From: an uncultured Kordiimonas sp.
GTDB taxonomy: Bacteria; Pseudomonadota; Alphaproteobacteria; Sphingomonadales; Kordiimonadaceae
Length of the DNA: 64,000 nucleotides
NCBI GenBank assembly: GCA_947503575.1
Contig: CANNDZ010000003.1
Span: 62,001 to 126,000 of the forward strand
Direction of reading: 5' to 3'
The position numbers were made by a program, and so were the translations under genes. The notes beneath the pieces are model-generated. The model did no database searches. It was not told the origin of the DNA and saw only the letters and a program-made list of their open reading frames with translations. Numbering within the stretch: position 1 is the first letter of the stretch; the number at the start of each line of letters is the position of its first letter. Below, piece by piece: positions 1 through 64,000 of this stretch.

Positions 1-974
1 AAACCACTCTCGCGCGGTTTATATGCGGCCTAGACAAACCGATGGGTGGACATATGCGGTTTGACAAGCAAACGCTGTTTCATGCCCAGAAACGAGTTTT
101 TATACCGGCTGCGAACCGCAATATTGGGCTGGTGGCACAGGATGCTGGGTTGTTTCCACACCTTAATGCGGAAAAAAACATCGGTTTTGCACCCACAAGC
201 ACACCAGAAAGCCGCGCAAAGGCCATTGAAACAATGGACTGCAAACATTTATTGCAGCGGTTACCTCAAACCCTGTCCGGCGGGGAACGTCGGCGGGTCG
301 CCATTGCCCGGACGTTGGCTGCCAACCCAAGGCTGATCATTCTGGATGAACCCATGACTGGCCTTGACCCAAAGGCGCGACAGGAAATTTTGCCGTTTAT
401 CAAGGCGCTTAACCGCAAGGATGGTGTGCCCGTATTATTCATCACTCATCAGATTGAGGACATGCTGGCGATTGCAGACCATGCCCTATTGATGGCGCCT
501 GGCAAGATTGTCGCTGCAGGAAGCCTGGAGGATATTGTTGCGAGCCCGGACTGCGCGCGCCTATTGGGCCTGTCTGATGCTGGCCAACTGTTGCGGGGCA
601 CAGTAAAAAACCGCCAGGACGGCATGATTATTGTGGATGCAGCAGGTACAAAGATTTGTTTGCCAGACAGCGGCGAAAACACAGGAGCGGAGGTGACGCT
701 GCGCGTAATGGCGTCAGACATCGCCGTTGCAAAACAGCCCGTTGAGGGCATCAGTGTGATCAATCAGTTACCCGCTCAGATCCTCAAAGTTGAGAGTGCC
801 GAGCACAGCGCAACCATTCATCTTGCGCTGGAACCATCAGGTTTTTTGATAAAAAGCAATGTTGCCGGGCCAACGGTTGCACGCTTAAATTTGAGTGAAG
901 GTGACACGGTATGGGCGTTGATCAAGGCTGTATCGGTCAAGGATGTCGTTCTACCACCCGCGCCGTGCGCTTAA
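1..974 (+). CDS. modC: Molybdate ABC transporter ATP-binding protein ModC (5' partial)
   Basis: The gene is cut by the window edge. The reading frame is open from base 3 and the first residues, TTLARFICGLDKP, are the end of a Walker A motif (GKTTL), so the true start lies upstream. The ABC signature LSGGERRRVAIAR, Walker B LIILDEPMTGLD and the H-loop His in LFITHQIEDM follow in order. The last ~120 residues form a TOBE-like region of the kind that binds oxyanions in ModC. It would energise molybdate import at the inner membrane. Sulfate or another oxyanion cannot be excluded without modA/modB, which would lie upstream, but the molybdopterin genes elsewhere in the window favour molybdate. It converges on the porin gene with a 13-base gap. 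Confidence 0.8.
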   Translation, partial: TTLARFICGLDKPMGGHMRFDKQTLFHAQKRVFIPAANRNIGLVAQDAGLFPHLNAEKNIGFAPTSTPESRAKAIETMDCKHLLQRLPQTLSGGERRRVAIARTLAANPRLIILDEPMTGLDPKARQEILPFIKALNRKDGVPVLFITHQIEDMLAIADHALLMAPGKIVAAGSLEDIVASPDCARLLGLSDAGQLLRGTVKNRQDGMIIVDAAGTKICLPDSGENTGAEVTLRVMASDIAVAKQPVEGISVINQLPAQILKVESAEHSATIHLALEPSGFLIKSNVAGPTVARLNLSEGDTVWALIKAVSVKDVVLPPAPCA

Positions 975-987
975 AGGATACAAGCGA

Positions 988-2280
988 CTAGAAACGATGC
1001 CGGTACGCCACCTGAAAAATACTTTGGGACTGGTCGGGGGCAAAACCGATATCCCGACGCGCCGTGCGTTTGCTGTCGATGTACAGATATTCCGCCATCA
1101 GCGTGCTTTTACGGCCCAATTCAACAACGTAAGCGCCGGTTAGCGCGATACCGGCCTCATTATTGTTGTCGCGGCGCACAAAGGCATGGTCGGTCGTTTC
1201 AAACCAGTCAAACCGCGCCGACAGCCGATGATCACCAAACTTTTTGGTCGCCAGGACAAAAGCTGACTCAAAATCCATGTCGATATACCGTGTCCCCGCC
1301 ATTGGTCTAAACTCACCCATTCGGGTATTGCCGGTCATATATTGTGCGATCAGATGGATGTCTGAAACCACATCACCTTCGGCATAAAAGTTCCAAAATC
1401 GGGTATCCCAGCCATATTGTTCGCGGTCGATGGCCTCCGGGTCGGCTCGGTTATCATAATAAAAGGCACCCAGTTTCCAGTTACGGTTGTATGTCCAGTC
1501 AACCGCGCCGTAGAACCCGACACGGTTGTCTATTTCCGCCACAGGCTCCACCCAAAGAGGTTGCTTGACGAACGTGCTGTCTGCACCGATTTGCGGCAAC
1601 GGTGCCAACGGCAACTGCGAAAAGGCACCACCTTTCACATCATTAAGCGCCCACCCCCGGAAGGCCAGCAACGTGCCTGCAGGGTCATTAAAGCCAAAGA
1701 CCGCAGCCGTAAAATCAAGCTGGAACGTTTCCCGGCGCACACTTGCTTTGGCTTCCAGACCCAGTGTGCGGATTTCTTCCCCAATCCAGGAGTTAATTGC
1801 AGACGGCGTTATGGTGTAAGGGCTGGTCCAGGCAACCCCGACGTTTTCACGGGAAATATGCGGGAAAAACAGGCCGGCACGAAAACTGTACCGCGTGCGC
1901 GATGTTGGTGCCGGAGCGTACTTCAGGTAGGCTTCAACAAAATCAACAGGGCCATCCTGGATTTCATCAAACTTGGCATGAACAAAGGCCGACCATTCCC
2001 AGTTGAAATTAACATCAAAAAGCGCCGCAATTTCAGCGACTTCAATGTCGGTTACCGTATCGCCTTGCAGGTTACCGCCAAACCGGCCCTTGCCGAGCCA
2101 ATCATCAAGCCAGGTCGGTTCTCCATCTGCCACAGCAACGCGAAAGTCGGTAAACAGTTCCACATCAACCTTGATGTCGCTGCCCTGACCGCCATCACTA
2201 TATTGGGCAACCGCAGGCACCCCCACAAGCAATGCAGCCCCGCCAATAGCCAGAAGAGAAGCAATCTTATTCAGCCGCAT
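988..2280 (-). CDS. Outer-membrane beta-barrel porin-like protein
   Basis: About 430 residues. The start MRLNKIASLLAIGGAALLVG opens a clean signal peptide ending near VPAVAQ, and the ATG overlaps the last codons of the upstream phosphodiesterase gene by 14 bases, which suggests translational coupling. The mature part is rich in alternating aromatic/polar strands and ends in YRHRF, a C-terminal Phe typical of barrels inserted by the Bam complex. Aspartates and tryptophans near the N terminus (WLDDWLGKGRFGG) are conspicuous. I do not recognise a substrate. It forms a unit with the cupredoxin-like and c-di-GMP phosphodiesterase genes, so its function is probably linked to them. An in-frame start 12 codons earlier exists but would spoil the signal peptide. 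Confidence 0.7.
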   Translation of the reverse strand: MRLNKIASLLAIGGAALLVGVPAVAQYSDGGQGSDIKVDVELFTDFRVAVADGEPTWLDDWLGKGRFGGNLQGDTVTDIEVAEIAALFDVNFNWEWSAFVHAKFDEIQDGPVDFVEAYLKYAPAPTSRTRYSFRAGLFFPHISRENVGVAWTSPYTITPSAINSWIGEEIRTLGLEAKASVRRETFQLDFTAAVFGFNDPAGTLLAFRGWALNDVKGGAFSQLPLAPLPQIGADSTFVKQPLWVEPVAEIDNRVGFYGAVDWTYNRNWKLGAFYYDNRADPEAIDREQYGWDTRFWNFYAEGDVVSDIHLIAQYMTGNTRMGEFRPMAGTRYIDMDFESAFVLATKKFGDHRLSARFDWFETTDHAFVRRDNNNEAGIALTGAYVVELGRKSTLMAEYLYIDSKRTARRDIGFAPDQSQSIFQVAYRHRF

Positions 2281-4600
2281 GATCAAAATTACCCAGAAAT
2301 TCGATAAGGTCATCATTCGGTACGGGACGACAAATATGATAGCCTTGCAGCGTATCGCACCCGAAGGACTGCAATAGCTCTACAGATTCCGCATCCTCAA
2401 CGCCTTCAGCAGTTACCTGCATGCCCAGATTGTGCGCCAGCTCGATGGTGGAGCGCACCAGAATGCGGTCCTCTTCGTCTTCAGCAAGCTTCAGAATAAA
2501 TGATTTATCGATCTTGATTTCGCTAACCGGCAGGCTTTTGATGTAGCTGAGTGAGCTGTAGCCTGTACCGTAATCGTCGATGGACAGAGTAATGCCCATC
2601 GCGCTTAACATATTCAGAACCTCCAGCGCGCGCGACATATCATGCATCACCGCGCTTTCTGTAACCTCAAGCTTCAACGATGACGCGGGCAATGAATGCT
2701 TGCGTAACAAGTCAAGAACCTGTTTGGGTAATGTGCTGTTCATCAGGTCGGTGGTTGACAGGTTAACTGCCACGGCAAGGTCAATGCCCTGTTTGCGCCA
2801 ATCTGCCGCCTGTTTGATTGCGGTTTCGAGCGCCCAATCAGTTAACCGTTTGATGTCACCGGTTTTTTCCGCAAGCGAAATAAACTCGTCCGGAGGCACA
2901 AACCCCCTGGAGTCGCTGATCCACCGCATCAGTGCTTCAACAGACGTAATCTTGCCTGTCACCAAATCAAGCTTCGGCTGATACGCAAACTTCAATTCAC
3001 CACTGCTGATCGCTTCCCGCAGGTCGCCCATCATCGACAGCTTGTCTTTTTGCGCAGCACTGAGTTCTGCATCATACCAACTAAAGCGGTGTTCAGAGAT
3101 ACGGGCCCCATCAAGGGCAGAGTTTGCGTGCCGTAGCAGGCTGGAAATATCTTTGGCATCCGAAGGAAAGCGGGTCATGCCAACACTGACCTGCAAATCG
3201 ACCATCAAATCACCAACTGGCAACGGGTCTGCGAAGCTGTTCACAATCATGGAGCAGGACACATCGGCATCATTGGCGTCAAAATGGGCAAAGACAAAAC
3301 TGTCCGCTGACAATTGCGACAAATACTGGATATTGATGCCGCTTAAGCGGTGCGCCACACCCCGGATCAAGTCGGCCATATGTTCCTGGGTCAGGACAGC
3401 GCGCAGTTCTGATATCCGCTGAATTTCAACCACACCCAGCGCAAACGCCCTCCCCGCCTCAAGGGCTGGCGTAATTTTCTCTTCAAAAAACACTCGGTTT
3501 GGCAAACCTGAATCGCCATCATGGCAGGCTTCATATGTAATGCGCTCTTCGCGCTCGCGCACTGCAGTAACCATCTGGTTAAAGCTGCCGGTCAGGCGGG
3601 ATATTTCCTCATCTTTGGCGGGCGCCGTTACTTCCTGGTAATCACCGGCCGAGATTTTTTGTGCAGCGCGTGCCAGTAACCTAAGCGGTTTGGTTATACC
3701 CCGGGCAACAACCACACTGCCAATAAACAACAACACAAGACCAACAGCCAGGATAGATACAAGTGCAACAACCAAAGACTGGAACGGTGTCAGCCCTACA
3801 TCCACAGAATAGTATAACAAGGCATCAACATGATCACGGTCTGAAAAACCATCCTCAAGTGGCAACCGGCGGAACATATAGTCCTGACCATCAAACGTCT
3901 GTGAAAATGACTCCGCCATGTTATGAGCATGCTGCTCTGCCAAAAGGTCTCTGATATTGTCTTCTTTGTCTGTGGCTGTGGCCAGTTGATGCCCGGTATC
4001 GCCGTCGTAAATGAACGCCAGCTCTAACTGGATCGCTGACAGCTCCTTCAGTTCGCTCGCAACCTCCTGGTCCAGCCGCACACCCAGACCAACCCAGCCG
4101 ATTGTCACTGGTGCTTCCACCGGCGCGATAACAATTTCAAAAACTTCGCCGTCTATGGCAACAAACCTGGCCGCATAACCATCGTTTTGAGCCGCTTCCT
4201 TTAAACTGTCCGGCAGCGTCACCGCATCCCGTGAAATCGCTTTTCCACCGGCAATTGCAACCAATTCATCATCCAGATCAATTACAAAAGCCGAGTCGGT
4301 ATCAAGGCGGCTAATCAAGTTAACCAGAGCGCTTTCTATTGTGGCCTGATCGCGGGTTGCCACCGCCTGGCGAAAACCGAAATCCTTGGAAAGGTCTTGC
4401 GCTCGCGACCCAAAAACCTCAACACGATTACTGATAATCTGGTCAAAAACACGCGCTGATGCCGCCAGTTGGCCCTGAATTTGGTCCCTGACATTTTCAG
4501 TAACAGATGAATATATCGCCAGAATAATCACGCTTTGCACCGCCAGAAAAAGGGCGATGTAAACGATGGTGAGCTTGGTTTGGAACCGCATCTGGGCCAT
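2267..4600 (-). CDS. Membrane sensor with HAMP, degenerate GGDEF and EAL domains (c-di-GMP phosphodiesterase)
   Basis: About 777 residues. An N-terminal membrane segment (TIVYIALFLAVQSVIILAIY) is followed by a ~250-residue periplasmic region of the Cache/PAS kind, a second membrane segment, a HAMP linker, a GGDEF domain and a C-terminal EAL domain. The GGDEF signature is replaced by SADSF, so diguanylate cyclase activity is unlikely. The EAL domain keeps EALMRW, VNLS, VTES, IDDYGTG, KIDKSF and AEGVED, the metal and catalytic residues of active phosphodiesterases. It should hydrolyse c-di-GMP in response to a periplasmic signal. The chosen ATG follows the upstream stop as TGACATG; in-frame starts at 4615 (ATG) and 4645 (GTG) are alternatives. 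It sits between the cupredoxin-like gene and the porin gene. Confidence 0.85.
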   Translation of the reverse strand: MAQMRFQTKLTIVYIALFLAVQSVIILAIYSSVTENVRDQIQGQLAASARVFDQIISNRVEVFGSRAQDLSKDFGFRQAVATRDQATIESALVNLISRLDTDSAFVIDLDDELVAIAGGKAISRDAVTLPDSLKEAAQNDGYAARFVAIDGEVFEIVIAPVEAPVTIGWVGLGVRLDQEVASELKELSAIQLELAFIYDGDTGHQLATATDKEDNIRDLLAEQHAHNMAESFSQTFDGQDYMFRRLPLEDGFSDRDHVDALLYYSVDVGLTPFQSLVVALVSILAVGLVLLFIGSVVVARGITKPLRLLARAAQKISAGDYQEVTAPAKDEEISRLTGSFNQMVTAVREREERITYEACHDGDSGLPNRVFFEEKITPALEAGRAFALGVVEIQRISELRAVLTQEHMADLIRGVAHRLSGINIQYLSQLSADSFVFAHFDANDADVSCSMIVNSFADPLPVGDLMVDLQVSVGMTRFPSDAKDISSLLRHANSALDGARISEHRFSWYDAELSAAQKDKLSMMGDLREAISSGELKFAYQPKLDLVTGKITSVEALMRWISDSRGFVPPDEFISLAEKTGDIKRLTDWALETAIKQAADWRKQGIDLAVAVNLSTTDLMNSTLPKQVLDLLRKHSLPASSLKLEVTESAVMHDMSRALEVLNMLSAMGITLSIDDYGTGYSSLSYIKSLPVSEIKIDKSFILKLAEDEEDRILVRSTIELAHNLGMQVTAEGVEDAESVELLQSFGCDTLQGYHICRPVPNDDLIEFLGNFDHAAE

Positions 4601-4601
4601 G

Positions 4602-5270
4602 TCAGTATTGTCCATCCGCTGGTGGGCGCTGTTGCCCCCAGACACGGCGCAGGCGAACCGTCAGCTTTTGCACGGCGTTCGTGTCGCCAATCGTCAGGGT
4701 AACGGGCTCGGGAGCACCATTTTTCCGGATGCCAGGATGCCACACGGTCAGCTGATAGCTACCGTTTTCAAGGGTCGGGAAATCTGCGCGCCCATGCTCG
4801 TCCGTGGTGCCATATATCGGCGCATCAGTGACGTAAATATAAGCCAACATATTATCGTGGATATTACAGCCCAGCGCGACCACCCCAGCCTGATCAAATT
4901 CTATAGCGTTGGTTTCATCCTTGCCATAAAGCCGCAACTCAAAAGTTCTGGCTTTGGAAAAGGAATACACATGATGCCGGGCTTCATCAAAATTCGGAAA
5001 GCTGACCCGGGTGCCGGTGCGCACAGGCAAAACAAACGGGGCGAAAAGCGTATTTTCCTGGCGCATCTCTGCCCTGTTCATGTCTTCAGGCGGCTGACTG
5101 AGCGGGAATGCTGGCGACAAAGATACCACAGCATTTACAAGCGCCTGCCCGTCATTATCTGTTACCTCTACAGAAAGAGGACCTGCCAGACAGGCGCGCG
5201 AAACGCCCACTGTCACAGCCGCCAAAAGCAGTATCCGCAACAGAAAATAATATTTTTTAAGTTTGATCAT
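4602..5270 (-). CDS. Exported cupredoxin-like / methylamine-utilisation-like protein
   Basis: About 222 residues with a signal peptide (hydrophobic run RILLLAAVTVGVS, cleavage near CLAG). The middle is cupredoxin-like: His99/His100 in RHHVYS and then C-N-I-H-D-N-M (Cys135, His138, Met141), the spacing of a type I copper site. The C-terminal part (DEHGRADFPTLENGSYQLTVWHPG) resembles a carboxypeptidase-regulatory-like beta domain. Proteins of this build are often named methylamine utilisation protein, but no mau genes are present. The ATG at 5270 is chosen for its signal peptide; a TTG at 5279 lies closer to a GGGGAGG element. It is the first gene of the three-gene unit, and a role as copper or redox input to the neighbouring sensor is inference. 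Confidence 0.65.
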   Translation of the reverse strand: MIKLKKYYFLLRILLLAAVTVGVSRACLAGPLSVEVTDNDGQALVNAVVSLSPAFPLSQPPEDMNRAEMRQENTLFAPFVLPVRTGTRVSFPNFDEARHHVYSFSKARTFELRLYGKDETNAIEFDQAGVVALGCNIHDNMLAYIYVTDAPIYGTTDEHGRADFPTLENGSYQLTVWHPGIRKNGAPEPVTLTIGDTNAVQKLTVRLRRVWGQQRPPADGQY

Positions 5271-5585
5271 AAAGATCAACCATCCTCCCCAAAAGACGGG
5301 CCGGTCTTTCACCGCCCTGCTCCACGAAGCGGACCAGACGGAATTGACCGCAACAAAGCCGCATTTTACCGCATCATAATTGTGATGCATGCAAAATGAT
5401 GTTTATCAACGAACACAATCAACCCTAACCAATGCAATGCAAAGATGAAAGCTTGACTGCAGTCTCAAAATTGCGACCTGGCACAAAGTCAAAACAGGCA
5501 AACATAATGAACGCATTGTCATCATCAGGGTGATCTGCTTAATGTTTGGTGAACGAATAAAACAAACTTGGACTGGGAGGAATAC

Positions 5586-7478
5586 ATGAACCTGAAACCA
5601 TTGAAACGCAAAGCGTCTGCAGTGGCTATAACACTGGCGCTTACCGTGCCCACATTGGTGTCTACACCGGCATGGGCACAGCAAAACGAACAAGACCAAA
5701 TTCGCTGGAATTTGACGGATTTGTATCCAACGCTGGATTCTTGGAACACGGAGCGAGAGCGCATCGGCGCAGAGATTGAAACCATCGCACAATACAAAGG
5801 CACGCTGGGAAACAGCGCCGAGAGTCTGCTTACTGCCTTCGATGCGATTTCAGCGATCAACAAAGAAGCAGCCCGCGTCTTCATCTATGCATCGCTGGGC
5901 GGTGACGAAGACCTGCGCGATGCGGACGGCCAAGAGAGACTGGGGCTGGCACGCAGCATGTTTGCAGCCCTGGGTCAGCAGACATCCTTTATCGCCCCGG
6001 AGATTCTGGCCATCGGCGAAGACCAGATCGAACGCTTTATTGAGGCCGAACCCCGCCTGGCGAAACACGCCTTCCAATTGCGCGATATTCTGCGGCAAAA
6101 GCAGTACACGCTTGGCGGCGAAGCAGAAGGCATTCTGGCAAACGCCAGCGAAGTGCTGGGTGGACCACAGCGGATCTATTCCCTTTTGAGCACCGCAGCT
6201 ATCCCCTGGCCCAAAGTGACGCTGGCAAGCGAGCAGGTCATAACCCTGGATCAAGCAGCCTACACTCGCTACCGCGCGGTTCCCAACCGGCAGGACCGGA
6301 AAAAGGTTTTTGATGCCTTCTGGGAGACTTGGAAAACCTATGAAGCTCCGTTTGGGCAGACGCTTGATACACTGGTTCGTACGCATATTTTCACCGCCAA
6401 GTCGCGCGGATACGAAAATTCGCTGGAGCAAGCCGTTTCCAGCAGCAATGTGCCAACGGACGTGTATCGCGCGCTAGTGAAAGCCGCGAATGACAACCTG
6501 CCATCCATGCACAGATATCTGAAACTGCGTCAAAGGATGATGGGTCTGCCAGACCTGCATTATTACGATATTTATCCGGAAACCACGCAGCTAGAGCGGG
6601 AATTTACAATTGAAGACGCGACAAAACTGACACTTGAGTCGCTGGCACCGTTTGGAGATGAATATCTGACTTTGCTGGAACAGGGGTTGAGCGCTGACTG
6701 GATGCATGTGTACCCGCAACCTGGCAAACGGTCCGGTGCCTACATGCAGGGTGCAGGATACGACGTACACCCCTATGTTTTGCTGAACTACAATAAAGGG
6801 TTTGAAGACGTTAGCACCTTCTCTCACGAATGGGGGCATGCAGTGCATACCCTGCTTGCACGCGCTAACAACCCATATGAGACATACAGTTATACAACCT
6901 TTACGGCGGAACTTGCGTCCACAACCAACGAGGTGTTGTTGCAGGAATACATGCTAGCCAAAGACCTGTCAGACGAAGAACGCCTGTATTACATCGACCG
7001 TGCACTTGAGGGCATTCGCGGTACCTTTTTCCGGCAAACCATGTTTGCCGAATTTGAATTGCGCGTACATGAATTAGCCGAAGCCGGTGAGGCTTTGTCA
7101 GGTCGCCGCATGACCGAGCTGTATCTTGAATTGCTCAAGAAATACCATGGTCACGATGAAGGCGTAATGACCATTGATCCCGCGTATGCCATAGAATGGG
7201 CCTATATTCCGCACTTCTATTTCAACTTTTATGTGTACCAGTATGCCACCAGTATTTCAGGCGGCACCATGTTTGCTGAACGTATGCTGGCGGGCGATGA
7301 AACAGCGCGCGATGACTATATCAACACGCTGAAAGCCGGTGGGTCGGAATACCCGCATCCTTTGTTAAAAAAGGCGGGTGTCGATTTGACCAGCGACGTA
7401 CCCTACACGACGCTTATCAACCGCATGAACCGGCTGATGGATGAGGCTGAGGTATTGCTGGACCGCATGGGCAAATAG
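5586..7478 (+). CDS. Exported M3-family oligoendopeptidase F-like peptidase
   Basis: About 630 residues, close to the usual length of PepF. The start MNLKPLKRK follows GGGAGGAATAC and opens a signal peptide ending near TPAWAQQ, so the enzyme is probably periplasmic, unlike cytoplasmic PepF. The zinc site is HEWGH in TFSHEWGHAVHTLL, with the third ligand Glu in FTAELASTTNE 25-30 residues later. The family hydrolyses short oligopeptides. The gene stands alone, ends just before a 14-bp perfect hairpin and converges on an RTX protease. Periplasmic peptide turnover is the likely role; the physiological substrate cannot be told from sequence. Confidence 0.87.
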   Translation: MNLKPLKRKASAVAITLALTVPTLVSTPAWAQQNEQDQIRWNLTDLYPTLDSWNTERERIGAEIETIAQYKGTLGNSAESLLTAFDAISAINKEAARVFIYASLGGDEDLRDADGQERLGLARSMFAALGQQTSFIAPEILAIGEDQIERFIEAEPRLAKHAFQLRDILRQKQYTLGGEAEGILANASEVLGGPQRIYSLLSTAAIPWPKVTLASEQVITLDQAAYTRYRAVPNRQDRKKVFDAFWETWKTYEAPFGQTLDTLVRTHIFTAKSRGYENSLEQAVSSSNVPTDVYRALVKAANDNLPSMHRYLKLRQRMMGLPDLHYYDIYPETTQLEREFTIEDATKLTLESLAPFGDEYLTLLEQGLSADWMHVYPQPGKRSGAYMQGAGYDVHPYVLLNYNKGFEDVSTFSHEWGHAVHTLLARANNPYETYSYTTFTAELASTTNEVLLQEYMLAKDLSDEERLYYIDRALEGIRGTFFRQTMFAEFELRVHELAEAGEALSGRRMTELYLELLKKYHGHDEGVMTIDPAYAIEWAYIPHFYFNFYVYQYATSISGGTMFAERMLAGDETARDDYINTLKAGGSEYPHPLLKKAGVDLTSDVPYTTLINRMNRLMDEAEVLLDRMGK

Positions 7479-7501
7479 CAACAACCCGAACCAGAACACA
7501 C

Positions 7502-7540
7502 AAGAGCCACCGCAGGGTAACTGCGGTGGCTCTTCCTTTT
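7502..7540. terminator. Strong bidirectional hairpin terminator
   Basis: A 14-base perfect stem (7502-7515 with 7521-7534) has a five-base loop GGTAA and is followed by TCCTTTT on the plus strand. It lies between the converging ends of the M3 peptidase and the RTX protease genes and can serve both. Confidence 0.85.
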
Positions 7541-7561
7541 GGCCCCGATTTTTGAAACCTG

Positions 7562-9517
7562 CTATAAAATGAGTGTCATTTGGGACAGATCGTCGACGGT
7601 AAGGTTTTCCAATGTTACGCTTGCGCCGCCACCTGTATCAATCACCAGATCACCATTAACGTTTGAGCTTGCTGCAATCACGTCATCAAGTGTCGTGAAG
7701 TCAGTCTCTGTGTCCGACAGTTGAAGCGTATCGTCCGAAACATCAAAGTCTTCAATGGTGTCATCGCCGTGCCCAGCTTCAAAAATAAAGGTGTCATCGC
7801 CAGCACCGCCCTCGAACATGTCGTTACCACCACCGCCCCACAGGGTATCATTTCCAGTGCCGCCTTCGACGGTATCGTTGCCGTCACCGCTAAAGAGATT
7901 GTCATCACCTGAGCCGCCCGAAATGCTGTCCCTGCCGGAACTGCCAAAAATAGCGTCATTACCGGCCCCGCCGTCTATGACATCATTAAGGCCGGTGTCG
8001 CCCGCGTCCTGGCCACCATACAACACATCGTTTCCGGCGCCACCAAGGATTGTATCATCGCCTGTGCCGCCGCCCAGGGTATCATCCCCAGTTGCAGCGA
8101 TAACGAGATCATCACCGTCTCCAGACCAGATTACATCCGTGCCGGTGCCGCTGGTCACTGCTTCGCCTTCATCATAGCGGCCATTGTCAACAACGCTGTC
8201 GTCCCAACCACCGCCAAGCAGTGTATCGTCACCAGCACCGCCGAATATTATGTCGTTGCCGTCCGCCGTTGCATCCTCATTGGCAGATACAACGTCCATT
8301 TTATCACCGTCATCAAGGCCGCCGCCGATTAGCAGGTCATTACCGGCACCGCCCCCCACAACGTCATTACCGGCACCACCTGCCATAATATCATTGCCAC
8401 TGTCGCCAGCACCTGCCCAAAGCGTGTCATTGCCCAAACCAGCGATCGCAACGTCATCCCCCAGGCCGCTGACCAGCACATCGGCACCCATGCCGCCGTC
8501 CAGGTAATCGTCGCCTTCATTACCGACAAGGCGATTTGCGGTATCATTACCCGTGATTGTGTCATCACCCTCGGCGCCGTGTGCATTTTCGATGATGGTG
8601 TCTGGGGCAATATAGACCGTATTCGAATCGTAGAAAAAATTGGACCCATCCCAGTACTCGACAGTGGTCCCGACATCGCTCCAGCTACCGGGGCGTAGGT
8701 CCAGTTTTACATCGCGGTCGCCAGATACACCCAGCGTATCAGTGCCGTCATAATCCCAGATTGTAAGGTAATGGCGGGCAGCCTGGTCATAAACATAACT
8801 GTCGGCCCCTGCTGTGGTTTCTGTGTTGACGCCGTACATATACTGCAGCGCCAAAATGTCGGCATACATGTATGTTTGTGGCCACAAGTCAGCCCATTGA
8901 GCATTGGGAAAGCGTGCAGACACACTGTAAGACATGACAGTGTAATCCACCCCTTCGAGGGAAGATGCCAGAGCCGGAAATTCCCCTTCTTCCTCAAAAG
9001 AGTGCTTCAGTCCCAGGGCATGCCCCAGTTCGTGCAAGAGCGTATGACCGAAATCTACATCGTTTTCGCCGTGATTGGCCGACAGTATCCAGATATCGCC
9101 TGCTGCCTCATAGGCGCCCGGCAAATACGCCCATGCAACCGCGTCCTCATCTTCTATGCCTGTGTAAGCCACGCGGATAGTGCCAGCGCTGTCGCCACTG
9201 TCTTCAACTTCCACGAACGCGAGCTTCGAGAAACTGCTGAGGTTGTCCAGCATGGACCGGAAAAAAGCCTGCGCAGATACCGAAAGTCCATCAAGGCCAG
9301 TGTGGGGTTCATTGCCTTCAGTATCGTACCCACGAACCGGGTCTGTGCTGAACATGCTGTTGGCATCGGGGAAACTGAAGCTGAGCGTAGTTGTGTCTGA
9401 TCCCGTGTCGGACACCCAGCGCAAACCTGACAAAAGGCCATCTATGGTAGCGTTGTTAGACGGGCCAATAGTATCGGACTGGGCTATAGAATCGACGCCT
9501 GAAACACCGTCTGTCAT
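7562..9517 (-). CDS. Serralysin-like RTX metalloprotease (M10B), type I secreted
   Basis: 651 residues without a signal peptide. The zinc motif HELGHALGLKH is at residues 162-172 and the Met-turn VMSYS at about 194-198, the metzincin hallmarks of serralysins. Residues ~310-600 hold many calcium-binding GGxGxDxxx nonapeptides (for example GGAGNDVLYGG), and the C terminus ends in hydrophobic residues (QMTLIL), as expected for a type I secretion signal. The start is preceded by AGGGAG. It should be exported by an ABC/MFP/TolC system and fold in external calcium, degrading protein outside the cell. No type I secretion genes or inhibitor are in the window, so the exporter must be elsewhere. Confidence 0.88.
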   Translation of the reverse strand: MTDGVSGVDSIAQSDTIGPSNNATIDGLLSGLRWVSDTGSDTTTLSFSFPDANSMFSTDPVRGYDTEGNEPHTGLDGLSVSAQAFFRSMLDNLSSFSKLAFVEVEDSGDSAGTIRVAYTGIEDEDAVAWAYLPGAYEAAGDIWILSANHGENDVDFGHTLLHELGHALGLKHSFEEEGEFPALASSLEGVDYTVMSYSVSARFPNAQWADLWPQTYMYADILALQYMYGVNTETTAGADSYVYDQAARHYLTIWDYDGTDTLGVSGDRDVKLDLRPGSWSDVGTTVEYWDGSNFFYDSNTVYIAPDTIIENAHGAEGDDTITGNDTANRLVGNEGDDYLDGGMGADVLVSGLGDDVAIAGLGNDTLWAGAGDSGNDIMAGGAGNDVVGGGAGNDLLIGGGLDDGDKMDVVSANEDATADGNDIIFGGAGDDTLLGGGWDDSVVDNGRYDEGEAVTSGTGTDVIWSGDGDDLVIAATGDDTLGGGTGDDTILGGAGNDVLYGGQDAGDTGLNDVIDGGAGNDAIFGSSGRDSISGGSGDDNLFSGDGNDTVEGGTGNDTLWGGGGNDMFEGGAGDDTFIFEAGHGDDTIEDFDVSDDTLQLSDTETDFTTLDDVIAASSNVNGDLVIDTGGGASVTLENLTVDDLSQMTLIL

Positions 9518-9915
9518 GGTCGCACTCCCTAGCAGTAGCCTGTTTGAGACCCTCTAACGGGCACGGCTAATGAACTGGTTAACTGCCTCGACCCCTGCCT
9601 TTATTAACCGGCCATATCAGTATGGCAAAAAAACCAACATTCTGTAAATGATAAGCACAAATTTGATCTTTTCAGGGCAATTCATGGTTTCCCAGCGATA
9701 TTTCAGGTTTATTGGAGACTAGTGCACAATCAAACGGCGCTATCATCCTGAGTTCCCATATGTCAGAAACCCCCGTTCAGCGGGATCACTTTTCACCTTG
9801 TTTTATCGCTGTTGCCTCTGTTATTTTCAGCTCGACGCATTGGGGTGTCGTCCATAAGTGGCTGAAACGGTTATCCTAGGGTAGCTTGCCGCGTAACGCA
9901 TTATGAAGGCACACC
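9518..9915. other. Intergenic region, no gene seen
   Basis: About 400 bases between the divergent RTX protease and diheme cytochrome genes. I see no convincing coding frame, tRNA or repeat. It must carry the promoters of both genes, but no clear -35/-10 pair stood out. Confidence 0.5.
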
Positions 9916-10707
9916 GTGAGCCCCTCTGTTTGTCGCACGTCCCTGTCACGCTGTATTGCTTTATTGCTGGGCCTCTTGCTGGTCGCTGTCGTGCCGTTTT
10001 CCCGTGCTGAGCAACCCGAAAACCTTGAGTTGGAACAACGAGGCCGCGACGCTTTTGAGCAATGCGCCGCCTGCCACACGCTTGAACCAGGCGGTGAAAC
10101 GCTTGTTGGCCCCAACCTGTACGGAATATTTGGCCGTGCTGTCGCCAGCGTGGAGGGCTTTGCTTACAGCGAAAGCCTGCGCAGCAAAGTCGGCGTTTGG
10201 GACGAAGATGCCCTCAACCGCTATATTGCCCGTCCAAAACTGGCCGTGCCGGGCAACAATATGCCGTTTGTTGGCATGACCAGCCCTCGCGCCCGCCGGG
10301 ACCTGATCGCCTGGCTTAAGACAAACCCAAGCCGGTACGACCCGGCAGAAAGCGACTTCCAGGCCCTTTTGGTGCGTGACGAGGTATCGCGCGGGGCGCA
10401 AATCGCCCGGGCCTGCATGGTCTGTCATACGGCATCGGAAGATATGGAAAACAACATTGGCCCCAATTTGTGGGGTGTTGTCGGCAGACCTATCGCCAGT
10501 GCACCGGGCTTCGACTATAGCGAACGCATCATGCGCCGCGAAGGCGTCTGGACACCTGATGCCCTCAACGGTTTTTTTATGGAAAACAAGACGTTTGACC
10601 AAGGTAGCCACCGGGCGTTTGGCCGCCTTAAACGCCCATCAGACCGCGCCGCCCTGATATCATGGCTCAAGACCCTGAATAGTGGCGGTGACCATCATGC
10701 ACGCTAG
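9916..10707 (+). CDS. Tandem (diheme) class I cytochrome c
   Basis: 263 residues with an N-terminal signal peptide (ALLLGLLLVAVVPFSRA). There are two cytochrome c domains: CAACH at residues 50-54 and CMVCH at 167-171. The first domain has the usual axial Met in NNMPF (Met116). In the second, the equivalent stretch reads GSHRAF, with His/Arg where a Met is expected, so the second heme may be bis-His or five-coordinate. The domains are similar (GPNL-GIFGR / GPNLWGVVGR) and look like an internal duplication. It is periplasmic or membrane-anchored and probably an electron carrier; the partner is unknown. The GTG start is preceded by GAAGG. Confidence 0.85.
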   Translation: MSPSVCRTSLSRCIALLLGLLLVAVVPFSRAEQPENLELEQRGRDAFEQCAACHTLEPGGETLVGPNLYGIFGRAVASVEGFAYSESLRSKVGVWDEDALNRYIARPKLAVPGNNMPFVGMTSPRARRDLIAWLKTNPSRYDPAESDFQALLVRDEVSRGAQIARACMVCHTASEDMENNIGPNLWGVVGRPIASAPGFDYSERIMRREGVWTPDALNGFFMENKTFDQGSHRAFGRLKRPSDRAALISWLKTLNSGGDHHAR

Positions 10708-10747
10708 GGCTATCGGGTGGTTTGATAACGGTAAAACTTGCAGAAAG

Positions 10748-10824
<77 letters not shown>

Positions 10825-10847
10825 GCATAAATTTCTGTTTATATTAC

Positions 10848-11126
10848 CTATTTGAAATTATCAGCATAGGCCTGAATACGGCGTTTTTTCCGGTGCGTTG
10901 GCGCCACTTCAAACGGCAAATCATTCCGCTCGGCATAGGCTTTTGCTTCATCAAGCGTCTCAAACCTAAGTTTCACCTGCCCGCGCATGTCGCTTGATCC
11001 GGTCCAGCCCATCACATCGTCAATGGTTTTGCCCTTTTCAGGGTCAAACTGCAGTATCCACTCATGCGTATTGGCAGTGCCAGACTGCATTGCATTTTTC
11101 GAGGGTTGATAAATACGCGCTTTCAC
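10848..11126 (-). CDS. ETC complex I subunit, NDUFS4-like
   Basis: 92 residues matching the conserved region of the small complex I accessory subunit (NDUFS4 type): MKARIYQPSKNAMQSG at the start, then EWILQFDP, DVMGWTGSSDMRGQV, FETLDEAKAYAERN and a basic tail HRKKRRIQAYADNF. In Alphaproteobacteria this subunit binds the peripheral arm of NADH dehydrogenase I and is usually encoded away from the nuo operon, as here. It lies between the Arg and Pro tRNA genes. Confidence 0.9.
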   Translation of the reverse strand: MKARIYQPSKNAMQSGTANTHEWILQFDPEKGKTIDDVMGWTGSSDMRGQVKLRFETLDEAKAYAERNDLPFEVAPTHRKKRRIQAYADNFK

Positions 11127-11355
11127 GAATTCACCTGTCCATTCTGTTGCCTAACCAAGAGCCACGACCAATTGCCGCGCGGCCCGCACATTATACCAAC
11201 TCTTTTGTAAAGAAAATGGAAAAACGGCACGATTTTGACACCGTCCGGCATTCAAATGAAAAAGCAAGTTGCCCGAAAAAGAAAAAGGGCCTGGCCCTGG
11301 CGGCCAAGCCCTTTGGTATTCATACCAAAAATATAAGGTATTATTACCGAAACAA

Positions 11356-11432
11356 TGGTCGGGGAGACAAGATTCGAACTTGCGACCCCCTGTACCCAAA
11401 ACAGGTGCGCTACCAGGCTGCGCCACTCCCCG
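11356..11432 (-). tRNA. tRNA-Pro (TGG)
   Basis: Minus-strand cloverleaf with acceptor CGGGGAG / CTCCCCG, anticodon stem CCTGT/ACAGG around loop TTTGGGT giving anticodon TGG, T-loop GTTCGAAT, discriminator A and encoded CCA. Confidence 0.95.
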
Positions 11433-11507
11433 ACGCGGAGCACGGTATAGTTTCAGACGTGCGCCTTCGCAAGAGAAAAATCGCGCCCCGTCAAAATAAT
11501 CTGACTA

Positions 11508-11960
11508 TCAGCGTCTGTTCAGTGCCTTGAACAGGCCTTGTGCTGTTGCAACCGTCTTATCACCTGCCGTGATGATACCCCGCACTGCAATCAGACTGTC
11601 GTTCGGCTCTTCGGCCTCCGCCTTGCCTTCCACCCAGTCTCCTTCAAACGCAGGGCCGATAAAATCTGTGGTCAACCGCACCGTAACAAAAGGCGGCGGT
11701 GCAATGGCGTAAACGGCTGTCGCCAGCAATATATCAGCAAAAGTCATCACCATGCCGCCATGCAACGCCCCGCCTGCGTTGGTGTGCCGTCGGGCAATAC
11801 GAAACCCCCGCTGCACGCCAACCTCGGTTACACGCTCAAAAATTGGGCCGTTTTCCCAACCAAACGGCGAATTGGACAAAATACTTTCATATCCGGCAGG
11901 TGGCTGCGCTGCCGCAATCATTTCAGGGGTAGCTCGTTTTGCCTCAGGAAAACCTTGCAT
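11508..11960 (-). CDS. PaaI-type hotdog thioesterase
   Basis: 150 residues of the hotdog fold. The helix motif NAGGALHGGMVMTFAD carries the HGG signature of PaaI/4HBT thioesterases, and TVRLTTDFIGPAFEGDWVEG is the following strand pair. It probably hydrolyses an acyl-CoA; the acyl group cannot be assigned. Its ATG shares a base with the stop of the DUF192 gene (TGATG), so the two are translationally coupled. Confidence 0.85.
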   Translation of the reverse strand: MQGFPEAKRATPEMIAAAQPPAGYESILSNSPFGWENGPIFERVTEVGVQRGFRIARRHTNAGGALHGGMVMTFADILLATAVYAIAPPPFVTVRLTTDFIGPAFEGDWVEGKAEAEEPNDSLIAVRGIITAGDKTVATAQGLFKALNRR

Positions 11961-12451
11961 CAACCACCAAACGCAGGATGAACAACCAGATCACCGGCTT
12001 TAATACCCAGTTCCGCCGCACGGCCACCGGGAATTTCAAATACGGCCTTAACCCGTCCCTGTGACCGCCTCGATGTATCGGTTTGGGGGGTTGCGTTTTC
12101 CACAATGTTGGCAATACGGCCATTTGCCCGCACAAAAATTAAATCGAGTGGTATCAGCGTGTTTCGCATCCAAAAGGATGCGCGCCGCACCTCAGGGAAA
12201 ACAAACAACATGCCTTCATCTGGTGCCATTTCAGTGCGAAACATCATGCCCATTGCTTGCTGTTCCTGCGTCATCGCCATTTCAGAGGTGAAAACGTGGC
12301 TCTCTCCAGACGCTGTTTGCACAGTCACCGGCTCGGTCGGCAGTTTTTCTTGTTGGGCATGAACAACACCAAAGCCGGCCAGCCACACAAAAACCCATAA
12401 AAAAAGAGGCCGCAAAACCTGCACCCTCTTGGATGAACCACTTTCTGTCAT
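11960..12451 (-). CDS. Exported DUF192 family protein
   Basis: 163 residues. An N-terminal hydrophobic segment (LFLWVFVWLAGFGVVHAQ) is a signal peptide. The rest is the DUF192 fold with MGMMFRTEMAPDEGMLFVF and FWMRNTLIPLDLIFV, followed by the typical ending GIKAGDLVVH. The biochemical function of the family is not established. It is followed by the thioesterase gene with a one-base overlap and preceded by the cold-shock gene about 40 bases away on the same strand. Confidence 0.85.
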   Translation of the reverse strand: MTESGSSKRVQVLRPLFLWVFVWLAGFGVVHAQQEKLPTEPVTVQTASGESHVFTSEMAMTQEQQAMGMMFRTEMAPDEGMLFVFPEVRRASFWMRNTLIPLDLIFVRANGRIANIVENATPQTDTSRRSQGRVKAVFEIPGGRAAELGIKAGDLVVHPAFGG

Positions 12452-12491
12452 ACTGATACCTTAAACCTGATCTTTAACACGCACAACTGTA

Positions 12492-13043
12492 TCAGGCGTC
12501 CCCTGGCAAAGCAATCTGCGCGACCAGCGGTCCCCGTTCGCCCGTACCGATGCGCACACGCACTTCCTGAGTTGGCTCAAGGTCCGTCAGGCCCGCGCGG
12601 CGTAGCGTTTCAATATGAATGAAGATATCCTGCGTGCCCTCGCCCCGCGATACAAAACCATATCCCTTGGTGCGGTTAAACCATTTGACGATCACGTCTT
12701 CAAAGTCGGGTGAGACATCCACATCCATACCAGGATGTGAAAACGACGACCGCCCTAAATCTTCGGGCGCAACCGCCGTCGAGAGGTCAAGCGAATGCAC
12801 AAGCGTTGCCTGCCGTCCCCTGTCGCGGGCAACAGCATCACACACAACCGTTGTCCCTTCCGGAACAGACCGGCGACCCACTTCTCTCAATACTGAAAAA
12901 TGAAGCAAAATGTCTGTACCGTCGTCGTCAGGCACTACAAATCCGTAGCCTTTGACAGCGTCAAACCACTTTACTTTACCCGCAACTCGCTGGCTTGGGC
13001 CATCCGCCAAATCACCAGTTTCCGTCATACTGCGGCCGTCCAT
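12492..13043 (-). CDS. Two-domain cold-shock protein
   Basis: 183 residues with two cold-shock domains. The first carries [19 protein letters not shown] and DILLHFSVL, and the second [18 protein letters not shown] and [12 protein letters not shown]1-type (KGYGFV) and RNP2-type (DI-H) motifs are present in both. The duplicated form of about 180-200 residues is common in Alphaproteobacteria. It binds single-stranded RNA/DNA in the cytoplasm as an RNA chaperone. The start follows AAGGGGG at good spacing. Confidence 0.9.
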
Positions 13044-13105
13044 AAGTTTCCCCCTTCAGAAACGCTGAACCTGCTCAAACACAAAGTTAATAAATAATGC
13101 TAATC

Positions 13106-13144
13106 ATAAAAAACGGCACCCGCAACTGTTTTGTCACGGGTGCC
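13106..13144 (-). terminator. Rho-independent terminator of nhaB
   Basis: Read on the minus strand, GGCACCCG (13144-13137) pairs perfectly with CGGGTGCC (13122-13115) around a 14-base loop and is followed by GTTTTTTATG. It lies downstream of nhaB and upstream of the cold-shock gene. Confidence 0.8.
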
Positions 13145-13195
13145 ATTTGACAACCTGTTGTTTAAAGGTCTTTTTTCCGAAACCTAAGCGTTCGT

Positions 13196-14782
13196 TTAGT
13201 GACCTGAATCCTGGCTTTCCACCCCCGGAACAGCGACATGATGCTCGATCATATGAGCGTCATACAAATCAGCGGTCAAAGGCTGCAGAAGGTACGCAAC
13301 CGCAAAATATCCCGTGATTGCCATGGTAATCGTGTATGGCAACGCCATAATCACCATGCGCATGTAAGACAGGCGGATGAGCGGCGCGAGCGCAGACGTC
13401 AACAAAAACAGGAAAGCCGCCTGACCGTTTGGCGTTGCAACCGAAGGTATGTTTGTACCGGTATTGATTGCCACAGCCATCAAGTCATAAGTGTCGCGGG
13501 TAATTGCACCGGAAGCGAGGGCTTTGCCCATTTCACTGATGTAAACCGTTGCCACAAACACATTGTCTGAGATCGCGGACAAAACGCCGTTTGCCACATA
13601 CAGCATCGTGATCTGATTACTGCCCTGCAAGTCCAGTACGAAATTTGTCACTGGTGCAAACAGGCCCTGGTCGGCAATCACCCCAACGATGGAGAAGAAA
13701 ACCACCAGAAGCGATGTGAATGGCAGGGCTTCTTCAAAGGCATGCCCAATTTGGTGCTCTTCTGTTACGCCCGTAAAGGCAGTGGCCAAAACAATCACCG
13801 ACAGGCCAATAAGACCAACTTCCGCCAAATGGAACATCAGGCCGAAGATCAACCAAACACCAACAAGACCTTGTGCGATCAAAGATGCGCGATCCTTGCT
13901 GGTACGGCGCTGGCTTTCATAAGCGTCATAGTCCGCCAGAATGTTCATCACTTTTTCAGGGATTTTGGAGCCGTAACCAAATTTCCCTGTCATCTCCAGC
14001 AGGGCACAGGTGATCAGCCCAACAAAAAAGACTGGAATGGTTACTGGCGACATCCGCAGGAAAAACTCGATAAATTCCCAGCCTGCCTGCTCACCAATCA
14101 GCAGGTTTTGCGGCTCACCAACAATTGTCATCACACCACCAAGGGCCGTACCCACAGCAGCATGCATCATCAAACTACGCAAAAAGGCGCGGAACGCTTC
14201 CAGATCCTCGTTGCTCAGTTTATCGAGCGCGTCGTCTTTCAGGTGATCATGCGCCTGATTGAAATCCTTGCCGGACGCAACCTTGTGGTAAATCGAGTAG
14301 AAACCAACAGAAATGGTGATCACGACTGCCGTTACCGTCAGGGCATCAAGAAATGCCGATAGGAACGCCGCAGCAAACGAGAACATCAAAGAGAGAATGA
14401 CTTTGTTGCGAACGTTCACCACAAGTTTGGTGAACACGAATAGCAACATGCTTTTCATGAAGTAAATGCCCGCCACCATAAACACCAGCAGCAGGATGAC
14501 CTCTAGCCCGTTTTCCACTTCGTGCATGACAGTGTCAGGCGTTGTCATCCCCATGGCCACCGCTTGCAAGGCAAGCAAACCACCAGGTTGAAGCGGATAG
14601 CATTTAAGCGCCATCGCCAGCGTAAAGATAAACTCCAGCACCAAAACCCAGCCAGAGATATAGCCACCAACCGTGAAAAACAGGATGGGGTTAATAATCA
14701 AAAATGTAAGAATGGTCCATTTGTACCAGTCGGCGGATTGCCCGAGAAAGTTTCTTCCCGCAGGATTCGCGAAAAGTGCCAT
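13196..14782 (-). CDS. nhaB: Na+/H+ antiporter NhaB
   Basis: 528 residues, about the length of known NhaB (~510-530). The N-terminal [13 protein letters not shown] and the stretches [28 protein letters not shown] and [17 protein letters not shown] are near-identical to the NhaB family as I recall it. About a dozen hydrophobic segments indicate a polytopic inner-membrane protein. It exchanges cytoplasmic Na+ for protons. The start follows AGGGGACACA and the gene is monocistronic with its own terminator. A second antiporter, nhaA, lies 29 kb away, consistent with a saline habitat. Confidence 0.93.
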
Positions 14783-15107
14783 TTGTGTCCCCTATCAGAA
14801 TAATAGATCGCAATTGCTCACTCACGCTAGCTTCTAGCCAGCAAGCCCCAGCAAATCAAGCAATTGCGGGAAGATTGAGTATTTTCCAACTTATGTTGCC
14901 TTTTGATAGCGATTTAAAATGCCCTTTGAATGAAGGTTCTTGCCGCGTATCTGAGCTGCGCTATGGTTGCGCTAATGGTCTAAACATTTAGTAAAAAATC
15001 TGACTATCATTGGGGTTAAGGTGCCAAATAATGATACCAGATACCGAAACCAAATAAAGATGCCAGATTTATAAGGCCGCACAAGAACTGGCCAGACAAG
15101 GAGCAGT
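14783..15107. other. Intergenic region, no gene seen
   Basis: About 325 bases between the divergent nhaB and xdhC genes. It is AT-rich near 14970-15070. No tRNA, clear repeat or persuasive small frame was seen; promoters for both genes must lie here. Confidence 0.5.
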
Positions 15108-16064
15108 ATGGTGCATCAGGAACTCAGGGCAGCAACCGCATGGCTGGAAGCGAGGCAAGGCGTTGTGTTGGCTGTAGTTGCCCGGACCTGGGGGTCTGCG
15201 CCGAGGCGCGCGGGCAGCCTGATGGTGGTACGCAATGATACCGTCTTTGAGGGGTCCGTGTCTGGTGGCTGCGTCGAGGGTGCTGTTATCAGTGAGGCCA
15301 CCGCGATGCTTGAAGCCGGGGATGGAGCGGACTGGCACAAGGAACTGACGTTCGCCGTCGCTACAGAAGACGCATGGGACGTTGGCTTGGCATGCGGCGG
15401 GGAAATCACCATTTGGCTGTTTCGGCTGGGATCACACGCACTGCCTGCACTGCGCGAAACGCTTAATTTTTTGTCGGCTGGCAAGTCTTTGGAACTCATG
15501 TTCAGCGAAGCCGACGGTTCGGCATCCACTCAACCGCTATCGGGCAAGTCCGGCAAACCGCAACCCAGCATCGAAGGCAGCAGCCACATTATTCCGATGA
15601 TTGCACCCTTGTCGATTGTAGTGGTCGGGGCAGTACACATTGCTCAGCATTTGGCCGCAATGGCCAGCGAGTGCGGTTTTAGCGTAACCATTGTCGACCC
15701 CCGCGCCGTGTTCCGGGAAAACCGGGGTTTTTCAGGGGCTACATTGGTTGACGACTGGCCCGATGAGTATTTTAAGCGTTACCCGGTCACAGCTGCAACC
15801 GCTGTTGTGACACTGACCCATGACCCAAAACTTGATGATGCCGCTCTACTCGAAACGCTCACGAGCGACGCCCTGTACATTGGATGCCTTGGAAGTAAAA
15901 AAACCCACGCGGCGCGACTGGAGCGGTTGCAGAAAGAGGGGTTTGACGCTGATACGCTGGGAAAAATACATGCACCCATCGGGCTGGACATAAAGGCCGC
16001 AACACCAGCAGAAATCGCCGTTTCTGTTATGGGGCAAATTATCCAGACAGTGCGGGCGCAGTGA
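15108..16064 (+). CDS. XdhC/CoxF family molybdoenzyme maturation protein
   Basis: 318 residues. The N-terminal XdhC-CoxI domain shows VLAVVARTWGSAPRRAGSLM, GSVSGGCVEGAV and CGGEITIW. A C-terminal Rossmann-type domain has VVVGAVHIAQHLA, VDPR and YIGCLGSKKTHAAR. Members help insert or sulfurate the molybdenum cofactor of xanthine dehydrogenase/CO-dehydrogenase type enzymes. The gene follows AAGGAG and overlaps the next gene, which encodes a MoeA/MobA-like fusion, so the pair works on the same cofactor. The target hydroxylase is not in the window. Confidence 0.85.
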   Translation: MVHQELRAATAWLEARQGVVLAVVARTWGSAPRRAGSLMVVRNDTVFEGSVSGGCVEGAVISEATAMLEAGDGADWHKELTFAVATEDAWDVGLACGGEITIWLFRLGSHALPALRETLNFLSAGKSLELMFSEADGSASTQPLSGKSGKPQPSIEGSSHIIPMIAPLSIVVVGAVHIAQHLAAMASECGFSVTIVDPRAVFRENRGFSGATLVDDWPDEYFKRYPVTAATAVVTLTHDPKLDDAALLETLTSDALYIGCLGSKKTHAARLERLQKEGFDADTLGKIHAPIGLDIKAATPAEIAVSVMGQIIQTVRAQ

Positions 16065-17668
16065 TGAAGTTTGAAGAACGCGATATCGCCGATTGCGCGG
16101 GGTGGTCCCTTGCCCACAGCGTAAAGGTAGGAGAAAAGCGGCTACCGAAAGGCACACTTTTGACTGCCGACCATATTGGACGCTTGCAGGCCTGTAACAT
16201 TGAGAAAGTTCAGGTTTTCAAACTGGACCCGGAAGATTATGACGAAAATCAAGCAGCACAGATTGCGGCAAGCCTGATCACCGGCAGCGGCGTAACAGTA
16301 GAACCAGCCGGACGGGGGCGCGCCAATTTGCTGGCAGATTGCGACGGCGTGTTTGATCCCGCTAGTGCCATTGATTTCCTTAATGATCTGGATGATGCTT
16401 TTTCTGCCGCTTGCAAACCGCCATTTTCGCATGTTCGCAAAGGCGAGTTGGTTGGGACAGTCAAACTGATTCCCTATGGTCTTCCCAAGTCTATATTGGA
16501 GGCAACACAGCCCCCCGCGAAAGTAACCGTTGAAGCCTTCAAGCCGTTTACGGCAGACCTGATTGCGACCGGTGCCCCGACGCCCGAGAAGACCAAAAGC
16601 GTTTTGGCAGCACGAATCGAACGTGTTGGTGGCACGCTACAACGGCAGACATGCGTTGCTCATGAAGTGGATGCAGTGAAAGCTGCGCTGTTGAACAGCA
16701 CGTACACCGACTTGATATTAATTTTAGGGGCGTCTGCAATAAGCGATGGGGCAGATATATTGCCCGTTGGTATAAAGGCGGTTGGTGGCACAATCATCAA
16801 ATTGGGCATGCCAACCGACCCAGGTAATTTGCTGATGCTGGCGGAAGTTAACGGCAAAACCGTTATTGGCCTGCCCGGTTGCGCGCGATCCCCCGCTGAA
16901 AATGGCTTTGACTGGATACTGGAAAGATACGCGGCTGGGTTGCCCCTGACCCGGTCTGCCATCGCAAAAATGGGGACCGGTGGCTTGTTGAAAGAAACTG
17001 CGGGCAGAAAAGCACCGCGCACCAAGACACACCGAACCACCCCCGCAACAAAGCGGACCTATGCGGCAATTGTGTTAGCGGCGGGCCGGTCCTCGCGGTC
17101 GGGCAATAGCCACAAGCTTTTGGCAACGCTGGGCGGAAAAACAGTGGTTGCAACAACCCTGGACACGATTTTAACCACAGGTGCCATCAAGCCGACGCTG
17201 GTGACCGGAGCGCGCCGTGCAGACATCCAAGCGGCGGTAGGTGAGATGGACATTACCCCCGTTCACAATAAAAATTATATGGCCGGTATGGGCAGCAGCA
17301 TCGCATTAGGGGCCTCGTCCTTGATGGGCGCCTATGATTTTGCCTTCATCTGCCAGGGGGACATGCCTTTTGTGCAGGCCGCGACCTACAAAACACTGAT
17401 ACAGACGTCAGAAACCTGCCCTGCCCGCAGCATATTGGTGCCCACCTTCAACGGTAAACGCGGACATCCTGTTTTGTGGGGGGCGGCGTTTTTCAATGAC
17501 TTGGCTGCGCTGACCGGGGACACCGGTGGCAGGAAGCTAATGCACGCCCATGCCGACGCTGTTGTTGAAGTACCGGTATCAGACCCGGGTATTTTGATTG
17601 ATTTGGATACACCCGAAATGCTGGCGCAGTTTGGCGTGAACCCGGCAATCACTCCAGAAGGTCGATGA
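16064..17668 (+). CDS. MoeA-like / MobA-like fusion protein for molybdenum cofactor
   Basis: About 534 residues with two parts. Residues ~1-330 resemble the MoeA/MoaB molybdopterin-binding fold (DLILILGASAISDGADILP, KLGMPTDPGNLLMLA, VIGLPGCARSP). Residues ~340-535 are an NTP-transferase of the MobA/MocA kind (IVLAAGRSSRSGNSHKLL with the phosphate loop and Lys, FICQGDMPF, NGKRGHPVLW). Such a protein could add a nucleotide (CMP or GMP) to the cofactor for a xanthine dehydrogenase family enzyme. The start overlaps the xdhC stop (GTGATG; GTG at 16061 is the alternative). Its 3' end overlaps recX on the other strand by 20 bases. Confidence 0.82.
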   Translation: MKFEERDIADCAGWSLAHSVKVGEKRLPKGTLLTADHIGRLQACNIEKVQVFKLDPEDYDENQAAQIAASLITGSGVTVEPAGRGRANLLADCDGVFDPASAIDFLNDLDDAFSAACKPPFSHVRKGELVGTVKLIPYGLPKSILEATQPPAKVTVEAFKPFTADLIATGAPTPEKTKSVLAARIERVGGTLQRQTCVAHEVDAVKAALLNSTYTDLILILGASAISDGADILPVGIKAVGGTIIKLGMPTDPGNLLMLAEVNGKTVIGLPGCARSPAENGFDWILERYAAGLPLTRSAIAKMGTGGLLKETAGRKAPRTKTHRTTPATKRTYAAIVLAAGRSSRSGNSHKLLATLGGKTVVATTLDTILTTGAIKPTLVTGARRADIQAAVGEMDITPVHNKNYMAGMGSSIALGASSLMGAYDFAFICQGDMPFVQAATYKTLIQTSETCPARSILVPTFNGKRGHPVLWGAAFFNDLAALTGDTGGRKLMHAHADAVVEVPVSDPGILIDLDTPEMLAQFGVNPAITPEGR

Positions 17669-18272
17669 TATCATCTACCTCCAGGTGCAAGAGGTCGCGC
17701 GCAAGTTCGTAACCAAACCCCGCCCTTGCCATAGATGCCAATTCTTTCTCGATTTTAGACTTTACCATCTCGGCGTCCGGCATTTCACGGCGAAACGCGC
17801 CGAAACGCCGACGTTTGATGTAAGCGGCGGCGGCTCTTCTATCGGCATCAACGTCTGCGTCGTCGGATAATCCGGCGATGGCATGCCGGGCAAGGTTTTC
17901 AGGCACCCCTTTGTGCCGCAGGTCCTGAGCGATCATCCGCACAGGTTTTCCGCGCCGCAGCAATAGTTCTGCCCTTTGCCTTGCATAAGCTGCATCATCA
18001 ACATAGTTGTAGCGCACGCATTTTTTCACGACATCGTCGACCCAACCAAGTTGTTCCTCCGTTGGGGATGCGAATGCTTCATTGCGACGGCGAATTTTTC
18101 GGATCAGGACATCACGCAGATTTTTTTCCGATGTGCTGAACCTGCCGAGGTAATGCAACGCTGCTCGCTCAAGGTAGCCAGCGGTTACCTTTTTGGGCCT
18201 TTTCTGTCCTTTTTTTGCGGTCTTTCCGTCTTTTTTTGACGATTCTCGTACTTTTTTGACCTCGTTTTCCAC
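17649..18272 (-). CDS. recX: Regulatory protein RecX
   Basis: About 207 residues. After a basic Lys-rich leader (KKDGKTAKKGQKRPKK) come the helical RecX repeats: YLERAALHYLGRFSTSEKNLRDVLIRK, then YVDDAAYARQRAELLLRRGK and DLRHKGVPENLARHAI. RecX binds RecA filaments and modulates recombination and SOS. The GTG start lies two bases after the stop of the aminotransferase gene (TGATGTG); an upstream extension would run inside that gene. recA is not adjacent. Confidence 0.85.
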   Translation of the reverse strand: MENEVKKVRESSKKDGKTAKKGQKRPKKVTAGYLERAALHYLGRFSTSEKNLRDVLIRKIRRRNEAFASPTEEQLGWVDDVVKKCVRYNYVDDAAYARQRAELLLRRGKPVRMIAQDLRHKGVPENLARHAIAGLSDDADVDADRRAAAAYIKRRRFGAFRREMPDAEMVKSKIEKELASMARAGFGYELARDLLHLEVDDIIDLLE

Positions 18273-18273
18273 A

Positions 18274-19509
18274 TCAAAGCGCCTGTATGGCCTCAATGAA
18301 CCGGTCCATATCACTTTGGCTGGTGTAATAATGCGGCGATACACGCACGGCACTGTCGATCCCGCGCCGTTCCAAATCAAGCCTTGTGTGCACCACGCTT
18401 GCAATCTGCACAGCAATGCCCTGTTCTGCCAACCGCGCCTTCACATCGACCGGTGTTTTACCCTCCAGGTTGAAGGTAATGATCGCTGATGTTGCGGATG
18501 GTGGACAGGCCATTTTTACAGTCGCGCAATCAGCCAATTTTTTTCGCAAATACAATGCATTACGCGCAATTTGGTTCGTGGCAGCATCGACACCGATATC
18601 GAGCAAATAGTCAACCGCAGCGGTGAACCCCAGCTGGTTAACGACGCTGCGCTCCCACGCTTCAAACACCCGCGCATCCTTGCGCAGCGTGTAGGCATCT
18701 TTGCGGGTCCATTCAGCGCTTTGGTTGGTCAGCACAATCGGGTCCATCACGGACCGGGCGTGCTCATTCACATATAAAAACCCAATGCCCCGCGGTCCCC
18801 TCAGAAACTTTCTGGATGTTCCTGTCATTACATCACATCCAATGTCAGCAACGCTTACGGGCACATGCCCCGCGGACTGGCAAGCATCCAGGACATACAA
18901 AACACCCGCGGTTTTTGCAATCCGGCCAACCTCGGCCACCTGATTGATTTCACCGCTAGAAGACGGCATATGACTGATGCTGATCACTTGCGTCTTATCG
19001 TCGATCAACGAGCTCAAATGATCCAGGTCAATGCCACCGGTCTCTGCCTGCTGCGCCACCCGGATTTCAACGCCATGTCGTTTAGCGATTTGTAAATACG
19101 CCACATAATTACTGCAGTACTCGTTATAAGCGGTCACGATGTTACCGCCCGCGGCCATGGGCAGGCTGTAGAAAGCCTTCGTCCAGCCATCAACAGCACT
19201 ACCGACGAAAGCAAAATCCCCGGCATCGCCGCCAAACAGCCGAACCAACGACTGATAACTGCCCTCCAGCGCGCCTGCCTGTTGCTCTTGCGCAACATAC
19301 CCACCAACGGCGACTTCCCGGTCCAGCGCTTGCTTAAGCGCATCGACAACCGGCTGCGGCATAAGCGCTGAACCGCAGTTATCCAAATGGACACGGCCCA
19401 CCAGGCCGGGTGTCTGGCATCGCACTTCGCGCAATTGGTTTTGATCAAATCCGGTACTATCTGCTGTCATTTTTTGGCCGTATTCGTCCTCTAATTCCCG
19501 AGCACCCAT
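18274..19509 (-). CDS. Class V aminotransferase (cysteine desulfurase/isopenicillin epimerase-like)
   Basis: About 411 residues of PLP fold type I. Visible are VHLDNCGSALMPQPV near the N terminus, the PLP aspartate region VLYVLDACQSAGHVPV and the Schiff-base Lys in TGTSRKFLRGPRGIGFLYV. It resembles NifS/CsdA-like and isopenicillin-N epimerase-like proteins, but no short Cys loop proves desulfurase activity, so the substrate is open. The start may be 19509 (ATG) or 19470 (MTADSTGF). recX follows after one base, so they are co-transcribed. Confidence 0.8.
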   Translation of the reverse strand: MGARELEDEYGQKMTADSTGFDQNQLREVRCQTPGLVGRVHLDNCGSALMPQPVVDALKQALDREVAVGGYVAQEQQAGALEGSYQSLVRLFGGDAGDFAFVGSAVDGWTKAFYSLPMAAGGNIVTAYNEYCSNYVAYLQIAKRHGVEIRVAQQAETGGIDLDHLSSLIDDKTQVISISHMPSSSGEINQVAEVGRIAKTAGVLYVLDACQSAGHVPVSVADIGCDVMTGTSRKFLRGPRGIGFLYVNEHARSVMDPIVLTNQSAEWTRKDAYTLRKDARVFEAWERSVVNQLGFTAAVDYLLDIGVDAATNQIARNALYLRKKLADCATVKMACPPSATSAIITFNLEGKTPVDVKARLAEQGIAVQIASVVHTRLDLERRGIDSAVRVSPHYYTSQSDMDRFIEAIQAL

Positions 19510-19601
19510 CACTCGCTGAATAAAATTGTCTTGCGAATATAGCCCGCAGACTGTAATCCAGCCGTAATATTTGGGTGTGCGTTTCGCTCAATATCAACGG
19601 T

Positions 19602-19615
19602 TGAAAAGCTTTTCA
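19602..19615. promoter_or_regulatory. 14-bp perfect palindrome upstream of the sphingolipid operon
   Basis: TGAAAAGCTTTTCA is a perfect inverted repeat lying 124 bases before the aasR start, in the gap between two divergent genes. It is a candidate operator. No regulator gene in the window is an obvious partner. Confidence 0.3.
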
Positions 19616-19738
19616 TTGCAAGGTTTTTTTAGCCGTACAGTGCACTTTATTTTGTTTAGTTTTTTCTGGCGACGGTGCTATAAACCTTTGTTGCCGTGTT
19701 GTTTTTTAGGCTAGTTCGGAAACAGCCCTGGGGTTAAT

Positions 19739-21499
19739 ATGGTCGAATTGAATGAGCAAAACACTGTTACACCAACGGTGACGCCAACTCTCGATCCTTC
19801 ACTGGAAAGACGGTATTCCGACTTCGATACGCTTGTTGATGCTGTCGAATACGCTGCAAAAGGCGTGCGCGGCGCCAACTTTTTTAACGCACGCGGCGAC
19901 GTTATCGACGTTATCACGTGGAAAGAAGTGCGGGACCGTGGAGAAGCCATTGGCCGTAAGCTGGTCGGCATGGGTTTTCAAAAAGGTGACCGCATCGCCT
20001 TGATCGCCGAAACAAGCGCCAATTTTGTCTGCTTTTTTGTTGGGTGCCAGTATGCCAGCGTTCTGCCGGTGCCCCTACCCTTGCCAACATCGTTCGGCGG
20101 TAAAGAAGGGTACGTCTCCCAACTGCGGATGCAGATGGAAAGCTGCAAGGCTAATGGCTTGATGGCGCCCGATTTCATGAATGAAATTGTCGAGCAGGCG
20201 ACTGACGGCCTCGACCTAAGGTTTAAAGGTGATATCAACGCCTTCATGGCAACAGATGCCGAGGGCGAGGTGGTTCTGCCGACCCCGGATGATCTGGCCT
20301 ATCTTCAATATTCATCGGGCAGCACCCGCTTTCCGCACGGCGTCTCGGTAACTCATCGGTCGCTGATGTCCAACACGCATGGTATGGGATATCATGGTGT
20401 TCACCTGGAAGACGATGACCGCTGTATTTCTTGGTTGCCGTTTTATCATGACATGGGGCTTGTCGGCACGCTGCTAACAACCATAACCTGTCAGGTATCG
20501 GTTGACTTTATCCCAACAGAAGAATTTGCCCGCCGGCCCCTCAGTTGGTTGCGTGTTATCAGCGCGAATAAAGGCACTATTACCTACAGCCCAACCTTTG
20601 GGTTCGACATTTGCACCCGCCGCGCCGCGATGCGCGCCAGTGCGCTTGAAGGCCTGGATCTTTCCAGCGTGCGCGTTGCCGGTATCGGCGCAGAAATGAT
20701 CCGTCCTGAAGTTATGAAAGAATTTCAGGAAACGTTCGGCCAGATCGGGTTTTCCTACAATGCATTCCTGCCAAGTTACGGACTGGCGGAATGTACACTG
20801 GGCGTAAGCTTTGGTGAAGTTGGCAAAGGCATACAGGTTGATCTGATCGAAGAAGCCGCGTTGACCGGCGACCGACATGTTCTTGTGAACGGATCAGGCG
20901 AAAACCGCATGCGCGAGGTTGTTAACTGCGGCAAGCTTTTACCAGAGTATGAAATCGAAATTCGCGACGAAGGGGACACCCCCCTGCCTGACCGCAAGGT
21001 TGGTCGTGTGTACCTGCGCGGTGCATCCGTAATGCGGGAATATTTCAATGACCCTGAAACAACACGAGAAGTCCTGAGCCCAGAAGGTTGGCTCGACACC
21101 GGCGACATGGGTTACATGAAAGACGAATGCATCTATATTGTTGGCCGCGCCAAGGATATGATTATTGTTAATGGTCGTAACCACTGGCCTCAGGATATCG
21201 AATGGGCAGCAGAACAGGTTGATGGCCTTAAAAAGGGCGATGTGGCTGCAGTTTCAATACCCGGCGATAACGCAGAAGAAGTACCGTTGATTTTGGCTCA
21301 ATGTCGCATTTCCGACGCGGCAGAGCGGGTTAAACTTGTCGATGCGTTAAAAAAGCAAGTTCAGGCAGAAACTGGCGTGAATTGCATCGTCGAATTGGTG
21401 CCACCCAAATCCCTGCCACGAACATCCTCTGGTAAACTCAGCCGAACAAAGGCCCGCAACCAGTATTTATCTGGCGACCTGCAGGCCATCGCAAGCTAA
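19739..21499 (+). CDS. aasR: Fatty acyl-AMP ligase / acyl-ACP synthetase for sphingolipid synthesis
   Basis: 586 residues of the adenylate-forming family. The phosphate loop is YSSGSTRFPHGV, with His where most members have Lys. SYGLAECTLG, GWLDTGDMGYM and the C-terminal catalytic Lys in PRTSSGKLSRTKAR are intact. In Caulobacter the equivalent gene (aasR) sits in the same order with cerR, acpR and spt and charges a dedicated ACP with fatty acid. Here it opens the four-gene operon, 10 bases before cerR. It acts in the cytoplasm to supply acyl-ACP to serine palmitoyltransferase. The role is inferred from synteny; sequence alone says acyl-AMP ligase. Confidence 0.85.
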   Translation: MVELNEQNTVTPTVTPTLDPSLERRYSDFDTLVDAVEYAAKGVRGANFFNARGDVIDVITWKEVRDRGEAIGRKLVGMGFQKGDRIALIAETSANFVCFFVGCQYASVLPVPLPLPTSFGGKEGYVSQLRMQMESCKANGLMAPDFMNEIVEQATDGLDLRFKGDINAFMATDAEGEVVLPTPDDLAYLQYSSGSTRFPHGVSVTHRSLMSNTHGMGYHGVHLEDDDRCISWLPFYHDMGLVGTLLTTITCQVSVDFIPTEEFARRPLSWLRVISANKGTITYSPTFGFDICTRRAAMRASALEGLDLSSVRVAGIGAEMIRPEVMKEFQETFGQIGFSYNAFLPSYGLAECTLGVSFGEVGKGIQVDLIEEAALTGDRHVLVNGSGENRMREVVNCGKLLPEYEIEIRDEGDTPLPDRKVGRVYLRGASVMREYFNDPETTREVLSPEGWLDTGDMGYMKDECIYIVGRAKDMIIVNGRNHWPQDIEWAAEQVDGLKKGDVAAVSIPGDNAEEVPLILAQCRISDAAERVKLVDALKKQVQAETGVNCIVELVPPKSLPRTSSGKLSRTKARNQYLSGDLQAIAS

Positions 21500-21509
21500 T
21501 CCGGAAAGC

Positions 21510-22463
21510 ATGGTAAAACAGTCCAAAAAAACGGCGACGCAAACAATTGCGTTGACCGGTGCAACAGGTTTTGTCGGCGGCCATACCCTGACTGCGCTGT
21601 GCGAGGCAGGCTATCACGTCAAAGCGCTTACGAGACGGCAACAGCTAGACATGCCCGGTGTTACGTGGATAGACGGGTCCCTGACTGATGGTGAAAGCCT
21701 GGCAAAACTGGTTGAAGGCGCAGATGTTCTGGTCCATCTGGCGGGTTTAACAAAAGCAATAACACGGGACGATTTCTTCGATATCAATGTTGCAGGCAGC
21801 AAAACGCTTTTCCAGGCGGCCCAAACCGCCAACGTCAAGCACGTGGTTCATGTTTCCAGCCTTGCGGCCCGGGAGCCACGTTTGTCACACTACGGCGCAA
21901 GCAAAGCAGGCACAGAATTATTGTTAACGGCCAGAAAATGGTCATTTAGCTGGTCCATCATACGCCCGCCGGCCATTTATGGGCCCGGCGACACAGAAAT
22001 ACTAAAGCTGTTCAAGGCAACGAAATACGGCTTTCTCCCGGCACCGGGAAGCAAGGCGAACAGATTTTCCATGATCCATGTCGCAGACCTTGCCCGTGCG
22101 TTGGTTTCGGCGTGTGACGGCAGTAACAAACAAGCCGTACTGGAAATTGACGACGGCACGCCAGCCGGTTATGCGATAAAAGATGTGGTGGCCTCGCTGC
22201 CAGACAGCAATACCAAAAACACTAAAACTGTGCCTGTACCCTTTGCCCTATTGGGTGTTGTCGGCGGTTTTAATGACCTTCTGGCACGGATGCTGTCAAA
22301 ACCGTTCATGTTGACGCTCTCGACCGCGCGCTATCTTTGTCACCCGGATTGGACAGTCAAGGAAGCCAGGCGTTTTAAACACAAAGGCTGGTTGCCACAA
22401 TTCGATCTTAAAGCCGGCTTAAAAGACACGCTCGACTGGTATCGCAAAAATGATCTATTGTGA
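21510..22463 (+). CDS. cerR: NAD(P)-dependent ceramide reductase, extended SDR
   Basis: 317 residues. The nucleotide loop is ALTGATGFVGGHTL, and the catalytic Tyr/Lys pair is in HYGASKAGTE, with PPAIYGPGDTEI downstream as in extended short-chain dehydrogenases. By position between the acyl-ACP synthetase and the ACP it matches CerR of Caulobacter, which reduces the 3-oxo group of the sphingoid backbone, there acting after N-acylation. General annotation would be NAD-dependent epimerase. The ATG follows CCGGAAAGC. Confidence 0.85.
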   Translation: MVKQSKKTATQTIALTGATGFVGGHTLTALCEAGYHVKALTRRQQLDMPGVTWIDGSLTDGESLAKLVEGADVLVHLAGLTKAITRDDFFDINVAGSKTLFQAAQTANVKHVVHVSSLAAREPRLSHYGASKAGTELLLTARKWSFSWSIIRPPAIYGPGDTEILKLFKATKYGFLPAPGSKANRFSMIHVADLARALVSACDGSNKQAVLEIDDGTPAGYAIKDVVASLPDSNTKNTKTVPVPFALLGVVGGFNDLLARMLSKPFMLTLSTARYLCHPDWTVKEARRFKHKGWLPQFDLKAGLKDTLDWYRKNDLL

Positions 22464-22539
22464 TACAAAACATGTAAATATATGAGCAGGCAAGAAGGGT
22501 CCGTATTCCCGGACACCGATGCAGGAAAGAGCGAGCATT

Positions 22540-22779
22540 ATGGCTAAACCGGAAACACTGGAAACAATATACGGCTTGATCGCGCCTATTAATAAAAAAG
22601 GTGTAGAGCTAAAACCTTCCAGCACTTTCGCATCCGATCTGGAATTGGACAGCTTGACTGTGATGGATCTGGTTGCCGATATCGAGGATGAATTCGATAT
22701 CGTCCTGCCGCTAAACATGCTGCCTGACCTGGAAACAATTGAACAAGTTGCTGACGCTGTCGAAAAAATCGTAAGCTGA
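22540..22779 (+). CDS. acpR: Dedicated acyl carrier protein
   Basis: 79 residues from MAKPETLE. The phosphopantetheine Ser is in DLELDSLTVMDL, followed by acidic helix II (EDEFDIVLP). It is shorter and more diverged than housekeeping AcpP and lies 15 bases before the serine palmitoyltransferase gene. In Caulobacter the equivalent (AcpR) carries the acyl chain used by Spt. An ATG seven codons upstream (22519) is possible, but AGGAAAGAG sits well for the chosen start. Confidence 0.88.
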   Translation: MAKPETLETIYGLIAPINKKGVELKPSSTFASDLELDSLTVMDLVADIEDEFDIVLPLNMLPDLETIEQVADAVEKIVS

Positions 22780-22794
22780 GCCGAGGATTTCACC

Positions 22795-23991
22795 GTGGAT
22801 TTATTGGATAAGTTTGACTCTATCGTAGAGTTGCGATCTTCGCTGCCTTTTGAAAAAGCAGACCCCTTTAAAGTTGTTATCGAGGAAGTAATCTCGGAAA
22901 CAGAAGCCATTATTGGTGGGCGGCACACCATTCTTGCCGGCACCAACAATTATATGGGCATGACGTTTGACGAAGGCGCAATTGAAGCCGCAAAAGCGGC
23001 ACTTGATGATTTTGGTACCGGCACCACAGGTTCGCGCGTGCTGAATGGCACCTATGGTGGCCATAAGGCCCTTGAGGCAGCAATCGCCGACTTTTACGAC
23101 ATGGAACACTGCATGGTGTTTTCGACCGGTTATCAGGCCAATTTAGGCATGATTTCGGCGCTGGGTGGCAAAGATGATTATGTCATCATAGACGCCGATA
23201 GCCATGCCTCCATTTATGACGGCTGTTCCATGGGGAATGCGACCATTGTTCGCTTTAAACATAACGACCCTGAAAACCTGGAACGGCGACTAAGACGTTT
23301 ACCAGAAGAAGCCGGTAAACTGTTGGTTGTAGAGGGTATATACTCGATGCTGGGTGATGCCGCACCGCTGAAAGAACTGCTAGAGGTTGGTAAAAAATAC
23401 GGCTGTATGACACTGGTGGATGAAGCCCATTCAATGGGCTTTTGCGGTGAAAATGGTCGCGGCGTTGCCGAACAGCTTGGTGTTGAAGACCTGGTTGATT
23501 TTTATCTTGGTACTTTCTCCAAATCGGTAGGGACAGTGGGTGGTTTTGCCGTATCCAACCATCCGAAATTTGACGTTCTGCGCTTTGTCAGCCGCCCCTA
23601 TATTTTCACGGCAAGCCTGCCGCCCAGTGTGGTGGCGTCTGCAACCAAATCAATCGAAGCGATTAAGCGCAGTGGCAATCGTCGGGCCCATCTTTGGGAA
23701 AATGCCCGCCAGTTGCACACAGGCCTGAAGTCTGCTGGTTTTAAAATGTGCACGGAACAAGCGGAAAGTCCGATTATCGCGGTTCACTTGCCTGACGTGA
23801 TGATGGGAACCCGGTTTTGGGAACAGCTGTTGATTGAAGGCGTATATGCCAATATGGCGGCACCACCAGCAACACCGGCGGGTATGTTCCTGTTGCGTAT
23901 TAGCGTATGTGCGCAGCACACATCCGAACAGATTGACGAAATCATTGCCCGGTTCAAAAGCACCGCAGCAGCTGTTGGCCTCGACGTTTAG
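22795..23991 (+). CDS. spt: Serine palmitoyltransferase (alpha-oxoamine synthase)
   Basis: 398 residues of the alpha-oxoamine synthase family. Key features are GTTGSRVLNGTYGGHKALE, the PLP-stacking and aspartate region LVDEAHSMGFCG and the Schiff-base Lys in GTFSKSVGTVGGF. The family also includes KBL and BioF, but the adjacent ACP and sphingolipid genes point to Spt, which joins serine with acyl-ACP to give 3-oxo-sphinganine with loss of CO2. The GTG start follows GAGGA. It is the last gene of the operon and a terminator hairpin follows 28 bases later. Confidence 0.9.
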   Translation: MDLLDKFDSIVELRSSLPFEKADPFKVVIEEVISETEAIIGGRHTILAGTNNYMGMTFDEGAIEAAKAALDDFGTGTTGSRVLNGTYGGHKALEAAIADFYDMEHCMVFSTGYQANLGMISALGGKDDYVIIDADSHASIYDGCSMGNATIVRFKHNDPENLERRLRRLPEEAGKLLVVEGIYSMLGDAAPLKELLEVGKKYGCMTLVDEAHSMGFCGENGRGVAEQLGVEDLVDFYLGTFSKSVGTVGGFAVSNHPKFDVLRFVSRPYIFTASLPPSVVASATKSIEAIKRSGNRRAHLWENARQLHTGLKSAGFKMCTEQAESPIIAVHLPDVMMGTRFWEQLLIEGVYANMAAPPATPAGMFLLRISVCAQHTSEQIDEIIARFKSTAAAVGLDV

Positions 23992-24019
23992 TAAACCACA
24001 CCAGAAAAATTCAGGAATT

Positions 24020-24048
24020 GGGTGCTTTATTTAAAAGCACCCTTTTTT
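24020..24048 (+). terminator. Rho-independent terminator of the aasR-spt operon
   Basis: GGGTGCTTT pairs with AAAGCACCC around loop ATTTA, then TTTTTT. The stop codon of the converging minus-strand gene lies inside the stem. Confidence 0.85.
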
Positions 24049-25001
24049 CTAAGGCCCCAGAATAAAACCACACCTGCAATGATAGGGTGCTTGCGCATCC
24101 AGTCCTTAATCTCTATGTCCACGCCAGAATGGCGGCGGATTTTCCATGCCAGATAGTCAATGCCGCCATCGAACGTCATTGACGCCTTTATCAGGCGCAA
24201 GAAACTAACCACTTTGCCATTGGTGCGGCGCAGAAACCACGCCAGTTTGGCTGTAAAATTGGCGGTACGCGCGGGTTGCGTCGCGGGCTGTGATTGTTGA
24301 TTGCCATCGTCTGTTATGCCCATGGTCGCCAAGGCCACCGGGGTCAGATCATCATAACGTTGTTGGTCCAACAGATAAATCTCCAGCCCTTTGCCCCCCC
24401 GTTCGGACCGCAACTCCGCAGCGTAAGTTGCTTCAAAAGCAGCAACCCACAGGTCCCGAGAGCGTGTCGCCCAAGGCTGAAGGTCCAGTAGGTTGGACAG
24501 CATGGTTGTCACGCTTGTGGCAACCGCCTCTGCCATGGTGTTTTGAACATCGTCCGATTGTGCACACAGGAGCATGCAAGGTTGGCTGAAACGCGCCCAG
24601 ATAGATACATTGAGACACGATGGGCTGCACCGGAACTTAAAATCCTTTGCTGACACTACGGCATATTTTGACCGCACAGTGACCCCGTCAACATCCATTT
24701 CGTGGTAAAAGACATTTGGTGGCAATATCTGGTTAGCAACCGCCAGCCATGCACCGTTGTAGGCGTTATGGTAATCGTCAACAATGACGTAGAAATCGAG
24801 GATTTTGTCTTCTATCTCTCCGGTCCGCAAGCAGGATCCATAAAACAACACGCCCAGCACACTGTCGCCGTAGCGGGACGCAATGTCTTTGGCGGCAACA
24901 GTTACAGCGGCAGGAACCGACCTGTCCCATTCTGACAGAATAAAAGTGCGTAGTTCTGTTGCGGAAGAGTTTCCGCTGTCTTTGACGGGATCATCTGTCA
25001 C
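24027..25001 (-). CDS. Degenerate nucleotidyltransferase-like protein of the sphingolipid locus
   Basis: 324 residues, not firmly recognised. Residues ~45-75 read GVLFYGSCLRTGEIEDKILDFYVIVDD, which (split across the motif) recalls the G-S...D-x-D signature of nucleotidyltransferases, except that the second acid is Tyr. The middle has several Cys (FRCSPSCLN), and the C terminus (RKHPIIAGVVLFWGLRKKGAFK) ends in a short hydrophobic stretch with basic flanks, perhaps membrane-associated. The GTG start lies 9 bases after the lipid kinase stop, so the two genes form an operon. A role in building the head group after ceramide phosphorylation is possible; it may correspond to one of the Caulobacter cpg genes next to spt, but that needs alignment. 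Confidence 0.55.
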   Translation of the reverse strand: MTDDPVKDSGNSSATELRTFILSEWDRSVPAAVTVAAKDIASRYGDSVLGVLFYGSCLRTGEIEDKILDFYVIVDDYHNAYNGAWLAVANQILPPNVFYHEMDVDGVTVRSKYAVVSAKDFKFRCSPSCLNVSIWARFSQPCMLLCAQSDDVQNTMAEAVATSVTTMLSNLLDLQPWATRSRDLWVAAFEATYAAELRSERGGKGLEIYLLDQQRYDDLTPVALATMGITDDGNQQSQPATQPARTANFTAKLAWFLRRTNGKVVSFLRLIKASMTFDGGIDYLAWKIRRHSGVDIEIKDWMRKHPIIAGVVLFWGLRKKGAFK

Positions 25002-25010
25002 AGCGATTGC

Positions 25011-26012
25011 CTACTTTCTGAATGTCACAAACGTGAGTGCCCGGTCACCGCGCAGCACCACAGGAACACCCGGCGTAGGTTGATAGATTTCACCATCAAG
25101 GGTCACAGGGTCGGTACCTTCAACCCGCACTTCATTGTTGGTTCTGACGTGCAAACCACGGACATAACTGACGCCGTAACGGCCCGTCAAAAGCGCCACA
25201 AAAGACCGCAAAAGCGTTGATGCGCCTGCTTCTGCCGCAGAAAACCTTAGACCACCCTTATTGTCTTTGACGTAGGGCTTTAAACCAAACAACAGCCGAT
25301 TGAGTGTTGTGGCAATAACAACGGAATAGCGACCCTGAATGCGGGCACTACCCGGTACTGTGATCGACATGGGGTCAGAGACCATCAAACCTTTGTTGCG
25401 GGACAGGCCAAGGGCTGATGTGATGAGTTTGTAGGCTGACCATATATGCGCCACAGCGTTTGGCAGCCCTTTGGCATAAGCGTTTTCACGGCACCAAAAA
25501 ATGCCCCGAACGATGCCTGCAGTGCCAAAAAAAGTGCCAACTTTAGGTGGTGAGCCGTCCCCCATATCCATTTCGATAAGGTTGCGCCTGGTCAGTGCGT
25601 TCGGTAAATCACCAGACTGTGCCAGTTTCAGCAGCTTTTTAAGGACCTTGGCGGGTTTACCTTTAAAGCCCAGATCAGCCGCTGTCATATTGGTTTTGCC
25701 ACCGGGCAAAAACGCAATCGGTGGAATGACCGTGAAGGGATTTTTGTGCAGCAAGGACGCCAGAGCCGCACCGATGGTACCATCGCCGCCATTGATGATC
25801 AGCATTGCGGGGTTTGCTTTGGCAAATAGTTCCATCGCATCCTGCAGCGTTTCCATACCATCCAGTTCATAATGGACAACATTTGCGCTGGATTCGACAA
25901 TAGCGCGGATTTCATCGAGCGAGCGCGCATTGGTCGTGCTAAGTGGGTTGGAAATCATCACAACCAGCGGCACAACCGCCCCACTATTCACTGTTTTTGT
26001 ATCGACCTGCAT
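25011..26012 (-). CDS. Lipid kinase of the diacylglycerol kinase family, probable ceramide kinase
   Basis: About 333 residues. The DAGK catalytic signature is seen in LIINGGDGTIGAALASLL, with a following FLPGGKTNMTAADLG and the C-terminal VTLDGEIYQPTP. The family phosphorylates a lipid hydroxyl with ATP. A related kinase beside spt in Caulobacter phosphorylates ceramide, and the position here between spt and the other sphingolipid genes supports the same activity. MQVDTK is taken as start; an upstream in-frame GTG at 26057 lacks a ribosome site. A terminator separates it from the DUF2141 gene upstream, so it probably has its own promoter near 26020-26060. Confidence 0.75.
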   Translation of the reverse strand: MQVDTKTVNSGAVVPLVVMISNPLSTTNARSLDEIRAIVESSANVVHYELDGMETLQDAMELFAKANPAMLIINGGDGTIGAALASLLHKNPFTVIPPIAFLPGGKTNMTAADLGFKGKPAKVLKKLLKLAQSGDLPNALTRRNLIEMDMGDGSPPKVGTFFGTAGIVRGIFWCRENAYAKGLPNAVAHIWSAYKLITSALGLSRNKGLMVSDPMSITVPGSARIQGRYSVVIATTLNRLLFGLKPYVKDNKGGLRFSAAEAGASTLLRSFVALLTGRYGVSYVRGLHVRTNNEVRVEGTDPVTLDGEIYQPTPGVPVVLRGDRALTFVTFRK

Positions 26013-26059
26013 TGGACGACCACTCCGGCTCGTATCGCGAGTTTTGGCAAAATGCACCG

Positions 26060-26093
26060 TTTAAACAAAACAAACGGGACCAAAAGGCCCCGT
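26060..26093 (-). terminator. Terminator after the DUF2141 gene
   Basis: On the minus strand ACGGGGCC pairs with GGTCCCGT (one G-U) around loop TTTT and is followed by TTGTTTTGTTT. Confidence 0.7.
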
Positions 26094-26144
26094 ATTTGCT
26101 TATTTTGCAGGCATGCATACCCGCAAACCCAAATTATATCAATA

Positions 26145-26771
26145 TTAGCGTCGTTTCAGCTTACGCCGCTTCTCTTTCTTTTTTTCGTCACCACCAAATA
26201 CATATTTCATATCAATGGTGTGCTGGCTGACGCCCGCTGCCGCCGTAAACATAACCTCTTCACCGTCAGGGGGACCAAGCGACAGTTTAGGGTTGTTAGA
26301 GAAACCAAACCCTTCGGAAAATATGTCTGCGCGCCCGTTTGAATTTTTATCATGCATCACAACCAGCGCGTATGTACCGGGCGATGGCAGAGGCACACAT
26401 AAAGTGGGTTCGTCGCTGCCATCCAGCGGCATGTCCACACGAACAAGCTTTTTGCCCTTTTCCAGAAATTCATCAGGGTCAGAGCTGTATATTTGAGCCC
26501 GAACACGACCTTCAGTGGTTTGCAGGCCCTGTACGAAAACCTCCAGCCCAGCCTCGCCTTCTGTGAATTCGCAAGCGCCGTCACGGCGTTTTTCATGTGT
26601 AATAATCGTCGCTTCCGGCCGAACTGCTTCTGACCGGTTTGCCTCCGGGCCGTCATCAGCTGTCGCCATTGCGGCGCCATTTATCAGGGTGAAACCGGCC
26701 ATAAGGCACGCGACGGATGCTTTCACCGCCGTGCAGCGTCGCAGCACAAAGTCAAACATACGTTGGTCCAT
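26145..26771 (-). CDS. Exported DUF2141 protein with basic tail
   Basis: About 208 residues. A signal peptide (VACLMAGFTLINGAAMA) precedes a DUF2141 beta domain: GLEVFVQGLQTTEGRVRAQIY, YALVVMHDKNSNGRAD, FGFSNNPKLSLGPP. The protein ends in an unusual highly basic stretch, GGDEKKKEKRRKLKRR. DUF2141 proteins are periplasmic or surface proteins of unknown function. It lies inside the sphingolipid island, divergent from lptF, so a link to lipid handling at the envelope is possible; the basic tail could contact acidic lipid head groups (inference). Confidence 0.72.
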   Translation of the reverse strand: MDQRMFDFVLRRCTAVKASVACLMAGFTLINGAAMATADDGPEANRSEAVRPEATIITHEKRRDGACEFTEGEAGLEVFVQGLQTTEGRVRAQIYSSDPDEFLEKGKKLVRVDMPLDGSDEPTLCVPLPSPGTYALVVMHDKNSNGRADIFSEGFGFSNNPKLSLGPPDGEEVMFTAAAGVSQHTIDMKYVFGGDEKKKEKRRKLKRR

Positions 26772-26939
26772 TTGCAATCAAGACATCCACAGATACTAAA
26801 AAGCTGCGACATGGTGGCAGAAATATGGCTCTATACCGGATAAACATGTGATTTCCCATCTTTTTTCTGCCATCATTAGTGGATCAAACAAATGGAATTG
26901 TTTCTTGAAACGAAGCTCCAACAGGTGTAGCGCCATCCT

Positions 26940-28166
26940 ATGATTGCCCGACCTTTCATGACACGAATTGATCGTTACGTGCTTCGGCAGGTGCTGATGC
27001 CCATGTTCACAACTTTGGGTGTTGCAGCTTTGTTGCTGATTCTGGAACGTATGCTGAAACTGTTTGACTTCGTCGTTAATCAGGGCGGGCCTGTTGAAGT
27101 TGTGTTTCGCATGCTGGCCAATCTGACGCCCCATTACATGGGGCTGGCCCTGCCTGTTGGCCTATTGTTGGGTGTGTTGGTGGCTTTTCGGAAGATATCC
27201 CTGTCCAGCGAGTATGACGCCATCACATCATCGGGTACCAGCCTGACGCAGCTTGTGCGCCCCCTACTGCTGCTGGCAGCGTTTCTGGCGGTTATTAACA
27301 CCCTTTTGGTTGGCTGGGTGCAACCCCACAGCCGGTATGCCTACCGTGGCTTGGTGTTTGACCTGAGGAGCGGGGCACTGGGTGCCAGCATCCGCGTTGG
27401 CGAATTTGTTAAAATTGGTGATGATATTACCCTGATGATTGAGGAATCCCGTAATCAGGGTGCAGAATTAGGGGGAATTTTTCTGGAACGACGCGATGAG
27501 CGCAGCAGCATTGCCGTAACGGCAGAACGCGGCGGATTTTTTGCAACAGACGACGACCAGACAATCCTGCTGCGTCTATTTAACGGTGTTTTGGTGGACC
27601 TGAACGAAAGCCAGAACAAACCAAGAGTGCTGAATTTCGAGCGGCAAGACCTTACCATCAAACTGCCCGAACGCGAGGTTTTCCGCGAACGCGGTGGCCA
27701 GGAACTGGAAATGACACTGCCGGAATTGTTTGTTGAAATGAATAATCCCCTCCAATCTGTTGAAGATCGCGCTGCCTTCGAGGGGAATTTTCATTGGCGA
27801 CTTATGCACAGCTTCAGCTTTTTTATTCTGCCTTTCCTCGCAATTCCTATGGGTATCACCAACAAACGCACCGGACGTGGCACCGGGATCGTCATCGGGC
27901 TATCCCTTCTGATCGTCTATAACGAATTGATGGAAGGTATGGAAACGGCAGTGAAAGGTGGGGCATCCCCTTATCTGACGATCTGGGCGCTCTTTGCCGG
28001 ATTCGCTTTTTTAAGCCTGTTTTTCTTCCGTGTGTCTGCCTTTAAGGCGGGCGGTGAACCCTTGGCCTACATTGATGCGATTGTCGGCACTGTTGCCGGG
28101 CCCATCAAACGACTGGGCCGCAAGGTTATGGGCATGGGAGAAACGAATACGGGAGATAGCGCATGA
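26940..28166 (+). CDS. lptF: LptF-like permease (YjgP/YjgQ family)
   Basis: 408 residues. MTRIDRYVLRQVLMPMFTTLGV is the family N terminus; there are transmembrane helices at both ends and a periplasmic beta-jellyroll region between (EESRNQGAELGGIFLERRD). LptF with LptG forms the transmembrane part of the LptB2FG extractor that lifts lipopolysaccharide from the inner membrane. Here the pair stands among sphingolipid genes with no lptD, surA, pdxA or ksgA beside it, so it may be either the housekeeping copy or a paralogue serving sphingolipid. An internal ATG at 26958 would also fit the family start. It overlaps lptG by four bases. Confidence 0.85.
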   Translation: MIARPFMTRIDRYVLRQVLMPMFTTLGVAALLLILERMLKLFDFVVNQGGPVEVVFRMLANLTPHYMGLALPVGLLLGVLVAFRKISLSSEYDAITSSGTSLTQLVRPLLLLAAFLAVINTLLVGWVQPHSRYAYRGLVFDLRSGALGASIRVGEFVKIGDDITLMIEESRNQGAELGGIFLERRDERSSIAVTAERGGFFATDDDQTILLRLFNGVLVDLNESQNKPRVLNFERQDLTIKLPEREVFRERGGQELEMTLPELFVEMNNPLQSVEDRAAFEGNFHWRLMHSFSFFILPFLAIPMGITNKRTGRGTGIVIGLSLLIVYNELMEGMETAVKGGASPYLTIWALFAGFAFLSLFFFRVSAFKAGGEPLAYIDAIVGTVAGPIKRLGRKVMGMGETNTGDSA

Positions 28167-29332
28167 TGCTTCGCGCTGTACGCCGCCTGTTTATACCGTC
28201 ACGCACGCTCGCACGGTATATGGTACGCATGCACCTCAGTCGCTTTTTTGGTATCCTGCTGGGCCTTACCGTGATTTTGCAGATGCTGGACCTGCTTGCT
28301 ACGGCAGATGATGTTCTGGCCGCCGACGGCGCGACATGGGCCTCTATTCTGATTTACGTTAGCCTGCGCGCGCCGCAACTGATGACACTGTTCATACCTT
28401 TTGCCGCCCTGCTGGCCACAATCCTGACTTTGGCAACCCTGAACCAAAGCAGTGAAGTGACTGTAATGAAAGCGAGCGGTCTTTCATCGCATCGCATCCT
28501 GTTGCCGCTGGGGATCGCATCACTAATTATCGGGATTGCCCACTTTACCTTCAACGAGACAATCGTTGTGGATGCCAATGCTGACCTGGAATACTGGCAA
28601 CAAAACGACTATGCTATTGACCTGCCTGACAACCCTGACCTTGCTGGTCGCACATGGCTGAGGGAAGGCAACAGTATTGTGCTTGTGGAGTCCGTCAGTA
28701 CGGTGCGCAACCGTGTGGTCCTTGACGAGGTATCTATCTTTGAACGCGACAATCTGGGCCGGGTTCAGGCCATGGTGAAAGCCGATTTCGCCTGGTACCA
28801 GAACGGTGCCTGGACCTTGCATGAAGTCAGACGATTTGATGCCAACAGCCACCTGTTGTCGGTTACACCAACCGTTCCATGGTCAATCCCGACACGTCCT
28901 GAGCGGTTCTTAGCCCTAAATGTAAAGCCTGATCAGGTGCCCTTTGGTGCACTATGGACTTCCATGCAGCGTCTGCGTGAGGAAGGACTGTCAACAGACC
29001 GCTTGATGACCAGTTTCCTGCAAAAAATTGCGGCACCAGCGTCGACGTTGCTTATGCCCATTCTAGCCGCCTTGGCCGCGTTTGGTGTGTCCCGCGCTGG
29101 TGGGCTGGTGCTTAGGAGCGTATTTGGTGTGGCGTTAGGCTTCAGCTTCTTCGTCGCTGATAACTTCATGCTGGCAATGGGGGAATTTGGCGTGGCCCCG
29201 CCGTTTCTGGCGGCTTGGGCTCCGTTTTGCTTGTTCCTGTTGGTTGGCTACACGGTCATCTTCTACACAGAAGAAGGTCGTCCTCAGCTAAAGCATGCGC
29301 AAGCTAAACCAGCGCCTAAATCCGCTGAATAG
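28163..29332 (+). CDS. lptG: LptG-like permease (YjgP/YjgQ family)
   Basis: 389 residues. TLARYMVRMHLSRFFGILLGL opens the first helix; EVTVMKASGLSSHRILLPL is the coupling-helix region that contacts LptB. A periplasmic domain (WLREGNSIVLVESVS) and C-terminal helices follow, ending in an Ala/Lys/Pro-rich tail. It partners with the preceding LptF-like protein (ATGA overlap). Next comes a flippase gene after 9 bases. The ATPase LptB is not in the window. Confidence 0.85.
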   Translation: MMLRAVRRLFIPSRTLARYMVRMHLSRFFGILLGLTVILQMLDLLATADDVLAADGATWASILIYVSLRAPQLMTLFIPFAALLATILTLATLNQSSEVTVMKASGLSSHRILLPLGIASLIIGIAHFTFNETIVVDANADLEYWQQNDYAIDLPDNPDLAGRTWLREGNSIVLVESVSTVRNRVVLDEVSIFERDNLGRVQAMVKADFAWYQNGAWTLHEVRRFDANSHLLSVTPTVPWSIPTRPERFLALNVKPDQVPFGALWTSMQRLREEGLSTDRLMTSFLQKIAAPASTLLMPILAALAAFGVSRAGGLVLRSVFGVALGFSFFVADNFMLAMGEFGVAPPFLAAWAPFCLFLLVGYTVIFYTEEGRPQLKHAQAKPAPKSAE

Positions 29333-29341
29333 GGCTTGTAG

Positions 29342-30895
29342 ATGGCCACCCCCCAGATGCCAGAGGACAAATTCTCGCAAGAAGCTGCTGGTGATATCAA
29401 ACAGGTTGCCGGGGGCGCTGGCCTTGCCTTCATCGGCCGTCTAGGGGCGCTGATTGAAGCCGTATCTGTTGTTGTGTTCACATGGGCCTATGGTGCAGAA
29501 ACCTTTGGCTTGTTCGCTGTGTTGTGGAGCTACGTAAAAGTCACAACTGCTCTTTCCGATGCCGCAATGACCACATCGCTGCAGCGCTTTGTTCCCCGCG
29601 TTTCCAAGGAACAGGAAGCAAATGTTGCCGGCTTTGCCCTCAAACTCAGTTTTATCATCGCAACATTATTTGCTTTAGCCGGGACGTATTTCGCGCCAGC
29701 CCTATCCAGTATTATCAATGTTGGTGACACAGACCAAAAGCACCTTACCGACGTAATCCGGCTGTATGTCTGGGTTCTACCTTTCTGGACTGCGGTCGAA
29801 GTTGGCACAGCCGCTATCCGTGCGCGGCGCAAATTTGGCCCCGAAATTCGGGTGCGCATTTTCTATGAACAATTTTTAAGACTGATCGCAGCTGTCATAT
29901 TTTTTTACTTAGGATTAAATACTTATGGCCTTTTTCTTGCGCATTTGTTGAGCGTGATTTTGGCCGCCCTACTCGCGCTGCGGCTGGTTGCAAGGCACTA
30001 TGACATGCGGGCAGTATTGGCTGCGCCAATGACCGGGCCTCTGGCTAAAGAAATGCGCCAATATGGCTTTTCAGTCATGCCATCAAACCTGATCAAAAAA
30101 CTGTTCAGTGAATTTCCTGTGATGATGCTGAATTTTGTTTTACCCGGCGGGGCGGGTGCGGCGGCTGGCGGATATTATTCTGTGGCACGGAAACTTGCCA
30201 GCGCATTGCAGGTTGTACGCCTGGCATTTGAATATGTCATGGCACCGCTTGCAGCGGAAAAATCCGGCAATCATGACAAACATCGCCTGCAAAATATGTA
30301 CGCCTTTGCAACACGCCTTTCTGTATGTTTGGCCCTGCCCTTCGGTGCAGCGCTTTATATGGCACGCGGTGATATCCTGTCTGCGCTGGAGCCTGAGTTT
30401 CAGGCAGCCGCAACTGCGATTGCGATACTGGTCGCTGGCCGAGTGTTGGAGGCCGCCAGTGGGCCATCACAGTCAATCATTGAAATGCTGGGCCACCGGT
30501 TCCTGCCACCCATTAACGGACTTATTGGCCTGTCGATCTTTGTCGGCCTTGGCTGGACGTTGATCCCGACACAAGGCGTTACAGGTGCGGCCATTGCGGC
30601 AGCGACAGGCCTTAATATCACTGCATACCTTGCCTTTATCCAAAGTGGCGTGATGTTCAAGCTGGTGCCCTACAACCGCGACTTCTTGAAACCCGTGGCC
30701 ATATCGCTTATGTCTGCGGGCGCGTTGGTGGCCTTTGCTGAAACCGGACCAAAGCTGCCGTCGCCAGCGGGCCTTATAATTGCCATACTCGGCCTTATTG
30801 TCGCATTGCTTTTGTTGGTGCGGTATGGCCTTAAAAGAGAAGATGCAATGGCACTGGGTAAACCCGGCATATGGCTTAGCCGGGCCACCACGTGA
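29342..30895 (+). CDS. Wzx-type flippase (MOP superfamily)
   Basis: 517 residues with about 14 hydrophobic segments. The start of the first helix GLAFIGRLGALIEAVSVVVFTWAYG and the ...FVPR... loop resemble polysaccharide/O-antigen flippases. It should move a lipid-linked head group or lipid across the inner membrane. Being co-transcribed with lptFG and followed by a desaturase and the ceramide synthase gene, its cargo could be a sphingolipid or a glycosylated ceramide, but no glycosyltransferase gene is in the operon. Specificity cannot be read from sequence. Confidence 0.8.
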   Translation: MATPQMPEDKFSQEAAGDIKQVAGGAGLAFIGRLGALIEAVSVVVFTWAYGAETFGLFAVLWSYVKVTTALSDAAMTTSLQRFVPRVSKEQEANVAGFALKLSFIIATLFALAGTYFAPALSSIINVGDTDQKHLTDVIRLYVWVLPFWTAVEVGTAAIRARRKFGPEIRVRIFYEQFLRLIAAVIFFYLGLNTYGLFLAHLLSVILAALLALRLVARHYDMRAVLAAPMTGPLAKEMRQYGFSVMPSNLIKKLFSEFPVMMLNFVLPGGAGAAAGGYYSVARKLASALQVVRLAFEYVMAPLAAEKSGNHDKHRLQNMYAFATRLSVCLALPFGAALYMARGDILSALEPEFQAAATAIAILVAGRVLEAASGPSQSIIEMLGHRFLPPINGLIGLSIFVGLGWTLIPTQGVTGAAIAAATGLNITAYLAFIQSGVMFKLVPYNRDFLKPVAISLMSAGALVAFAETGPKLPSPAGLIIAILGLIVALLLLVRYGLKREDAMALGKPGIWLSRATT

Positions 30896-30923
30896 TACAA
30901 CAGTTTGAAGAATGATTTGATTG

Positions 30924-32030
30924 ATGCAAAAGGTTGCAACAGAACAGGACCAGATTGATGGACGGGTTTCTGAACCAGTCGTTTCTGGTGCTCACCCGGA
31001 AGCAGCGGACTTTCCCCTAAAGGAAGCCCGCAAGCTTGTGCGCGATCTGTGGCAACCAAACGCCCGCATTTACTGGACTGACTTCCCCATCAGCGCTTTT
31101 ATCGGTTGGGGTGCAGTGGCAGTAGCTGTGATGAGCCCGTTAGGGTCAATTATTCACATCGCGGCCTTGATCGTTGCAACCCTTGCACTGTACCGCGCTG
31201 TGATCTTCATCCATGAGCTCGCGCATTTCCGAAAAGGAACCTTTACCGGGTTCCGCAGGTTCTGGAACGCTACCTGCGGTATGCCTATGATGGTGCCTGC
31301 CTACACATATGCAGATGTGCATATTGATCATCACAAGCCGCAGCATTATGGCACCGAACAAGACGGGGAATATCTGCCATTTGCTGTTAACGAACCATGG
31401 AAGATTGTCGCCTTTGTCGCGCAAGCCTTTATTGTGCCGATACTTTTGGTGTTTAGGTATGCGATGTTGATGCCGCTGACCCTCATGATACCAGCGCTTC
31501 GCGACTATGTGTGGGAGCGCGCCAGCAGCCTGGTAATTGATTACACCTACATCCGGCCTCTGCCGAAAAAAGACCAGAAAGCTGGGTGGATGCTGGAAGA
31601 TGTGTTTACAGGCCTATACGCGTATGCCGCTTTCGGCTTGTGGTACGTTGATGTGCTGCCAACCATGTTTTTTGTTGTGTGGTATGTGGTGACGTTTGCA
31701 ATATTTGTTCTCAATGGTTTGCGCACGCTGGCAGCACACGCTTACCGAAATGGCGGCAGGGAACGCATGACCCAGCAAGCCGAGTTTCTCGACAGCGTCG
31801 ATGTCCCCGGCAACCGTTACATCTCGCCTCTGTGGGCCCCGGTTGGTCTGCGCTTTCATGCCACGCACCATCTGTTCCCCGGCATGCCCTATCATTCTTT
31901 GGAGAAAGCGTATTTCCGCCTGAAGGATGAATTGCCCGATAACCGGCTGTATCTAGCGGCTACCCGCAAGAACCTATGGGCAGCTGTTGCCCAATTGTGG
32001 CGCGAAGCCAAGGCGTCGCAAAAAAGCTGA
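30924..32030 (+). CDS. Membrane fatty-acid desaturase/hydroxylase-type di-iron enzyme
   Basis: About 368 residues with hydrophobic segments around three histidine boxes: HELAHF, HIDHH (with HYG after it) and HATHH (with YHSL after it). These bind a di-iron centre in membrane desaturases and hydroxylases. The position immediately before the ceramide synthase gene suggests it desaturates or hydroxylates a sphingoid base or its amide-linked acyl chain. ATG at 30924 is preferred to the TTG just before it. Confidence 0.82.
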   Translation: MQKVATEQDQIDGRVSEPVVSGAHPEAADFPLKEARKLVRDLWQPNARIYWTDFPISAFIGWGAVAVAVMSPLGSIIHIAALIVATLALYRAVIFIHELAHFRKGTFTGFRRFWNATCGMPMMVPAYTYADVHIDHHKPQHYGTEQDGEYLPFAVNEPWKIVAFVAQAFIVPILLVFRYAMLMPLTLMIPALRDYVWERASSLVIDYTYIRPLPKKDQKAGWMLEDVFTGLYAYAAFGLWYVDVLPTMFFVVWYVVTFAIFVLNGLRTLAAHAYRNGGRERMTQQAEFLDSVDVPGNRYISPLWAPVGLRFHATHHLFPGMPYHSLEKAYFRLKDELPDNRLYLAATRKNLWAAVAQLWREAKASQKS

Positions 32031-32105
32031 CGTACGTATCCATCTTGCAAAAAATCGCCAGTCCGCTATCCAAGGTCCAACTTGAACGCAACAAGGGGCA
32101 GCATT

Positions 32106-33248
32106 GTGGCTGAAAACAGCGTCAGTATCCGCCGTATCACAGATACCAAAGGCCTAAAGGACTTTGTCAATGTCACCCGCACCGTGTATGCGGATGACCC
32201 CAACTGGATTCAGCCGTTGATGATGGAGCGCATGGATGCCCTGCGCCCTGATAAAAACCCGTATTTTCAACATGCCGATGTTGCCATGTGGGTTGCAGAA
32301 CGCAGCGGCAAACAGGTTGGCCGGATCAGCGCCCAAGTCGATCATTTGGCGCAGGAAAAATGGGGCCCAAACCTTGGGCATTTCGGCTTTTTTGAAGCCC
32401 TAGATGAAGACACCGCAAATGCGCTGCTGAAAACGGCGGAGGACTGGCTGAAAGACCAGGGTATGGTCCGTATGCAGGGGCCATGGTCCCTATCAAGCGC
32501 AGAAGAAGTCGGCACTCTGGTGGATGGTTTTGATACACCGCCTTGTGTGATGATGCCCCATGGACGTCCGTCCTATGACGGCTGGCTGAACGGCCATGGC
32601 CTCACCAAAGCCAAAGATATGTTTGCTTATTCACTGGACCTGACTATCCCGATGCCGGACCGGGCGATGCGGATTGTCAAAATGGCACAAAAAAACAAAC
32701 GCGTGACCATGCGCCCGATTGATATGAAGCGCTTCGATGAAGAAGTCGAAATCGTGCTTGATATCTATAATGAAGCCTGGTCAGACAACTGGGGTTATGT
32801 GCCTTTTACGGAAGCCGAAGTGGCGCACGGCGCCAAAAGCCTGAAACCTGTCGTGAAACCCTACCGCACCTATATTTGCGAATATGACGGCGAACCGGTT
32901 GCCTTCATGCTGACCATCCCGGACGTGAACCACAAAATGCGCGATATAAACGGCAAATTGCTCCCCTTTGGCTGGGCGAAGCTCGCCTACCGGATGCTAA
33001 ACGGTAAAGAAGACCGCTGCCGTGTTCCCCTTATGGGCGTGCGGAAAAAGTTCCAGCGCGGGCCGCTTGGCGCCGCCATGTCCATGTGGATGATCGATGT
33101 GAGCCGCCAGCATGTGGAAGAACGCGGGGCTTATTGGGGCGAACTGGGATGGATTTTGGAAGACAATGACGGCATGCGCTCGATCCTCGAAGAAATCGGG
33201 TGCAAGGTCTATAAAACCTACCGAGTTTATGAAAAAGCCATTGGCTAA
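32106..33248 (+). CDS. bcerS: Bacterial ceramide synthase-like GNAT-fold acyltransferase
   Basis: About 380 residues. The start is a GTG seven bases after AGGGG, giving VAENSVSIRRITDTKGLKDF. The N-terminal half (VNVTRTVYADDPNWIQPL, NPYFQHADVAMWVAERSGKQVGRI) and the C-terminal half (WGYVPFTEAEV, YDGEPVAFMLTIPDVN, ELGWILEDNDGMRSILEEIG) are those of the large GNAT-like family that includes the Caulobacter ceramide synthase. That enzyme N-acylates 3-oxo-sphinganine. Together with aasR, cerR, acpR and spt it completes the known five-gene ceramide set, here 8 kb from spt, as in Caulobacter where it is also separated. Function is by synteny and family. Confidence 0.83.
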   Translation: MAENSVSIRRITDTKGLKDFVNVTRTVYADDPNWIQPLMMERMDALRPDKNPYFQHADVAMWVAERSGKQVGRISAQVDHLAQEKWGPNLGHFGFFEALDEDTANALLKTAEDWLKDQGMVRMQGPWSLSSAEEVGTLVDGFDTPPCVMMPHGRPSYDGWLNGHGLTKAKDMFAYSLDLTIPMPDRAMRIVKMAQKNKRVTMRPIDMKRFDEEVEIVLDIYNEAWSDNWGYVPFTEAEVAHGAKSLKPVVKPYRTYICEYDGEPVAFMLTIPDVNHKMRDINGKLLPFGWAKLAYRMLNGKEDRCRVPLMGVRKKFQRGPLGAAMSMWMIDVSRQHVEERGAYWGELGWILEDNDGMRSILEEIGCKVYKTYRVYEKAIG

Positions 33249-33253
33249 GGGTA

Positions 33254-33290
33254 GGCTGCGCGCATAAATAAGCACGCAACCGATTTTTTA
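33254..33290 (+). terminator. Possible terminator after the sphingolipid operon
   Basis: GGCTGCGCGC (33254-33263) and GCACGCAACC (33272-33281) form a 10-base stem with two C-A mismatches on the plus strand (G-U pairs on the minus strand), followed on the plus strand by GATTTTTTA. Confidence 0.4.
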
Positions 33291-33307
33291 TGGCGAAAGA
33301 CTGTAAC

Positions 33308-34117
33308 TTAGCTGTCTAACTGACAGCGGCCGCTATTCCGCCGATACTGTGGGTTACAAGACCAACTGTTGCCCGACGAACTGAGGTGCGCATTTTCCGG
33401 TAATTTGATTTCGGTACATAAGTCACCGTCCATCACATAACCCCGGTCACATTTCCATCCTTTGCCAAAGCTGCTGCCTGCCAGATACCCGTGTTTTGGT
33501 ACCGGGACCAGTTCACAGCGATCGCCAATCGCTTTGAAACCATGTAAGCATGACCATCTGTTTGGAAAAGCACTATCGTCGAAATAGCCGTTCTCTGGCA
33601 CGTCAATCTCAACACACCTGTTATCAACAGCTCTATAAGTCTTGAAGCAATCCCAGCCTTGCCCTCGGGAGGACTCTGTCAGGTAAGCATTTTCCGGCAC
33701 CTCGATTTGCGTACAAGCTTCATCTTGTTTGCGATAGCCGCGCGCGCACTGCCAGCGGTCGCCCCGCTCGACCAGAAATGCATTTGATGGAACCGTTATG
33801 GCAACACACGCCTGATTTTTCTCAACAAACCCGCGATGGCATTGCCACCCCTGGCCATAGGTTTTGTTAGTTGAAAAAGCATTTTCAGGCACTGTAACAG
33901 CCACACAAGCGTCTTCCTGCTCGCGAAACCCCACAAGGCATTCCCACCCACCACCAAAGCGTTTTGCTTCGGCGTTGGCGGGCACACCATCAGGGTTGCT
34001 TTGCGCCAATACGCTTGCAGCGGACATGACAAACAGAAAAACGAAACCTGCAGCTTGCCAGAACAATCGCGATGACGTCAGGAGCCGGTAAAACGGGTTG
34101 TATGCTGACTTTATCAT
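33308..34117 (-). CDS. Exported protein of seven Cys-pair repeats
   Basis: 269 residues. A signal peptide (FVFLFVMSAASVLAQ) is followed by about seven tandem repeats of ~32-35 residues, each with the pattern GWxCxxGFxxxxxxCxxxxVPxNAxL (for example GWQCHRGFVEKNQAC then VPSNAFL). Each repeat carries two cysteines about 13-14 apart that could form a small disulfide loop; 14 cysteines are expected in the mature protein. The last repeat is truncated after its second Cys. I do not recognise an assigned function. The start overlaps the stop of the helicase gene by four bases (ATGA), so it is probably co-translated. Confidence 0.75.
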   Translation of the reverse strand: MIKSAYNPFYRLLTSSRLFWQAAGFVFLFVMSAASVLAQSNPDGVPANAEAKRFGGGWECLVGFREQEDACVAVTVPENAFSTNKTYGQGWQCHRGFVEKNQACVAITVPSNAFLVERGDRWQCARGYRKQDEACTQIEVPENAYLTESSRGQGWDCFKTYRAVDNRCVEIDVPENGYFDDSAFPNRWSCLHGFKAIGDRCELVPVPKHGYLAGSSFGKGWKCDRGYVMDGDLCTEIKLPENAHLSSSGNSWSCNPQYRRNSGRCQLDS

Positions 34118-35475
34118 GCTGATTGCCTTAGGTTTTGGCGTTGGCCACCTGATTGGGCACGACGATGATGCGGTCGTCCTTCAGTTTTTCCACCATCGGC
34201 TTTGGGTTTCCATTTGGCACGGCGGGGCTTACCGCCCGCATTGGTGCCCTGCTCGCCTTGGTTCCGCCGGTTCGGATTTGCGCGTCCCCCACGATTGCTT
34301 CTTCCAGATCGTTGGGCTGGTTTGGCTTGCGACCGCGTCGGATCTTCGCGCTTGAGGCCGGAAACTTCAGGGAAAGTGCGACCGATAAGTTTTTCGATGG
34401 CGCGTAACAGGTCATATTCTTCTACGTCGCAAAAGGAAATCGCAACGCCCTCGGTGCCAGCGCGGGCTGTCCTGCCAATACGGTGGACATAGACTTCGGG
34501 TACGTTCGGCAGCTCAAAGTTTACAACGTGGGACACACCGTCTACGTCAATACCGCGTGCCGCGATGTCGGTTGCGACCAACACCGGGATTTCGCCGCTT
34601 TTGAACCCAGCAAGGGCGCGCTGGCGCTGGCCCTGGCTTTTATTGCCGTGGATCGCGTCCGCCGCAATGCCGGCATTTTCAAGGTGACGCGCCAATTTGT
34701 TCGCCCCATGTTTGGTGCGAGCAAAAACGATCGCGCGTTCCACATCATCTGCGGATAGGATTTCGATCAATTTCTGACGTTTTTCCGCCTTTGGAACCGG
34801 CAGAACAGATTGTTCGATCCGGTCAATCGGCTTTGAAGCCGGTGCCACAGAAATCTCTGCTGGGTTTCTTAGAAAATCAGCCGCTAAACTGCGAATTTGT
34901 TTAGGCATGGTTGCCGAAAACAAGACCGTTTGCCGTTTGCGCGGCAATTTTGCCATAATACGCCGAATTGCTGGGATAAAGCCCATATCCAGCATCTGGT
35001 CCGCTTCGTCCAGAACCACAACATCGGTTTCTTCCAAAGACACAGCGCCCGACCCTTGCAGGTCTTCCAGACGGCCCGGTGTCGCGATCAGGATATCAAC
35101 GCCGCGTGCGACAGATTTGATTTGCTTGTGAGGCTTTACACCACCAATCAACAGCGCAGAAGTTATGCTGATAAATCGGCTGTAGGTTTTCACGCTTTCA
35201 TGTATCTGGATCGCCAGTTCACGAGTGGGTGCCAAAATCAGGGCACCGCAGCACCCGTTGTTAGCCCGGTACAAACCGTTAACGATCTGGTGCAGCATAG
35301 GTAGCACAAAGGATGCGGTTTTACCTGTACCGGTTTGGGCAATGCCCACCATGTCGCGGCCTTCCAGCATAACCGGAATTGATTTTGCCTGAATGGGGGT
35401 AGGCTGCGTGTATCCTTCTACTGACAGAGCGCGAAGGATCGCCTCGGACAAACCGAGGTCATTGAATGTATTCAT
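34114..35475 (-). CDS. DEAD-box RNA helicase, RhlE type
   Basis: 453 residues from MNTFNDLGLSEAIL. Motifs in order are the Q-motif TPIQAKSIP, AQTGTGKT, PTRELA, the DEAD box VLDEADQMLDMGF, SAT, ARGIDVDGV and HRIGRTARAG. A basic Gly/Asn/Arg/Gln-rich tail follows (RSNRGGRANPNRRNQG), as in RhlE and DeaD helicases that act on ribosome precursors and mRNA. An upstream in-frame start at 35505 is possible. The tail overlaps the Cys-repeat gene by four bases, an unexpected pairing. Confidence 0.92.
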   Translation of the reverse strand: MNTFNDLGLSEAILRALSVEGYTQPTPIQAKSIPVMLEGRDMVGIAQTGTGKTASFVLPMLHQIVNGLYRANNGCCGALILAPTRELAIQIHESVKTYSRFISITSALLIGGVKPHKQIKSVARGVDILIATPGRLEDLQGSGAVSLEETDVVVLDEADQMLDMGFIPAIRRIMAKLPRKRQTVLFSATMPKQIRSLAADFLRNPAEISVAPASKPIDRIEQSVLPVPKAEKRQKLIEILSADDVERAIVFARTKHGANKLARHLENAGIAADAIHGNKSQGQRQRALAGFKSGEIPVLVATDIAARGIDVDGVSHVVNFELPNVPEVYVHRIGRTARAGTEGVAISFCDVEEYDLLRAIEKLIGRTFPEVSGLKREDPTRSQAKPAQRSGRSNRGGRANPNRRNQGEQGTNAGGKPRRAKWKPKADGGKTEGRPHHRRAQSGGQRQNLRQSA

Positions 35476-35743
35476 TTTTGCTTTCATACGACGGTGTATG
35501 CGCACTTACAGCGCACCTAAAACATTCGTCGTCATTTGGGGGGCTTGCGTAGAAAAACCGCCGTCTGGTGTGGTACCTTTGGCACCCAAAAGAGCAGCGG
35601 TCTTGTGCCGCCTCTCTAAACGATGGCCGCCAACGCTTGTTTTCGTTATCTTCGCGCAGTCATCGTGGGCGCATAAGCACATGTTTCGACAATAATAGCA
35701 ACCGAATTGTTTTGCGGGCAAACCGGAAAGCCTCTGGCACGAT

Positions 35744-37255
35744 TTAGCTTTTGCTCACCAAATTTGCAAATTCACACAACAAGGGCCGCGTTTCGCGCGG
35801 ATCTATAACATCCTCGATCATGAAGGCCTCTGCTGTGCGGAACGGGCTACGAACTTTATCGAGCCGCTCGCGGATCGACGCCAAATGGGCTTCAGGGTCA
35901 TCTGCTGCTTCCAGTTCAGATTTGTAGGCAACTTCAATCCCGCCCTCAAGCGGCAAGCTGCCCCAGTCCCCCGACGGCCAGGCAAAGCGATACTGAAACC
36001 GGGTATGATCGCTCATGGCGGCACCGGCAACGCCGTAGGCTTTCCGCACAACGACGGTCGCCCATGGCACCTCAGACCTATAAATGCCATTCAGGGCATC
36101 AACACCAAAACGAATGGTTGCTGCCTTTTCCGCCTCAAGCCCAATCATAAAGCCGGGATTATCAACAAAATGCACAACAGGTAGGCCAAATGTGTTGGCA
36201 AGTTTGACAAACCGCTCCGCCTTGCGGGCCGTGTCAGCAGTCCAACTGCCACCAAGATGTGACGGATCGCTTGCAAGAATGGCTACCGGCCAGCCATCAA
36301 GTCTTGCGAATGCCGTTATCGTCGACCTGCCCCACAGTTTACCCATTTCAAACAGGCTGCCTTTATCAACAACGGATCGCAATATGGCCCGCATCGAATA
36401 CGCTTTCTGTCGGTCTTCGGGTACAGCCTTCAGCAGGCTTTCATCACGCCTTTCAACACCGTCTTTGGTCTCGGTTCGCGGCAACTTGCTGCCAACCTTG
36501 CTGGGTAAATAACTCAGGAATGTGCGCGCGGCAGCAAAAGCCGCTTTCTCGCTCTCCACCACATCATCAACAGCGCCGTTTCGTGCGTGAATGTCGGCGC
36601 CGCCCAGCGCTTCCTTGTCTAGGTTTTCGCCAATCGCCGCAACAACCGCAGGGCCAGCAGTGAACATATGGCTCATGCCCTTGACCATTACGCTGTAATG
36701 ACTTGCAACAACCCGCGCGGCACCCAGTCCGGCAACTGACCCCAGCGCAAGAGAGACAACAGGCACACTTTCCAGATTTTTGACCACATGCTCCCAGCCC
36801 GGCAGCCACGGCACGTAAGTAAGCCCCATATCTTCAAGCGACTTAACAGACCCACCGCCGCCTGTGCCGTCTATCAGCCGAATGAGCGGCAGACCATATT
36901 CATGCGCCATTTGTTCCGCCAGAATACCCTTGCGCCAAATGGCAGCATCTGCCGCACCACCACGCACGGTAAAATCATCACCGGCCAGCACCACCGGCAC
37001 ACCATCTACCGTCGCCTTGCCAAAAACGAAGTTGGCAGGGGTGAAACCTTCCAGCTCACCGTCGTCACCATAACGGCCCTTGCCTGCCAGCTTGCCGATT
37101 TCCCGGAAAGAGCCAGCATCCGCCATTTTGAGCACCCGCGCACGAACATCCAACTTGCCACGCTCGTGCTGGCGCGCGATTTTATCTTCGCCGCCCATTT
37201 TTTCAGCCAGGGCTTCGCGTTTTTGCTTTTCCGCCAGCTCTTTTTCCCACGCCAT
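35744..37255 (-). CDS. Acyl-CoA carboxylase carboxyltransferase (beta) subunit
   Basis: 503 residues of the PccB/MccB family. The two crotonase-like halves are visible: RLIDGTGGGGSVKS and SVAGLGAARVVASHY in the first, FVDNPGFMIGLEAEKAA and VVVRKAYGVAGAAM in the second. It would transfer the carboxyl from a biotin carrier to an acyl-CoA such as propionyl- or methylcrotonyl-CoA. No biotin carboxylase/carrier subunit is beside it, so the alpha subunit is elsewhere and the substrate is open. It starts 17 bases after the recG stop, following AAGGGG. Confidence 0.85.
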   Translation of the reverse strand: MAWEKELAEKQKREALAEKMGGEDKIARQHERGKLDVRARVLKMADAGSFREIGKLAGKGRYGDDGELEGFTPANFVFGKATVDGVPVVLAGDDFTVRGGAADAAIWRKGILAEQMAHEYGLPLIRLIDGTGGGGSVKSLEDMGLTYVPWLPGWEHVVKNLESVPVVSLALGSVAGLGAARVVASHYSVMVKGMSHMFTAGPAVVAAIGENLDKEALGGADIHARNGAVDDVVESEKAAFAAARTFLSYLPSKVGSKLPRTETKDGVERRDESLLKAVPEDRQKAYSMRAILRSVVDKGSLFEMGKLWGRSTITAFARLDGWPVAILASDPSHLGGSWTADTARKAERFVKLANTFGLPVVHFVDNPGFMIGLEAEKAATIRFGVDALNGIYRSEVPWATVVVRKAYGVAGAAMSDHTRFQYRFAWPSGDWGSLPLEGGIEVAYKSELEAADDPEAHLASIRERLDKVRSPFRTAEAFMIEDVIDPRETRPLLCEFANLVSKS

Positions 37256-37272
37256 ATGGCCATTTCCCCTTA

Positions 37273-39357
37273 TTAACCCGACTGCATCAGACGCACACCT
37301 TCGTCTCTTTCAAACAGATAGAGCAAATGCCTCAGCGCGCCACCGCGTTCTGATTGCAAGTCAGGGTCTTTAGCTACAATCATGCGCGCATCATCGCGGG
37401 CAAGTTCAATCAGGTCAGCATGATCACCAAAATCTACGAGCTTAAATTCCGGCAAGCCGGATTGTTTGGTGCCTAGCACTTCGCCGCCGCCTCTAAGCCG
37501 CAGGTCTTCCTCGGCGATCAGAAAGCCATCTTCGGTTTCACGCATGATCTTCAGGCGTGCCCGCGCCACTTCACCAACGTCATTGGTCCGCAGCAGAATA
37601 CAGCTTGATTTCGCATCTCCTCGGCCAACACGCCCCCGAAGTTGGTGCAACTGCGCAAGGCCGAAGCGCTCTGCATGCTCGATCACCATTATGGTGGCTT
37701 CCGGCACATTCACGCCCACTTCAATCACGGTCGTGGATACCAAAATACTGATCTCACCAGCCTGAAACTTAGCCATGACAGCGTCTTTTTCTGCACCCTT
37801 CATCTTGCCGTGCACCAGACCAACCCGGTCACCAAACATATGCTTGAGCGTGCCGTAGCGTTCCTCTGCTGCTGCCAAGTCAAGTAGTTCGCTCTCCTCT
37901 ACCAAAGGGCACACCCAGTACGCGCGCGCACCACTGTGGATAGCGCGTTCCAGCCCGGCAACAACATCTGACAGGCGATCAAGCGACACCACCCGGGTAT
38001 CCACGGGCTTCCTTCCTGGCGGCTTTTCGCGAATAAGCGAGACGTCCATGTCGCCGTATGCGGTCAGCGTTAAGGTACGCGGTATCGGGGTGGCAGTCAT
38101 ACCAAGCACATCAACGCCGTGCGCGCCTTTGTTCGCAAGTGCTAGCCGCTGCTGCACGCCAAAGCGGTGCTGCTCATCAATAATGGCAAAGCCCAGGTCT
38201 TTGAACGCGACATCGTCCTGAATAATGGCATGCGTGCCAATCAAAAGGTCAATCTCGCCTTTTGCAAGCGCCTCCAACAGGGCTGTGCGCGGCTTGCCTT
38301 TGTTGCGCCCCGTTAACAGTGCAACGCGCAAGCCAATCTGCTCCGCCAGGGGTGCAATGGTGTCCAGGTGCTGATGGGCTAGAATTTCTGTTGGTGCCAA
38401 AAGCGCAGTTTGCACGCCTGCTTCTACTGCAGCTGCAACAGCCAGCAGCGCAACAACGGTTTTGCCACTGCCTACATCGCCCTGCATCAGCCGCAGCATG
38501 GCTTTCTCGTTTTTCAGGTCAGCCACAATTTCACGCACCGCTGTTTGCTGGTCGCCGGTCAACTGGTACGGCAACGCCTTCAAAATCTTTTCCACCATCA
38601 CCCCGCTGCCCACAAGCGAGCGGCCGCGTTTGCGGCGGGTGCGGTCCCGCACGATGGCAAGTGCAAGCTGGGTTGCCAGCAACTCATCACACGCCAGCCG
38701 CCGACGCGCTGGTGATGACGGCGACAAATCATCAAAAGACGATGGCTGATGCACGGCTGAAATCGCAGACTTGAAATCGGGCATCTTATCCCGCTTTACG
38801 AGCGCCGGATCATGCCACTCGGGCAAATGTGGCACCATTTCCAGCGCCGCATGAGCGGCTTTTCGCAAAACCTTGCCGGAAAGTCCTGCCGTCAGCGGAT
38901 AAATCGTTTCCAAGTCTGGCATTTCCGCAGCATCGTCAGGGTCAACCATATAATCAGGGTGCGTGATTTGCAGTTTGCCCTGATAGTCTTCCAATTTGCC
39001 ACTGATGATACGCTGCTTACCTACCGGTAACTGACGCTGAAGCCAGTCTGTTCGCGGGTTAAAAAATGCCAGCGTCAACTCATCCGTGTCGTCATGACAC
39101 AGTACTTTGTATGGCATACGCCGGTTTTTCGGCACCATGTGCTCGTCAACAGTCACCGCGACAGTCACAATTCCGCCAGGTGCAGCCGCAGCGAGCTTGG
39201 GTCTATACCGCCGATCAACCAACCCTGTCGGCAAATGCAATAACAGGTCAACAAGTCTGGAGCCACACAGTCGTTCCAGCGCAAGACGGTTGCGCTTCCC
39301 GATACCCGGTAGCCGTTCTACATCGGCAAAATATTCAAAAAGTGCTTCTGGTCGCAT
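37273..39357 (-). CDS. recG: ATP-dependent DNA helicase RecG
   Basis: About 694 residues from MRPEALFEYFADVERLPGIG. The N-terminal wedge/OB domain (LLLHLPTGLVDRRYRP, GKLEDYQGKLQITHPDYM) is followed by helicase motifs GDVGSGKTVVALL, APTEILAHQH, DEQHRFGVQQR, TATPIPRT and QLRGRVGRG. RecG reverses stalled forks and processes branched DNA. A longer frame from 39471 would run into sdhE on the other strand and is rejected. It is divergent from sdhE and mfd. Confidence 0.95.
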   Translation of the reverse strand: MRPEALFEYFADVERLPGIGKRNRLALERLCGSRLVDLLLHLPTGLVDRRYRPKLAAAAPGGIVTVAVTVDEHMVPKNRRMPYKVLCHDDTDELTLAFFNPRTDWLQRQLPVGKQRIISGKLEDYQGKLQITHPDYMVDPDDAAEMPDLETIYPLTAGLSGKVLRKAAHAALEMVPHLPEWHDPALVKRDKMPDFKSAISAVHQPSSFDDLSPSSPARRRLACDELLATQLALAIVRDRTRRKRGRSLVGSGVMVEKILKALPYQLTGDQQTAVREIVADLKNEKAMLRLMQGDVGSGKTVVALLAVAAAVEAGVQTALLAPTEILAHQHLDTIAPLAEQIGLRVALLTGRNKGKPRTALLEALAKGEIDLLIGTHAIIQDDVAFKDLGFAIIDEQHRFGVQQRLALANKGAHGVDVLGMTATPIPRTLTLTAYGDMDVSLIREKPPGRKPVDTRVVSLDRLSDVVAGLERAIHSGARAYWVCPLVEESELLDLAAAEERYGTLKHMFGDRVGLVHGKMKGAEKDAVMAKFQAGEISILVSTTVIEVGVNVPEATIMVIEHAERFGLAQLHQLRGRVGRGDAKSSCILLRTNDVGEVARARLKIMRETEDGFLIAEEDLRLRGGGEVLGTKQSGLPEFKLVDFGDHADLIELARDDARMIVAKDPDLQSERGGALRHLLYLFERDEGVRLMQSG

Positions 39358-39472
39358 AGCTGACAGGAACCCCGGATTTCTGCGGAAAAAGCCAAAGTTT
39401 CGCTTTCCCCGAAAGGGACCATAGCTTATGGTGTGCCGCCCGCCAATGGGCTCGTTCAACAGGCTGAGCAAG

Positions 39473-39775
39473 ATGACCGATCTGACCTATAATCCCCACA
39501 AAGAAATTGATCTTGAAAACCGCCGCCGCAGGCTGCGATTCCGCGCATGGCATCGCGGGATCAAAGAACTCGATCTAATTTTTGGCAATTTCGTAGAAGC
39601 CAATGTGGAGAATTTTTCCGAAGATGACTGTGCCTGGTTTGAAAGCTTATTTGAAGAACAGGACCACGAGATCTTGGGCTGGATTACGGATGGTGAAGGC
39701 GTTCCGGAAAAATTTCAGGGCGAAATGATGAACCGCCTTCAGAAGCTGGACTTTATGGTTCTGAAAGCACGGTAA
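39473..39775 (+). CDS. sdhE: FAD assembly factor SdhE (DUF339)
   Basis: 100 residues. The conserved RRRRLRFRAWHRGIKELD holds the RGxxE motif that helps attach FAD covalently to the succinate dehydrogenase flavoprotein. It continues with FSEDDCAWFESLFEEQD, as usual in the family. It lies between recG and mfd, a common arrangement in Alphaproteobacteria, 17 bases before mfd. Confidence 0.93.
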   Translation: MTDLTYNPHKEIDLENRRRRLRFRAWHRGIKELDLIFGNFVEANVENFSEDDCAWFESLFEEQDHEILGWITDGEGVPEKFQGEMMNRLQKLDFMVLKAR

Positions 39776-39792
39776 ATCGCGCGGAAAACAGC

Positions 39793-42700
39793 ATGAAACT
39801 TGATGAACTGATACAGCATGAGCAACCGCTCACGGTTGCGGGCGTGCCCAGCGGGTTTGACGCCATGCTACTGGCTAATCTGGCTGCGCGGGCTTTTGCC
39901 GACAAAAAGCGCCCACTTTTGCACATTGCCCGCGATGATGCGCGCTTGTCGATGCTGCAAGCGGCCGTTCAGTTTTTTGACCCCGATCTGGAGATCATAG
40001 TGGTCCCGGCATGGGACTGCCTTCCCTATGATCGCGTGGGCCCGCAAGGCGATATTGTTGCCCGCCGGATGACGGCGCTTGCAAAACTTGCGGGGTGGCC
40101 CAACAGAAAACCATTACTTGTCCTAACAACGGTGAATGCCGCTTTGCAGCGTGTACCGTCAAAAGAGGCCGTTGCCGCTGCAACACTGCACGCAGAGCCG
40201 GGCGACCAGCTTGACATGCAATCACTGACCGATTTTCTGGCAGCTAATGGCTACAACAGATCTGGTCAGGTTATGGAACCGGGTGAATTTGCTGTGCGCG
40301 GCGGGCTTTTGGATTTGTTTCCACCTGGGTACGATGAACCACTGCGCCTTGATTTCTTTGGCGACGAGTTAGACACGATCCGCACGTTTGACCCGCTTGA
40401 TCAACGCACAACAGGCAAAACCGATGCCCTAGACCTGAAACCGGCCAGCGAATACGCCCTGAACAAAGATGCGATCACGCGGTTTCGTAAAAACTATGTC
40501 GCAACGTTTGGACCTGCGCGGTCAGATGACTTGTTATACGAATCGATCAGCGAAGGTCGCAAATATCAGGGTGCGGAACACTGGCTACCGTTGTTCCACG
40601 AAGGCCTGTCCACCTTGTTTGATTATGTGAGCACAGCATTTGTGTCCGTAGACCATCAGGCAGAGGAAGCAGCGGGTGAACGCCAAACCGCGATTACAGA
40701 CTATTTTCAGGCACGGCAGGACGCTTGGGACATTATCAAAAAGACAAAAAACACCACAACGCCACCCTACAAACCAGTGCCAAGTGGTTCACTGTATTTG
40801 ACAGAGAGCGAGTGGGAACAAACCCTTGAAGACGCTGACGCCATGCGCCTGTCGCCGTTTGAAGCCCCTGAAGCATTGGATGTGGTGTCATTTGGCGTGC
40901 GGCAGGGCCGAAACTTTGGGCCTGAGCGCAATAATAAAGACATAAACGTTTATGACGCTGTGAAAGACCATGTGGAAGCGCTGCGCAAATCTGGCAAACG
41001 TGTAGTATTTGCCAGCTATTCTGCTGGTGCAGCCGACCGCATGAAGGGGGTTCTGGAAGACCACGACCTAAGTCCTGTTGGCGTTGCCGATAGTTGGGCA
41101 GCTATTCGGGCCGAAAACAAATCAGGCATTGCCGTCACAACGCTACGCCTTGAAAGCGGGTTTGAAACCGATGACCTTGCCATCATTTCCGAACAGGACG
41201 TGTTGGGCGATAGGCTGGTGCGCAAATCCCGCCGAAACAAACGCGCTGATAATTTCCTGAAAGAAGCCAGTACGCTCACCCCCGGCGACCTTGTGGTGCA
41301 TGCAAGCCACGGCATTGGACGATTTGCGGGACTTGAGACCGTAACGGTTTCTGGCGCAAGCCACGACTGTTTGCTGCTGACTTACTTGGGCGGTGATAAG
41401 CTTTTTGTGCCGGTTGAAAACATTGAGGTGCTCTCGCGTTACGGTAGCGAAGATGCAGGTGGTCAACTGGACAAACTGGGCGGTGTTGGCTGGCAAGCGC
41501 GCAAAGCCAAAATGAAAAAACGCATCCGTGAAATGGCGGATCAGTTGATCAAACTGGCCGCAGCGCGGGCGTTGAAAGAAGGCCAGCGCATCACAGCGAC
41601 AGATGGCTTGTATGATGAGTTTTGCGCTCGGTTCCCATTTACAGAGACAGACGACCAATTGCGCGCGATTGCAGATGTCGCAACTGATCTCGCGTCTGGA
41701 AAACCTATGGACCGTTTGGTATGCGGGGACGTGGGTTTTGGTAAAACCGAGGTCGCGCTGCGGGCTGCTTTTCTGGCTGTTATGGCTGGCCACCAGGTTG
41801 TGGTGGTCGCGCCCACAACTCTGCTTTCGCGCCAACATTATCTGAATTTCACGGAGCGGTTCAAGGGCCTGCCCGTGCGCATCGGACAACTGTCGCGGCT
41901 TGTATCAGCCAAAGACGTGAAAGCCACCAAAGACGAAATGCGGAATGGCACCGTAGACATTGTGATTGGCACTCATGCCCTACTTGCTAAAGACGTGGCC
42001 TTTAAAAACATGGGCTTACTGATTGTTGATGAAGAACAGCATTTTGGTGTTGCCCACAAAGAGAAGCTGAAGGAACTAAAGGCCAACGTCCATGTGTTAA
42101 CGCTGACAGCAACCCCGATCCCGCGGACGTTGCAGATGGCTATGTCCGGCATTCGGGATTTGTCCTTGATCGCGACGCCGCCTGTGGACCGACTGGCTGT
42201 GCGCACCTTTGTTCTGCCGTTTGATCCCCTTGTTGTGCGCGAGGCTCTGCTGCGCGAACACTATCGGGGCGGCCAGAGCTTTTTTGTTTGCCCCCGCGTG
42301 GCGGACCTTGAAGACGCAGCCAATTTCCTGCGTGAAGAAGTGCCCGAGATTAAGTTCATCATGGCGCATGGCCAGATGCCGCCCAAAACAATTGAAGATG
42401 TGATGACCGCCTTTTATGAAGGCCGGTATGATGTGCTGTTGTCCACGACGATTATTGAAAGCGGTATTGATATCCCGACTGCCAATACGATGGTTGTGCA
42501 TCGGGCTGACATGTTTGGTTTAGCGCAAATGTACCAATTGCGCGGCCGTGTTGGCCGGTCAAAAACACGCGCCTATGCTTACCTGACAACACCACCGGGC
42601 AGAAAACTGACGGAAAATGCCGATAAACGGCTTCAGGTCCTTCAAGCGCTTGATACACTTGGAGCAGGTTTTTCTATCGCCAGCCATGACATGGACATTC

Positions 42701-43290
42701 GGGGGGCTGGCAACCTGCTTGGGGACGAGCAGTCAGGCCACATACGCGAAGTGGGCGTGGAACTGTATCAGAAAATGCTGGAAGAAGCGGTCGCAGAGGC
42801 GCGTGCCGGAGCAGCAGATGAAGACTATGCTGAAACGGACTGGTCACCACAAATTAACCTCGGTGCGACCGTAATGATCCCGGAGAAATACGTGCCGGAC
42901 TTGACCCAGCGCATGGCACTGTATCGTCGCCTCGCTGACCTGGACACACGCGAGGATGTAGATGCCTTTTGCGCCGAACTGATTGACCGGTTTGGCCCGC
43001 TGCCCTCTGCTGTGAAGCAACTGGCCGCAATCATGATCATCAAAGGCAATAGCAAACGCGCAGGCATCGACAAACTTGAGGCCGGACCCAAAGGCGTGGT
43101 TCTGTCCTTCAGAGGAGATAAATTCGCCAACCCTGGTGGCCTCATTGAATTTATTTCGTCAACCGGGAAAACCGCAAAACTGCGGCCAGACCACAAACTG
43201 GTGTATTACGCGCGTATGGACAAGGTTAGCACTCGCCTTAAGTCTGTTGCTGCAATTACCCGCAAATTGGCGACTATTGCGAGCGCATAA
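39793..43290 (+). CDS. mfd: Transcription-repair coupling factor Mfd
   Basis: 1165 residues, the usual length. The N-terminal UvrB-like module (PAWDCLPYDRVGPQGDIVARR, FAVRGGLLDLFPPG) precedes the CarD-like RNA-polymerase-interacting domain (TPGDLVVHASHGIGRFAGLE). Then come translocase motifs GDVGFGKTEVALRAAF, DEEQHFGV, TATPIPRT and QLRGRVGRS and the C-terminal TRCF domain. Mfd displaces stalled RNA polymerase and recruits UvrA. All motifs look intact. Confidence 0.96.
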   Translation: MKLDELIQHEQPLTVAGVPSGFDAMLLANLAARAFADKKRPLLHIARDDARLSMLQAAVQFFDPDLEIIVVPAWDCLPYDRVGPQGDIVARRMTALAKLAGWPNRKPLLVLTTVNAALQRVPSKEAVAAATLHAEPGDQLDMQSLTDFLAANGYNRSGQVMEPGEFAVRGGLLDLFPPGYDEPLRLDFFGDELDTIRTFDPLDQRTTGKTDALDLKPASEYALNKDAITRFRKNYVATFGPARSDDLLYESISEGRKYQGAEHWLPLFHEGLSTLFDYVSTAFVSVDHQAEEAAGERQTAITDYFQARQDAWDIIKKTKNTTTPPYKPVPSGSLYLTESEWEQTLEDADAMRLSPFEAPEALDVVSFGVRQGRNFGPERNNKDINVYDAVKDHVEALRKSGKRVVFASYSAGAADRMKGVLEDHDLSPVGVADSWAAIRAENKSGIAVTTLRLESGFETDDLAIISEQDVLGDRLVRKSRRNKRADNFLKEASTLTPGDLVVHASHGIGRFAGLETVTVSGASHDCLLLTYLGGDKLFVPVENIEVLSRYGSEDAGGQLDKLGGVGWQARKAKMKKRIREMADQLIKLAAARALKEGQRITATDGLYDEFCARFPFTETDDQLRAIADVATDLASGKPMDRLVCGDVGFGKTEVALRAAFLAVMAGHQVVVVAPTTLLSRQHYLNFTERFKGLPVRIGQLSRLVSAKDVKATKDEMRNGTVDIVIGTHALLAKDVAFKNMGLLIVDEEQHFGVAHKEKLKELKANVHVLTLTATPIPRTLQMAMSGIRDLSLIATPPVDRLAVRTFVLPFDPLVVREALLREHYRGGQSFFVCPRVADLEDAANFLREEVPEIKFIMAHGQMPPKTIEDVMTAFYEGRYDVLLSTTIIESGIDIPTANTMVVHRADMFGLAQMYQLRGRVGRSKTRAYAYLTTPPGRKLTENADKRLQVLQALDTLGAGFSIASHDMDIRGAGNLLGDEQSGHIREVGVELYQKMLEEAVAEARAGAADEDYAETDWSPQINLGATVMIPEKYVPDLTQRMALYRRLADLDTREDVDAFCAELIDRFGPLPSAVKQLAAIMIIKGNSKRAGIDKLEAGPKGVVLSFRGDKFANPGGLIEFISSTGKTAKLRPDHKLVYYARMDKVSTRLKSVAAITRKLATIASA

Positions 43291-43433
43291 GCCGAAGCTT
43301 AAGAAAGAGTAACCCACTAGCATGATGGCGCACCAATCCACTAGGTCAGTGTGATTAACTACTTAGGAAACCAGCGCGTTTACAAGCCCGCAGTTTCTGG
43401 TACACAGTAAAACGACCAGAAACAGGAGATTTT

Positions 43434-44609
43434 ATGAAGCTTGCATTGTCCAAAGACGCCGCTGGTGGTTTGCTTCTTATTGCAGCGGCGGCCATCGCCC
43501 TGTTGTGGGACAATTCTGGTTTTGATGACTATTATGAATCGCTACTGAATGCACAAGGTGTTATTTCAATTGGCAGTTTTGGTCTGTCGAAGCCGCTGCT
43601 TCTGTGGATAAATGAAGGCCTCATGGCAATTTTCTTCCTCCTAGTTGGCCTGGAAGTTAAAAAAGAAATCCAAACAGGCACTCTGTCGGATCCTAAAAAC
43701 ATCTCTTTGCCCGTTCTGGCCGCAATCGGTGGCATGGCAATCCCGGCTCTACTGTATGCGGTTCCTAATTTCGGTGACCCTGTTGGCATGGCCGGGTGGG
43801 CGGTGCCAACGGCAACAGATATTGCGTTTGCTGTGGGCATTTTGGCGTTGCTGGCGAGCAAAGCCCCTCCCGCACTTAAAGTCTTTATCCTGACGGTGGC
43901 TATTATTGACGACCTAGGGGCTGTTATCGTTATCGCCGCTTTTTACACGTCAGAACTGTCAACACTATCGCTATCGCTCGGATTAGCGGGGTGTGCCCTT
44001 TTGTTCCTATTGAACCGTATGAATGTGCGCAACACCTCGGCGTATCTGTTTGTGGGTTTGTTCATTTGGGTCTGTGTTCTGAAATCCGGTGTGCATGCAA
44101 CACTGGCGGGCGTTGCGGTTGGGTTAGCGATCCCCGGAGATACCGACAGCGACGGACACTCCCCACTGAACGAGATGGAACATAATCTCCACTATCCCGT
44201 GACGTTTTTGATTTTGCCGCTGTTTGCGCTGGCAAATGCGGGCGTTCAACTAACAGGAGTGGGGATAGATACCTTACTGCAACCTATTAGCATCGGCGTT
44301 ATACTCGGCCTTGTTGTTGGCAAACCAATTGGTGTTGTCGGCGGGGCCGCCATCGCAATTTTCGCCCTGAAGGCCCGGATACCTGAAGGCCTATCGCTTC
44401 GTTACATTTGGGGAGCTGGCCATCTAACGGGCATTGGCTTCACAATGAGCCTGTTTATTGGCAGCCTCGCCTTTGAAGACGGGCCAGAGATAGCACAAGT
44501 GCGTATCGCGATTTTGCTCGCTAGTTTGCTGTCGGTGTTGTTTGGGTGGCTGGTGTTGCGGTCAGCCCCATCCGCAACTGCAGCGCGCCGCCCTTTGGCC
44601 CAAACTTGA
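43434..44609 (+). CDS. nhaA: Na+/H+ antiporter NhaA
   Basis: 391 residues, eleven to twelve hydrophobic segments. Family marks are GLMAIFFLLVGLEVKKEI, ATDIAFAVGILALLASKAP and the ion-binding double Asp in AIIDDLGAVIVIA, with LTGIGFTMSLFIGSLAF near the end. It exports sodium in exchange for protons at alkaline pH. The start follows AACAGGAGATTTT. It stands alone, and with nhaB elsewhere in the window indicates a need for sodium tolerance. Confidence 0.95.
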   Translation: MKLALSKDAAGGLLLIAAAAIALLWDNSGFDDYYESLLNAQGVISIGSFGLSKPLLLWINEGLMAIFFLLVGLEVKKEIQTGTLSDPKNISLPVLAAIGGMAIPALLYAVPNFGDPVGMAGWAVPTATDIAFAVGILALLASKAPPALKVFILTVAIIDDLGAVIVIAAFYTSELSTLSLSLGLAGCALLFLLNRMNVRNTSAYLFVGLFIWVCVLKSGVHATLAGVAVGLAIPGDTDSDGHSPLNEMEHNLHYPVTFLILPLFALANAGVQLTGVGIDTLLQPISIGVILGLVVGKPIGVVGGAAIAIFALKARIPEGLSLRYIWGAGHLTGIGFTMSLFIGSLAFEDGPEIAQVRIAILLASLLSVLFGWLVLRSAPSATAARRPLAQT

Positions 44610-44796
44610 CGCCGAACAGTTAAGGGCCGGCGGTTAAGGCTGCCACAATTGTATTGATGGGCGTGAAATTGCCTTAATTCTCCACACCTCTGTCACAGAG
44701 TAAGCACGTATCCGCCCTACTCCGGGTTCAGTTTCCACCTGTTCGCAGCGCAATGCATGCGCACCAGCGGACATGTACAGGATTAGGAGGATAACA

Positions 44797-45342
44797 ATGA
44801 AATCAATAGTTTTGACAGCGACTGCCCTTACCGCCCTACTGGCAACACCTACTATGGCACAAGATACAAACAACCCGTTTTCCGGCGCTTATGGCGGCGT
44901 GGAAGCTGGAGTAGACTGGACCCGTCTAGCTGACGATGCAAAACGCGACCGGAGTTTTTATTACGGCGGTGTGCTTGGCTTTCGCCAGCAAATGGACAAC
45001 GGCCTTGTAATGGGCCTCGAAGGCACGTTTGGGGACAGCGGTTACAAAAACAACGCACTCGGCCTGAACGCGGACTATGAGTGGAGCACATCTGTCACGC
45101 TTGGCACAACATTCGGCGACGGCTTGAACCTGCTGTATGGTAAAGCTGGCTACGCCCAAACAAGCTTTGACCCTATCGGTACAGAAGGCGACAGCTTCAC
45201 AGACGGCGGTTGGCGATTTGGTGGCGGATACGAGCGGGCGTTAAACGAAAATGTCAGTTTCCGGCTTGGTGGTGATTACACCACATATGGTGACGACGTC
45301 GGCCAATGGCAGGCCAAAGGCGGTTTTCTGCTGCGGTTCTAG
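44797..45342 (+). CDS. Small outer-membrane beta-barrel protein
   Basis: 181 residues. The ATG follows AGGAGGATAACA and starts a signal peptide ending TPTMAQD. The mature part is an eight-strand type barrel with GGVEAGVDWTRL, GGVLGFRQQMDNGLVMGLEG, LLYGKAGYAQTSF, GGGYERALNENVSFRLGGDY and a terminal LLRF (C-terminal Phe). It belongs to the OmpA-membrane-domain/opacity-like porin family. Its function is not known. A terminator hairpin lies about 100 bases downstream. Confidence 0.82.
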   Translation: MKSIVLTATALTALLATPTMAQDTNNPFSGAYGGVEAGVDWTRLADDAKRDRSFYYGGVLGFRQQMDNGLVMGLEGTFGDSGYKNNALGLNADYEWSTSVTLGTTFGDGLNLLYGKAGYAQTSFDPIGTEGDSFTDGGWRFGGGYERALNENVSFRLGGDYTTYGDDVGQWQAKGGFLLRF

Positions 45343-45440
45343 TACCCTTACTCCCTGAGTGCAGACTTTTGCCTTGTTCGGGTCTGACACTTTTACACCT
45401 GCATCATCCCTGTGCAGGTATGCCCACAGAGCAGGTGTGA

Positions 45441-45476
45441 CTGAAGGGCGGTTAGCCGTCCTTCAGTTACTTTTTA
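45441..45476 (+). terminator. Rho-independent terminator
   Basis: CTGAAGGGCGG pairs with CCGTCCTTCAG (one G-T pair) around loop TTAG and is followed by TTACTTTTTAA, downstream of the small barrel gene. Confidence 0.75.
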
Positions 45477-45501
45477 ATGCGTCCCCGTGAAGCTCGTTTT
45501 C

Positions 45502-46134
45502 CTACGATGCCTGCGCTTGTAGTTTGTCAATCACTCCCACCAGAATCGATGCATCCTGCGCACCCGAAACCCCTGCGCTACCATTAAAAATGAACATTGG
45601 CACACCCTGGATACCCATAGACTGTGCTTGTCTGACTTCACTGCCAATAAGATCCTTGTCCTGATCCGTTTTCAACAAATCTGCGACCAATTCGGCGTCC
45701 ATGCCTGCTTGAGCCGCAATATCTACCAGCAGGTCATGATCCCCAAGAAACGCGCAGTCCTCAAAATACGCTTTCATCAAACCTTCAGCGACTTCTGCTT
45801 GTAAACCAGGGTTAAGCGCCCACCGAATGAGCCGGTGAGCATCCAGCGTATTGGCAATGCGGCAGTCACTTTCAAAATCAAAGGCAATTCCGAGGCGTTG
45901 CCCCAAGGTCAGCAAGTGCTCCCGTGCGGCTTTGTACTGTGGGCTATCGCCAAATTTTCTAGCGTAATGCTCGGCCCTATCAACTCCTTCAGGTGGGGTT
46001 TCCGTTGATAACTGATATGGACGATACCGAAGGGACGAAATCGCCGCTGGCCGTTGTTCCAGCGCTTTATCCAGTTGGCGTTTACCAACATAACACCAAG
46101 GACAAACCACATCGATTACGACATCCAAATCCAT
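45502..46134 (-). CDS. DsbA-family oxidoreductase, FrnE-like
   Basis: 210 residues without a signal peptide, so cytoplasmic. The active-site-like motif CPWCYVGKRQLDKAL is at the N terminus, and GVPMFIFNG holds the cis-Pro loop near the end. The helical insert (FGDSPQYKAAREHL, NTLDAHRLIRWA) is typical of FrnE and 2-hydroxychromene-2-carboxylate isomerase-like members. It is probably a thiol-disulfide oxidoreductase; the target is unknown. The ATG follows AAAGGGTG. Confidence 0.85.
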   Translation of the reverse strand: MDLDVVIDVVCPWCYVGKRQLDKALEQRPAAISSLRYRPYQLSTETPPEGVDRAEHYARKFGDSPQYKAAREHLLTLGQRLGIAFDFESDCRIANTLDAHRLIRWALNPGLQAEVAEGLMKAYFEDCAFLGDHDLLVDIAAQAGMDAELVADLLKTDQDKDLIGSEVRQAQSMGIQGVPMFIFNGSAGVSGAQDASILVGVIDKLQAQAS

Positions 46135-46238
46135 CAAACACCCTTTCGACCTACATAGCTAAAATTCTACTGACTTTTTTACAGGAGTTTTACCCTAGGG
46201 GTATAAAATAAAGACAGCAAGAAGACATGAGGTTTACC

Positions 46239-46571
46239 ATGATAGATGCAATTGGGGCAGCAACTAGTGGCATGCTCGGTGCTCAGAAGCGCGCCGCAAA
46301 ACTGGCTACCGAAATTGTGGACACCGCGTCCAAACAAGCATCTTTAAATGACCTGAAATCGCTGAAATCAGAGCCACAAAAACCAAGCAAAACACTGAAC
46401 GAGCCTGTTGCCGCGCCTTCAGACCCAACAGATGTGCCCAGGCCTTTGGTACAACAGATCGTCGACTTGCAATCTACTGAACGGCAATTTCAAGCCAGCG
46501 CAGTAACCTTTGCAAAGGTTGTCGAAATGCAAGATCAGCTTACTGGAGCCCTATTTGACGACGAGAGTTAG
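46239..46571 (+). CDS. Small flagellar rod/hook-like protein
   Basis: 110 residues. The first 30 residues (MIDAIGAATSGMLGAQKRA) and the last 45 (LVQQIVDLQSTERQFQASAV, then FAKVVEMQDQLTGAL) look like the N- and C-terminal helices of flagellar axial proteins such as FlgB/FlgC, which pair as a coiled coil. The middle is a short Pro/Ser-rich linker, so the usual globular domain is missing. It may be a rod-associated protein or a relic. It lies 6 kb from flgK/flgL. Confidence 0.55.
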   Translation: MIDAIGAATSGMLGAQKRAAKLATEIVDTASKQASLNDLKSLKSEPQKPSKTLNEPVAAPSDPTDVPRPLVQQIVDLQSTERQFQASAVTFAKVVEMQDQLTGALFDDES

Positions 46572-46658
46572 AGCCCGCATCTGTGACGTGGCATAACGAA
46601 TACGTCATAGCGGCAACAGCCTCTTGACGTAGGCGGTGTTTCACACAACATTGGCCGC

Positions 46659-47687
46659 ATGGACTTACCGGTAAAAAACCCATCAGACACGCAAACCTTA
46701 ACCGACTCGTTTGGTAGGCAAATAACCTATCTTCGGCTTTCTGTAACAGACCGCTGTGATCTGCGATGCCGGTACTGCATGGCGGAAGACATGGTCTTCT
46801 TGCCTAAAAGCGACGTTCTGACGCTGGAAGAGATGCTGGAGCTCAGCGAAGCTTTCATGGCCCGTGGTGTGCGCCGGATTCGTCTGACTGGCGGTGAACC
46901 TTTGGTGCGCAAAAACATTCTGTGGCTTGTTCGCGCACTGGGACAGCATGTAGAAAATGGGTTGCTGGACGAAGTCACCCTGACAACTAATGGCACACAA
47001 TTGCCGCACCTGGCTGCGAACTTATACGAAGCTGGGGTTAGGCGTATTAATGTCTCGCTTGATACGCTGGATGAAGATCAGTTTAAGGCCATAAGCCGTC
47101 GGGATAAGCTGGATACTGTATTGGCTGGTATTGAAGCCGCGCAAGCAGCCGGTTTACGTGTCAAAATCAACACTGTCGCGATGCGACATTTTAATGATGC
47201 CGATATACCCGATCTGGTTGATTGGGCAATAGGCCAAGGCTTGGATATTACGTTGATTGAGACGATGCCTCTTGGCGACGTGGAAGGTGGTCGTGAAAAC
47301 AGCTATCTTCCCTTAACGGAGGTAAAAACAACCCTTAACAAGCGGTTTGACCTTGAACCAAGTGGCTACCGAACCGGCGGGCCAGCCCGCTATTATTCGG
47401 TGGCAGGTAGTCAGGCTAAACTGGGCCTTATAACGCCGCTGACCAATAACTTCTGTGATGGTTGCAACCGTGTTCGCGTTACCTGCACCGGACGCATATA
47501 TATGTGCCTTGGTCAAGATGATCACATTGATCTGCGTGCAGCATTGCGGTCGCCGGAAAAACGCACCGCTTTAAATACCGCTTTGGACAAAGCAATGGGC
47601 CTCAAGCCGCGCGGACATGATTTTGCGATGAGCGATGGTAAAATGATTGGCAAAGTGAACCGCCACATGAGCCAGACCGGTGGCTAG
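46659..47687 (+). CDS. moaA: GTP 3',8-cyclase MoaA
   Basis: 342 residues. The radical-SAM cluster is CDLRCRYCM near residue 35; the second 4Fe-4S cluster is in FCDGCNRVRVTCTGRIYMCLG (three Cys plus the last), and the protein ends in the double glycine TGG needed by MoaA. It converts GTP to 3',8-cH2GTP, the first step of molybdenum cofactor synthesis. It stands with nadK downstream but no other moa gene. Confidence 0.95.
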   Translation: MDLPVKNPSDTQTLTDSFGRQITYLRLSVTDRCDLRCRYCMAEDMVFLPKSDVLTLEEMLELSEAFMARGVRRIRLTGGEPLVRKNILWLVRALGQHVENGLLDEVTLTTNGTQLPHLAANLYEAGVRRINVSLDTLDEDQFKAISRRDKLDTVLAGIEAAQAAGLRVKINTVAMRHFNDADIPDLVDWAIGQGLDITLIETMPLGDVEGGRENSYLPLTEVKTTLNKRFDLEPSGYRTGGPARYYSVAGSQAKLGLITPLTNNFCDGCNRVRVTCTGRIYMCLGQDDHIDLRAALRSPEKRTALNTALDKAMGLKPRGHDFAMSDGKMIGKVNRHMSQTGG

Positions 47688-47769
47688 TACTGCATAACCG
47701 TTTACAACTTTGGGCTCGCTTAGTGGCTATATATGACTATACTCCGCGCCAACGGAAGGCAGCGCCTGT

Positions 47770-48528
47770 ATGAAGTTAGCGATAATTGCCAGTGAGTTTG
47801 GTGACGCCAAAAAGTCAGCCAAATCATTGAAAAACATAGTGAAATCTGTGGACGTCCGAGATGCTGATGTGATCGTTGCCTTGGGGGGCGACGGGTTTAT
47901 GCTGCAAACCCTTCATGCCTACATGAATTTTGGCAAACCCATATTCGGTATGAACCGCGGCACTGTAGGGTTCTTGATGAATGAATATTCTGCCGACGAC
48001 CTGCAAGAACGGATTCAGCAGGCAGATACATACAGCCTCCATCCCCTGAGGATGCGCGCAACGCGATGTGACGGTGAGGTGGTTGAACATCTGGCCATAA
48101 ACGAGGTTTCGTTGCTAAGGGAAACACGCCAAGCGGCGCACTTGCGTGTTGCGGTTGACGGCAAAGTCCGCATCCCTGAACTTGTTGGCGACGGGGTATT
48201 GGTCGCAACGCCTGCTGGCAGCACAGCTTACAATTTGTCCGCTCATGGGCCTATCATTCCTTTGGGGGCGAATTTGCTTGCGTTAACACCCTTGTCCGCT
48301 TTCAGGCCTCGGCGCTGGCGTGGTGCATTGTTGCCGCACGATGTGACGGTAGAGTTAACGATTAGTCAGCCTCAAAAAAGGCCCGTATCTGCCGTTGCCG
48401 ATATGCATGAAGTCAGGGATGTGCGTCACGTAATGATTGAAGAAGCACGCGACACGGAATTGAAGGTCATGTTTGATCCAGAACACTCTTTGGCTGAACG
48501 CATATTGACTGAACAATTCGTTCACTAG
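47770..48528 (+). CDS. nadK: NAD kinase
   Basis: 252 residues, the short alphaproteobacterial form. The GGDG motif is in [16 protein letters not shown], followed by [12 protein letters not shown] and [23 protein letters not shown]. It phosphorylates NAD to NADP in the cytoplasm. Located 82 bases after moaA on the same strand. Confidence 0.95.
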
Positions 48529-48561
48529 CCATACTTTGTCTGTCTCACCGCAAATGAATGA

Positions 48562-48585
48562 GCCCCTGCCGTCGCCGGCAGAGGC
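48562..48585. terminator. Hairpin between the converging nadK and histidine kinase genes
   Basis: A 10-base stem around a four-base loop forms cleanly on the minus strand (one G-U) and with one mismatch on the plus strand. There is no adjacent U-run, so terminator function is uncertain. Confidence 0.4.
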
Positions 48586-48614
48586 CCATACCCCGTCCCT
48601 TATCGGGATTTTAT

Positions 48615-50318
48615 TCAGATAAAGTTGCTGTCCAGAACTGGGCCCTTTGCAAGTGGCAGCGTTACGGTAAAACGACTGCCTTTTCCTTCTTCACTCTCGA
48701 CCGTCAGGTCACCGTTCATCTTGCGCGCCAACTGACACGAAATATGCAGACCAAGGCCCGTGCCTTCCTGACGGCGGGAATAAATATGCTCAGTCACTTG
48801 ATGGAACTTATCGAAAACGTGTTTTTGCTGATCTTCTGAAATGCCGATGCCCGTGTCCCAAACAGTAAGTGACAGCGTATCATCGGTGCTTTTATTGACC
48901 TCTATGCCGATCTCTCCGCCTTCAGGCGTAAACTTGATCGCGTTGGACAATAGATTGACCAAAATTTGAGTTGTCCGGCGTTCATCAACATGCACAGACA
49001 GGTTGCTTGACACATTCAGCATTGATGTTTTCAGGCCTTTTGCCTTTGCAGCCTCAATGTTCATATGAACTGCCTTGTTTATCAGGTCTTGGACGTCGAC
49101 CTGATCAAGCTGCAGAGACAGGCCACCGCCCTCGATAACTGCCACGTCAAGAATATCATTGATCAGCCCAAGCAAATGCTGGCCCGAAGACCGAATGTCG
49201 CGGGAATAATCAATGTAAGCATCATCTAGTTGCCCAAAGGTTTGCTGGGTAAAGGCCTCAGCGAACCCAATGATAGCATTCAGAGGCGTGCGCAGCTCGT
49301 GGCTCATTGCTGCCAAAAACTCGTTCTTGGCGCGCAATGCACTGGTTGCCTGCTCTGTCGCAACATCAAGTGCTATGTTCTTGCGGGTTAACTCTGCAAA
49401 TAGCGACTCCAGATTGTCTTTTGCCGCCTGCCGTTCGTCAGACTGCGCATATAGGCTTGTGACATCCATGCCAACGCCGCGAAAGCCTTCAAAATTACCG
49501 GTTTTCCGGTCAAACACCGGCACGCCGGACAGGTGAAATTTCAACTCAGACCCGCTGGGATCAGATACGACAAACAATTGTTCTCTGAAGGGCTTTCGCG
49601 AATTCATTGCCCGTGTGCCGTCATACCGCCCTTCCATATTGGTGTCGAAGCGGCCAAACTGCTCAAACCGGGATCCAATAAACAGCGACGCAGGCTGCCC
49701 TACAATGGCGGTAAACCGCTCAGATAGGGACGAAATACGAAGGTCGCTATCACACTCAAAAAACCAGTCAGAACTAGCGCGGGCAAAATCCTGAAATTGC
49801 GCCTGAGTCTTGTTCGCCTCTTCAATGCCGCGAATTTGCATCGTGACATCTTCATACGTGCCGGCAACCGCAATAATCTCACGCCGTTCATTGCGCACTG
49901 GAATATGCCGGCCAAGAAACACGCGGTCCCGATTATTAATTGTGACTATTTCTTCGGCGCGAACTGTGGTGTCGCTGGCTAAGACATCGTCAATAACCGG
50001 CTTTAACGATGGTACCCTGAACTTGCCCACACAATCCGCAGCACCAGGCGCAAGCGTTGTATCCCCAAGTGACCTATCAATTTTTTCATAGTGATGATTG
50101 ATGTGAATGACCGTGCCATCCAACGCCGCCGCATAAAACGGTAAAGACTCGTCAAACAATATGTTGGAGAGCAAGCCCAAAATCTGCTCGTTTGCAGGCA
50201 ATGCATGCTGATCATCACGGTCAATTGTTGCGCCAAAAGCATCAGTTACTGATGCTGATTTGCCACGTCTGACAGACAGGTCAACAACCTTGCGATCATG
50301 TGATGGACGTTTTCCCAT
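48615..50318 (-). CDS. Soluble PAS-domain sensor histidine kinase
   Basis: About 567 residues with no membrane segment. Two PAS-like regions (FYAAALDGTVIHINHHYEKI and WFFECDSDLRISSLSERF) precede a HisKA domain with phospho-acceptor His in MSHELRTPLNAIIGFAEAF, and a HATPase domain with N box LVNLLSNAIKFTPEGG, G1 DTGIGIS and G2 GTGLGLHIS. No receiver domain is fused and no response regulator is adjacent. The DUF2336 gene lies 41 bases upstream, so they are probably one operon. The start follows GGGGAAAATACT. The signal is unknown. Confidence 0.9.
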   Translation of the reverse strand: MGKRPSHDRKVVDLSVRRGKSASVTDAFGATIDRDDQHALPANEQILGLLSNILFDESLPFYAAALDGTVIHINHHYEKIDRSLGDTTLAPGAADCVGKFRVPSLKPVIDDVLASDTTVRAEEIVTINNRDRVFLGRHIPVRNERREIIAVAGTYEDVTMQIRGIEEANKTQAQFQDFARASSDWFFECDSDLRISSLSERFTAIVGQPASLFIGSRFEQFGRFDTNMEGRYDGTRAMNSRKPFREQLFVVSDPSGSELKFHLSGVPVFDRKTGNFEGFRGVGMDVTSLYAQSDERQAAKDNLESLFAELTRKNIALDVATEQATSALRAKNEFLAAMSHELRTPLNAIIGFAEAFTQQTFGQLDDAYIDYSRDIRSSGQHLLGLINDILDVAVIEGGGLSLQLDQVDVQDLINKAVHMNIEAAKAKGLKTSMLNVSSNLSVHVDERRTTQILVNLLSNAIKFTPEGGEIGIEVNKSTDDTLSLTVWDTGIGISEDQQKHVFDKFHQVTEHIYSRRQEGTGLGLHISCQLARKMNGDLTVESEEGKGSRFTVTLPLAKGPVLDSNFI

Positions 50319-50359
50319 AGTATTTTCCCCAATCGAGCCGCCAAAAAAGGCGTTCCCCC

Positions 50360-51478
50360 TTACCCAACTTTGTCCAGTTCTTCGATAGCTTCCTGATACG
50401 CACTGTCGCGTTGCCACACCTGCAACGCACCGCGCGCGTTTGCTTCTGTAGTGGCATCAAAAAGCTCCAGAATTTCTTTGATGACGCCCGGCGACTTTGG
50501 GGCACCCCCTTCGCGCGCCTGCACCACCAGCAAATAAATGCTGGTGAACTGCGCCCGTTCCACGCCAACTGCTTTGGCAAGAATGGCAAAACTCTCGCCC
50601 CCCTTGTCAGAAAAGATGCGCCAGGCCGTCCGAAAATTAATGCCGCCAAGCTCTGCCATACCGGCAACGAAAACAGCAACGCGCTGTTGCCGCAGCGCAT
50701 TCAGAAGAAACTGAATTGTCAATTCGCCGCTTTCTGAAAGACGGCGAACCAACTGCTGCGCTTTTACATAAGAACTTTGTTCAGTGTGCTGATCAACCAT
50801 TGCCGCGTTTGCCGCACGCCGAACCGCACGCTCGAAAACCAACGGGTCTACATCAAAGTTGCTGAGAATATTTTTGCGTAGAGCAGCAGAAACCCACCAA
50901 TACATGCGATATGCCAGATCGCCCGGCAGATCAGAACGCCTTAAAAGTGGCTCCTGAAAACGATCAACACGCCGGGACTCAGCAACCAGATATTCCATCG
51001 CCCTTTTACTAACAACAGCATCATGATTATTCAGCAAAGCTTCGATAACATCTTCGTTGCCGAACTCAACCAGTGCATTGCTTACACTTTCAGAAACTTC
51101 GTCACGCATCGCAATAGCCATGCGATGCTCATCCGTCCGCATCCGTATAATTTCGATCAGGTTTGGATCTTTGAGCAAAGAGCTCTTCTCGAGAAGCGGC
51201 CGCGCTATTTCTGCATCATCATTAGCCAGTTGGTTGACAATATCCGGCAGGTCAATATCGCCATGAGCGAGCGCCTGGGACAATTCTTTCTTTATATCGG
51301 CTTCAACCTGGGAGACCAATTTACCGAGGATGTCGGACATCAGGGCGCGTTCATGTTCGCTTAGTCGACCGTCGTCGGAGAGAAACAAGTCAGTAATATT
51401 CTCGACCAAGCGCGCGCGCGCCTCGCCTGACTTATCCTTCGCCAACAGCAACAGCTCCTGAAGCTCTTTGCTGACCAC
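50360..51478 (-). CDS. DUF2336 protein
   Basis: About 372 residues. The GTG start follows GGAGGG and gives VVSKELQELLLLAKDKSGEARARL, the usual DUF2336 opening. The body is all-helical with HEAT-like repeats (LLEKSSLLKDPNLIEIIRMRT, ALLNNHDAVVSKRAMEYLV). DUF2336 is largely restricted to Alphaproteobacteria and has no agreed function. Being the first gene before a histidine kinase, it may be a signalling partner (inference). Confidence 0.82.
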   Translation of the reverse strand: MVSKELQELLLLAKDKSGEARARLVENITDLFLSDDGRLSEHERALMSDILGKLVSQVEADIKKELSQALAHGDIDLPDIVNQLANDDAEIARPLLEKSSLLKDPNLIEIIRMRTDEHRMAIAMRDEVSESVSNALVEFGNEDVIEALLNNHDAVVSKRAMEYLVAESRRVDRFQEPLLRRSDLPGDLAYRMYWWVSAALRKNILSNFDVDPLVFERAVRRAANAAMVDQHTEQSSYVKAQQLVRRLSESGELTIQFLLNALRQQRVAVFVAGMAELGGINFRTAWRIFSDKGGESFAILAKAVGVERAQFTSIYLLVVQAREGGAPKSPGVIKEILELFDATTEANARGALQVWQRDSAYQEAIEELDKVG

Positions 51479-51779
51479 CTGACACCCTCCAGCGTCGTTT
51501 TCGAGCACTGACTTTGTCTCCAGTGCGAATCGAAAACGAATTTGTCCCAAAATTCGCAACTTTAAGAATACAGATTCAATTCAAGGAATCAATACCTTAG
51601 CGAAACAGGTGGAATTAGGACTCCTCTAAGGTTGTGTAATTGTCGCAAAAAACACTACATATCGAATCGCAACGAATCAGAGAGTCTATATATAGAGCTT
51701 CAGCTTAGGATAGATTTTGAAATAAAATATATTGAAAGGCACATAAAACAGCGTTTTGGCTTTCAAACTGGATGCAAAT

Positions 51780-52280
51780 TTACAGCAAACCAGTCAATTG
51801 CGCCCAATTGCCATCCACGTAGCACAAAGGGGAATAGTCCCCCGCATCGGAGACTTTAATGGTCGTGATACGGCCTATAACTATCCCATGACTGCCAACA
51901 TCCATGATGTTTTCAACATCACAGCCAAAGCTAACGAGCGCATCAGACAGAAACGGGGCACCCTCGTCATCCGCTGTCCAGTCGGCGCTATTAAAACGCT
52001 CTGTTTCAGGCTCACCGTCCATTCCAGCGAACCGCATGGCCAAATCTTTATGCTGAATGCCAAGAACATTGACCGCAAGCTTACGGCCTTTTGAGATCGT
52101 CTCAAATGTTACACCTTGCTGGTTAACGCATGCCAGCAATCTTGGGGGCTCTGCCGACAGCGACGTAACAGCTGTCGCGGTAAGCCCCGCCCACACACCG
52201 CCATTGGAGGCAGTAACAATGTTGACGGCACCGCCAAGCCTGCGCATCCCCTGTCTGAATTGATCGGCACTTATGGTCAT
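51780..52280 (-). CDS. Flavin reductase-like FMN-binding protein
   Basis: 166 residues. Marks of the HpaC/flavin-reductase-like family are FRQGMRRLGGAVNIVTA, GLTATAVTSLSAEPPRLLACVN and KGRKLAVNVLG. Such proteins reduce FMN or FAD with NAD(P)H, often for a partner monooxygenase. No monooxygenase is nearby. It lies alone between the DUF2336 and flgL genes. Confidence 0.85.
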   Translation of the reverse strand: MTISADQFRQGMRRLGGAVNIVTASNGGVWAGLTATAVTSLSAEPPRLLACVNQQGVTFETISKGRKLAVNVLGIQHKDLAMRFAGMDGEPETERFNSADWTADDEGAPFLSDALVSFGCDVENIMDVGSHGIVIGRITTIKVSDAGDYSPLCYVDGNWAQLTGLL

Positions 52281-52442
52281 AAAAGCATCGCCTGAAAATC
52301 ACTTGATATATATTGGCATGTGACAAAACCAACCCGGGGCCATGTGTCTGACCCCATCAAAACGTTGGCTCACTCTAGTCAAACAACGCCCAAAAGCAAC
52401 GGCAATATAGTCTTTACATCAGTGAGAACCAGTGGGCCAGGG

Positions 52443-53363
52443 TTACAGGAAACGTAGCAGGGTCAATTGATTGAGAGAACTGATCGCCTGATAGGATGCT
52501 TCAAGCGCAATCTGGTCATTATTCAATCGGGTAACAGCCTCAGCGATATTCACATCTTCCATGTCAGAGATGAACGTCTCCAGAAACAGCACTGAGTCAA
52601 CATGCTGCTGGTCGACCACTTCTAATCGCTCAAAAGAAAGCCCATTTGAAACGTGATCACGACGAAGATCATCAATAGCGCTTGTGAGGGTTTGCAGGGA
52701 AGCCTGCAGAAAGTTGAACTGTGTCTGATCAATTTCACCCTCAAACGGTGTTAATTGGTGCTGGTCATACAACGCTTTCAGCTCATCAAAAATTCCGGTC
52801 GCCAAATCGCTGGCCAGAAGACCGAATTTCAAGCTCACGCCGTCTGCGATACGGGCTTCAAAAGCAATTGCCGCATTATCAAAGACGTCTGCTGTTGTTG
52901 GGGCAGCGGACAATTCTGCAAGCGTGCTGACGTTAACCGGCTGCGTACCGGTTTCAGCACCTGAAAACAGGTATGTTCCATCAAAATTTGTATTTAACGA
53001 ATTCACCGTGAAGCGAAATGTCTGCTCAATCAATTCGTCAAAACCGCGCGCCTGGCCATTTGCCAGCATGGTCTGAATGTTACTCTTCAAATCTTCCATG
53101 CCGTCCAGCACACCACCGATCTGGACGTCGTTAGCATCCAGCTTACCCCTTATGGTATCGATGGTTTGCTGATAGGTTTCGATACGAGACTTGAACGAAC
53201 GTGCGCCCAATATGGTGCCAGTTTCACCGGCAAGTCCCTTGAAATCATCTGCTTTTTTACCAGTTGATACTTGTCGCTGGGAGTCAAATAATTCTGACTG
53301 GTTGTTCATGATGCTGCGTACAAGCAACTGTTGCTGACCGAAACTGGAAACTCTACCAACCAT
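52443..53363 (-). CDS. flgL: Flagellar hook-associated protein 3 FlgL
   Basis: 306 residues. The flagellin-like N terminus (LLVRSIMNNQSELFDSQRQV, STGKKADDF) and C terminus (LETFISDMEDVNIAEAVTRL, ALEASYQAISSLNQLTLLRFL) match FlgL, the junction protein between hook and filament. It follows AAGGAG and comes 11 bases after the flgK stop. Confidence 0.92.
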   Translation of the reverse strand: MVGRVSSFGQQQLLVRSIMNNQSELFDSQRQVSTGKKADDFKGLAGETGTILGARSFKSRIETYQQTIDTIRGKLDANDVQIGGVLDGMEDLKSNIQTMLANGQARGFDELIEQTFRFTVNSLNTNFDGTYLFSGAETGTQPVNVSTLAELSAAPTTADVFDNAAIAFEARIADGVSLKFGLLASDLATGIFDELKALYDQHQLTPFEGEIDQTQFNFLQASLQTLTSAIDDLRRDHVSNGLSFERLEVVDQQHVDSVLFLETFISDMEDVNIAEAVTRLNNDQIALEASYQAISSLNQLTLLRFL

Positions 53364-53374
53364 TTTTCAGCTCC

Positions 53375-55489
53375 TTAAACCGCATTCAGGAGCGAGTCAT
53401 AGAGCTCCTGTACACTAGATAAAATACGTGCCGCTGCATTGTAGGCGTTTTGATAAACCACAAGGTTTGCCAACTCTTCATCCATATTAACGCCTGAAAT
53501 ATCTGAATTGCGCTGAAACACTTCCTGCTGCAGGGCAAGATTGTCTTCTTCAAAATTTTCGGCGCGCTGCGCCATCAGTCCTGCATTTCCAAGAATACGG
53601 CCTACGTATTGGGACAAAGTCACATTGCCGGACCGTAGTTCCCCTGCTGACTCGAAGGTGACCAGCGATGTCTCCAGGCTCTGCAGCGCCAACGCACCAC
53701 GCTGATCGCCAGACGTCAGCGCAACAGTACCGACACCGGCAGTAGAATCAAAAGAGCCAAGCGCAAGCATATTAGGGTCATCCTGAATATCGCTGCGCAC
53801 CTGCAGGTTTCTGGCAGCGTCAACAGTGAACGTATCACCGATACCAAAAATGCGGGTAAAACTCAGGCCCGTGCTGCCCGCTTCTGTTGTGTCCGATTGA
53901 ACCTTCAGGGAAACATCTTCAAACCCGGAATTCGCGTTGATGTTCAATTCGCCGTTACTACCCAACGAAAAGGTATAATACGCGCCAAGCCCGGAAACGC
54001 TGTTTAACTCCGTTATCATATCGGCGTAGGTGGTGCCTGTTGTTGTGACAGAAACTGTGTCCAGTTCACTACCATCGCTATTCACCACCTGAAAACTGAT
54101 CGTGCCGCCTACGTTGAGGGTGTGGTCTTCTGTACCATCAAGGCCGGTTTCATATATGCCAGGCCTGTCAGCTTCAATCAGGTTGTTCATGCCAAAAAAG
54201 TGGCTGAAACCACGTCCAGCTCGTTCGCTGGGTGTGTTGGCATCATCCGAAATGACCACACCATGGTTTGAGTTTGTCGCGGTAAAACTCATAACGCCGT
54301 TGGTCAGTGAGAGGGTGCCATTACCGCCAAGCGCTGTATTCACCTGTGCAACAAGCGCATCATAGTCTGCTGGAGGCGCTGCATCAAAATCTACAACTGT
54401 GGAACTAACCAGTTGGTTTTGCTCGTCAACAATAGCAAAGGAAACAACACCACTAAAGTTGGTCGCGTGCGCGCCGTCAACGAATGTTTCTACACCCGTC
54501 AGGGTATTGGCAGGCGGCACCGCCACAAACTGGTTTTGAATGCCGTTAAATTCGTCCGCCATCCGTGCCGAAAGTTCGCCGATGGAAAGCGAAAGGTCAA
54601 CAAGCTGACGATCTCTCATTTCTGTCAGACCCGCCAACCGGCCTGACCTTATGTTGCGGGCAAGGTCAACATCCGTGGAGATAGGCTCGAGCGTTTGGTC
54701 GTCCACACGGTTAATGGTAACCGCCGGAAAGAAAGTGCCAGAAGTAACAATTCCTGGGGCATTATAGGTCAACTGCCCAAGCCCACTATCAACAAGTGGA
54801 TAGCCGGACTGTGTCGTCACCGTTACCTGTCCGGTGTCACTGCGGCTGACACGAATATCAATAAGTTCACTAAGCTTGGACAAGGAGTCGGCGAGCTGCC
54901 CTTCAAGGCCACCGGTTTCCTCGCCCAGCGCGCCTTGACGCACCAACAAGGGGTTAAGCGAATGCACCCGCTGTAATTCTTCATTGATCGCATCAACGGT
55001 CTCAGACATTTGCTGACTGGCTTCGGACCGCAGGTTTTGGATTTGCACCTGTATCTCTGCAACCTGATCCAGAAAACTCTGTAGCTCGTTAATCGTTTGC
55101 TGTCGGCGCAAAACGTCCGCTGGATTAAGGGTCAGATCAGCGACAGAGCCAAAAAACTGATCAAGACGCGCGGCCAGGGAACTGTCGGATGCCGGGTCGC
55201 CAAGAATGCCCTGGAAGCGATCATGAAACTCGCGCTGCGCCGAAAATTCTTCTGTGTTGGAAACAGAAGTGCGAAGCGCCGTTTCCAAAAACTGGTCAAC
55301 AACGCGCTCAATAGACGCAATATTCACACCAGCCGAGGTTCCCTGTACAACAGCAGCCTCTGTGTTCACACGGACACGAGCATAATTCTCGGTGTTCACA
55401 TTCGCGATGTTATTAGACGTAACACGGATCGCCTGCTGGTTAGTAAACAGGCCGGATAGCGACGTTGAGATAATGTTGTTAAGCGACAT
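53375..55489 (-). CDS. flgK: Flagellar hook-associated protein 1 FlgK
   Basis: About 704 residues. MSLNNIISTSLSGLFTNQQA is the axial-protein N terminus, with SNNIANVNTENYAR following. The C terminus (SGVNMDEELANLVVYQNAY, ARILSSVQELYDSLL) matches FlgK. The central part is a large beta-rich variable domain. Start chosen by the GAGG element and the family N terminus. It is co-transcribed with flgL; no other hook gene is adjacent. Confidence 0.93.
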   Translation of the reverse strand: MSLNNIISTSLSGLFTNQQAIRVTSNNIANVNTENYARVRVNTEAAVVQGTSAGVNIASIERVVDQFLETALRTSVSNTEEFSAQREFHDRFQGILGDPASDSSLAARLDQFFGSVADLTLNPADVLRRQQTINELQSFLDQVAEIQVQIQNLRSEASQQMSETVDAINEELQRVHSLNPLLVRQGALGEETGGLEGQLADSLSKLSELIDIRVSRSDTGQVTVTTQSGYPLVDSGLGQLTYNAPGIVTSGTFFPAVTINRVDDQTLEPISTDVDLARNIRSGRLAGLTEMRDRQLVDLSLSIGELSARMADEFNGIQNQFVAVPPANTLTGVETFVDGAHATNFSGVVSFAIVDEQNQLVSSTVVDFDAAPPADYDALVAQVNTALGGNGTLSLTNGVMSFTATNSNHGVVISDDANTPSERAGRGFSHFFGMNNLIEADRPGIYETGLDGTEDHTLNVGGTISFQVVNSDGSELDTVSVTTTGTTYADMITELNSVSGLGAYYTFSLGSNGELNINANSGFEDVSLKVQSDTTEAGSTGLSFTRIFGIGDTFTVDAARNLQVRSDIQDDPNMLALGSFDSTAGVGTVALTSGDQRGALALQSLETSLVTFESAGELRSGNVTLSQYVGRILGNAGLMAQRAENFEEDNLALQQEVFQRNSDISGVNMDEELANLVVYQNAYNAAARILSSVQELYDSLLNAV

Positions 55490-55853
55490 GATCAGCCTCA
55501 TCATTTCTCACGGTGCGAACGGCAGCAATTGCCGAACAAGGCTGAATGAATGGCATAGTCAACGTGTCCAGCTTTTGGGCGCGATAAAAGCTCCGCTGAC
55601 TAACGAACGATAATTTCGTCATTATATTCAATGCTTTAGTAGCTTCGCTCATATGCCTTGTGTCTCCGGCCTGCCAGTGGGGCAAGCATATTCAACGCTA
55701 AATAAGCAAAGCGTGTGCCAAACATGCGCAGCATAGGATTTACCGCAAAATCACAGGGCATCGCTTTAAAAAGACCAAAAACTGATCGGCACCCCAGTTT
55801 TATGTTTGCTACTCGCGCACTACGTGTATAATAGAACAAAAGGAGAACATTTG
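55490..55853. other. Intergenic region between flgK and the S24-fold gene
   Basis: About 360 bases. No persuasive coding frame was seen. It must carry the flgK promoter and holds the candidate promoter at 55805-55832 for the plus-strand gene. Confidence 0.45.
55805..55832 (+). promoter_or_regulatory. Candidate sigma-70 promoter of the S24-fold gene
   Basis: TTTGCT at 55805-55810 and a perfect TATAAT at 55827-55832 are 16 bases apart, about 20 bases before the gene's AAGGAG element. Confidence 0.45.
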
Positions 55854-56384
55854 ATGACAGAAACAATCCCTGATTTCACGAGTGTGGTGGTTGAAAGCTT
55901 GGTTGACCCCGTACTATTCGACAGTAAAGGCGCGAACGGTGGGTACCGCTCAATCAAGAAACGGCCAGCCCACACTGGTTCCAGTTCACAGGCCTTCAGC
56001 AAAGACCGTAACTTGCCAGTGCGCGGACGTGCACAAGGCGGCAGCGATGGCAACTTTGTCATTGAAGAACATCCGATAGACTGGACCTTTTGTCCGGCTG
56101 ACCTTCAGGGCGTAAACGATGCTTTCTCTGTGTTTGTCAGCGGTGACTCGATGGTGCCAAAATACAAAAATGGCGATCTGGTGTATGTACACCCAACTAA
56201 ATCGGTTATGAAGTCTCGGTTTGTTTTGGTCGAAACCACAGAACATCGTGGCTTCATAAAGCAGTTTATCGGTTGGCAGGAAAATAACCTGATCGTACGC
56301 CAGTTTAACCCGACAAAAGACATTGCTATTCCTAAACAGGATGTTTTGCGCGTTATGCTGGTTATCGGAAGCCTGGATTGTTGA
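55854..56384 (+). CDS. S24 peptidase-fold protein lacking a DNA-binding domain
   Basis: 176 residues. Residues ~90-176 form a LexA/CI-type S24 domain: the catalytic Ser is in FVSGDSMVPKYKNGDLVYV and the Lys in GFIKQFIGW. The first ~85 residues (DFTSVVVESLVDPVLFD, YRSIKKRPAHTGSS) show no helix-turn-helix, and no clear Ala-Gly cleavage site was found. It may be a self-cleaving or UmuD-like protein, or a signal-responsive domain acting on a partner. No polymerase V gene follows. Start after AAGGAGAACATTTG. A Leu tRNA gene follows on the other strand. Confidence 0.72.
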   Translation: MTETIPDFTSVVVESLVDPVLFDSKGANGGYRSIKKRPAHTGSSSQAFSKDRNLPVRGRAQGGSDGNFVIEEHPIDWTFCPADLQGVNDAFSVFVSGDSMVPKYKNGDLVYVHPTKSVMKSRFVLVETTEHRGFIKQFIGWQENNLIVRQFNPTKDIAIPKQDVLRVMLVIGSLDC

Positions 56385-56456
56385 TCAAAGTCAGCGCTGC
56401 TCTCTGTCAAAATTGCAGCATGCATACATTCAAATACTGAAGGGGGCTAATTCTGA

Positions 56457-56544
56457 TGGTACCCGCGGCCGGACTCGAACCGGCACGGCCACAAGGGCCT
56501 CAAGATTTTAAGTCTTGTATGTCTACCAATTCCATCACGCGGGC
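56457..56544 (-). tRNA. tRNA-Leu (TAA)
   Basis: Minus-strand class II tRNA with long variable arm, acceptor GCCCGCG / CGCGGGT, anticodon stem CAAGA/TCTTG around loop CTTAAAA giving anticodon TAA, discriminator A and encoded CCA; 88 bases. Confidence 0.95.
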
Positions 56545-56665
56545 ACGGTCAGGACATGTCATAAAGACATTGCGCGTTATAAAGCACTGTCGTCTGAATA
56601 CAATGCTGAATTGACATCTTTAATGCACTCGTGCCGCCCTACCCTGTTGGCGGATATATCTTTGG

Positions 56666-57409
56666 TCAGACGTCTTCAAATAAATAACCAGCTTCTGTAC
56701 AGAAGTTACGTAGGCTTTCCAGCGCAACATCAATTTTCTGCATTTCCGTTGACCTCACCACAATCTGCGTACCGACAGAACCGTTGCGGAAAAACGGATA
56801 GCTGCCCAGACTAACACCTTCATGTGTATTTTGTATCTCGCCCAGGGCGGTTGCCATTTTGCTTTCGGGGGCATGAATGGTTAGTGCCCGGGATAAAACG
56901 GTACGCCCTGTTCGCAGGCGCGGCCGCAGAGTTTCCAGCATGGCTTGCATAATCTTTGGCACACCTGCCATCACAAACACATTTTCGACCTGAAACCCCG
57001 GCGCAATAGATACAGGATTATCAATTAAATCAGCACCCTTAGGCGTATGGGCCATCCTTTGGCGGGCATCCGTAAAATCTGCGCTGCCGTAATGGTCCTC
57101 TAGCCGCTGAAATGCTTCTGGATGAATGGTCAGGGGTAAACCAAAAGCAGCAGCTATACATTCTGCTGTAATATCATCATGTGTTGGCCCTATTCCCCCA
57201 GTGGTAAACACATAATCATGTGTGATTCTCAGCGCATTGACCGCATCAACAATCACGGTGTGCACATCGGGAACGACGCGCACTTCAATCAGCTGAATAC
57301 CAGCTTCATTCAACCATTCCGCCAGATACGGCAAGTTTTTGTCATGGGTACGCCCTGAAAGAATTTCATCACCGATGATCAACAATGCGGCGTTAATGTC
57401 CTGGGTCAT
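56666..57409 (-). CDS. CinA N-terminal domain protein (molybdopterin-binding fold)
   Basis: 247 residues, only the N-terminal MoCF-like half of CinA. The motifs AALLIIGDEILSGRTHDKN, VFTTGGIGPTHDDIT and VFVMAGVPKIMQAM are clear. The C-terminal NMN deamidase domain of full CinA is absent. Alphaproteobacteria often carry this short form. Activity of the short form is uncertain (a nucleotide pyrophosphatase is known for some homologues). Confidence 0.85.
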   Translation of the reverse strand: MTQDINAALLIIGDEILSGRTHDKNLPYLAEWLNEAGIQLIEVRVVPDVHTVIVDAVNALRITHDYVFTTGGIGPTHDDITAECIAAAFGLPLTIHPEAFQRLEDHYGSADFTDARQRMAHTPKGADLIDNPVSIAPGFQVENVFVMAGVPKIMQAMLETLRPRLRTGRTVLSRALTIHAPESKMATALGEIQNTHEGVSLGSYPFFRNGSVGTQIVVRSTEMQKIDVALESLRNFCTEAGYLFEDV

Positions 57410-57613
57410 AAGGTGAAAAGCCTTGCGATAGCGTAAATTGCAGGTTGCACTATAGTGTTGCTTTAAGCGAAGGTATAGCCATTCGTTTTGTGGAAGCTAG
57501 GGAGATTTTTTTGTGCATATGTGCACCACCTGCAAACGGCTTCCAGACCTTTGGGGCAACGCCTTTTTCACAAGTAAACAAACGTATCTGATCGCGTGAC
57601 GGAAACCGGTAAT

Positions 57614-58489
57614 ATGAAGCTTGGCATCGCGTGCGTTTATTTCTTCCGGGAAGAAGACGAATGGATAATGGATCTTCAATTGGACTTTATCAAAAAGTCC
57701 AGCTCCGACATCGATTTCACGGTCTACGCGGCAGCAAACCGACTGCAACCCCAGTTGAAGAAACGCCTGGCCAGTCATTCTTTTGTCAAAATCATTGACT
57801 TGCCGTCGTTTGAAGGACACGGCGGCCAGGAACACAGCCACTTCCTTAGTCTGCTTATAGAGTGTGCAAAAGAAGACGGATGCTCCCATATCTGCACGCT
57901 GGACTGTGACAGTTTCCCGGTTCGGCAAGGCTGGGCCAGTGACATTGCCAAAAAAATGTCTCCTAACTTCAGAGTGGCAAGTGTATTCCGCGCAGAAAAT
58001 GACGATACCGATTTGCCACATCCATGCGGTACGTTCATGGAAGCCACTGTCCTTGATGACGTGAGCGTGGAGTTTTGGCCAAACGAAACCCTTCGGATGT
58101 CGCCAGACTTCAAACGCTATATTGCGGAAACAAACCAACGGATTGATACCGGCGTGGGGCTTGGTTATGCATTGTGGAAAGCGGGTATTCCCTGGCTGCG
58201 TCTAATGCGGTCTAATTCTCTTGATATGCATTTCATGATGGCTGGCATATACGACGATGTATTTTTCCATCTGGGCGCGTCATCGCGGGCACCAACTTTC
58301 AATAAAGATTATCAAAGTCGTTTAAGTTTGCGGTTCTTCGTCGCGACGAAAACCATACCCGTTTTTTGGCGCCTGGGACGTCGGATTGAAAACGATTATA
58401 TCGCAAAGAACAGAGTGCTCGCGAAAGAAATACAGAACCAATTGCAAAATGATGCCGATGGCTTCATCAATCGTCTGCGCAAAGGCTAA
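57614..58489 (+). CDS. Putative GT-A-type glycosyltransferase
   Basis: 291 residues. The opening strand MKLGIACVYFFREEDEWIM and the acidic motif CTLDCDSFPVRQGW (a D-x-D with flanking hydrophobics) are those of family A glycosyltransferases. A later His/Asp-rich segment (DMHFMMAGIYDDVFFHLG) fits a metal or base site. No membrane segment is apparent. The donor and acceptor are unknown and no other sugar genes are nearby. A GTG start at 57596 is an alternative. Confidence 0.6.
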   Translation: MKLGIACVYFFREEDEWIMDLQLDFIKKSSSDIDFTVYAAANRLQPQLKKRLASHSFVKIIDLPSFEGHGGQEHSHFLSLLIECAKEDGCSHICTLDCDSFPVRQGWASDIAKKMSPNFRVASVFRAENDDTDLPHPCGTFMEATVLDDVSVEFWPNETLRMSPDFKRYIAETNQRIDTGVGLGYALWKAGIPWLRLMRSNSLDMHFMMAGIYDDVFFHLGASSRAPTFNKDYQSRLSLRFFVATKTIPVFWRLGRRIENDYIAKNRVLAKEIQNQLQNDADGFINRLRKG

Positions 58490-58492
58490 GGG

Positions 58493-59008
58493 TTACTTAC
58501 TTTTCGCATAGGGTGCCGCAGCACACACAACCATTGTTGCTTCACCCGCTTCATCCAGCACGGGCAATAATACACATTCAGTTTTCGTGTAATCGCGCTC
58601 AAAATCGCCTAAGTCTACGGCCGTAAAAACAGGCTCTTTTCTGTTGAGAACAGTCTGATAAATTTCCGTGCGCCAAGCCGAGGGGTGAGAGGATTTTTCG
58701 CTGATCATTGCACCGGTGTGATCATCGCCAATGGATTGAACGATGGCAGACCCCATAAAATGAATCTTGAAGTCACACGTGCCAAAAACCCGTTTCAGAA
58801 TATAGGTAAACGGAGTCAACTCACCCAAACGCGATGGAGTGAATGACTTCCAATTCGGAAGTTCATTGGATAACCCGCATAAGTCTTCCCATACCGCAAG
58901 CAACCCTTTGGTAACAGCAAGTGTCGGCATTGCGATTTCTGTCGAAACCGAGCGAATGCTGTCAACATCCAGCTTTTCTGATGAGTTTGCCTTTAAGGGT
59001 TGAACCAA
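58493..59008 (-). CDS. PAS-domain protein, PAS_5 type
   Basis: 171 residues. The pattern NWKSFTPSRLGELTPFTYIL then CDFKIHFMGSAIVQSIGDDHTG resembles the PAS_5 family of short stand-alone PAS proteins common in Alphaproteobacteria. The TTG start follows GGGGAA that overlaps the purB stop, 3 bases after it, so it is translated with purB. Its partner and ligand are unknown. Confidence 0.68.
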   Translation of the reverse strand: MVQPLKANSSEKLDVDSIRSVSTEIAMPTLAVTKGLLAVWEDLCGLSNELPNWKSFTPSRLGELTPFTYILKRVFGTCDFKIHFMGSAIVQSIGDDHTGAMISEKSSHPSAWRTEIYQTVLNRKEPVFTAVDLGDFERDYTKTECVLLPVLDEAGEATMVVCAAAPYAKSK

Positions 59009-59011
59009 TGC

Positions 59012-60313
59012 TTATTCCCCGAAAACACGTTTGAATATCGTTTCAACATGCTTGGTATGATAATCCATATTAAATAGTTCGTCGAGGTCAGCGGTCGAAA
59101 CCTTGGATGTGACCGTTTCATCCGCCTTCAATAGATCAAGCAAATGAACGTCGCCTTTGGCATCCCATACTTTCATCGCATTTTTTTGCACCAGCCGATA
59201 TGCGTCCTCGCGGCTAACACCCGCCTGGGTTAGCGCCAGCAACACCCGCTGGCTGTTGGGTAAGCCACCCAGTTTGTTCATGTTGGCAAGCATGTTGTCA
59301 GGATAAACAACAAGTTTATCCATCATGCCCGCAAGACGAACCAATGAAAAATCAAGTGCCACCGTCGCATCGGGGCCGATATACCGCTCAACAGATGAAT
59401 GAGAAATATCCCGCTCATGCCACAAAGCTACATTTTCCATCGCGGGGATGCACAGGGACCGCACGTAACGGGCCTGTCCCGTCAGGTTTTCGGTTAGGAT
59501 TGGGTTGCGCTTGTGTGGCATCGCGCTGGAGCCTTTTTGGCCTTTAGAAAAATATTCCTCGGCCTCCAGAACTTCGGTACGCTGCAAATGCCTGACTTCA
59601 ACGGCCAGCCGCTCCATACAGCTTGCAATCACTGCCAGCACGGAGAAATACATTGCGTGACGGTCACGCGGAATCACCTGAGTGGAAACAGGTTCTACTT
59701 CAAGGCCCATAGCCTCGGCGACATGTTCTTCCACCGCTGGGTCAATATTGGCAAACGTACCAACAGCACCAGATATTGCACAGGTTGCAACCTCCGCCCG
59801 GGCCATCTTCATACGCTGGAGGCAGCGATCAAATTCAGCATAAGCCTGCGCCATTTTCAAGCCAAAGGTAACAGGCTCTGCATGAATACCATGGCTTCGA
59901 CCAATACAGATGGTATGCTTGTGTTCCAGCGCGCGGCGCTTCAAAACAACAAGCAGATTTTCCAGGTCTTCGATCAACAGGTCAGCCGCCTTAACAAGCT
60001 GAACGTTAAAGCATGTGTCCAGCACGTCCGATGACGTCATGCCCTGGTGAACAAAGCGGGCTTCATCACCAACATGTTCTGCAAGGTTGGTCAAAAACGC
60101 GATAACATCGTGTTTTACTTCCCGTTCAATTTCGTCAATACGGTCAATGTCCCACTTACCGCGTTCCCAAACTGCCTTGGCTGCAGCCTCGGGGATGACA
60201 CCCAGCTTTGCTTGTGCATCACAAGCATGTGCCTCTATTTCAAACCAAATCTGAAACTTGGATTCAGGCGACCAGATCGCAGCCATTTCCGGGCGGGTAT
60301 AACGAGGAATCAT
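59012..60313 (-). CDS. purB: Adenylosuccinate lyase
   Basis: 433 residues, usual length. The start MIPRYTRPEMAAIWSPE is the family N terminus. FVHQGMTSSDVLDT and the fumarase/aspartase signature SSAMPHKRNP are present. It cleaves SAICAR and adenylosuccinate in purine synthesis. A 96-base longer frame is rejected because it precedes the conserved start. Confidence 0.95.
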   Translation of the reverse strand: MIPRYTRPEMAAIWSPESKFQIWFEIEAHACDAQAKLGVIPEAAAKAVWERGKWDIDRIDEIEREVKHDVIAFLTNLAEHVGDEARFVHQGMTSSDVLDTCFNVQLVKAADLLIEDLENLLVVLKRRALEHKHTICIGRSHGIHAEPVTFGLKMAQAYAEFDRCLQRMKMARAEVATCAISGAVGTFANIDPAVEEHVAEAMGLEVEPVSTQVIPRDRHAMYFSVLAVIASCMERLAVEVRHLQRTEVLEAEEYFSKGQKGSSAMPHKRNPILTENLTGQARYVRSLCIPAMENVALWHERDISHSSVERYIGPDATVALDFSLVRLAGMMDKLVVYPDNMLANMNKLGGLPNSQRVLLALTQAGVSREDAYRLVQKNAMKVWDAKGDVHLLDLLKADETVTSKVSTADLDELFNMDYHTKHVETIFKRVFGE

Positions 60314-60450
60314 GCAAGGACATCCATATAAAAAGAAAGCAATACAACACGGCGTTCTGCTAGCAGATAGCCGTACTAATCGCAAGTTTCCTTGACAGGA
60401 ATACAGCATATGCCGAGCATTGGAGCGAGGTTTTGTTCAGGGAGGGATTT

Positions 60451-61743
60451 ATGCGGTTTTTTTTGAAGGTAATATTGTCGGTTTTCATGGCAACCCAGTC
60501 ATACGCCGAGATCACAGTTGTTAATAACGTCACAGCGTTAACGATGGAGGATAATACGGTCCTGCCAGACGCGACCGTGATGGTGCGAGGTGACCGCATT
60601 ATCTACGTTGGCCCCTCAAGCGAGGCGCCTACAGTGTATGACGTTTCCCACATTATCGATGGTAGAGGTAAGTTTCTTATGCCCGGCCTATCGGAAATGC
60701 ATGGCCACCTGCCCTTCAGCAACTGGTCCCGCGAACGGCAGGAACGCATCCTGTTTCTCTATCTGGCGGGCGGTGTTACCACTGTGCGGGGTATGTTGGG
60801 GGACCCTGTGCAATTCGCGCTTAGGGACCAGATCAACGCCGGCACGGCTGATGGACCAACGTTGTATCTTGCGGCTCCCAGTCTGAACGGTAACACCGTT
60901 AACTCGCCAGAAGAAGGCCGTGAAAAAATCCGCCGCTATGCTGCAGAAGGCTGGGATCTTCAGAAAATTCACCCTGGCCTGACGCGCGCAGAATATGATG
61001 CCATCGCTGATGAAGCAAACAAACTGGGTTTCCCGTTTGGCGGCCATGTACCTGCTGATGTAGGCCTGGCACGCGCGATGGAGGTCGGCCAGATTTCCAT
61101 GGATCATATGGATGGGTATCTGGAAATGTTTGACGGTGGTAACCGTGAAATGACAGACAGCGATTTCATCACCCTAATAGCCATGACCAAACAATCTGGC
61201 ACCTGGGTGGTACCAACGCAGGAACTATTTAACCTATTGATTAATGGCGGTGATGTAGATGCGCTGACCGCACGACCAGAGAACCGGTACCTTACGCCAG
61301 ACACGTTGGCCAGTTACCAGCGCCGCGTGCGTCAGGCCAACGCCAATGCCAACCCTCTTGCCATTGAAAATCGCCAACGCCTGCTAAAAGCCCTGGCGGA
61401 TGCAGGCGTTAACATTGCGCTTGGCAGTGATGCGCCTCAGTTGTTTTCTGTGCCCGGTTTTTCAATCTGGCGTGAAATTGAGGTGATGAAAGCGGCAGGC
61501 CTGAGCAACGAACAAATCCTCAACATCGGAACACAGGCACCCGGACGATATTTTGCAGACAAAGACACTTTTGGCACAATTACCAAAGGTGCCCGTGCGG
61601 ACCTGATCCTGCTCAATGCAAACCCATATGAAACAATCGAAGCTGTTTTTGAGCAGGCTGGCGTGATGGCGGCCGGACGCTGGTACAGCCGCGAGGACAT
61701 TGACACACGGCTGTACCAAATAGCGCAAGATATAGGAAATTAA
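60451..61743 (+). CDS. Exported amidohydrolase
   Basis: About 430 residues. GGGAGGG precedes the ATG and a signal peptide (KVILSVFMATQSYA) follows, so it is periplasmic or outer. The metal-binding HxH is in LSEMHGHLPF; further ligand candidates are the His of GGHVPADVG and MDHMDGY, the Lys of LQKIHPG and the Asp of LGSDAPQ. It belongs to the imidazolonepropionase/prolidase-like amidohydrolases. Substrate unknown. The stop overlaps the NUDIX gene on the other strand by four bases. Confidence 0.85.
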   Translation: MRFFLKVILSVFMATQSYAEITVVNNVTALTMEDNTVLPDATVMVRGDRIIYVGPSSEAPTVYDVSHIIDGRGKFLMPGLSEMHGHLPFSNWSRERQERILFLYLAGGVTTVRGMLGDPVQFALRDQINAGTADGPTLYLAAPSLNGNTVNSPEEGREKIRRYAAEGWDLQKIHPGLTRAEYDAIADEANKLGFPFGGHVPADVGLARAMEVGQISMDHMDGYLEMFDGGNREMTDSDFITLIAMTKQSGTWVVPTQELFNLLINGGDVDALTARPENRYLTPDTLASYQRRVRQANANANPLAIENRQRLLKALADAGVNIALGSDAPQLFSVPGFSIWREIEVMKAAGLSNEQILNIGTQAPGRYFADKDTFGTITKGARADLILLNANPYETIEAVFEQAGVMAAGRWYSREDIDTRLYQIAQDIGN

Positions 61744-62201
61744 AGTCCCGAAGTGCTGCGCGTTTGATGCCGCTGGTGGCAAATCATGATGGCCTGGCCA
61801 AATCCGGGTGGCATGTCGCCAATTTCGTCAACTGTTGTCGGGCAGATAAAGTCAAACCAGCCATGTTCATTCGACATTTGAATATCGGTCTTTTTGGCTT
61901 TGGACTTTAAACGGGCTTCAAAAACGACAACCAACCGATCACCCAACGCCGCGTGATGTTTGACCCAGGATGCAACAAATTCAAACCGTTTTAATTTGAG
62001 ACCGGTTTCTTCCAGAACCTCGCGCTGCAGGGCCAGAAACAAATCCTCGCCCTCCTCAACTTTACCGCCCGGCAAGTCAACGATACCGCTGGTTTTACGC
62101 ATCAGCAGTATCTGACCATCTTTGGAAACCAGCACTGCCTTCGCAGAAACGGGCAGCTTCTTCAGCGTCTTTTTCTCTGATCCAATTTGCTGCCAGTACA
62201 T
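61740..62201 (-). CDS. NUDIX hydrolase
   Basis: 153 residues from MYWQQIGSEKK after GGGGAGA. The NUDIX box is complete: GGKVEEGEDLFLALQRE followed by VLEETGL. It hydrolyses a nucleoside diphosphate linked to another group; the substrate cannot be told. A frame extending 51 codons upstream is open but lacks a good ribosome site and family support. Confidence 0.87.
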   Translation of the reverse strand: MYWQQIGSEKKTLKKLPVSAKAVLVSKDGQILLMRKTSGIVDLPGGKVEEGEDLFLALQREVLEETGLKLKRFEFVASWVKHHAALGDRLVVVFEARLKSKAKKTDIQMSNEHGWFDFICPTTVDEIGDMPPGFGQAIMICHQRHQTRSTSGL

Positions 62202-62259
62202 AGGATTTCTCCCCGTTCTGCTTGCCCACAAGTCGCCGCTACATAGCAAGACGATCAGA

Positions 62260-62946
62260 TCACAACAAGCCCAAATCCCGCATACTCGCCTGCCCGGTCT
62301 TGCCAACAATAATATGATCGTGAATCTGAATTCCAAGCTTGCTACAGGCAGCAACCAGCTCTTTGGTCATCACAATATCCTGCTGGCTTGGTTTTACATC
62401 ACCTGATGGGTGATTATGCACCAAAATGATCGCCGTCGCGTTATTACCGAGAGCCCGACGCACCACTTCACGGGGATACACGGGTGTATGGTCAACTGTG
62501 CCGTCGCTCAGCACTTCATCGGCCAACAACCGGTTTTGACGGTCCAGAAACAGCAACCGGAATTGTTCCCGTGCAAGCCCCGCCATCGCGCCCTGCAGAT
62601 AACTTTCCACCGCGCGCCAGTTGGACAAAACAGGTTTGTCATGCGCTTGCGTCCGCGCCAAAACCAGGGCAGATGCCTGCACCGCCTTGATAGCCGCAAC
62701 AGCGGTTTCACCCAGGCCTTTAAAGTTTCGCAGGCTTTCAACATCCGCGCTTAGCACCCCAGCATACCCGCCAAACCGCTCAATCAGTTGCTTTGCCAGC
62801 GGTTTTACGTCCCGGCGCGGGATGGCCAGCATCAGGATTAATTCAAGCAGTTCATAGTCAGGCAAGGCATCAGGACCACCTTTCAAAAACCGTTCACGCA
62901 GGCGCGCGCGGTGTCCGTGACGGTGGTCTTTGTCCTGTCCGCTAAT
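62260..62946 (-). CDS. radC: RadC family protein (JAMM), probable ATT start
   Basis: About 228 residues. The JAMM metal motif is HNHPSGDVKPSQQD and the helix-hairpin-helix part is FKGLGETAVAAIKAVQ. The conserved N terminus HRARLRERFLKGGPDALPDYE is encoded in frame but no ATG, GTG or TTG precedes it before the map stop codon. The first TTG would start inside the conserved stretch, at residue L of RFLKGG. The likely start is ATT at 62946, after GGTGGATTAAGCC, giving ISGQDKDHRHGHRARL. A CTG nearer the core is an alternative. Function of RadC is not settled. It is coupled to map. Confidence 0.85.
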   Translation of the reverse strand: MSGQDKDHRHGHRARLRERFLKGGPDALPDYELLELILMLAIPRRDVKPLAKQLIERFGGYAGVLSADVESLRNFKGLGETAVAAIKAVQASALVLARTQAHDKPVLSNWRAVESYLQGAMAGLAREQFRLLFLDRQNRLLADEVLSDGTVDHTPVYPREVVRRALGNNATAIILVHNHPSGDVKPSQQDIVMTKELVAACSKLGIQIHDHIIVGKTGQASMRDLGLL

Positions 62947-62949
62947 GGC

Positions 62950-63780
62950 TTAATCCACCGTGTCGTAAGGCGGGCATTCCCAGCCTTTTGGAGATTTGGT
63001 GAAAACCTCATAGCCGTCTTCCGTAACGGCCAGGGTATGTTCAAACTGCATGGATAGCGACTTGTCGCGTGTTACCGCCGTCCAGCCATCGGCCAAAATC
63101 TTGGCACCCGGCTTTCCTGCATTGACCATGGGCTCAATGGTGAAAAACATGCCGGGCCTCAGTTCAGGGCCGGTACCACGCTTGCCAAAATGCATTACAC
63201 TCGGTTCGTCATGGAAAACACGCCCAATACCATGGCCGCAAAAATCCCGCACAACAGAATAGCGATGCGCCTCCACATACTCCTGTATGGCAGCACCAAT
63301 ATCTCCCAAATGTGCACCGGGTTTCACGGCATCTATGCCCTTCCACATGGCGTCAAACGTCACCTGACACAGGCGCTGCTGCAGCAGCTTTTGTTTGCCA
63401 ACAAAAAACATGCGGCTTGTGTCACCAAACCAACCGTCCAGGATAACCGTGACATCAATATTAAGGGCGTCCCCTTCCCGCAGCTTTTTAGGGCCGGGAA
63501 TGCCATGGCAAATAACATGATTAATCGACGTACAAACTGATTTGGGAAAACCTTTGTAATTCAACGGCGCAGGCACAGCATTATTGGCCACAATAAAATC
63601 ATGGCAAATGGTGTTGATTTCTTCCGTGGTAATGCCGGGCTTAACATGGGGGGTGACATGATCCAGCGTTTGCGCCGCCAGAAGGCCTGCAGCCCGCATA
63701 CCAGTGAACGCATCATCGCCGTATATTTTTATAGCGCCCGTGCGCATTTCCGGGGCCGTCATGCCATCTGTATAATTCAT
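62950..63780 (-). CDS. map: Methionine aminopeptidase, type I
   Basis: 276 residues. The metal ligands are visible in NIDVTVILDGWFGDTSRMFF (two Asp), CGHGIGRVFH (His), TIEPMV (Glu) and QFEHT (Glu). It removes N-terminal Met from new proteins. It is located just upstream of radC and downstream of sfsA, a frequent alphaproteobacterial order. Confidence 0.96.
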   Translation of the reverse strand: MNYTDGMTAPEMRTGAIKIYGDDAFTGMRAAGLLAAQTLDHVTPHVKPGITTEEINTICHDFIVANNAVPAPLNYKGFPKSVCTSINHVICHGIPGPKKLREGDALNIDVTVILDGWFGDTSRMFFVGKQKLLQQRLCQVTFDAMWKGIDAVKPGAHLGDIGAAIQEYVEAHRYSVVRDFCGHGIGRVFHDEPSVMHFGKRGTGPELRPGMFFTIEPMVNAGKPGAKILADGWTAVTRDKSLSMQFEHTLAVTEDGYEVFTKSPKGWECPPYDTVD

Positions 63781-63819
63781 TTGTACTCGCCTGCTTACCT
63801 GATCACTTGATGAAGCGGT

Positions 63820-64000
63820 TTACGTCACACTGTAAGGCATAGCCCCAGCGACCTCAATGGCCGTTGGCGACAGTGCGCAGCGATAACACAGCACTTCAAC
63901 ACCAGCTTTGTGAGCCGCGTTTAACGCATCTGCATAGGTTGGGTCAATATCTGCAGCGGGGCGGAACAGTGCACAGTCCTGCCGTTGGACCAAATACACC
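63820..64000 (-). CDS. sfsA: SfsA family protein (3' end only)
   Basis: The last ~59 codons lie in the window, cut by its right edge. The translation ends VYLVQRQDCALFRPAADIDP, TYADALNAAHKAGVEVL, CYRCALSPTAIEV, the conserved C terminus of SfsA, a nuclease-like DNA-binding protein. It precedes map by about 40 bases. Confidence 0.88.
   Translation of the reverse strand, partial: VYLVQRQDCALFRPAADIDPTYADALNAAHKAGVEVLCYRCALSPTAIEVAGAMPYSVT

Follow-up and report, generated by a model that had tools for sequence, protein, structure and literature searches.

The 64,000-nt stretch of DNA analysed here (the window, from contig CANNDZ010000003.1 of an uncultured Kordiimonas sp.; coordinates are positions in it) was found to carry what is probably a sphingolipid locus, in a Kordiimonas-like alphaproteobacterium whose LPS has apparently been replaced by a sphingolipid. 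What was observed is the presence and family placement of the genes, the lack of a match to LpxC, LpxB or WaaA in the genome, and a sole LptF/LptG pair together with the clade in which it falls. An earlier note on this DNA had claimed a Caulobacter-type set of five ceramide gene types at 19739-33248; all five were located there, each as a complete ORF, and there is little doubt, judging by their sequences, that ceramide-building genes are present. That reading was incomplete, in that it left aside further genes of the island, with putative roles in head-group formation and export, and the apparent lack of lipid A synthesis in the genome.

Four of the ceramide genes lie together on the + strand. 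The aasR gene (19739..21499, +) encodes a predicted fatty acyl-AMP ligase or specialised acyl-ACP synthetase, which scored 804.5 bits in a family profile search against NF006624 (cut-off 600) and had the Fatty Acyl-Adenylate Ligase 3pbk as its best PDB match (514 bits). The cerR gene (21510..22463, +) encodes a putative SDR/epimerase-type 3-oxo-sphinganine or oxo-ceramide reductase (PF01370, 83 bits), in which Rossmann GATGFVGG and YGASK motifs are visible, and acpR (22519..22779, +) a predicted specialised acyl carrier protein (PF00550, PP-binding, 43 bits), in which the phosphopantetheine serine is present and Ser45 in LDSL is conserved in the ACPs of E. coli BL21 and genome G012. Adjoining acpR is spt (22795..23991, +), for a predicted serine palmitoyltransferase. 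Rather than making up a single operon, the five genes are divided: cerS (32082..33248, +) closes a second same-strand run, lptF-lptG-flippase-desaturase-cerS, with gaps of -4 to 51 bases. The Caulobacter-type designation was supported, and the gene order is that of CC_1165-1162 and CC_1154 as described in PMC11324152.

The CerS protein matched no Pfam family at E 0.001 and no Pfam GNAT family up to E 5. Its predicted model (pLDDT 91.9) matched tandem GNATs in Foldseek (7q3a, E 3.6e-15), and the protein shares 42% identity with YghO of E. coli BL21 across 375 aa, which points to a bacterial ceramide synthase of a predicted tandem-GNAT N-acyltransferase type. By tblastn against BL21, identities were 44% for AasR, 36% for CerR (over 302 aa), 35% for AcpR, 49% for Spt and 42% for CerS; the BL21 CerR and CerS products were themselves assigned by homology, according to PMC9386255. 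Production of ceramide by this organism is at present a gene potential only.

The island is larger than the ceramide set and includes, by family and position, a ceramide-kinase-like gene, a CpgC counterpart, a DUF2141 gene, lptF and lptG, a flippase-like gene and a desaturase gene. The DUF2141 gene (26145..26777, -; PF09912, 77 bits) has the position of CC_1157 by synteny with a Phenylobacterium locus (L065), where it occupies the same place. The lptF (26940..28166, +; TIGR04407, 234 bits) and lptG (28163..29332, +; TIGR04408, 278 bits) genes are of the sphingolipid-locus type in a tree. Downstream are a gene for a polysaccharide-synthesis/flippase-like membrane protein (29342..30895, +; PF01943, 35 bits), possibly a flippase like CC_1166, and one for a fatty acid desaturase/hydroxylase-like protein (30921..32030, +; PF00487, 103.7 bits), a possible acyl-chain hydroxylase. 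It was found that spt, the cpgC-like gene, the kinase gene, lptG, the flippase gene and cerS are present in 13 of 13 Kordiimonas-type loci (L044-L056), lptF in 12 and the desaturase gene in 7; aasR is in 4, and in most of the other loci it lies upstream of the region compared. The layout is thus not due to chance, since it recurs in these 13 loci. The flippase-like gene occurs in 18 of 105 loci (L042-L146), namely L044-L058 and L111-L113, and the desaturase gene also adjoins cerS in L062, L063 and L102-L104.

The LPS-gene search covered LpxC, LpxB and WaaA, and none of the three had a match in the genome. Among 147 sampled genomes of the order, LpxC and LpxB were each found in 0 (the controls worked), and CerS and LptD were each found in 141. 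The island pair is the only LptF/LptG pair in the genome. In a class sample of 289 genomes, 41 had CerS and 243 had LpxC; four or more LptF/G genes were found in 15 of the 18 genomes with both CerS and LpxC, in 0 of the 23 with CerS and no LpxC, and in 1 of the 248 without CerS, where undercounts are possible because at most six LptF/G candidates were scored per genome. The exceptions were G035, G079 and G184 (CerS and LpxC, yet two LptF/G genes), G066 and G280 (CerS, neither LpxC nor LptF/G) and the CerS-negative G022 (four LptF/G genes). CerS is missing from half of the 46 genomes that lack LpxC in this sample; therefore, loss of LpxC alone does not imply a sphingolipid.

In the LptF/G tree, all 21 pairs found in the 23 genomes with CerS and no LpxC fell inside a 40-row sphingolipid-locus clade, separate from a 12-row LPS-type clade (SH-aLRT 100 for both). 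The island LptF and LptG are in the sphingolipid-locus clade, and the LPS-type second pair is absent from the genome. The pair lies within about 10 kb of cerS in 20 of the 23 genomes. Although the CerS tree contains five changes of LpxC status, independent contrasts of LpxC against LptF/G number were underpowered, with one pair on well-supported branches (sign test p 1); Fisher values therefore overstate the evidence, and the phylogenetic independence of the copy-number pattern is limited. From the gene content we consider it quite likely that LPS is absent and that the Lpt proteins serve the sphingolipid.

Two genes on the - strand may specify the head group. One (25011..26057, -) encodes a putative lipid (ceramide) kinase with a PF00781 DAGK_cat match (E 3.6e-13), a weak PDB match to the lipid kinase 2bon (E 0.0024) and a GGDGT motif, and PMC10331486 notes GGDG for CpgB. 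The other (24027..25001, -), beside the kinase gene as in L065, encodes a protein with a predicted Tam41-like nucleotidyltransferase fold, which we propose as a CTP:ceramide-1-phosphate cytidylyltransferase. Their naming as CpgB and CpgC counterparts is based on synteny and family; the two genes were adjacent and on the same strand in 39 of 39 fetched loci that have both. PMC12275187 reports that cpgC is genetically required after ceramide-1-phosphate, and it and PMC13228409 call the chemistry from ceramide-1-phosphate to ceramide phosphoglycerate unidentified.

A likeness to Tam41 had been guessed ahead of the structure search. With an AlphaFold model of CpgC (pLDDT 87), the best three of 350,542 chains in Foldseek were Tam41 (6ig4/6ig2; E 7.6e-7 to 1.9e-6), with moderate TM-scores (0.43-0.45 by query, 0.50-0.52 by target; rmsd 9.5-9.7). 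No Pfam match to nucleotidyltransferase or Tam41 families was obtained up to E 10 (19 members), nor a PDB profile match to Tam41 with profiles of 19 and of 35 sequences. Invariant in 35 sequences are a single Asp (D69), K112 and R137. In PMC11646218, Tam41 is described as retaining one of three acidic nucleotidyltransferase-fold residues and holding CTP by basic residues, a pattern that the single invariant Asp and the invariant K112 and R137 of CpgC may fit. Two Glu residues, E196 and E200, are also invariant and lie outside the Tam41-type explanation.

Several alternatives were weighed against the reading of an LPS-replacing sphingolipid locus. The alpha-oxoamine synthase could be a KBL, BioF or cysteate acyltransferase with a product other than ceramide, as these enzymes belong to the same superfamily and match Spt at lower scores. 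The earlier note had named best hits to KBL/BioF and to unrelated SDR or GNAT families as the outcome that would speak against ceramide, and none was found: Spt scored 608.8 bits against NF047599 (cut-off 500) versus 318.9 for bioF and 317 for glycine C-acetyltransferase (KBL), and in the PDB 559 bits against the SPT 2x8u, versus 228 for KBL 1fc4, 184 for cysteate acyltransferase 28eh and 150 for BioF 1bs0, and the SDR and CerS matched BL21 sphingolipid-locus products. The 2x8u structure is presumably the SPT of S. wittichii; the Spt motifs DADSHASIYDG, DEAHSMGF and GTFSKSVGT align with solved SPTs. KBL, BioF and cysteate synthase were ruled out on these family and PDB scores, leaving this alternative hardly credible. 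A greater challenge is that the CpgC-position protein could be a nucleotidyltransferase-fold enzyme with another job, in adenylyl- or nucleotidyl-transfer to a different substrate. The lack of a sequence-level link to Tam41 and the aminoglycoside nucleotidyltransferases that come next in Foldseek (E 1.9e-4) are in keeping with this, whereas Tam41 outranks them both in TM-score and, by roughly two orders of magnitude, in E, and both the constant adjacency to the kinase gene and the reported genetic requirement argue against it. We regard this other role as a serious possibility, though somewhat short of an even chance, and lean slightly towards CpgC as the maker of CDP-ceramide.

The remaining alternatives concern transport and lipid A. 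In one, LptF/LptG and the flippase would be general envelope genes that merely lie beside real ceramide genes, sphingolipids reaching the outer membrane otherwise. G066 and G280, and the fact that no transport experiment was found in the retrieved portions of the cited papers, are compatible with this, but the proximity of the pair to cerS, the tracking of LptF/G copy number with LPS/sphingolipid status, and an E. coli BL21 LptF/G pair beside spt, in addition to that next to pepA, make it unlikely. In the other, the island would be an ordinary Caulobacter-type phosphosphingolipid locus, with some lipid A made by divergent enzymes and one LptF/G pair serving both lipids. The retention of LptD in most sampled genomes of the order, and of both lipids in Caulobacter (PMC11324152), could be explained in this way; however, LpxC and LpxB were missing from all sampled genomes of the order despite working controls, WaaA was missing from the genome, and no genome with CerS and no LpxC contributes a row to the LPS-type LptF/G clade, so that we consider this explanation a little less likely still.

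We infer the chemistry and transport of the preferred reading, replacement of LPS by a sphingolipid, from the genes. AasR would load a free fatty acid onto AcpR, and Spt would condense acyl-AcpR with serine to 3-oxo-sphinganine; N-acylation by CerS and reduction by CerR, steps whose order is disputed in print, would give dihydroceramide, and hydroxylation of the acyl chain may fall to the desaturase-like enzyme. CpgB would convert ceramide to ceramide-1-phosphate and CpgC would use CTP to form CDP-ceramide, from which CMP could be displaced by an alcohol, glycerate if Caulobacter CPG is a guide, via a putative CDP-alcohol phosphotransferase; a motif scan found no such motif in the window. The flippase-like protein and LptF/LptG, with LptD encoded elsewhere in the genome, may then carry the lipid to the outer leaflet. 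We extend this only tentatively to the whole LPS-less order, where the Lpt bridge might have become a sphingolipid bridge, with the LPS-type LptF/G lost along with lipid A, the sphingolipid-type pair kept, and the cargo made via CDP-ceramide by CpgC.

PMC11324152 states that the route of sphingolipids to the outer membrane is not known, and a lineage that has a single LptF/G pair and lacks LpxC would allow a clean test of their transport free of LPS interference. Copy number (two pairs for both lipids, one pair for one lipid) could mark LPS replacement in genomes; this pattern was unreported in the titles and abstract starts on LPS-less sphingomonads and Lpt among the matches listed, and PMC3087551 (2010, on Kdo2-lipid A evolution) had none of the sphingomonad terms looked for. 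The names LptF2/LptG2 occurred in PMC11324152 only, and no paper named Kordiimonas for lipids, among the matches listed. The Tam41 fold offers a concrete reaction to assay for the step from ceramide-1-phosphate to ceramide phosphoglycerate, and, if true, a CTP:ceramide-1-phosphate cytidylyltransferase would be a bacterial liponucleotide step; CDP-ceramide had no mention among the matches listed, in literature from 2022 on and of any year. Tam41, the mitochondrial/bacterial CDP-DAG synthase, shares its fold with the predicted CpgC model without a sequence-family match, and acts on phosphatidic acid, whereas the CpgC substrate would be ceramide-1-phosphate.

The island resembles the published Caulobacter phosphosphingolipid locus minus CpgA. 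The comparison used the gene list of PMC11324152, with L065 for order and families; the order of aasR-cerR-acpR-spt, cpgC, cpgB, the DUF2141-position gene, lptF2-lptG2 and cerS is that of CC_1168-CC_1152. In contrast to Caulobacter, the Kordiimonas genome lacks LPS-type LptF/G and LpxC, has flippase-like and desaturase genes between lptG and cerS, and has no match to the Phenylobacterium CpgA-position protein, for which 19 of the 147 genomes sampled from the order gave a match at E 1e-60 or better. CPG2, with its double head group, is thus unlikely and that reading was disfavoured; Zymomonas is described as carrying the genes for CPG without those for CPG2. CC_1158, CC_1153 and CpgD had no clear counterpart in the cluster or window, the weak matches to CpgD (E 3.7e-4) and CC_1153 (E 0.09) both falling within the sequence of a MobA-like protein at around 17 kb.

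The E. coli BL21(DE3) cluster ECD_02850-02854 also has the five ceramide genes, a neighbouring LptF/G pair and an annotated lipopolysaccharide biosynthesis protein. In the tree, this LptF/G pair is placed outside the clade of alphaproteobacterial sequences, no kinase or CpgC counterpart was found by tblastn in a 37-kb stretch (L042), and, unlike the Kordiimonas genome, BL21 also has LPS-type LptF/G. Rhodothalassium salexigens is reported in PMC11762602 to lack LPS and to contain dihydroceramides. Zymomonas mobilis and Sphingomonas also have sphingolipid genes, but these are described as scattered, whereas those of Kordiimonas are in one island.

The five Caulobacter-type ceramide genes that the earlier note had placed at 19739-33248 (AasR, CerR, AcpR, Spt and ceramide synthase) are real, each being found as an ORF with family, homology or model support. 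A first plus-strand run begins with aasR (19739-21499) and continues with cerR (21510-22463) after a 10-base gap, acpR (22519-22779) after 55 bases and spt (22795-23991) after 15 bases. On the minus strand lie a CpgC-like gene (24027-25001), for which no Pfam family was found, a CpgB-like lipid kinase gene (25011-26057, DAGK_cat) and a DUF2141 gene (26145-26777). A second plus-strand run starts with lptF (26940-28166), followed by lptG (28163-29332) and genes for a flippase-like protein (29342-30895) and a member of the fatty acid desaturase family (30921-32030), and ends with cerS (32082-33248). Seven genes on the ORF list therefore join the five ceramide genes in a twelve-gene island. A ceramide set by itself is already known; what raises the interest is its context, namely an apparently LPS-free lineage, a sole LptF/LptG pair of the sphingolipid type and the reaction proposed for CpgC. 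Directly downstream of cerS and convergent with it, a minus-strand ORF (33308-34117) encodes a cysteine-rich repeat-segment protein (EGF_MSP1_1 in four stretches, 39.8 bits) with counterparts at 48-59% in the Kordiimonas-type loci L044, L045 and L047. Elsewhere, the window contains a molybdenum-cofactor pair (15108-17668, plus strand), consisting of an XdhC-like protein and then a fused MoCF_biosynth/MobA-like protein, and a metalloprotease-like protein (7562-9517, minus strand) with a weak Peptidase_M10 match and RTX calcium-binding repeats.

It was found that Spt scored 608.8 bits with the NCBIfam serine palmitoyltransferase model NF047599, passing its cut-off of 500, and 619.9 bits with the alpha model NF047603, under its cut-off of 670; the bioF and KBL models gave about half the NF047599 value. 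Comparison with solved structures also bore out the Spt assignment, with serine palmitoyltransferase 2x8u (559 bits) ahead of KBL (228), cysteate acyltransferase (184) and BioF (150). The segments DADSHASIYDG, DEAHSMGF and GTFSKSVGT, which we take to hold PLP-site residues, align with the solved structures. AcpR has serine 45 within LDSL, and AasR scored 514 bits to 3pbk, a solved fatty acyl-adenylate ligase. A Pfam search found no family for CerS; the best Foldseek matches of its AlphaFold model (33 sequences, pLDDT 91.9) were tandem GNATs (7q3a, E 3.6e-15), with N-myristoyltransferases also matched (E 3.8e-9). The order of N-acylation and reduction is described as disputed in PMC11087976. 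The full ceramide set of E. coli BL21 consists of yghO and four adjoining genes; in PMC9386255, Spt and AcpR of this strain are the subject of experimental work, and its reductase and acyltransferase are assigned by homology. CerS relatives also adjoin Spt in the compared loci L064, L066-L072, L074, L075, L077, L079 and L081, the records of which are titled Rhodothermales, Gemmatimonadota, Zixiibacteriota, Ignavibacteriae, Chloroflexi and others; the compared stretches of these loci gave no AasR or LptF/LptG match.

The closest CerS relatives, in a genome collection from which the window's own record may be absent, are Kordiimonas-type. Identity was 90% for one uncultured Kordiimonas and one unplaced alphaproteobacterial MAG, 84% for K. 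aquimaris, 78% for K. marina, 76% for K. laminariae and 60% for Pseudokordiimonas caeni. Across the Kordiimonas-type loci L044-L056, spt, the CpgC-like gene and the genes for the kinase, LptG, the flippase and CerS were each present in 13 of 13, lptF and the DUF2141 gene each in 12 and the desaturase gene in 7. As described in PMC11324152, the Caulobacter region CC_1168-CC_1152 holds the ceramide genes (CC_1165-1162 and CC_1154), CpgC (CC_1161), CpgB (CC_1160), CpgA (CC_1159), LptF2/LptG2 (CC_1156/1155) and a possible flippase (CC_1166). Synteny with Caulobacter was drawn through a stand-in, the Phenylobacterium locus L065 (Caulobacteraceae by placement). The L065 order is spt, a 24027-like gene, kinase, a CDP-alcohol phosphotransferase (PF01066) in the CpgA position, an unassigned ORF, DUF2141, lptF, lptG and cerS, by which 24027-25001, 25011-26057 and 26145-26777 would correspond to CpgC, CpgB and CC_1157, respectively. 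CC_1157 is regarded in PMC11324152 as probably unrelated to the pathway; the DUF2141 gene has the same place in alphaproteobacterial sphingolipid loci of genomes with LpxC (e.g., L088, L091 and L146) and without it (e.g., L111-L113).

No match to LpxC, LpxB or WaaA was found in the source genome (GCA_947503575.1; 3.6 Mb, 10 contigs, completeness rated 100%), whereas control genomes were positive. LptD is present, and with all 10 candidates scored there is exactly one LptF/LptG pair, that of the window. In the sample of 147 genomes of the Kordiimonas order, LpxC and LpxB were each found in 0, CerS in 141 (123 of 124 good genomes) and LptD in 141. Sphingomonas koreensis is given in PMC11324152 as a sphingolipid maker known to lack LPS, and Rhodothalassium salexigens has been reported to contain dihydroceramides and no LPS (PMC11762602). 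Judged from gene content, this lineage is apparently LPS-free, with an only LptF/LptG pair of the sphingolipid type.

A prediction fixed after this genome was seen and before the others were counted was that genomes making both lipids would have two LptF/LptG pairs and single-lipid genomes one. The sample of 289 alphaproteobacterial genomes contained 41 with CerS and 243 with LpxC. Scoring at most six LptF/LptG candidates per genome, we found four or more in 15 of 18 genomes with both CerS and LpxC (the exceptions being G035, G079 and G184, the last with a partial CerS match of 148 residues), in 0 of 23 with CerS only (two in 20, three in G244) and in 1 of 248 without CerS (G022). The difference between the two CerS groups gave a Fisher p of 1.3e-8, or 1.1e-4 when each family in the search output was counted a single time (10/13 vs. 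0/12), shared ancestry being ignored in both. CerS and LpxC were negatively linked, LpxC being missing in 23 of 41 CerS-positive and 23 of 248 CerS-negative genomes (p 5e-11, shared ancestry ignored). In a 40-row CerS tree, which leaves out G184, LpxC status switches five times, and well-supported branches carry only one independent pair (sign test p 1). Genomes G066 and G280 (loci L116 and L117), without LpxC, have aasR-cerR-acpR-spt near CerS and no LptF or LptG match, for G280 by absence from the match list; they are exceptions outside the explanations offered here.

A concatenated LptF and LptG tree covered 55 of the 69 loci with matches. L063 and six near-identical Kordiimonas rows were omitted by choice, and L051, L083, L096, L123, L132, L136 and L140 because a partner was absent or short; second pairs from G026, G158 and G256 are likewise outside the tree. 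Pairs were labelled as sphingolipid-locus when the fetched stretch, or the match list of the same small contig, included sphingolipid genes, and otherwise, or when from CerS-negative genomes, as LPS-type; L108 (G192) was labelled sphingolipid-locus beforehand without such neighbours, its sole pair being about 25 kb from cerS. The tree placed 12 alphaproteobacterial LPS-type pairs in one clade and 40 sphingolipid-locus pairs in another (both SH-aLRT 100). The sphingolipid-locus clade took in all 21 pairs from CerS genomes that lack LpxC, including the window's, and G123, G175, G271 and G230 had one pair in each clade. In 20 of the 23 LpxC-negative CerS genomes, cerS and the pair are no more than about 10 kb apart. 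The simplest reading of these sequences would be that the LPS-type pair and lipid A were lost together, whereas the sphingolipid-type pair was retained. The sphingolipid-side pair of E. coli BL21 groups with that of G246 outside both clades, which hints at a second origin. That a sphingolipid-type pair serves as the sole LptF/LptG without LPS is proposed on computational grounds and could be decided by simple bench work.

The mechanism of CpgC is termed unidentified in PMC12275187 and PMC13228409. A motif prompted the proposal of Tam41 for CpgC, ahead of the structural search; Tam41 is a CDP-DAG synthase that is peripheral to the membrane and whose C-terminal helix is cationic (PMC7018664). 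When a model from 19 aligned orthologues (pLDDT 87, pTM 0.85) was compared by Foldseek with 350,542 chains, ranks 1-3 were all Tam41 (6ig4_A, E 7.6e-7; 6ig2_C, E 1.5e-6; 6ig2_A, E 1.9e-6), with 15-16% identity and TM scores of 0.43-0.45 by query and 0.50-0.52 by target. Aminoglycoside nucleotidyltransferases followed (E 1.9e-4), with TM scores of 0.27-0.36 at ranks 4-10 and at most 0.38 lower down. According to PMC11646218, Tam41 proteins occur in bacteria, and of the three acidic residues normally present Tam41 retains one and has basic residues surrounding CTP. In 35 CpgC sequences, Y54, G55, D69, K112 and R137 were invariant, as were E196 and E200. Sequence searches found no family link between CpgC and Tam41, so the term Tam41-like is applied here to the predicted fold of CpgC, without counting CpgC among the Tam41 proteins. 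After the kinase, the natural next reaction would be the conversion of ceramide-1-phosphate and CTP to CDP-ceramide, for which CpgC is a candidate; addition of the alcohol by a further enzyme would follow. CpgC would in this way gain a concrete reaction, again put forward computationally and within reach of simple bench work.

CpgB has been proved to be a kinase of ceramide and carries a GGDG motif (PMC10331486). The kinase and CpgC-like genes adjoin on one strand in all 39 of the compared loci that have both, of which 13 are Kordiimonas-type; the kinase is present without the CpgC-like gene in one other locus, and the reverse holds in four. The CpgA-position protein of L065 had no match in the source genome. 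In the order sample, it had matches in 55 of 147 genomes at E 0.001 and in 19 at E 1e-60 or lower; the Kordiimonadaceae are not represented among these 19, and their best match is partial (G346, E 4.9e-20). No CC_1158-, CC_1153- or CpgD-like gene was found within the cluster, the window matches elsewhere being weak (that of CpgD, E 3.7e-4, is inside the MobA-like protein), and a motif scan of the window found no CDP-alcohol phosphotransferase motif. Because CpgA is without a match in the source genome, a CPG-type lipid is expected and not a CPG2-type lipid, with a double head group; Zymomonas likewise has genes for CPG but not CPG2, according to PMC11324152. Two ORFs with the CDP-alcohol phosphotransferase motif occur per sphingolipid cluster in L099, L100, L101, L115 and L142, one close to the gene for the kinase or for the CpgC-like protein and the other between lptG and cerS; each may encode the enzyme of a different head-group step.
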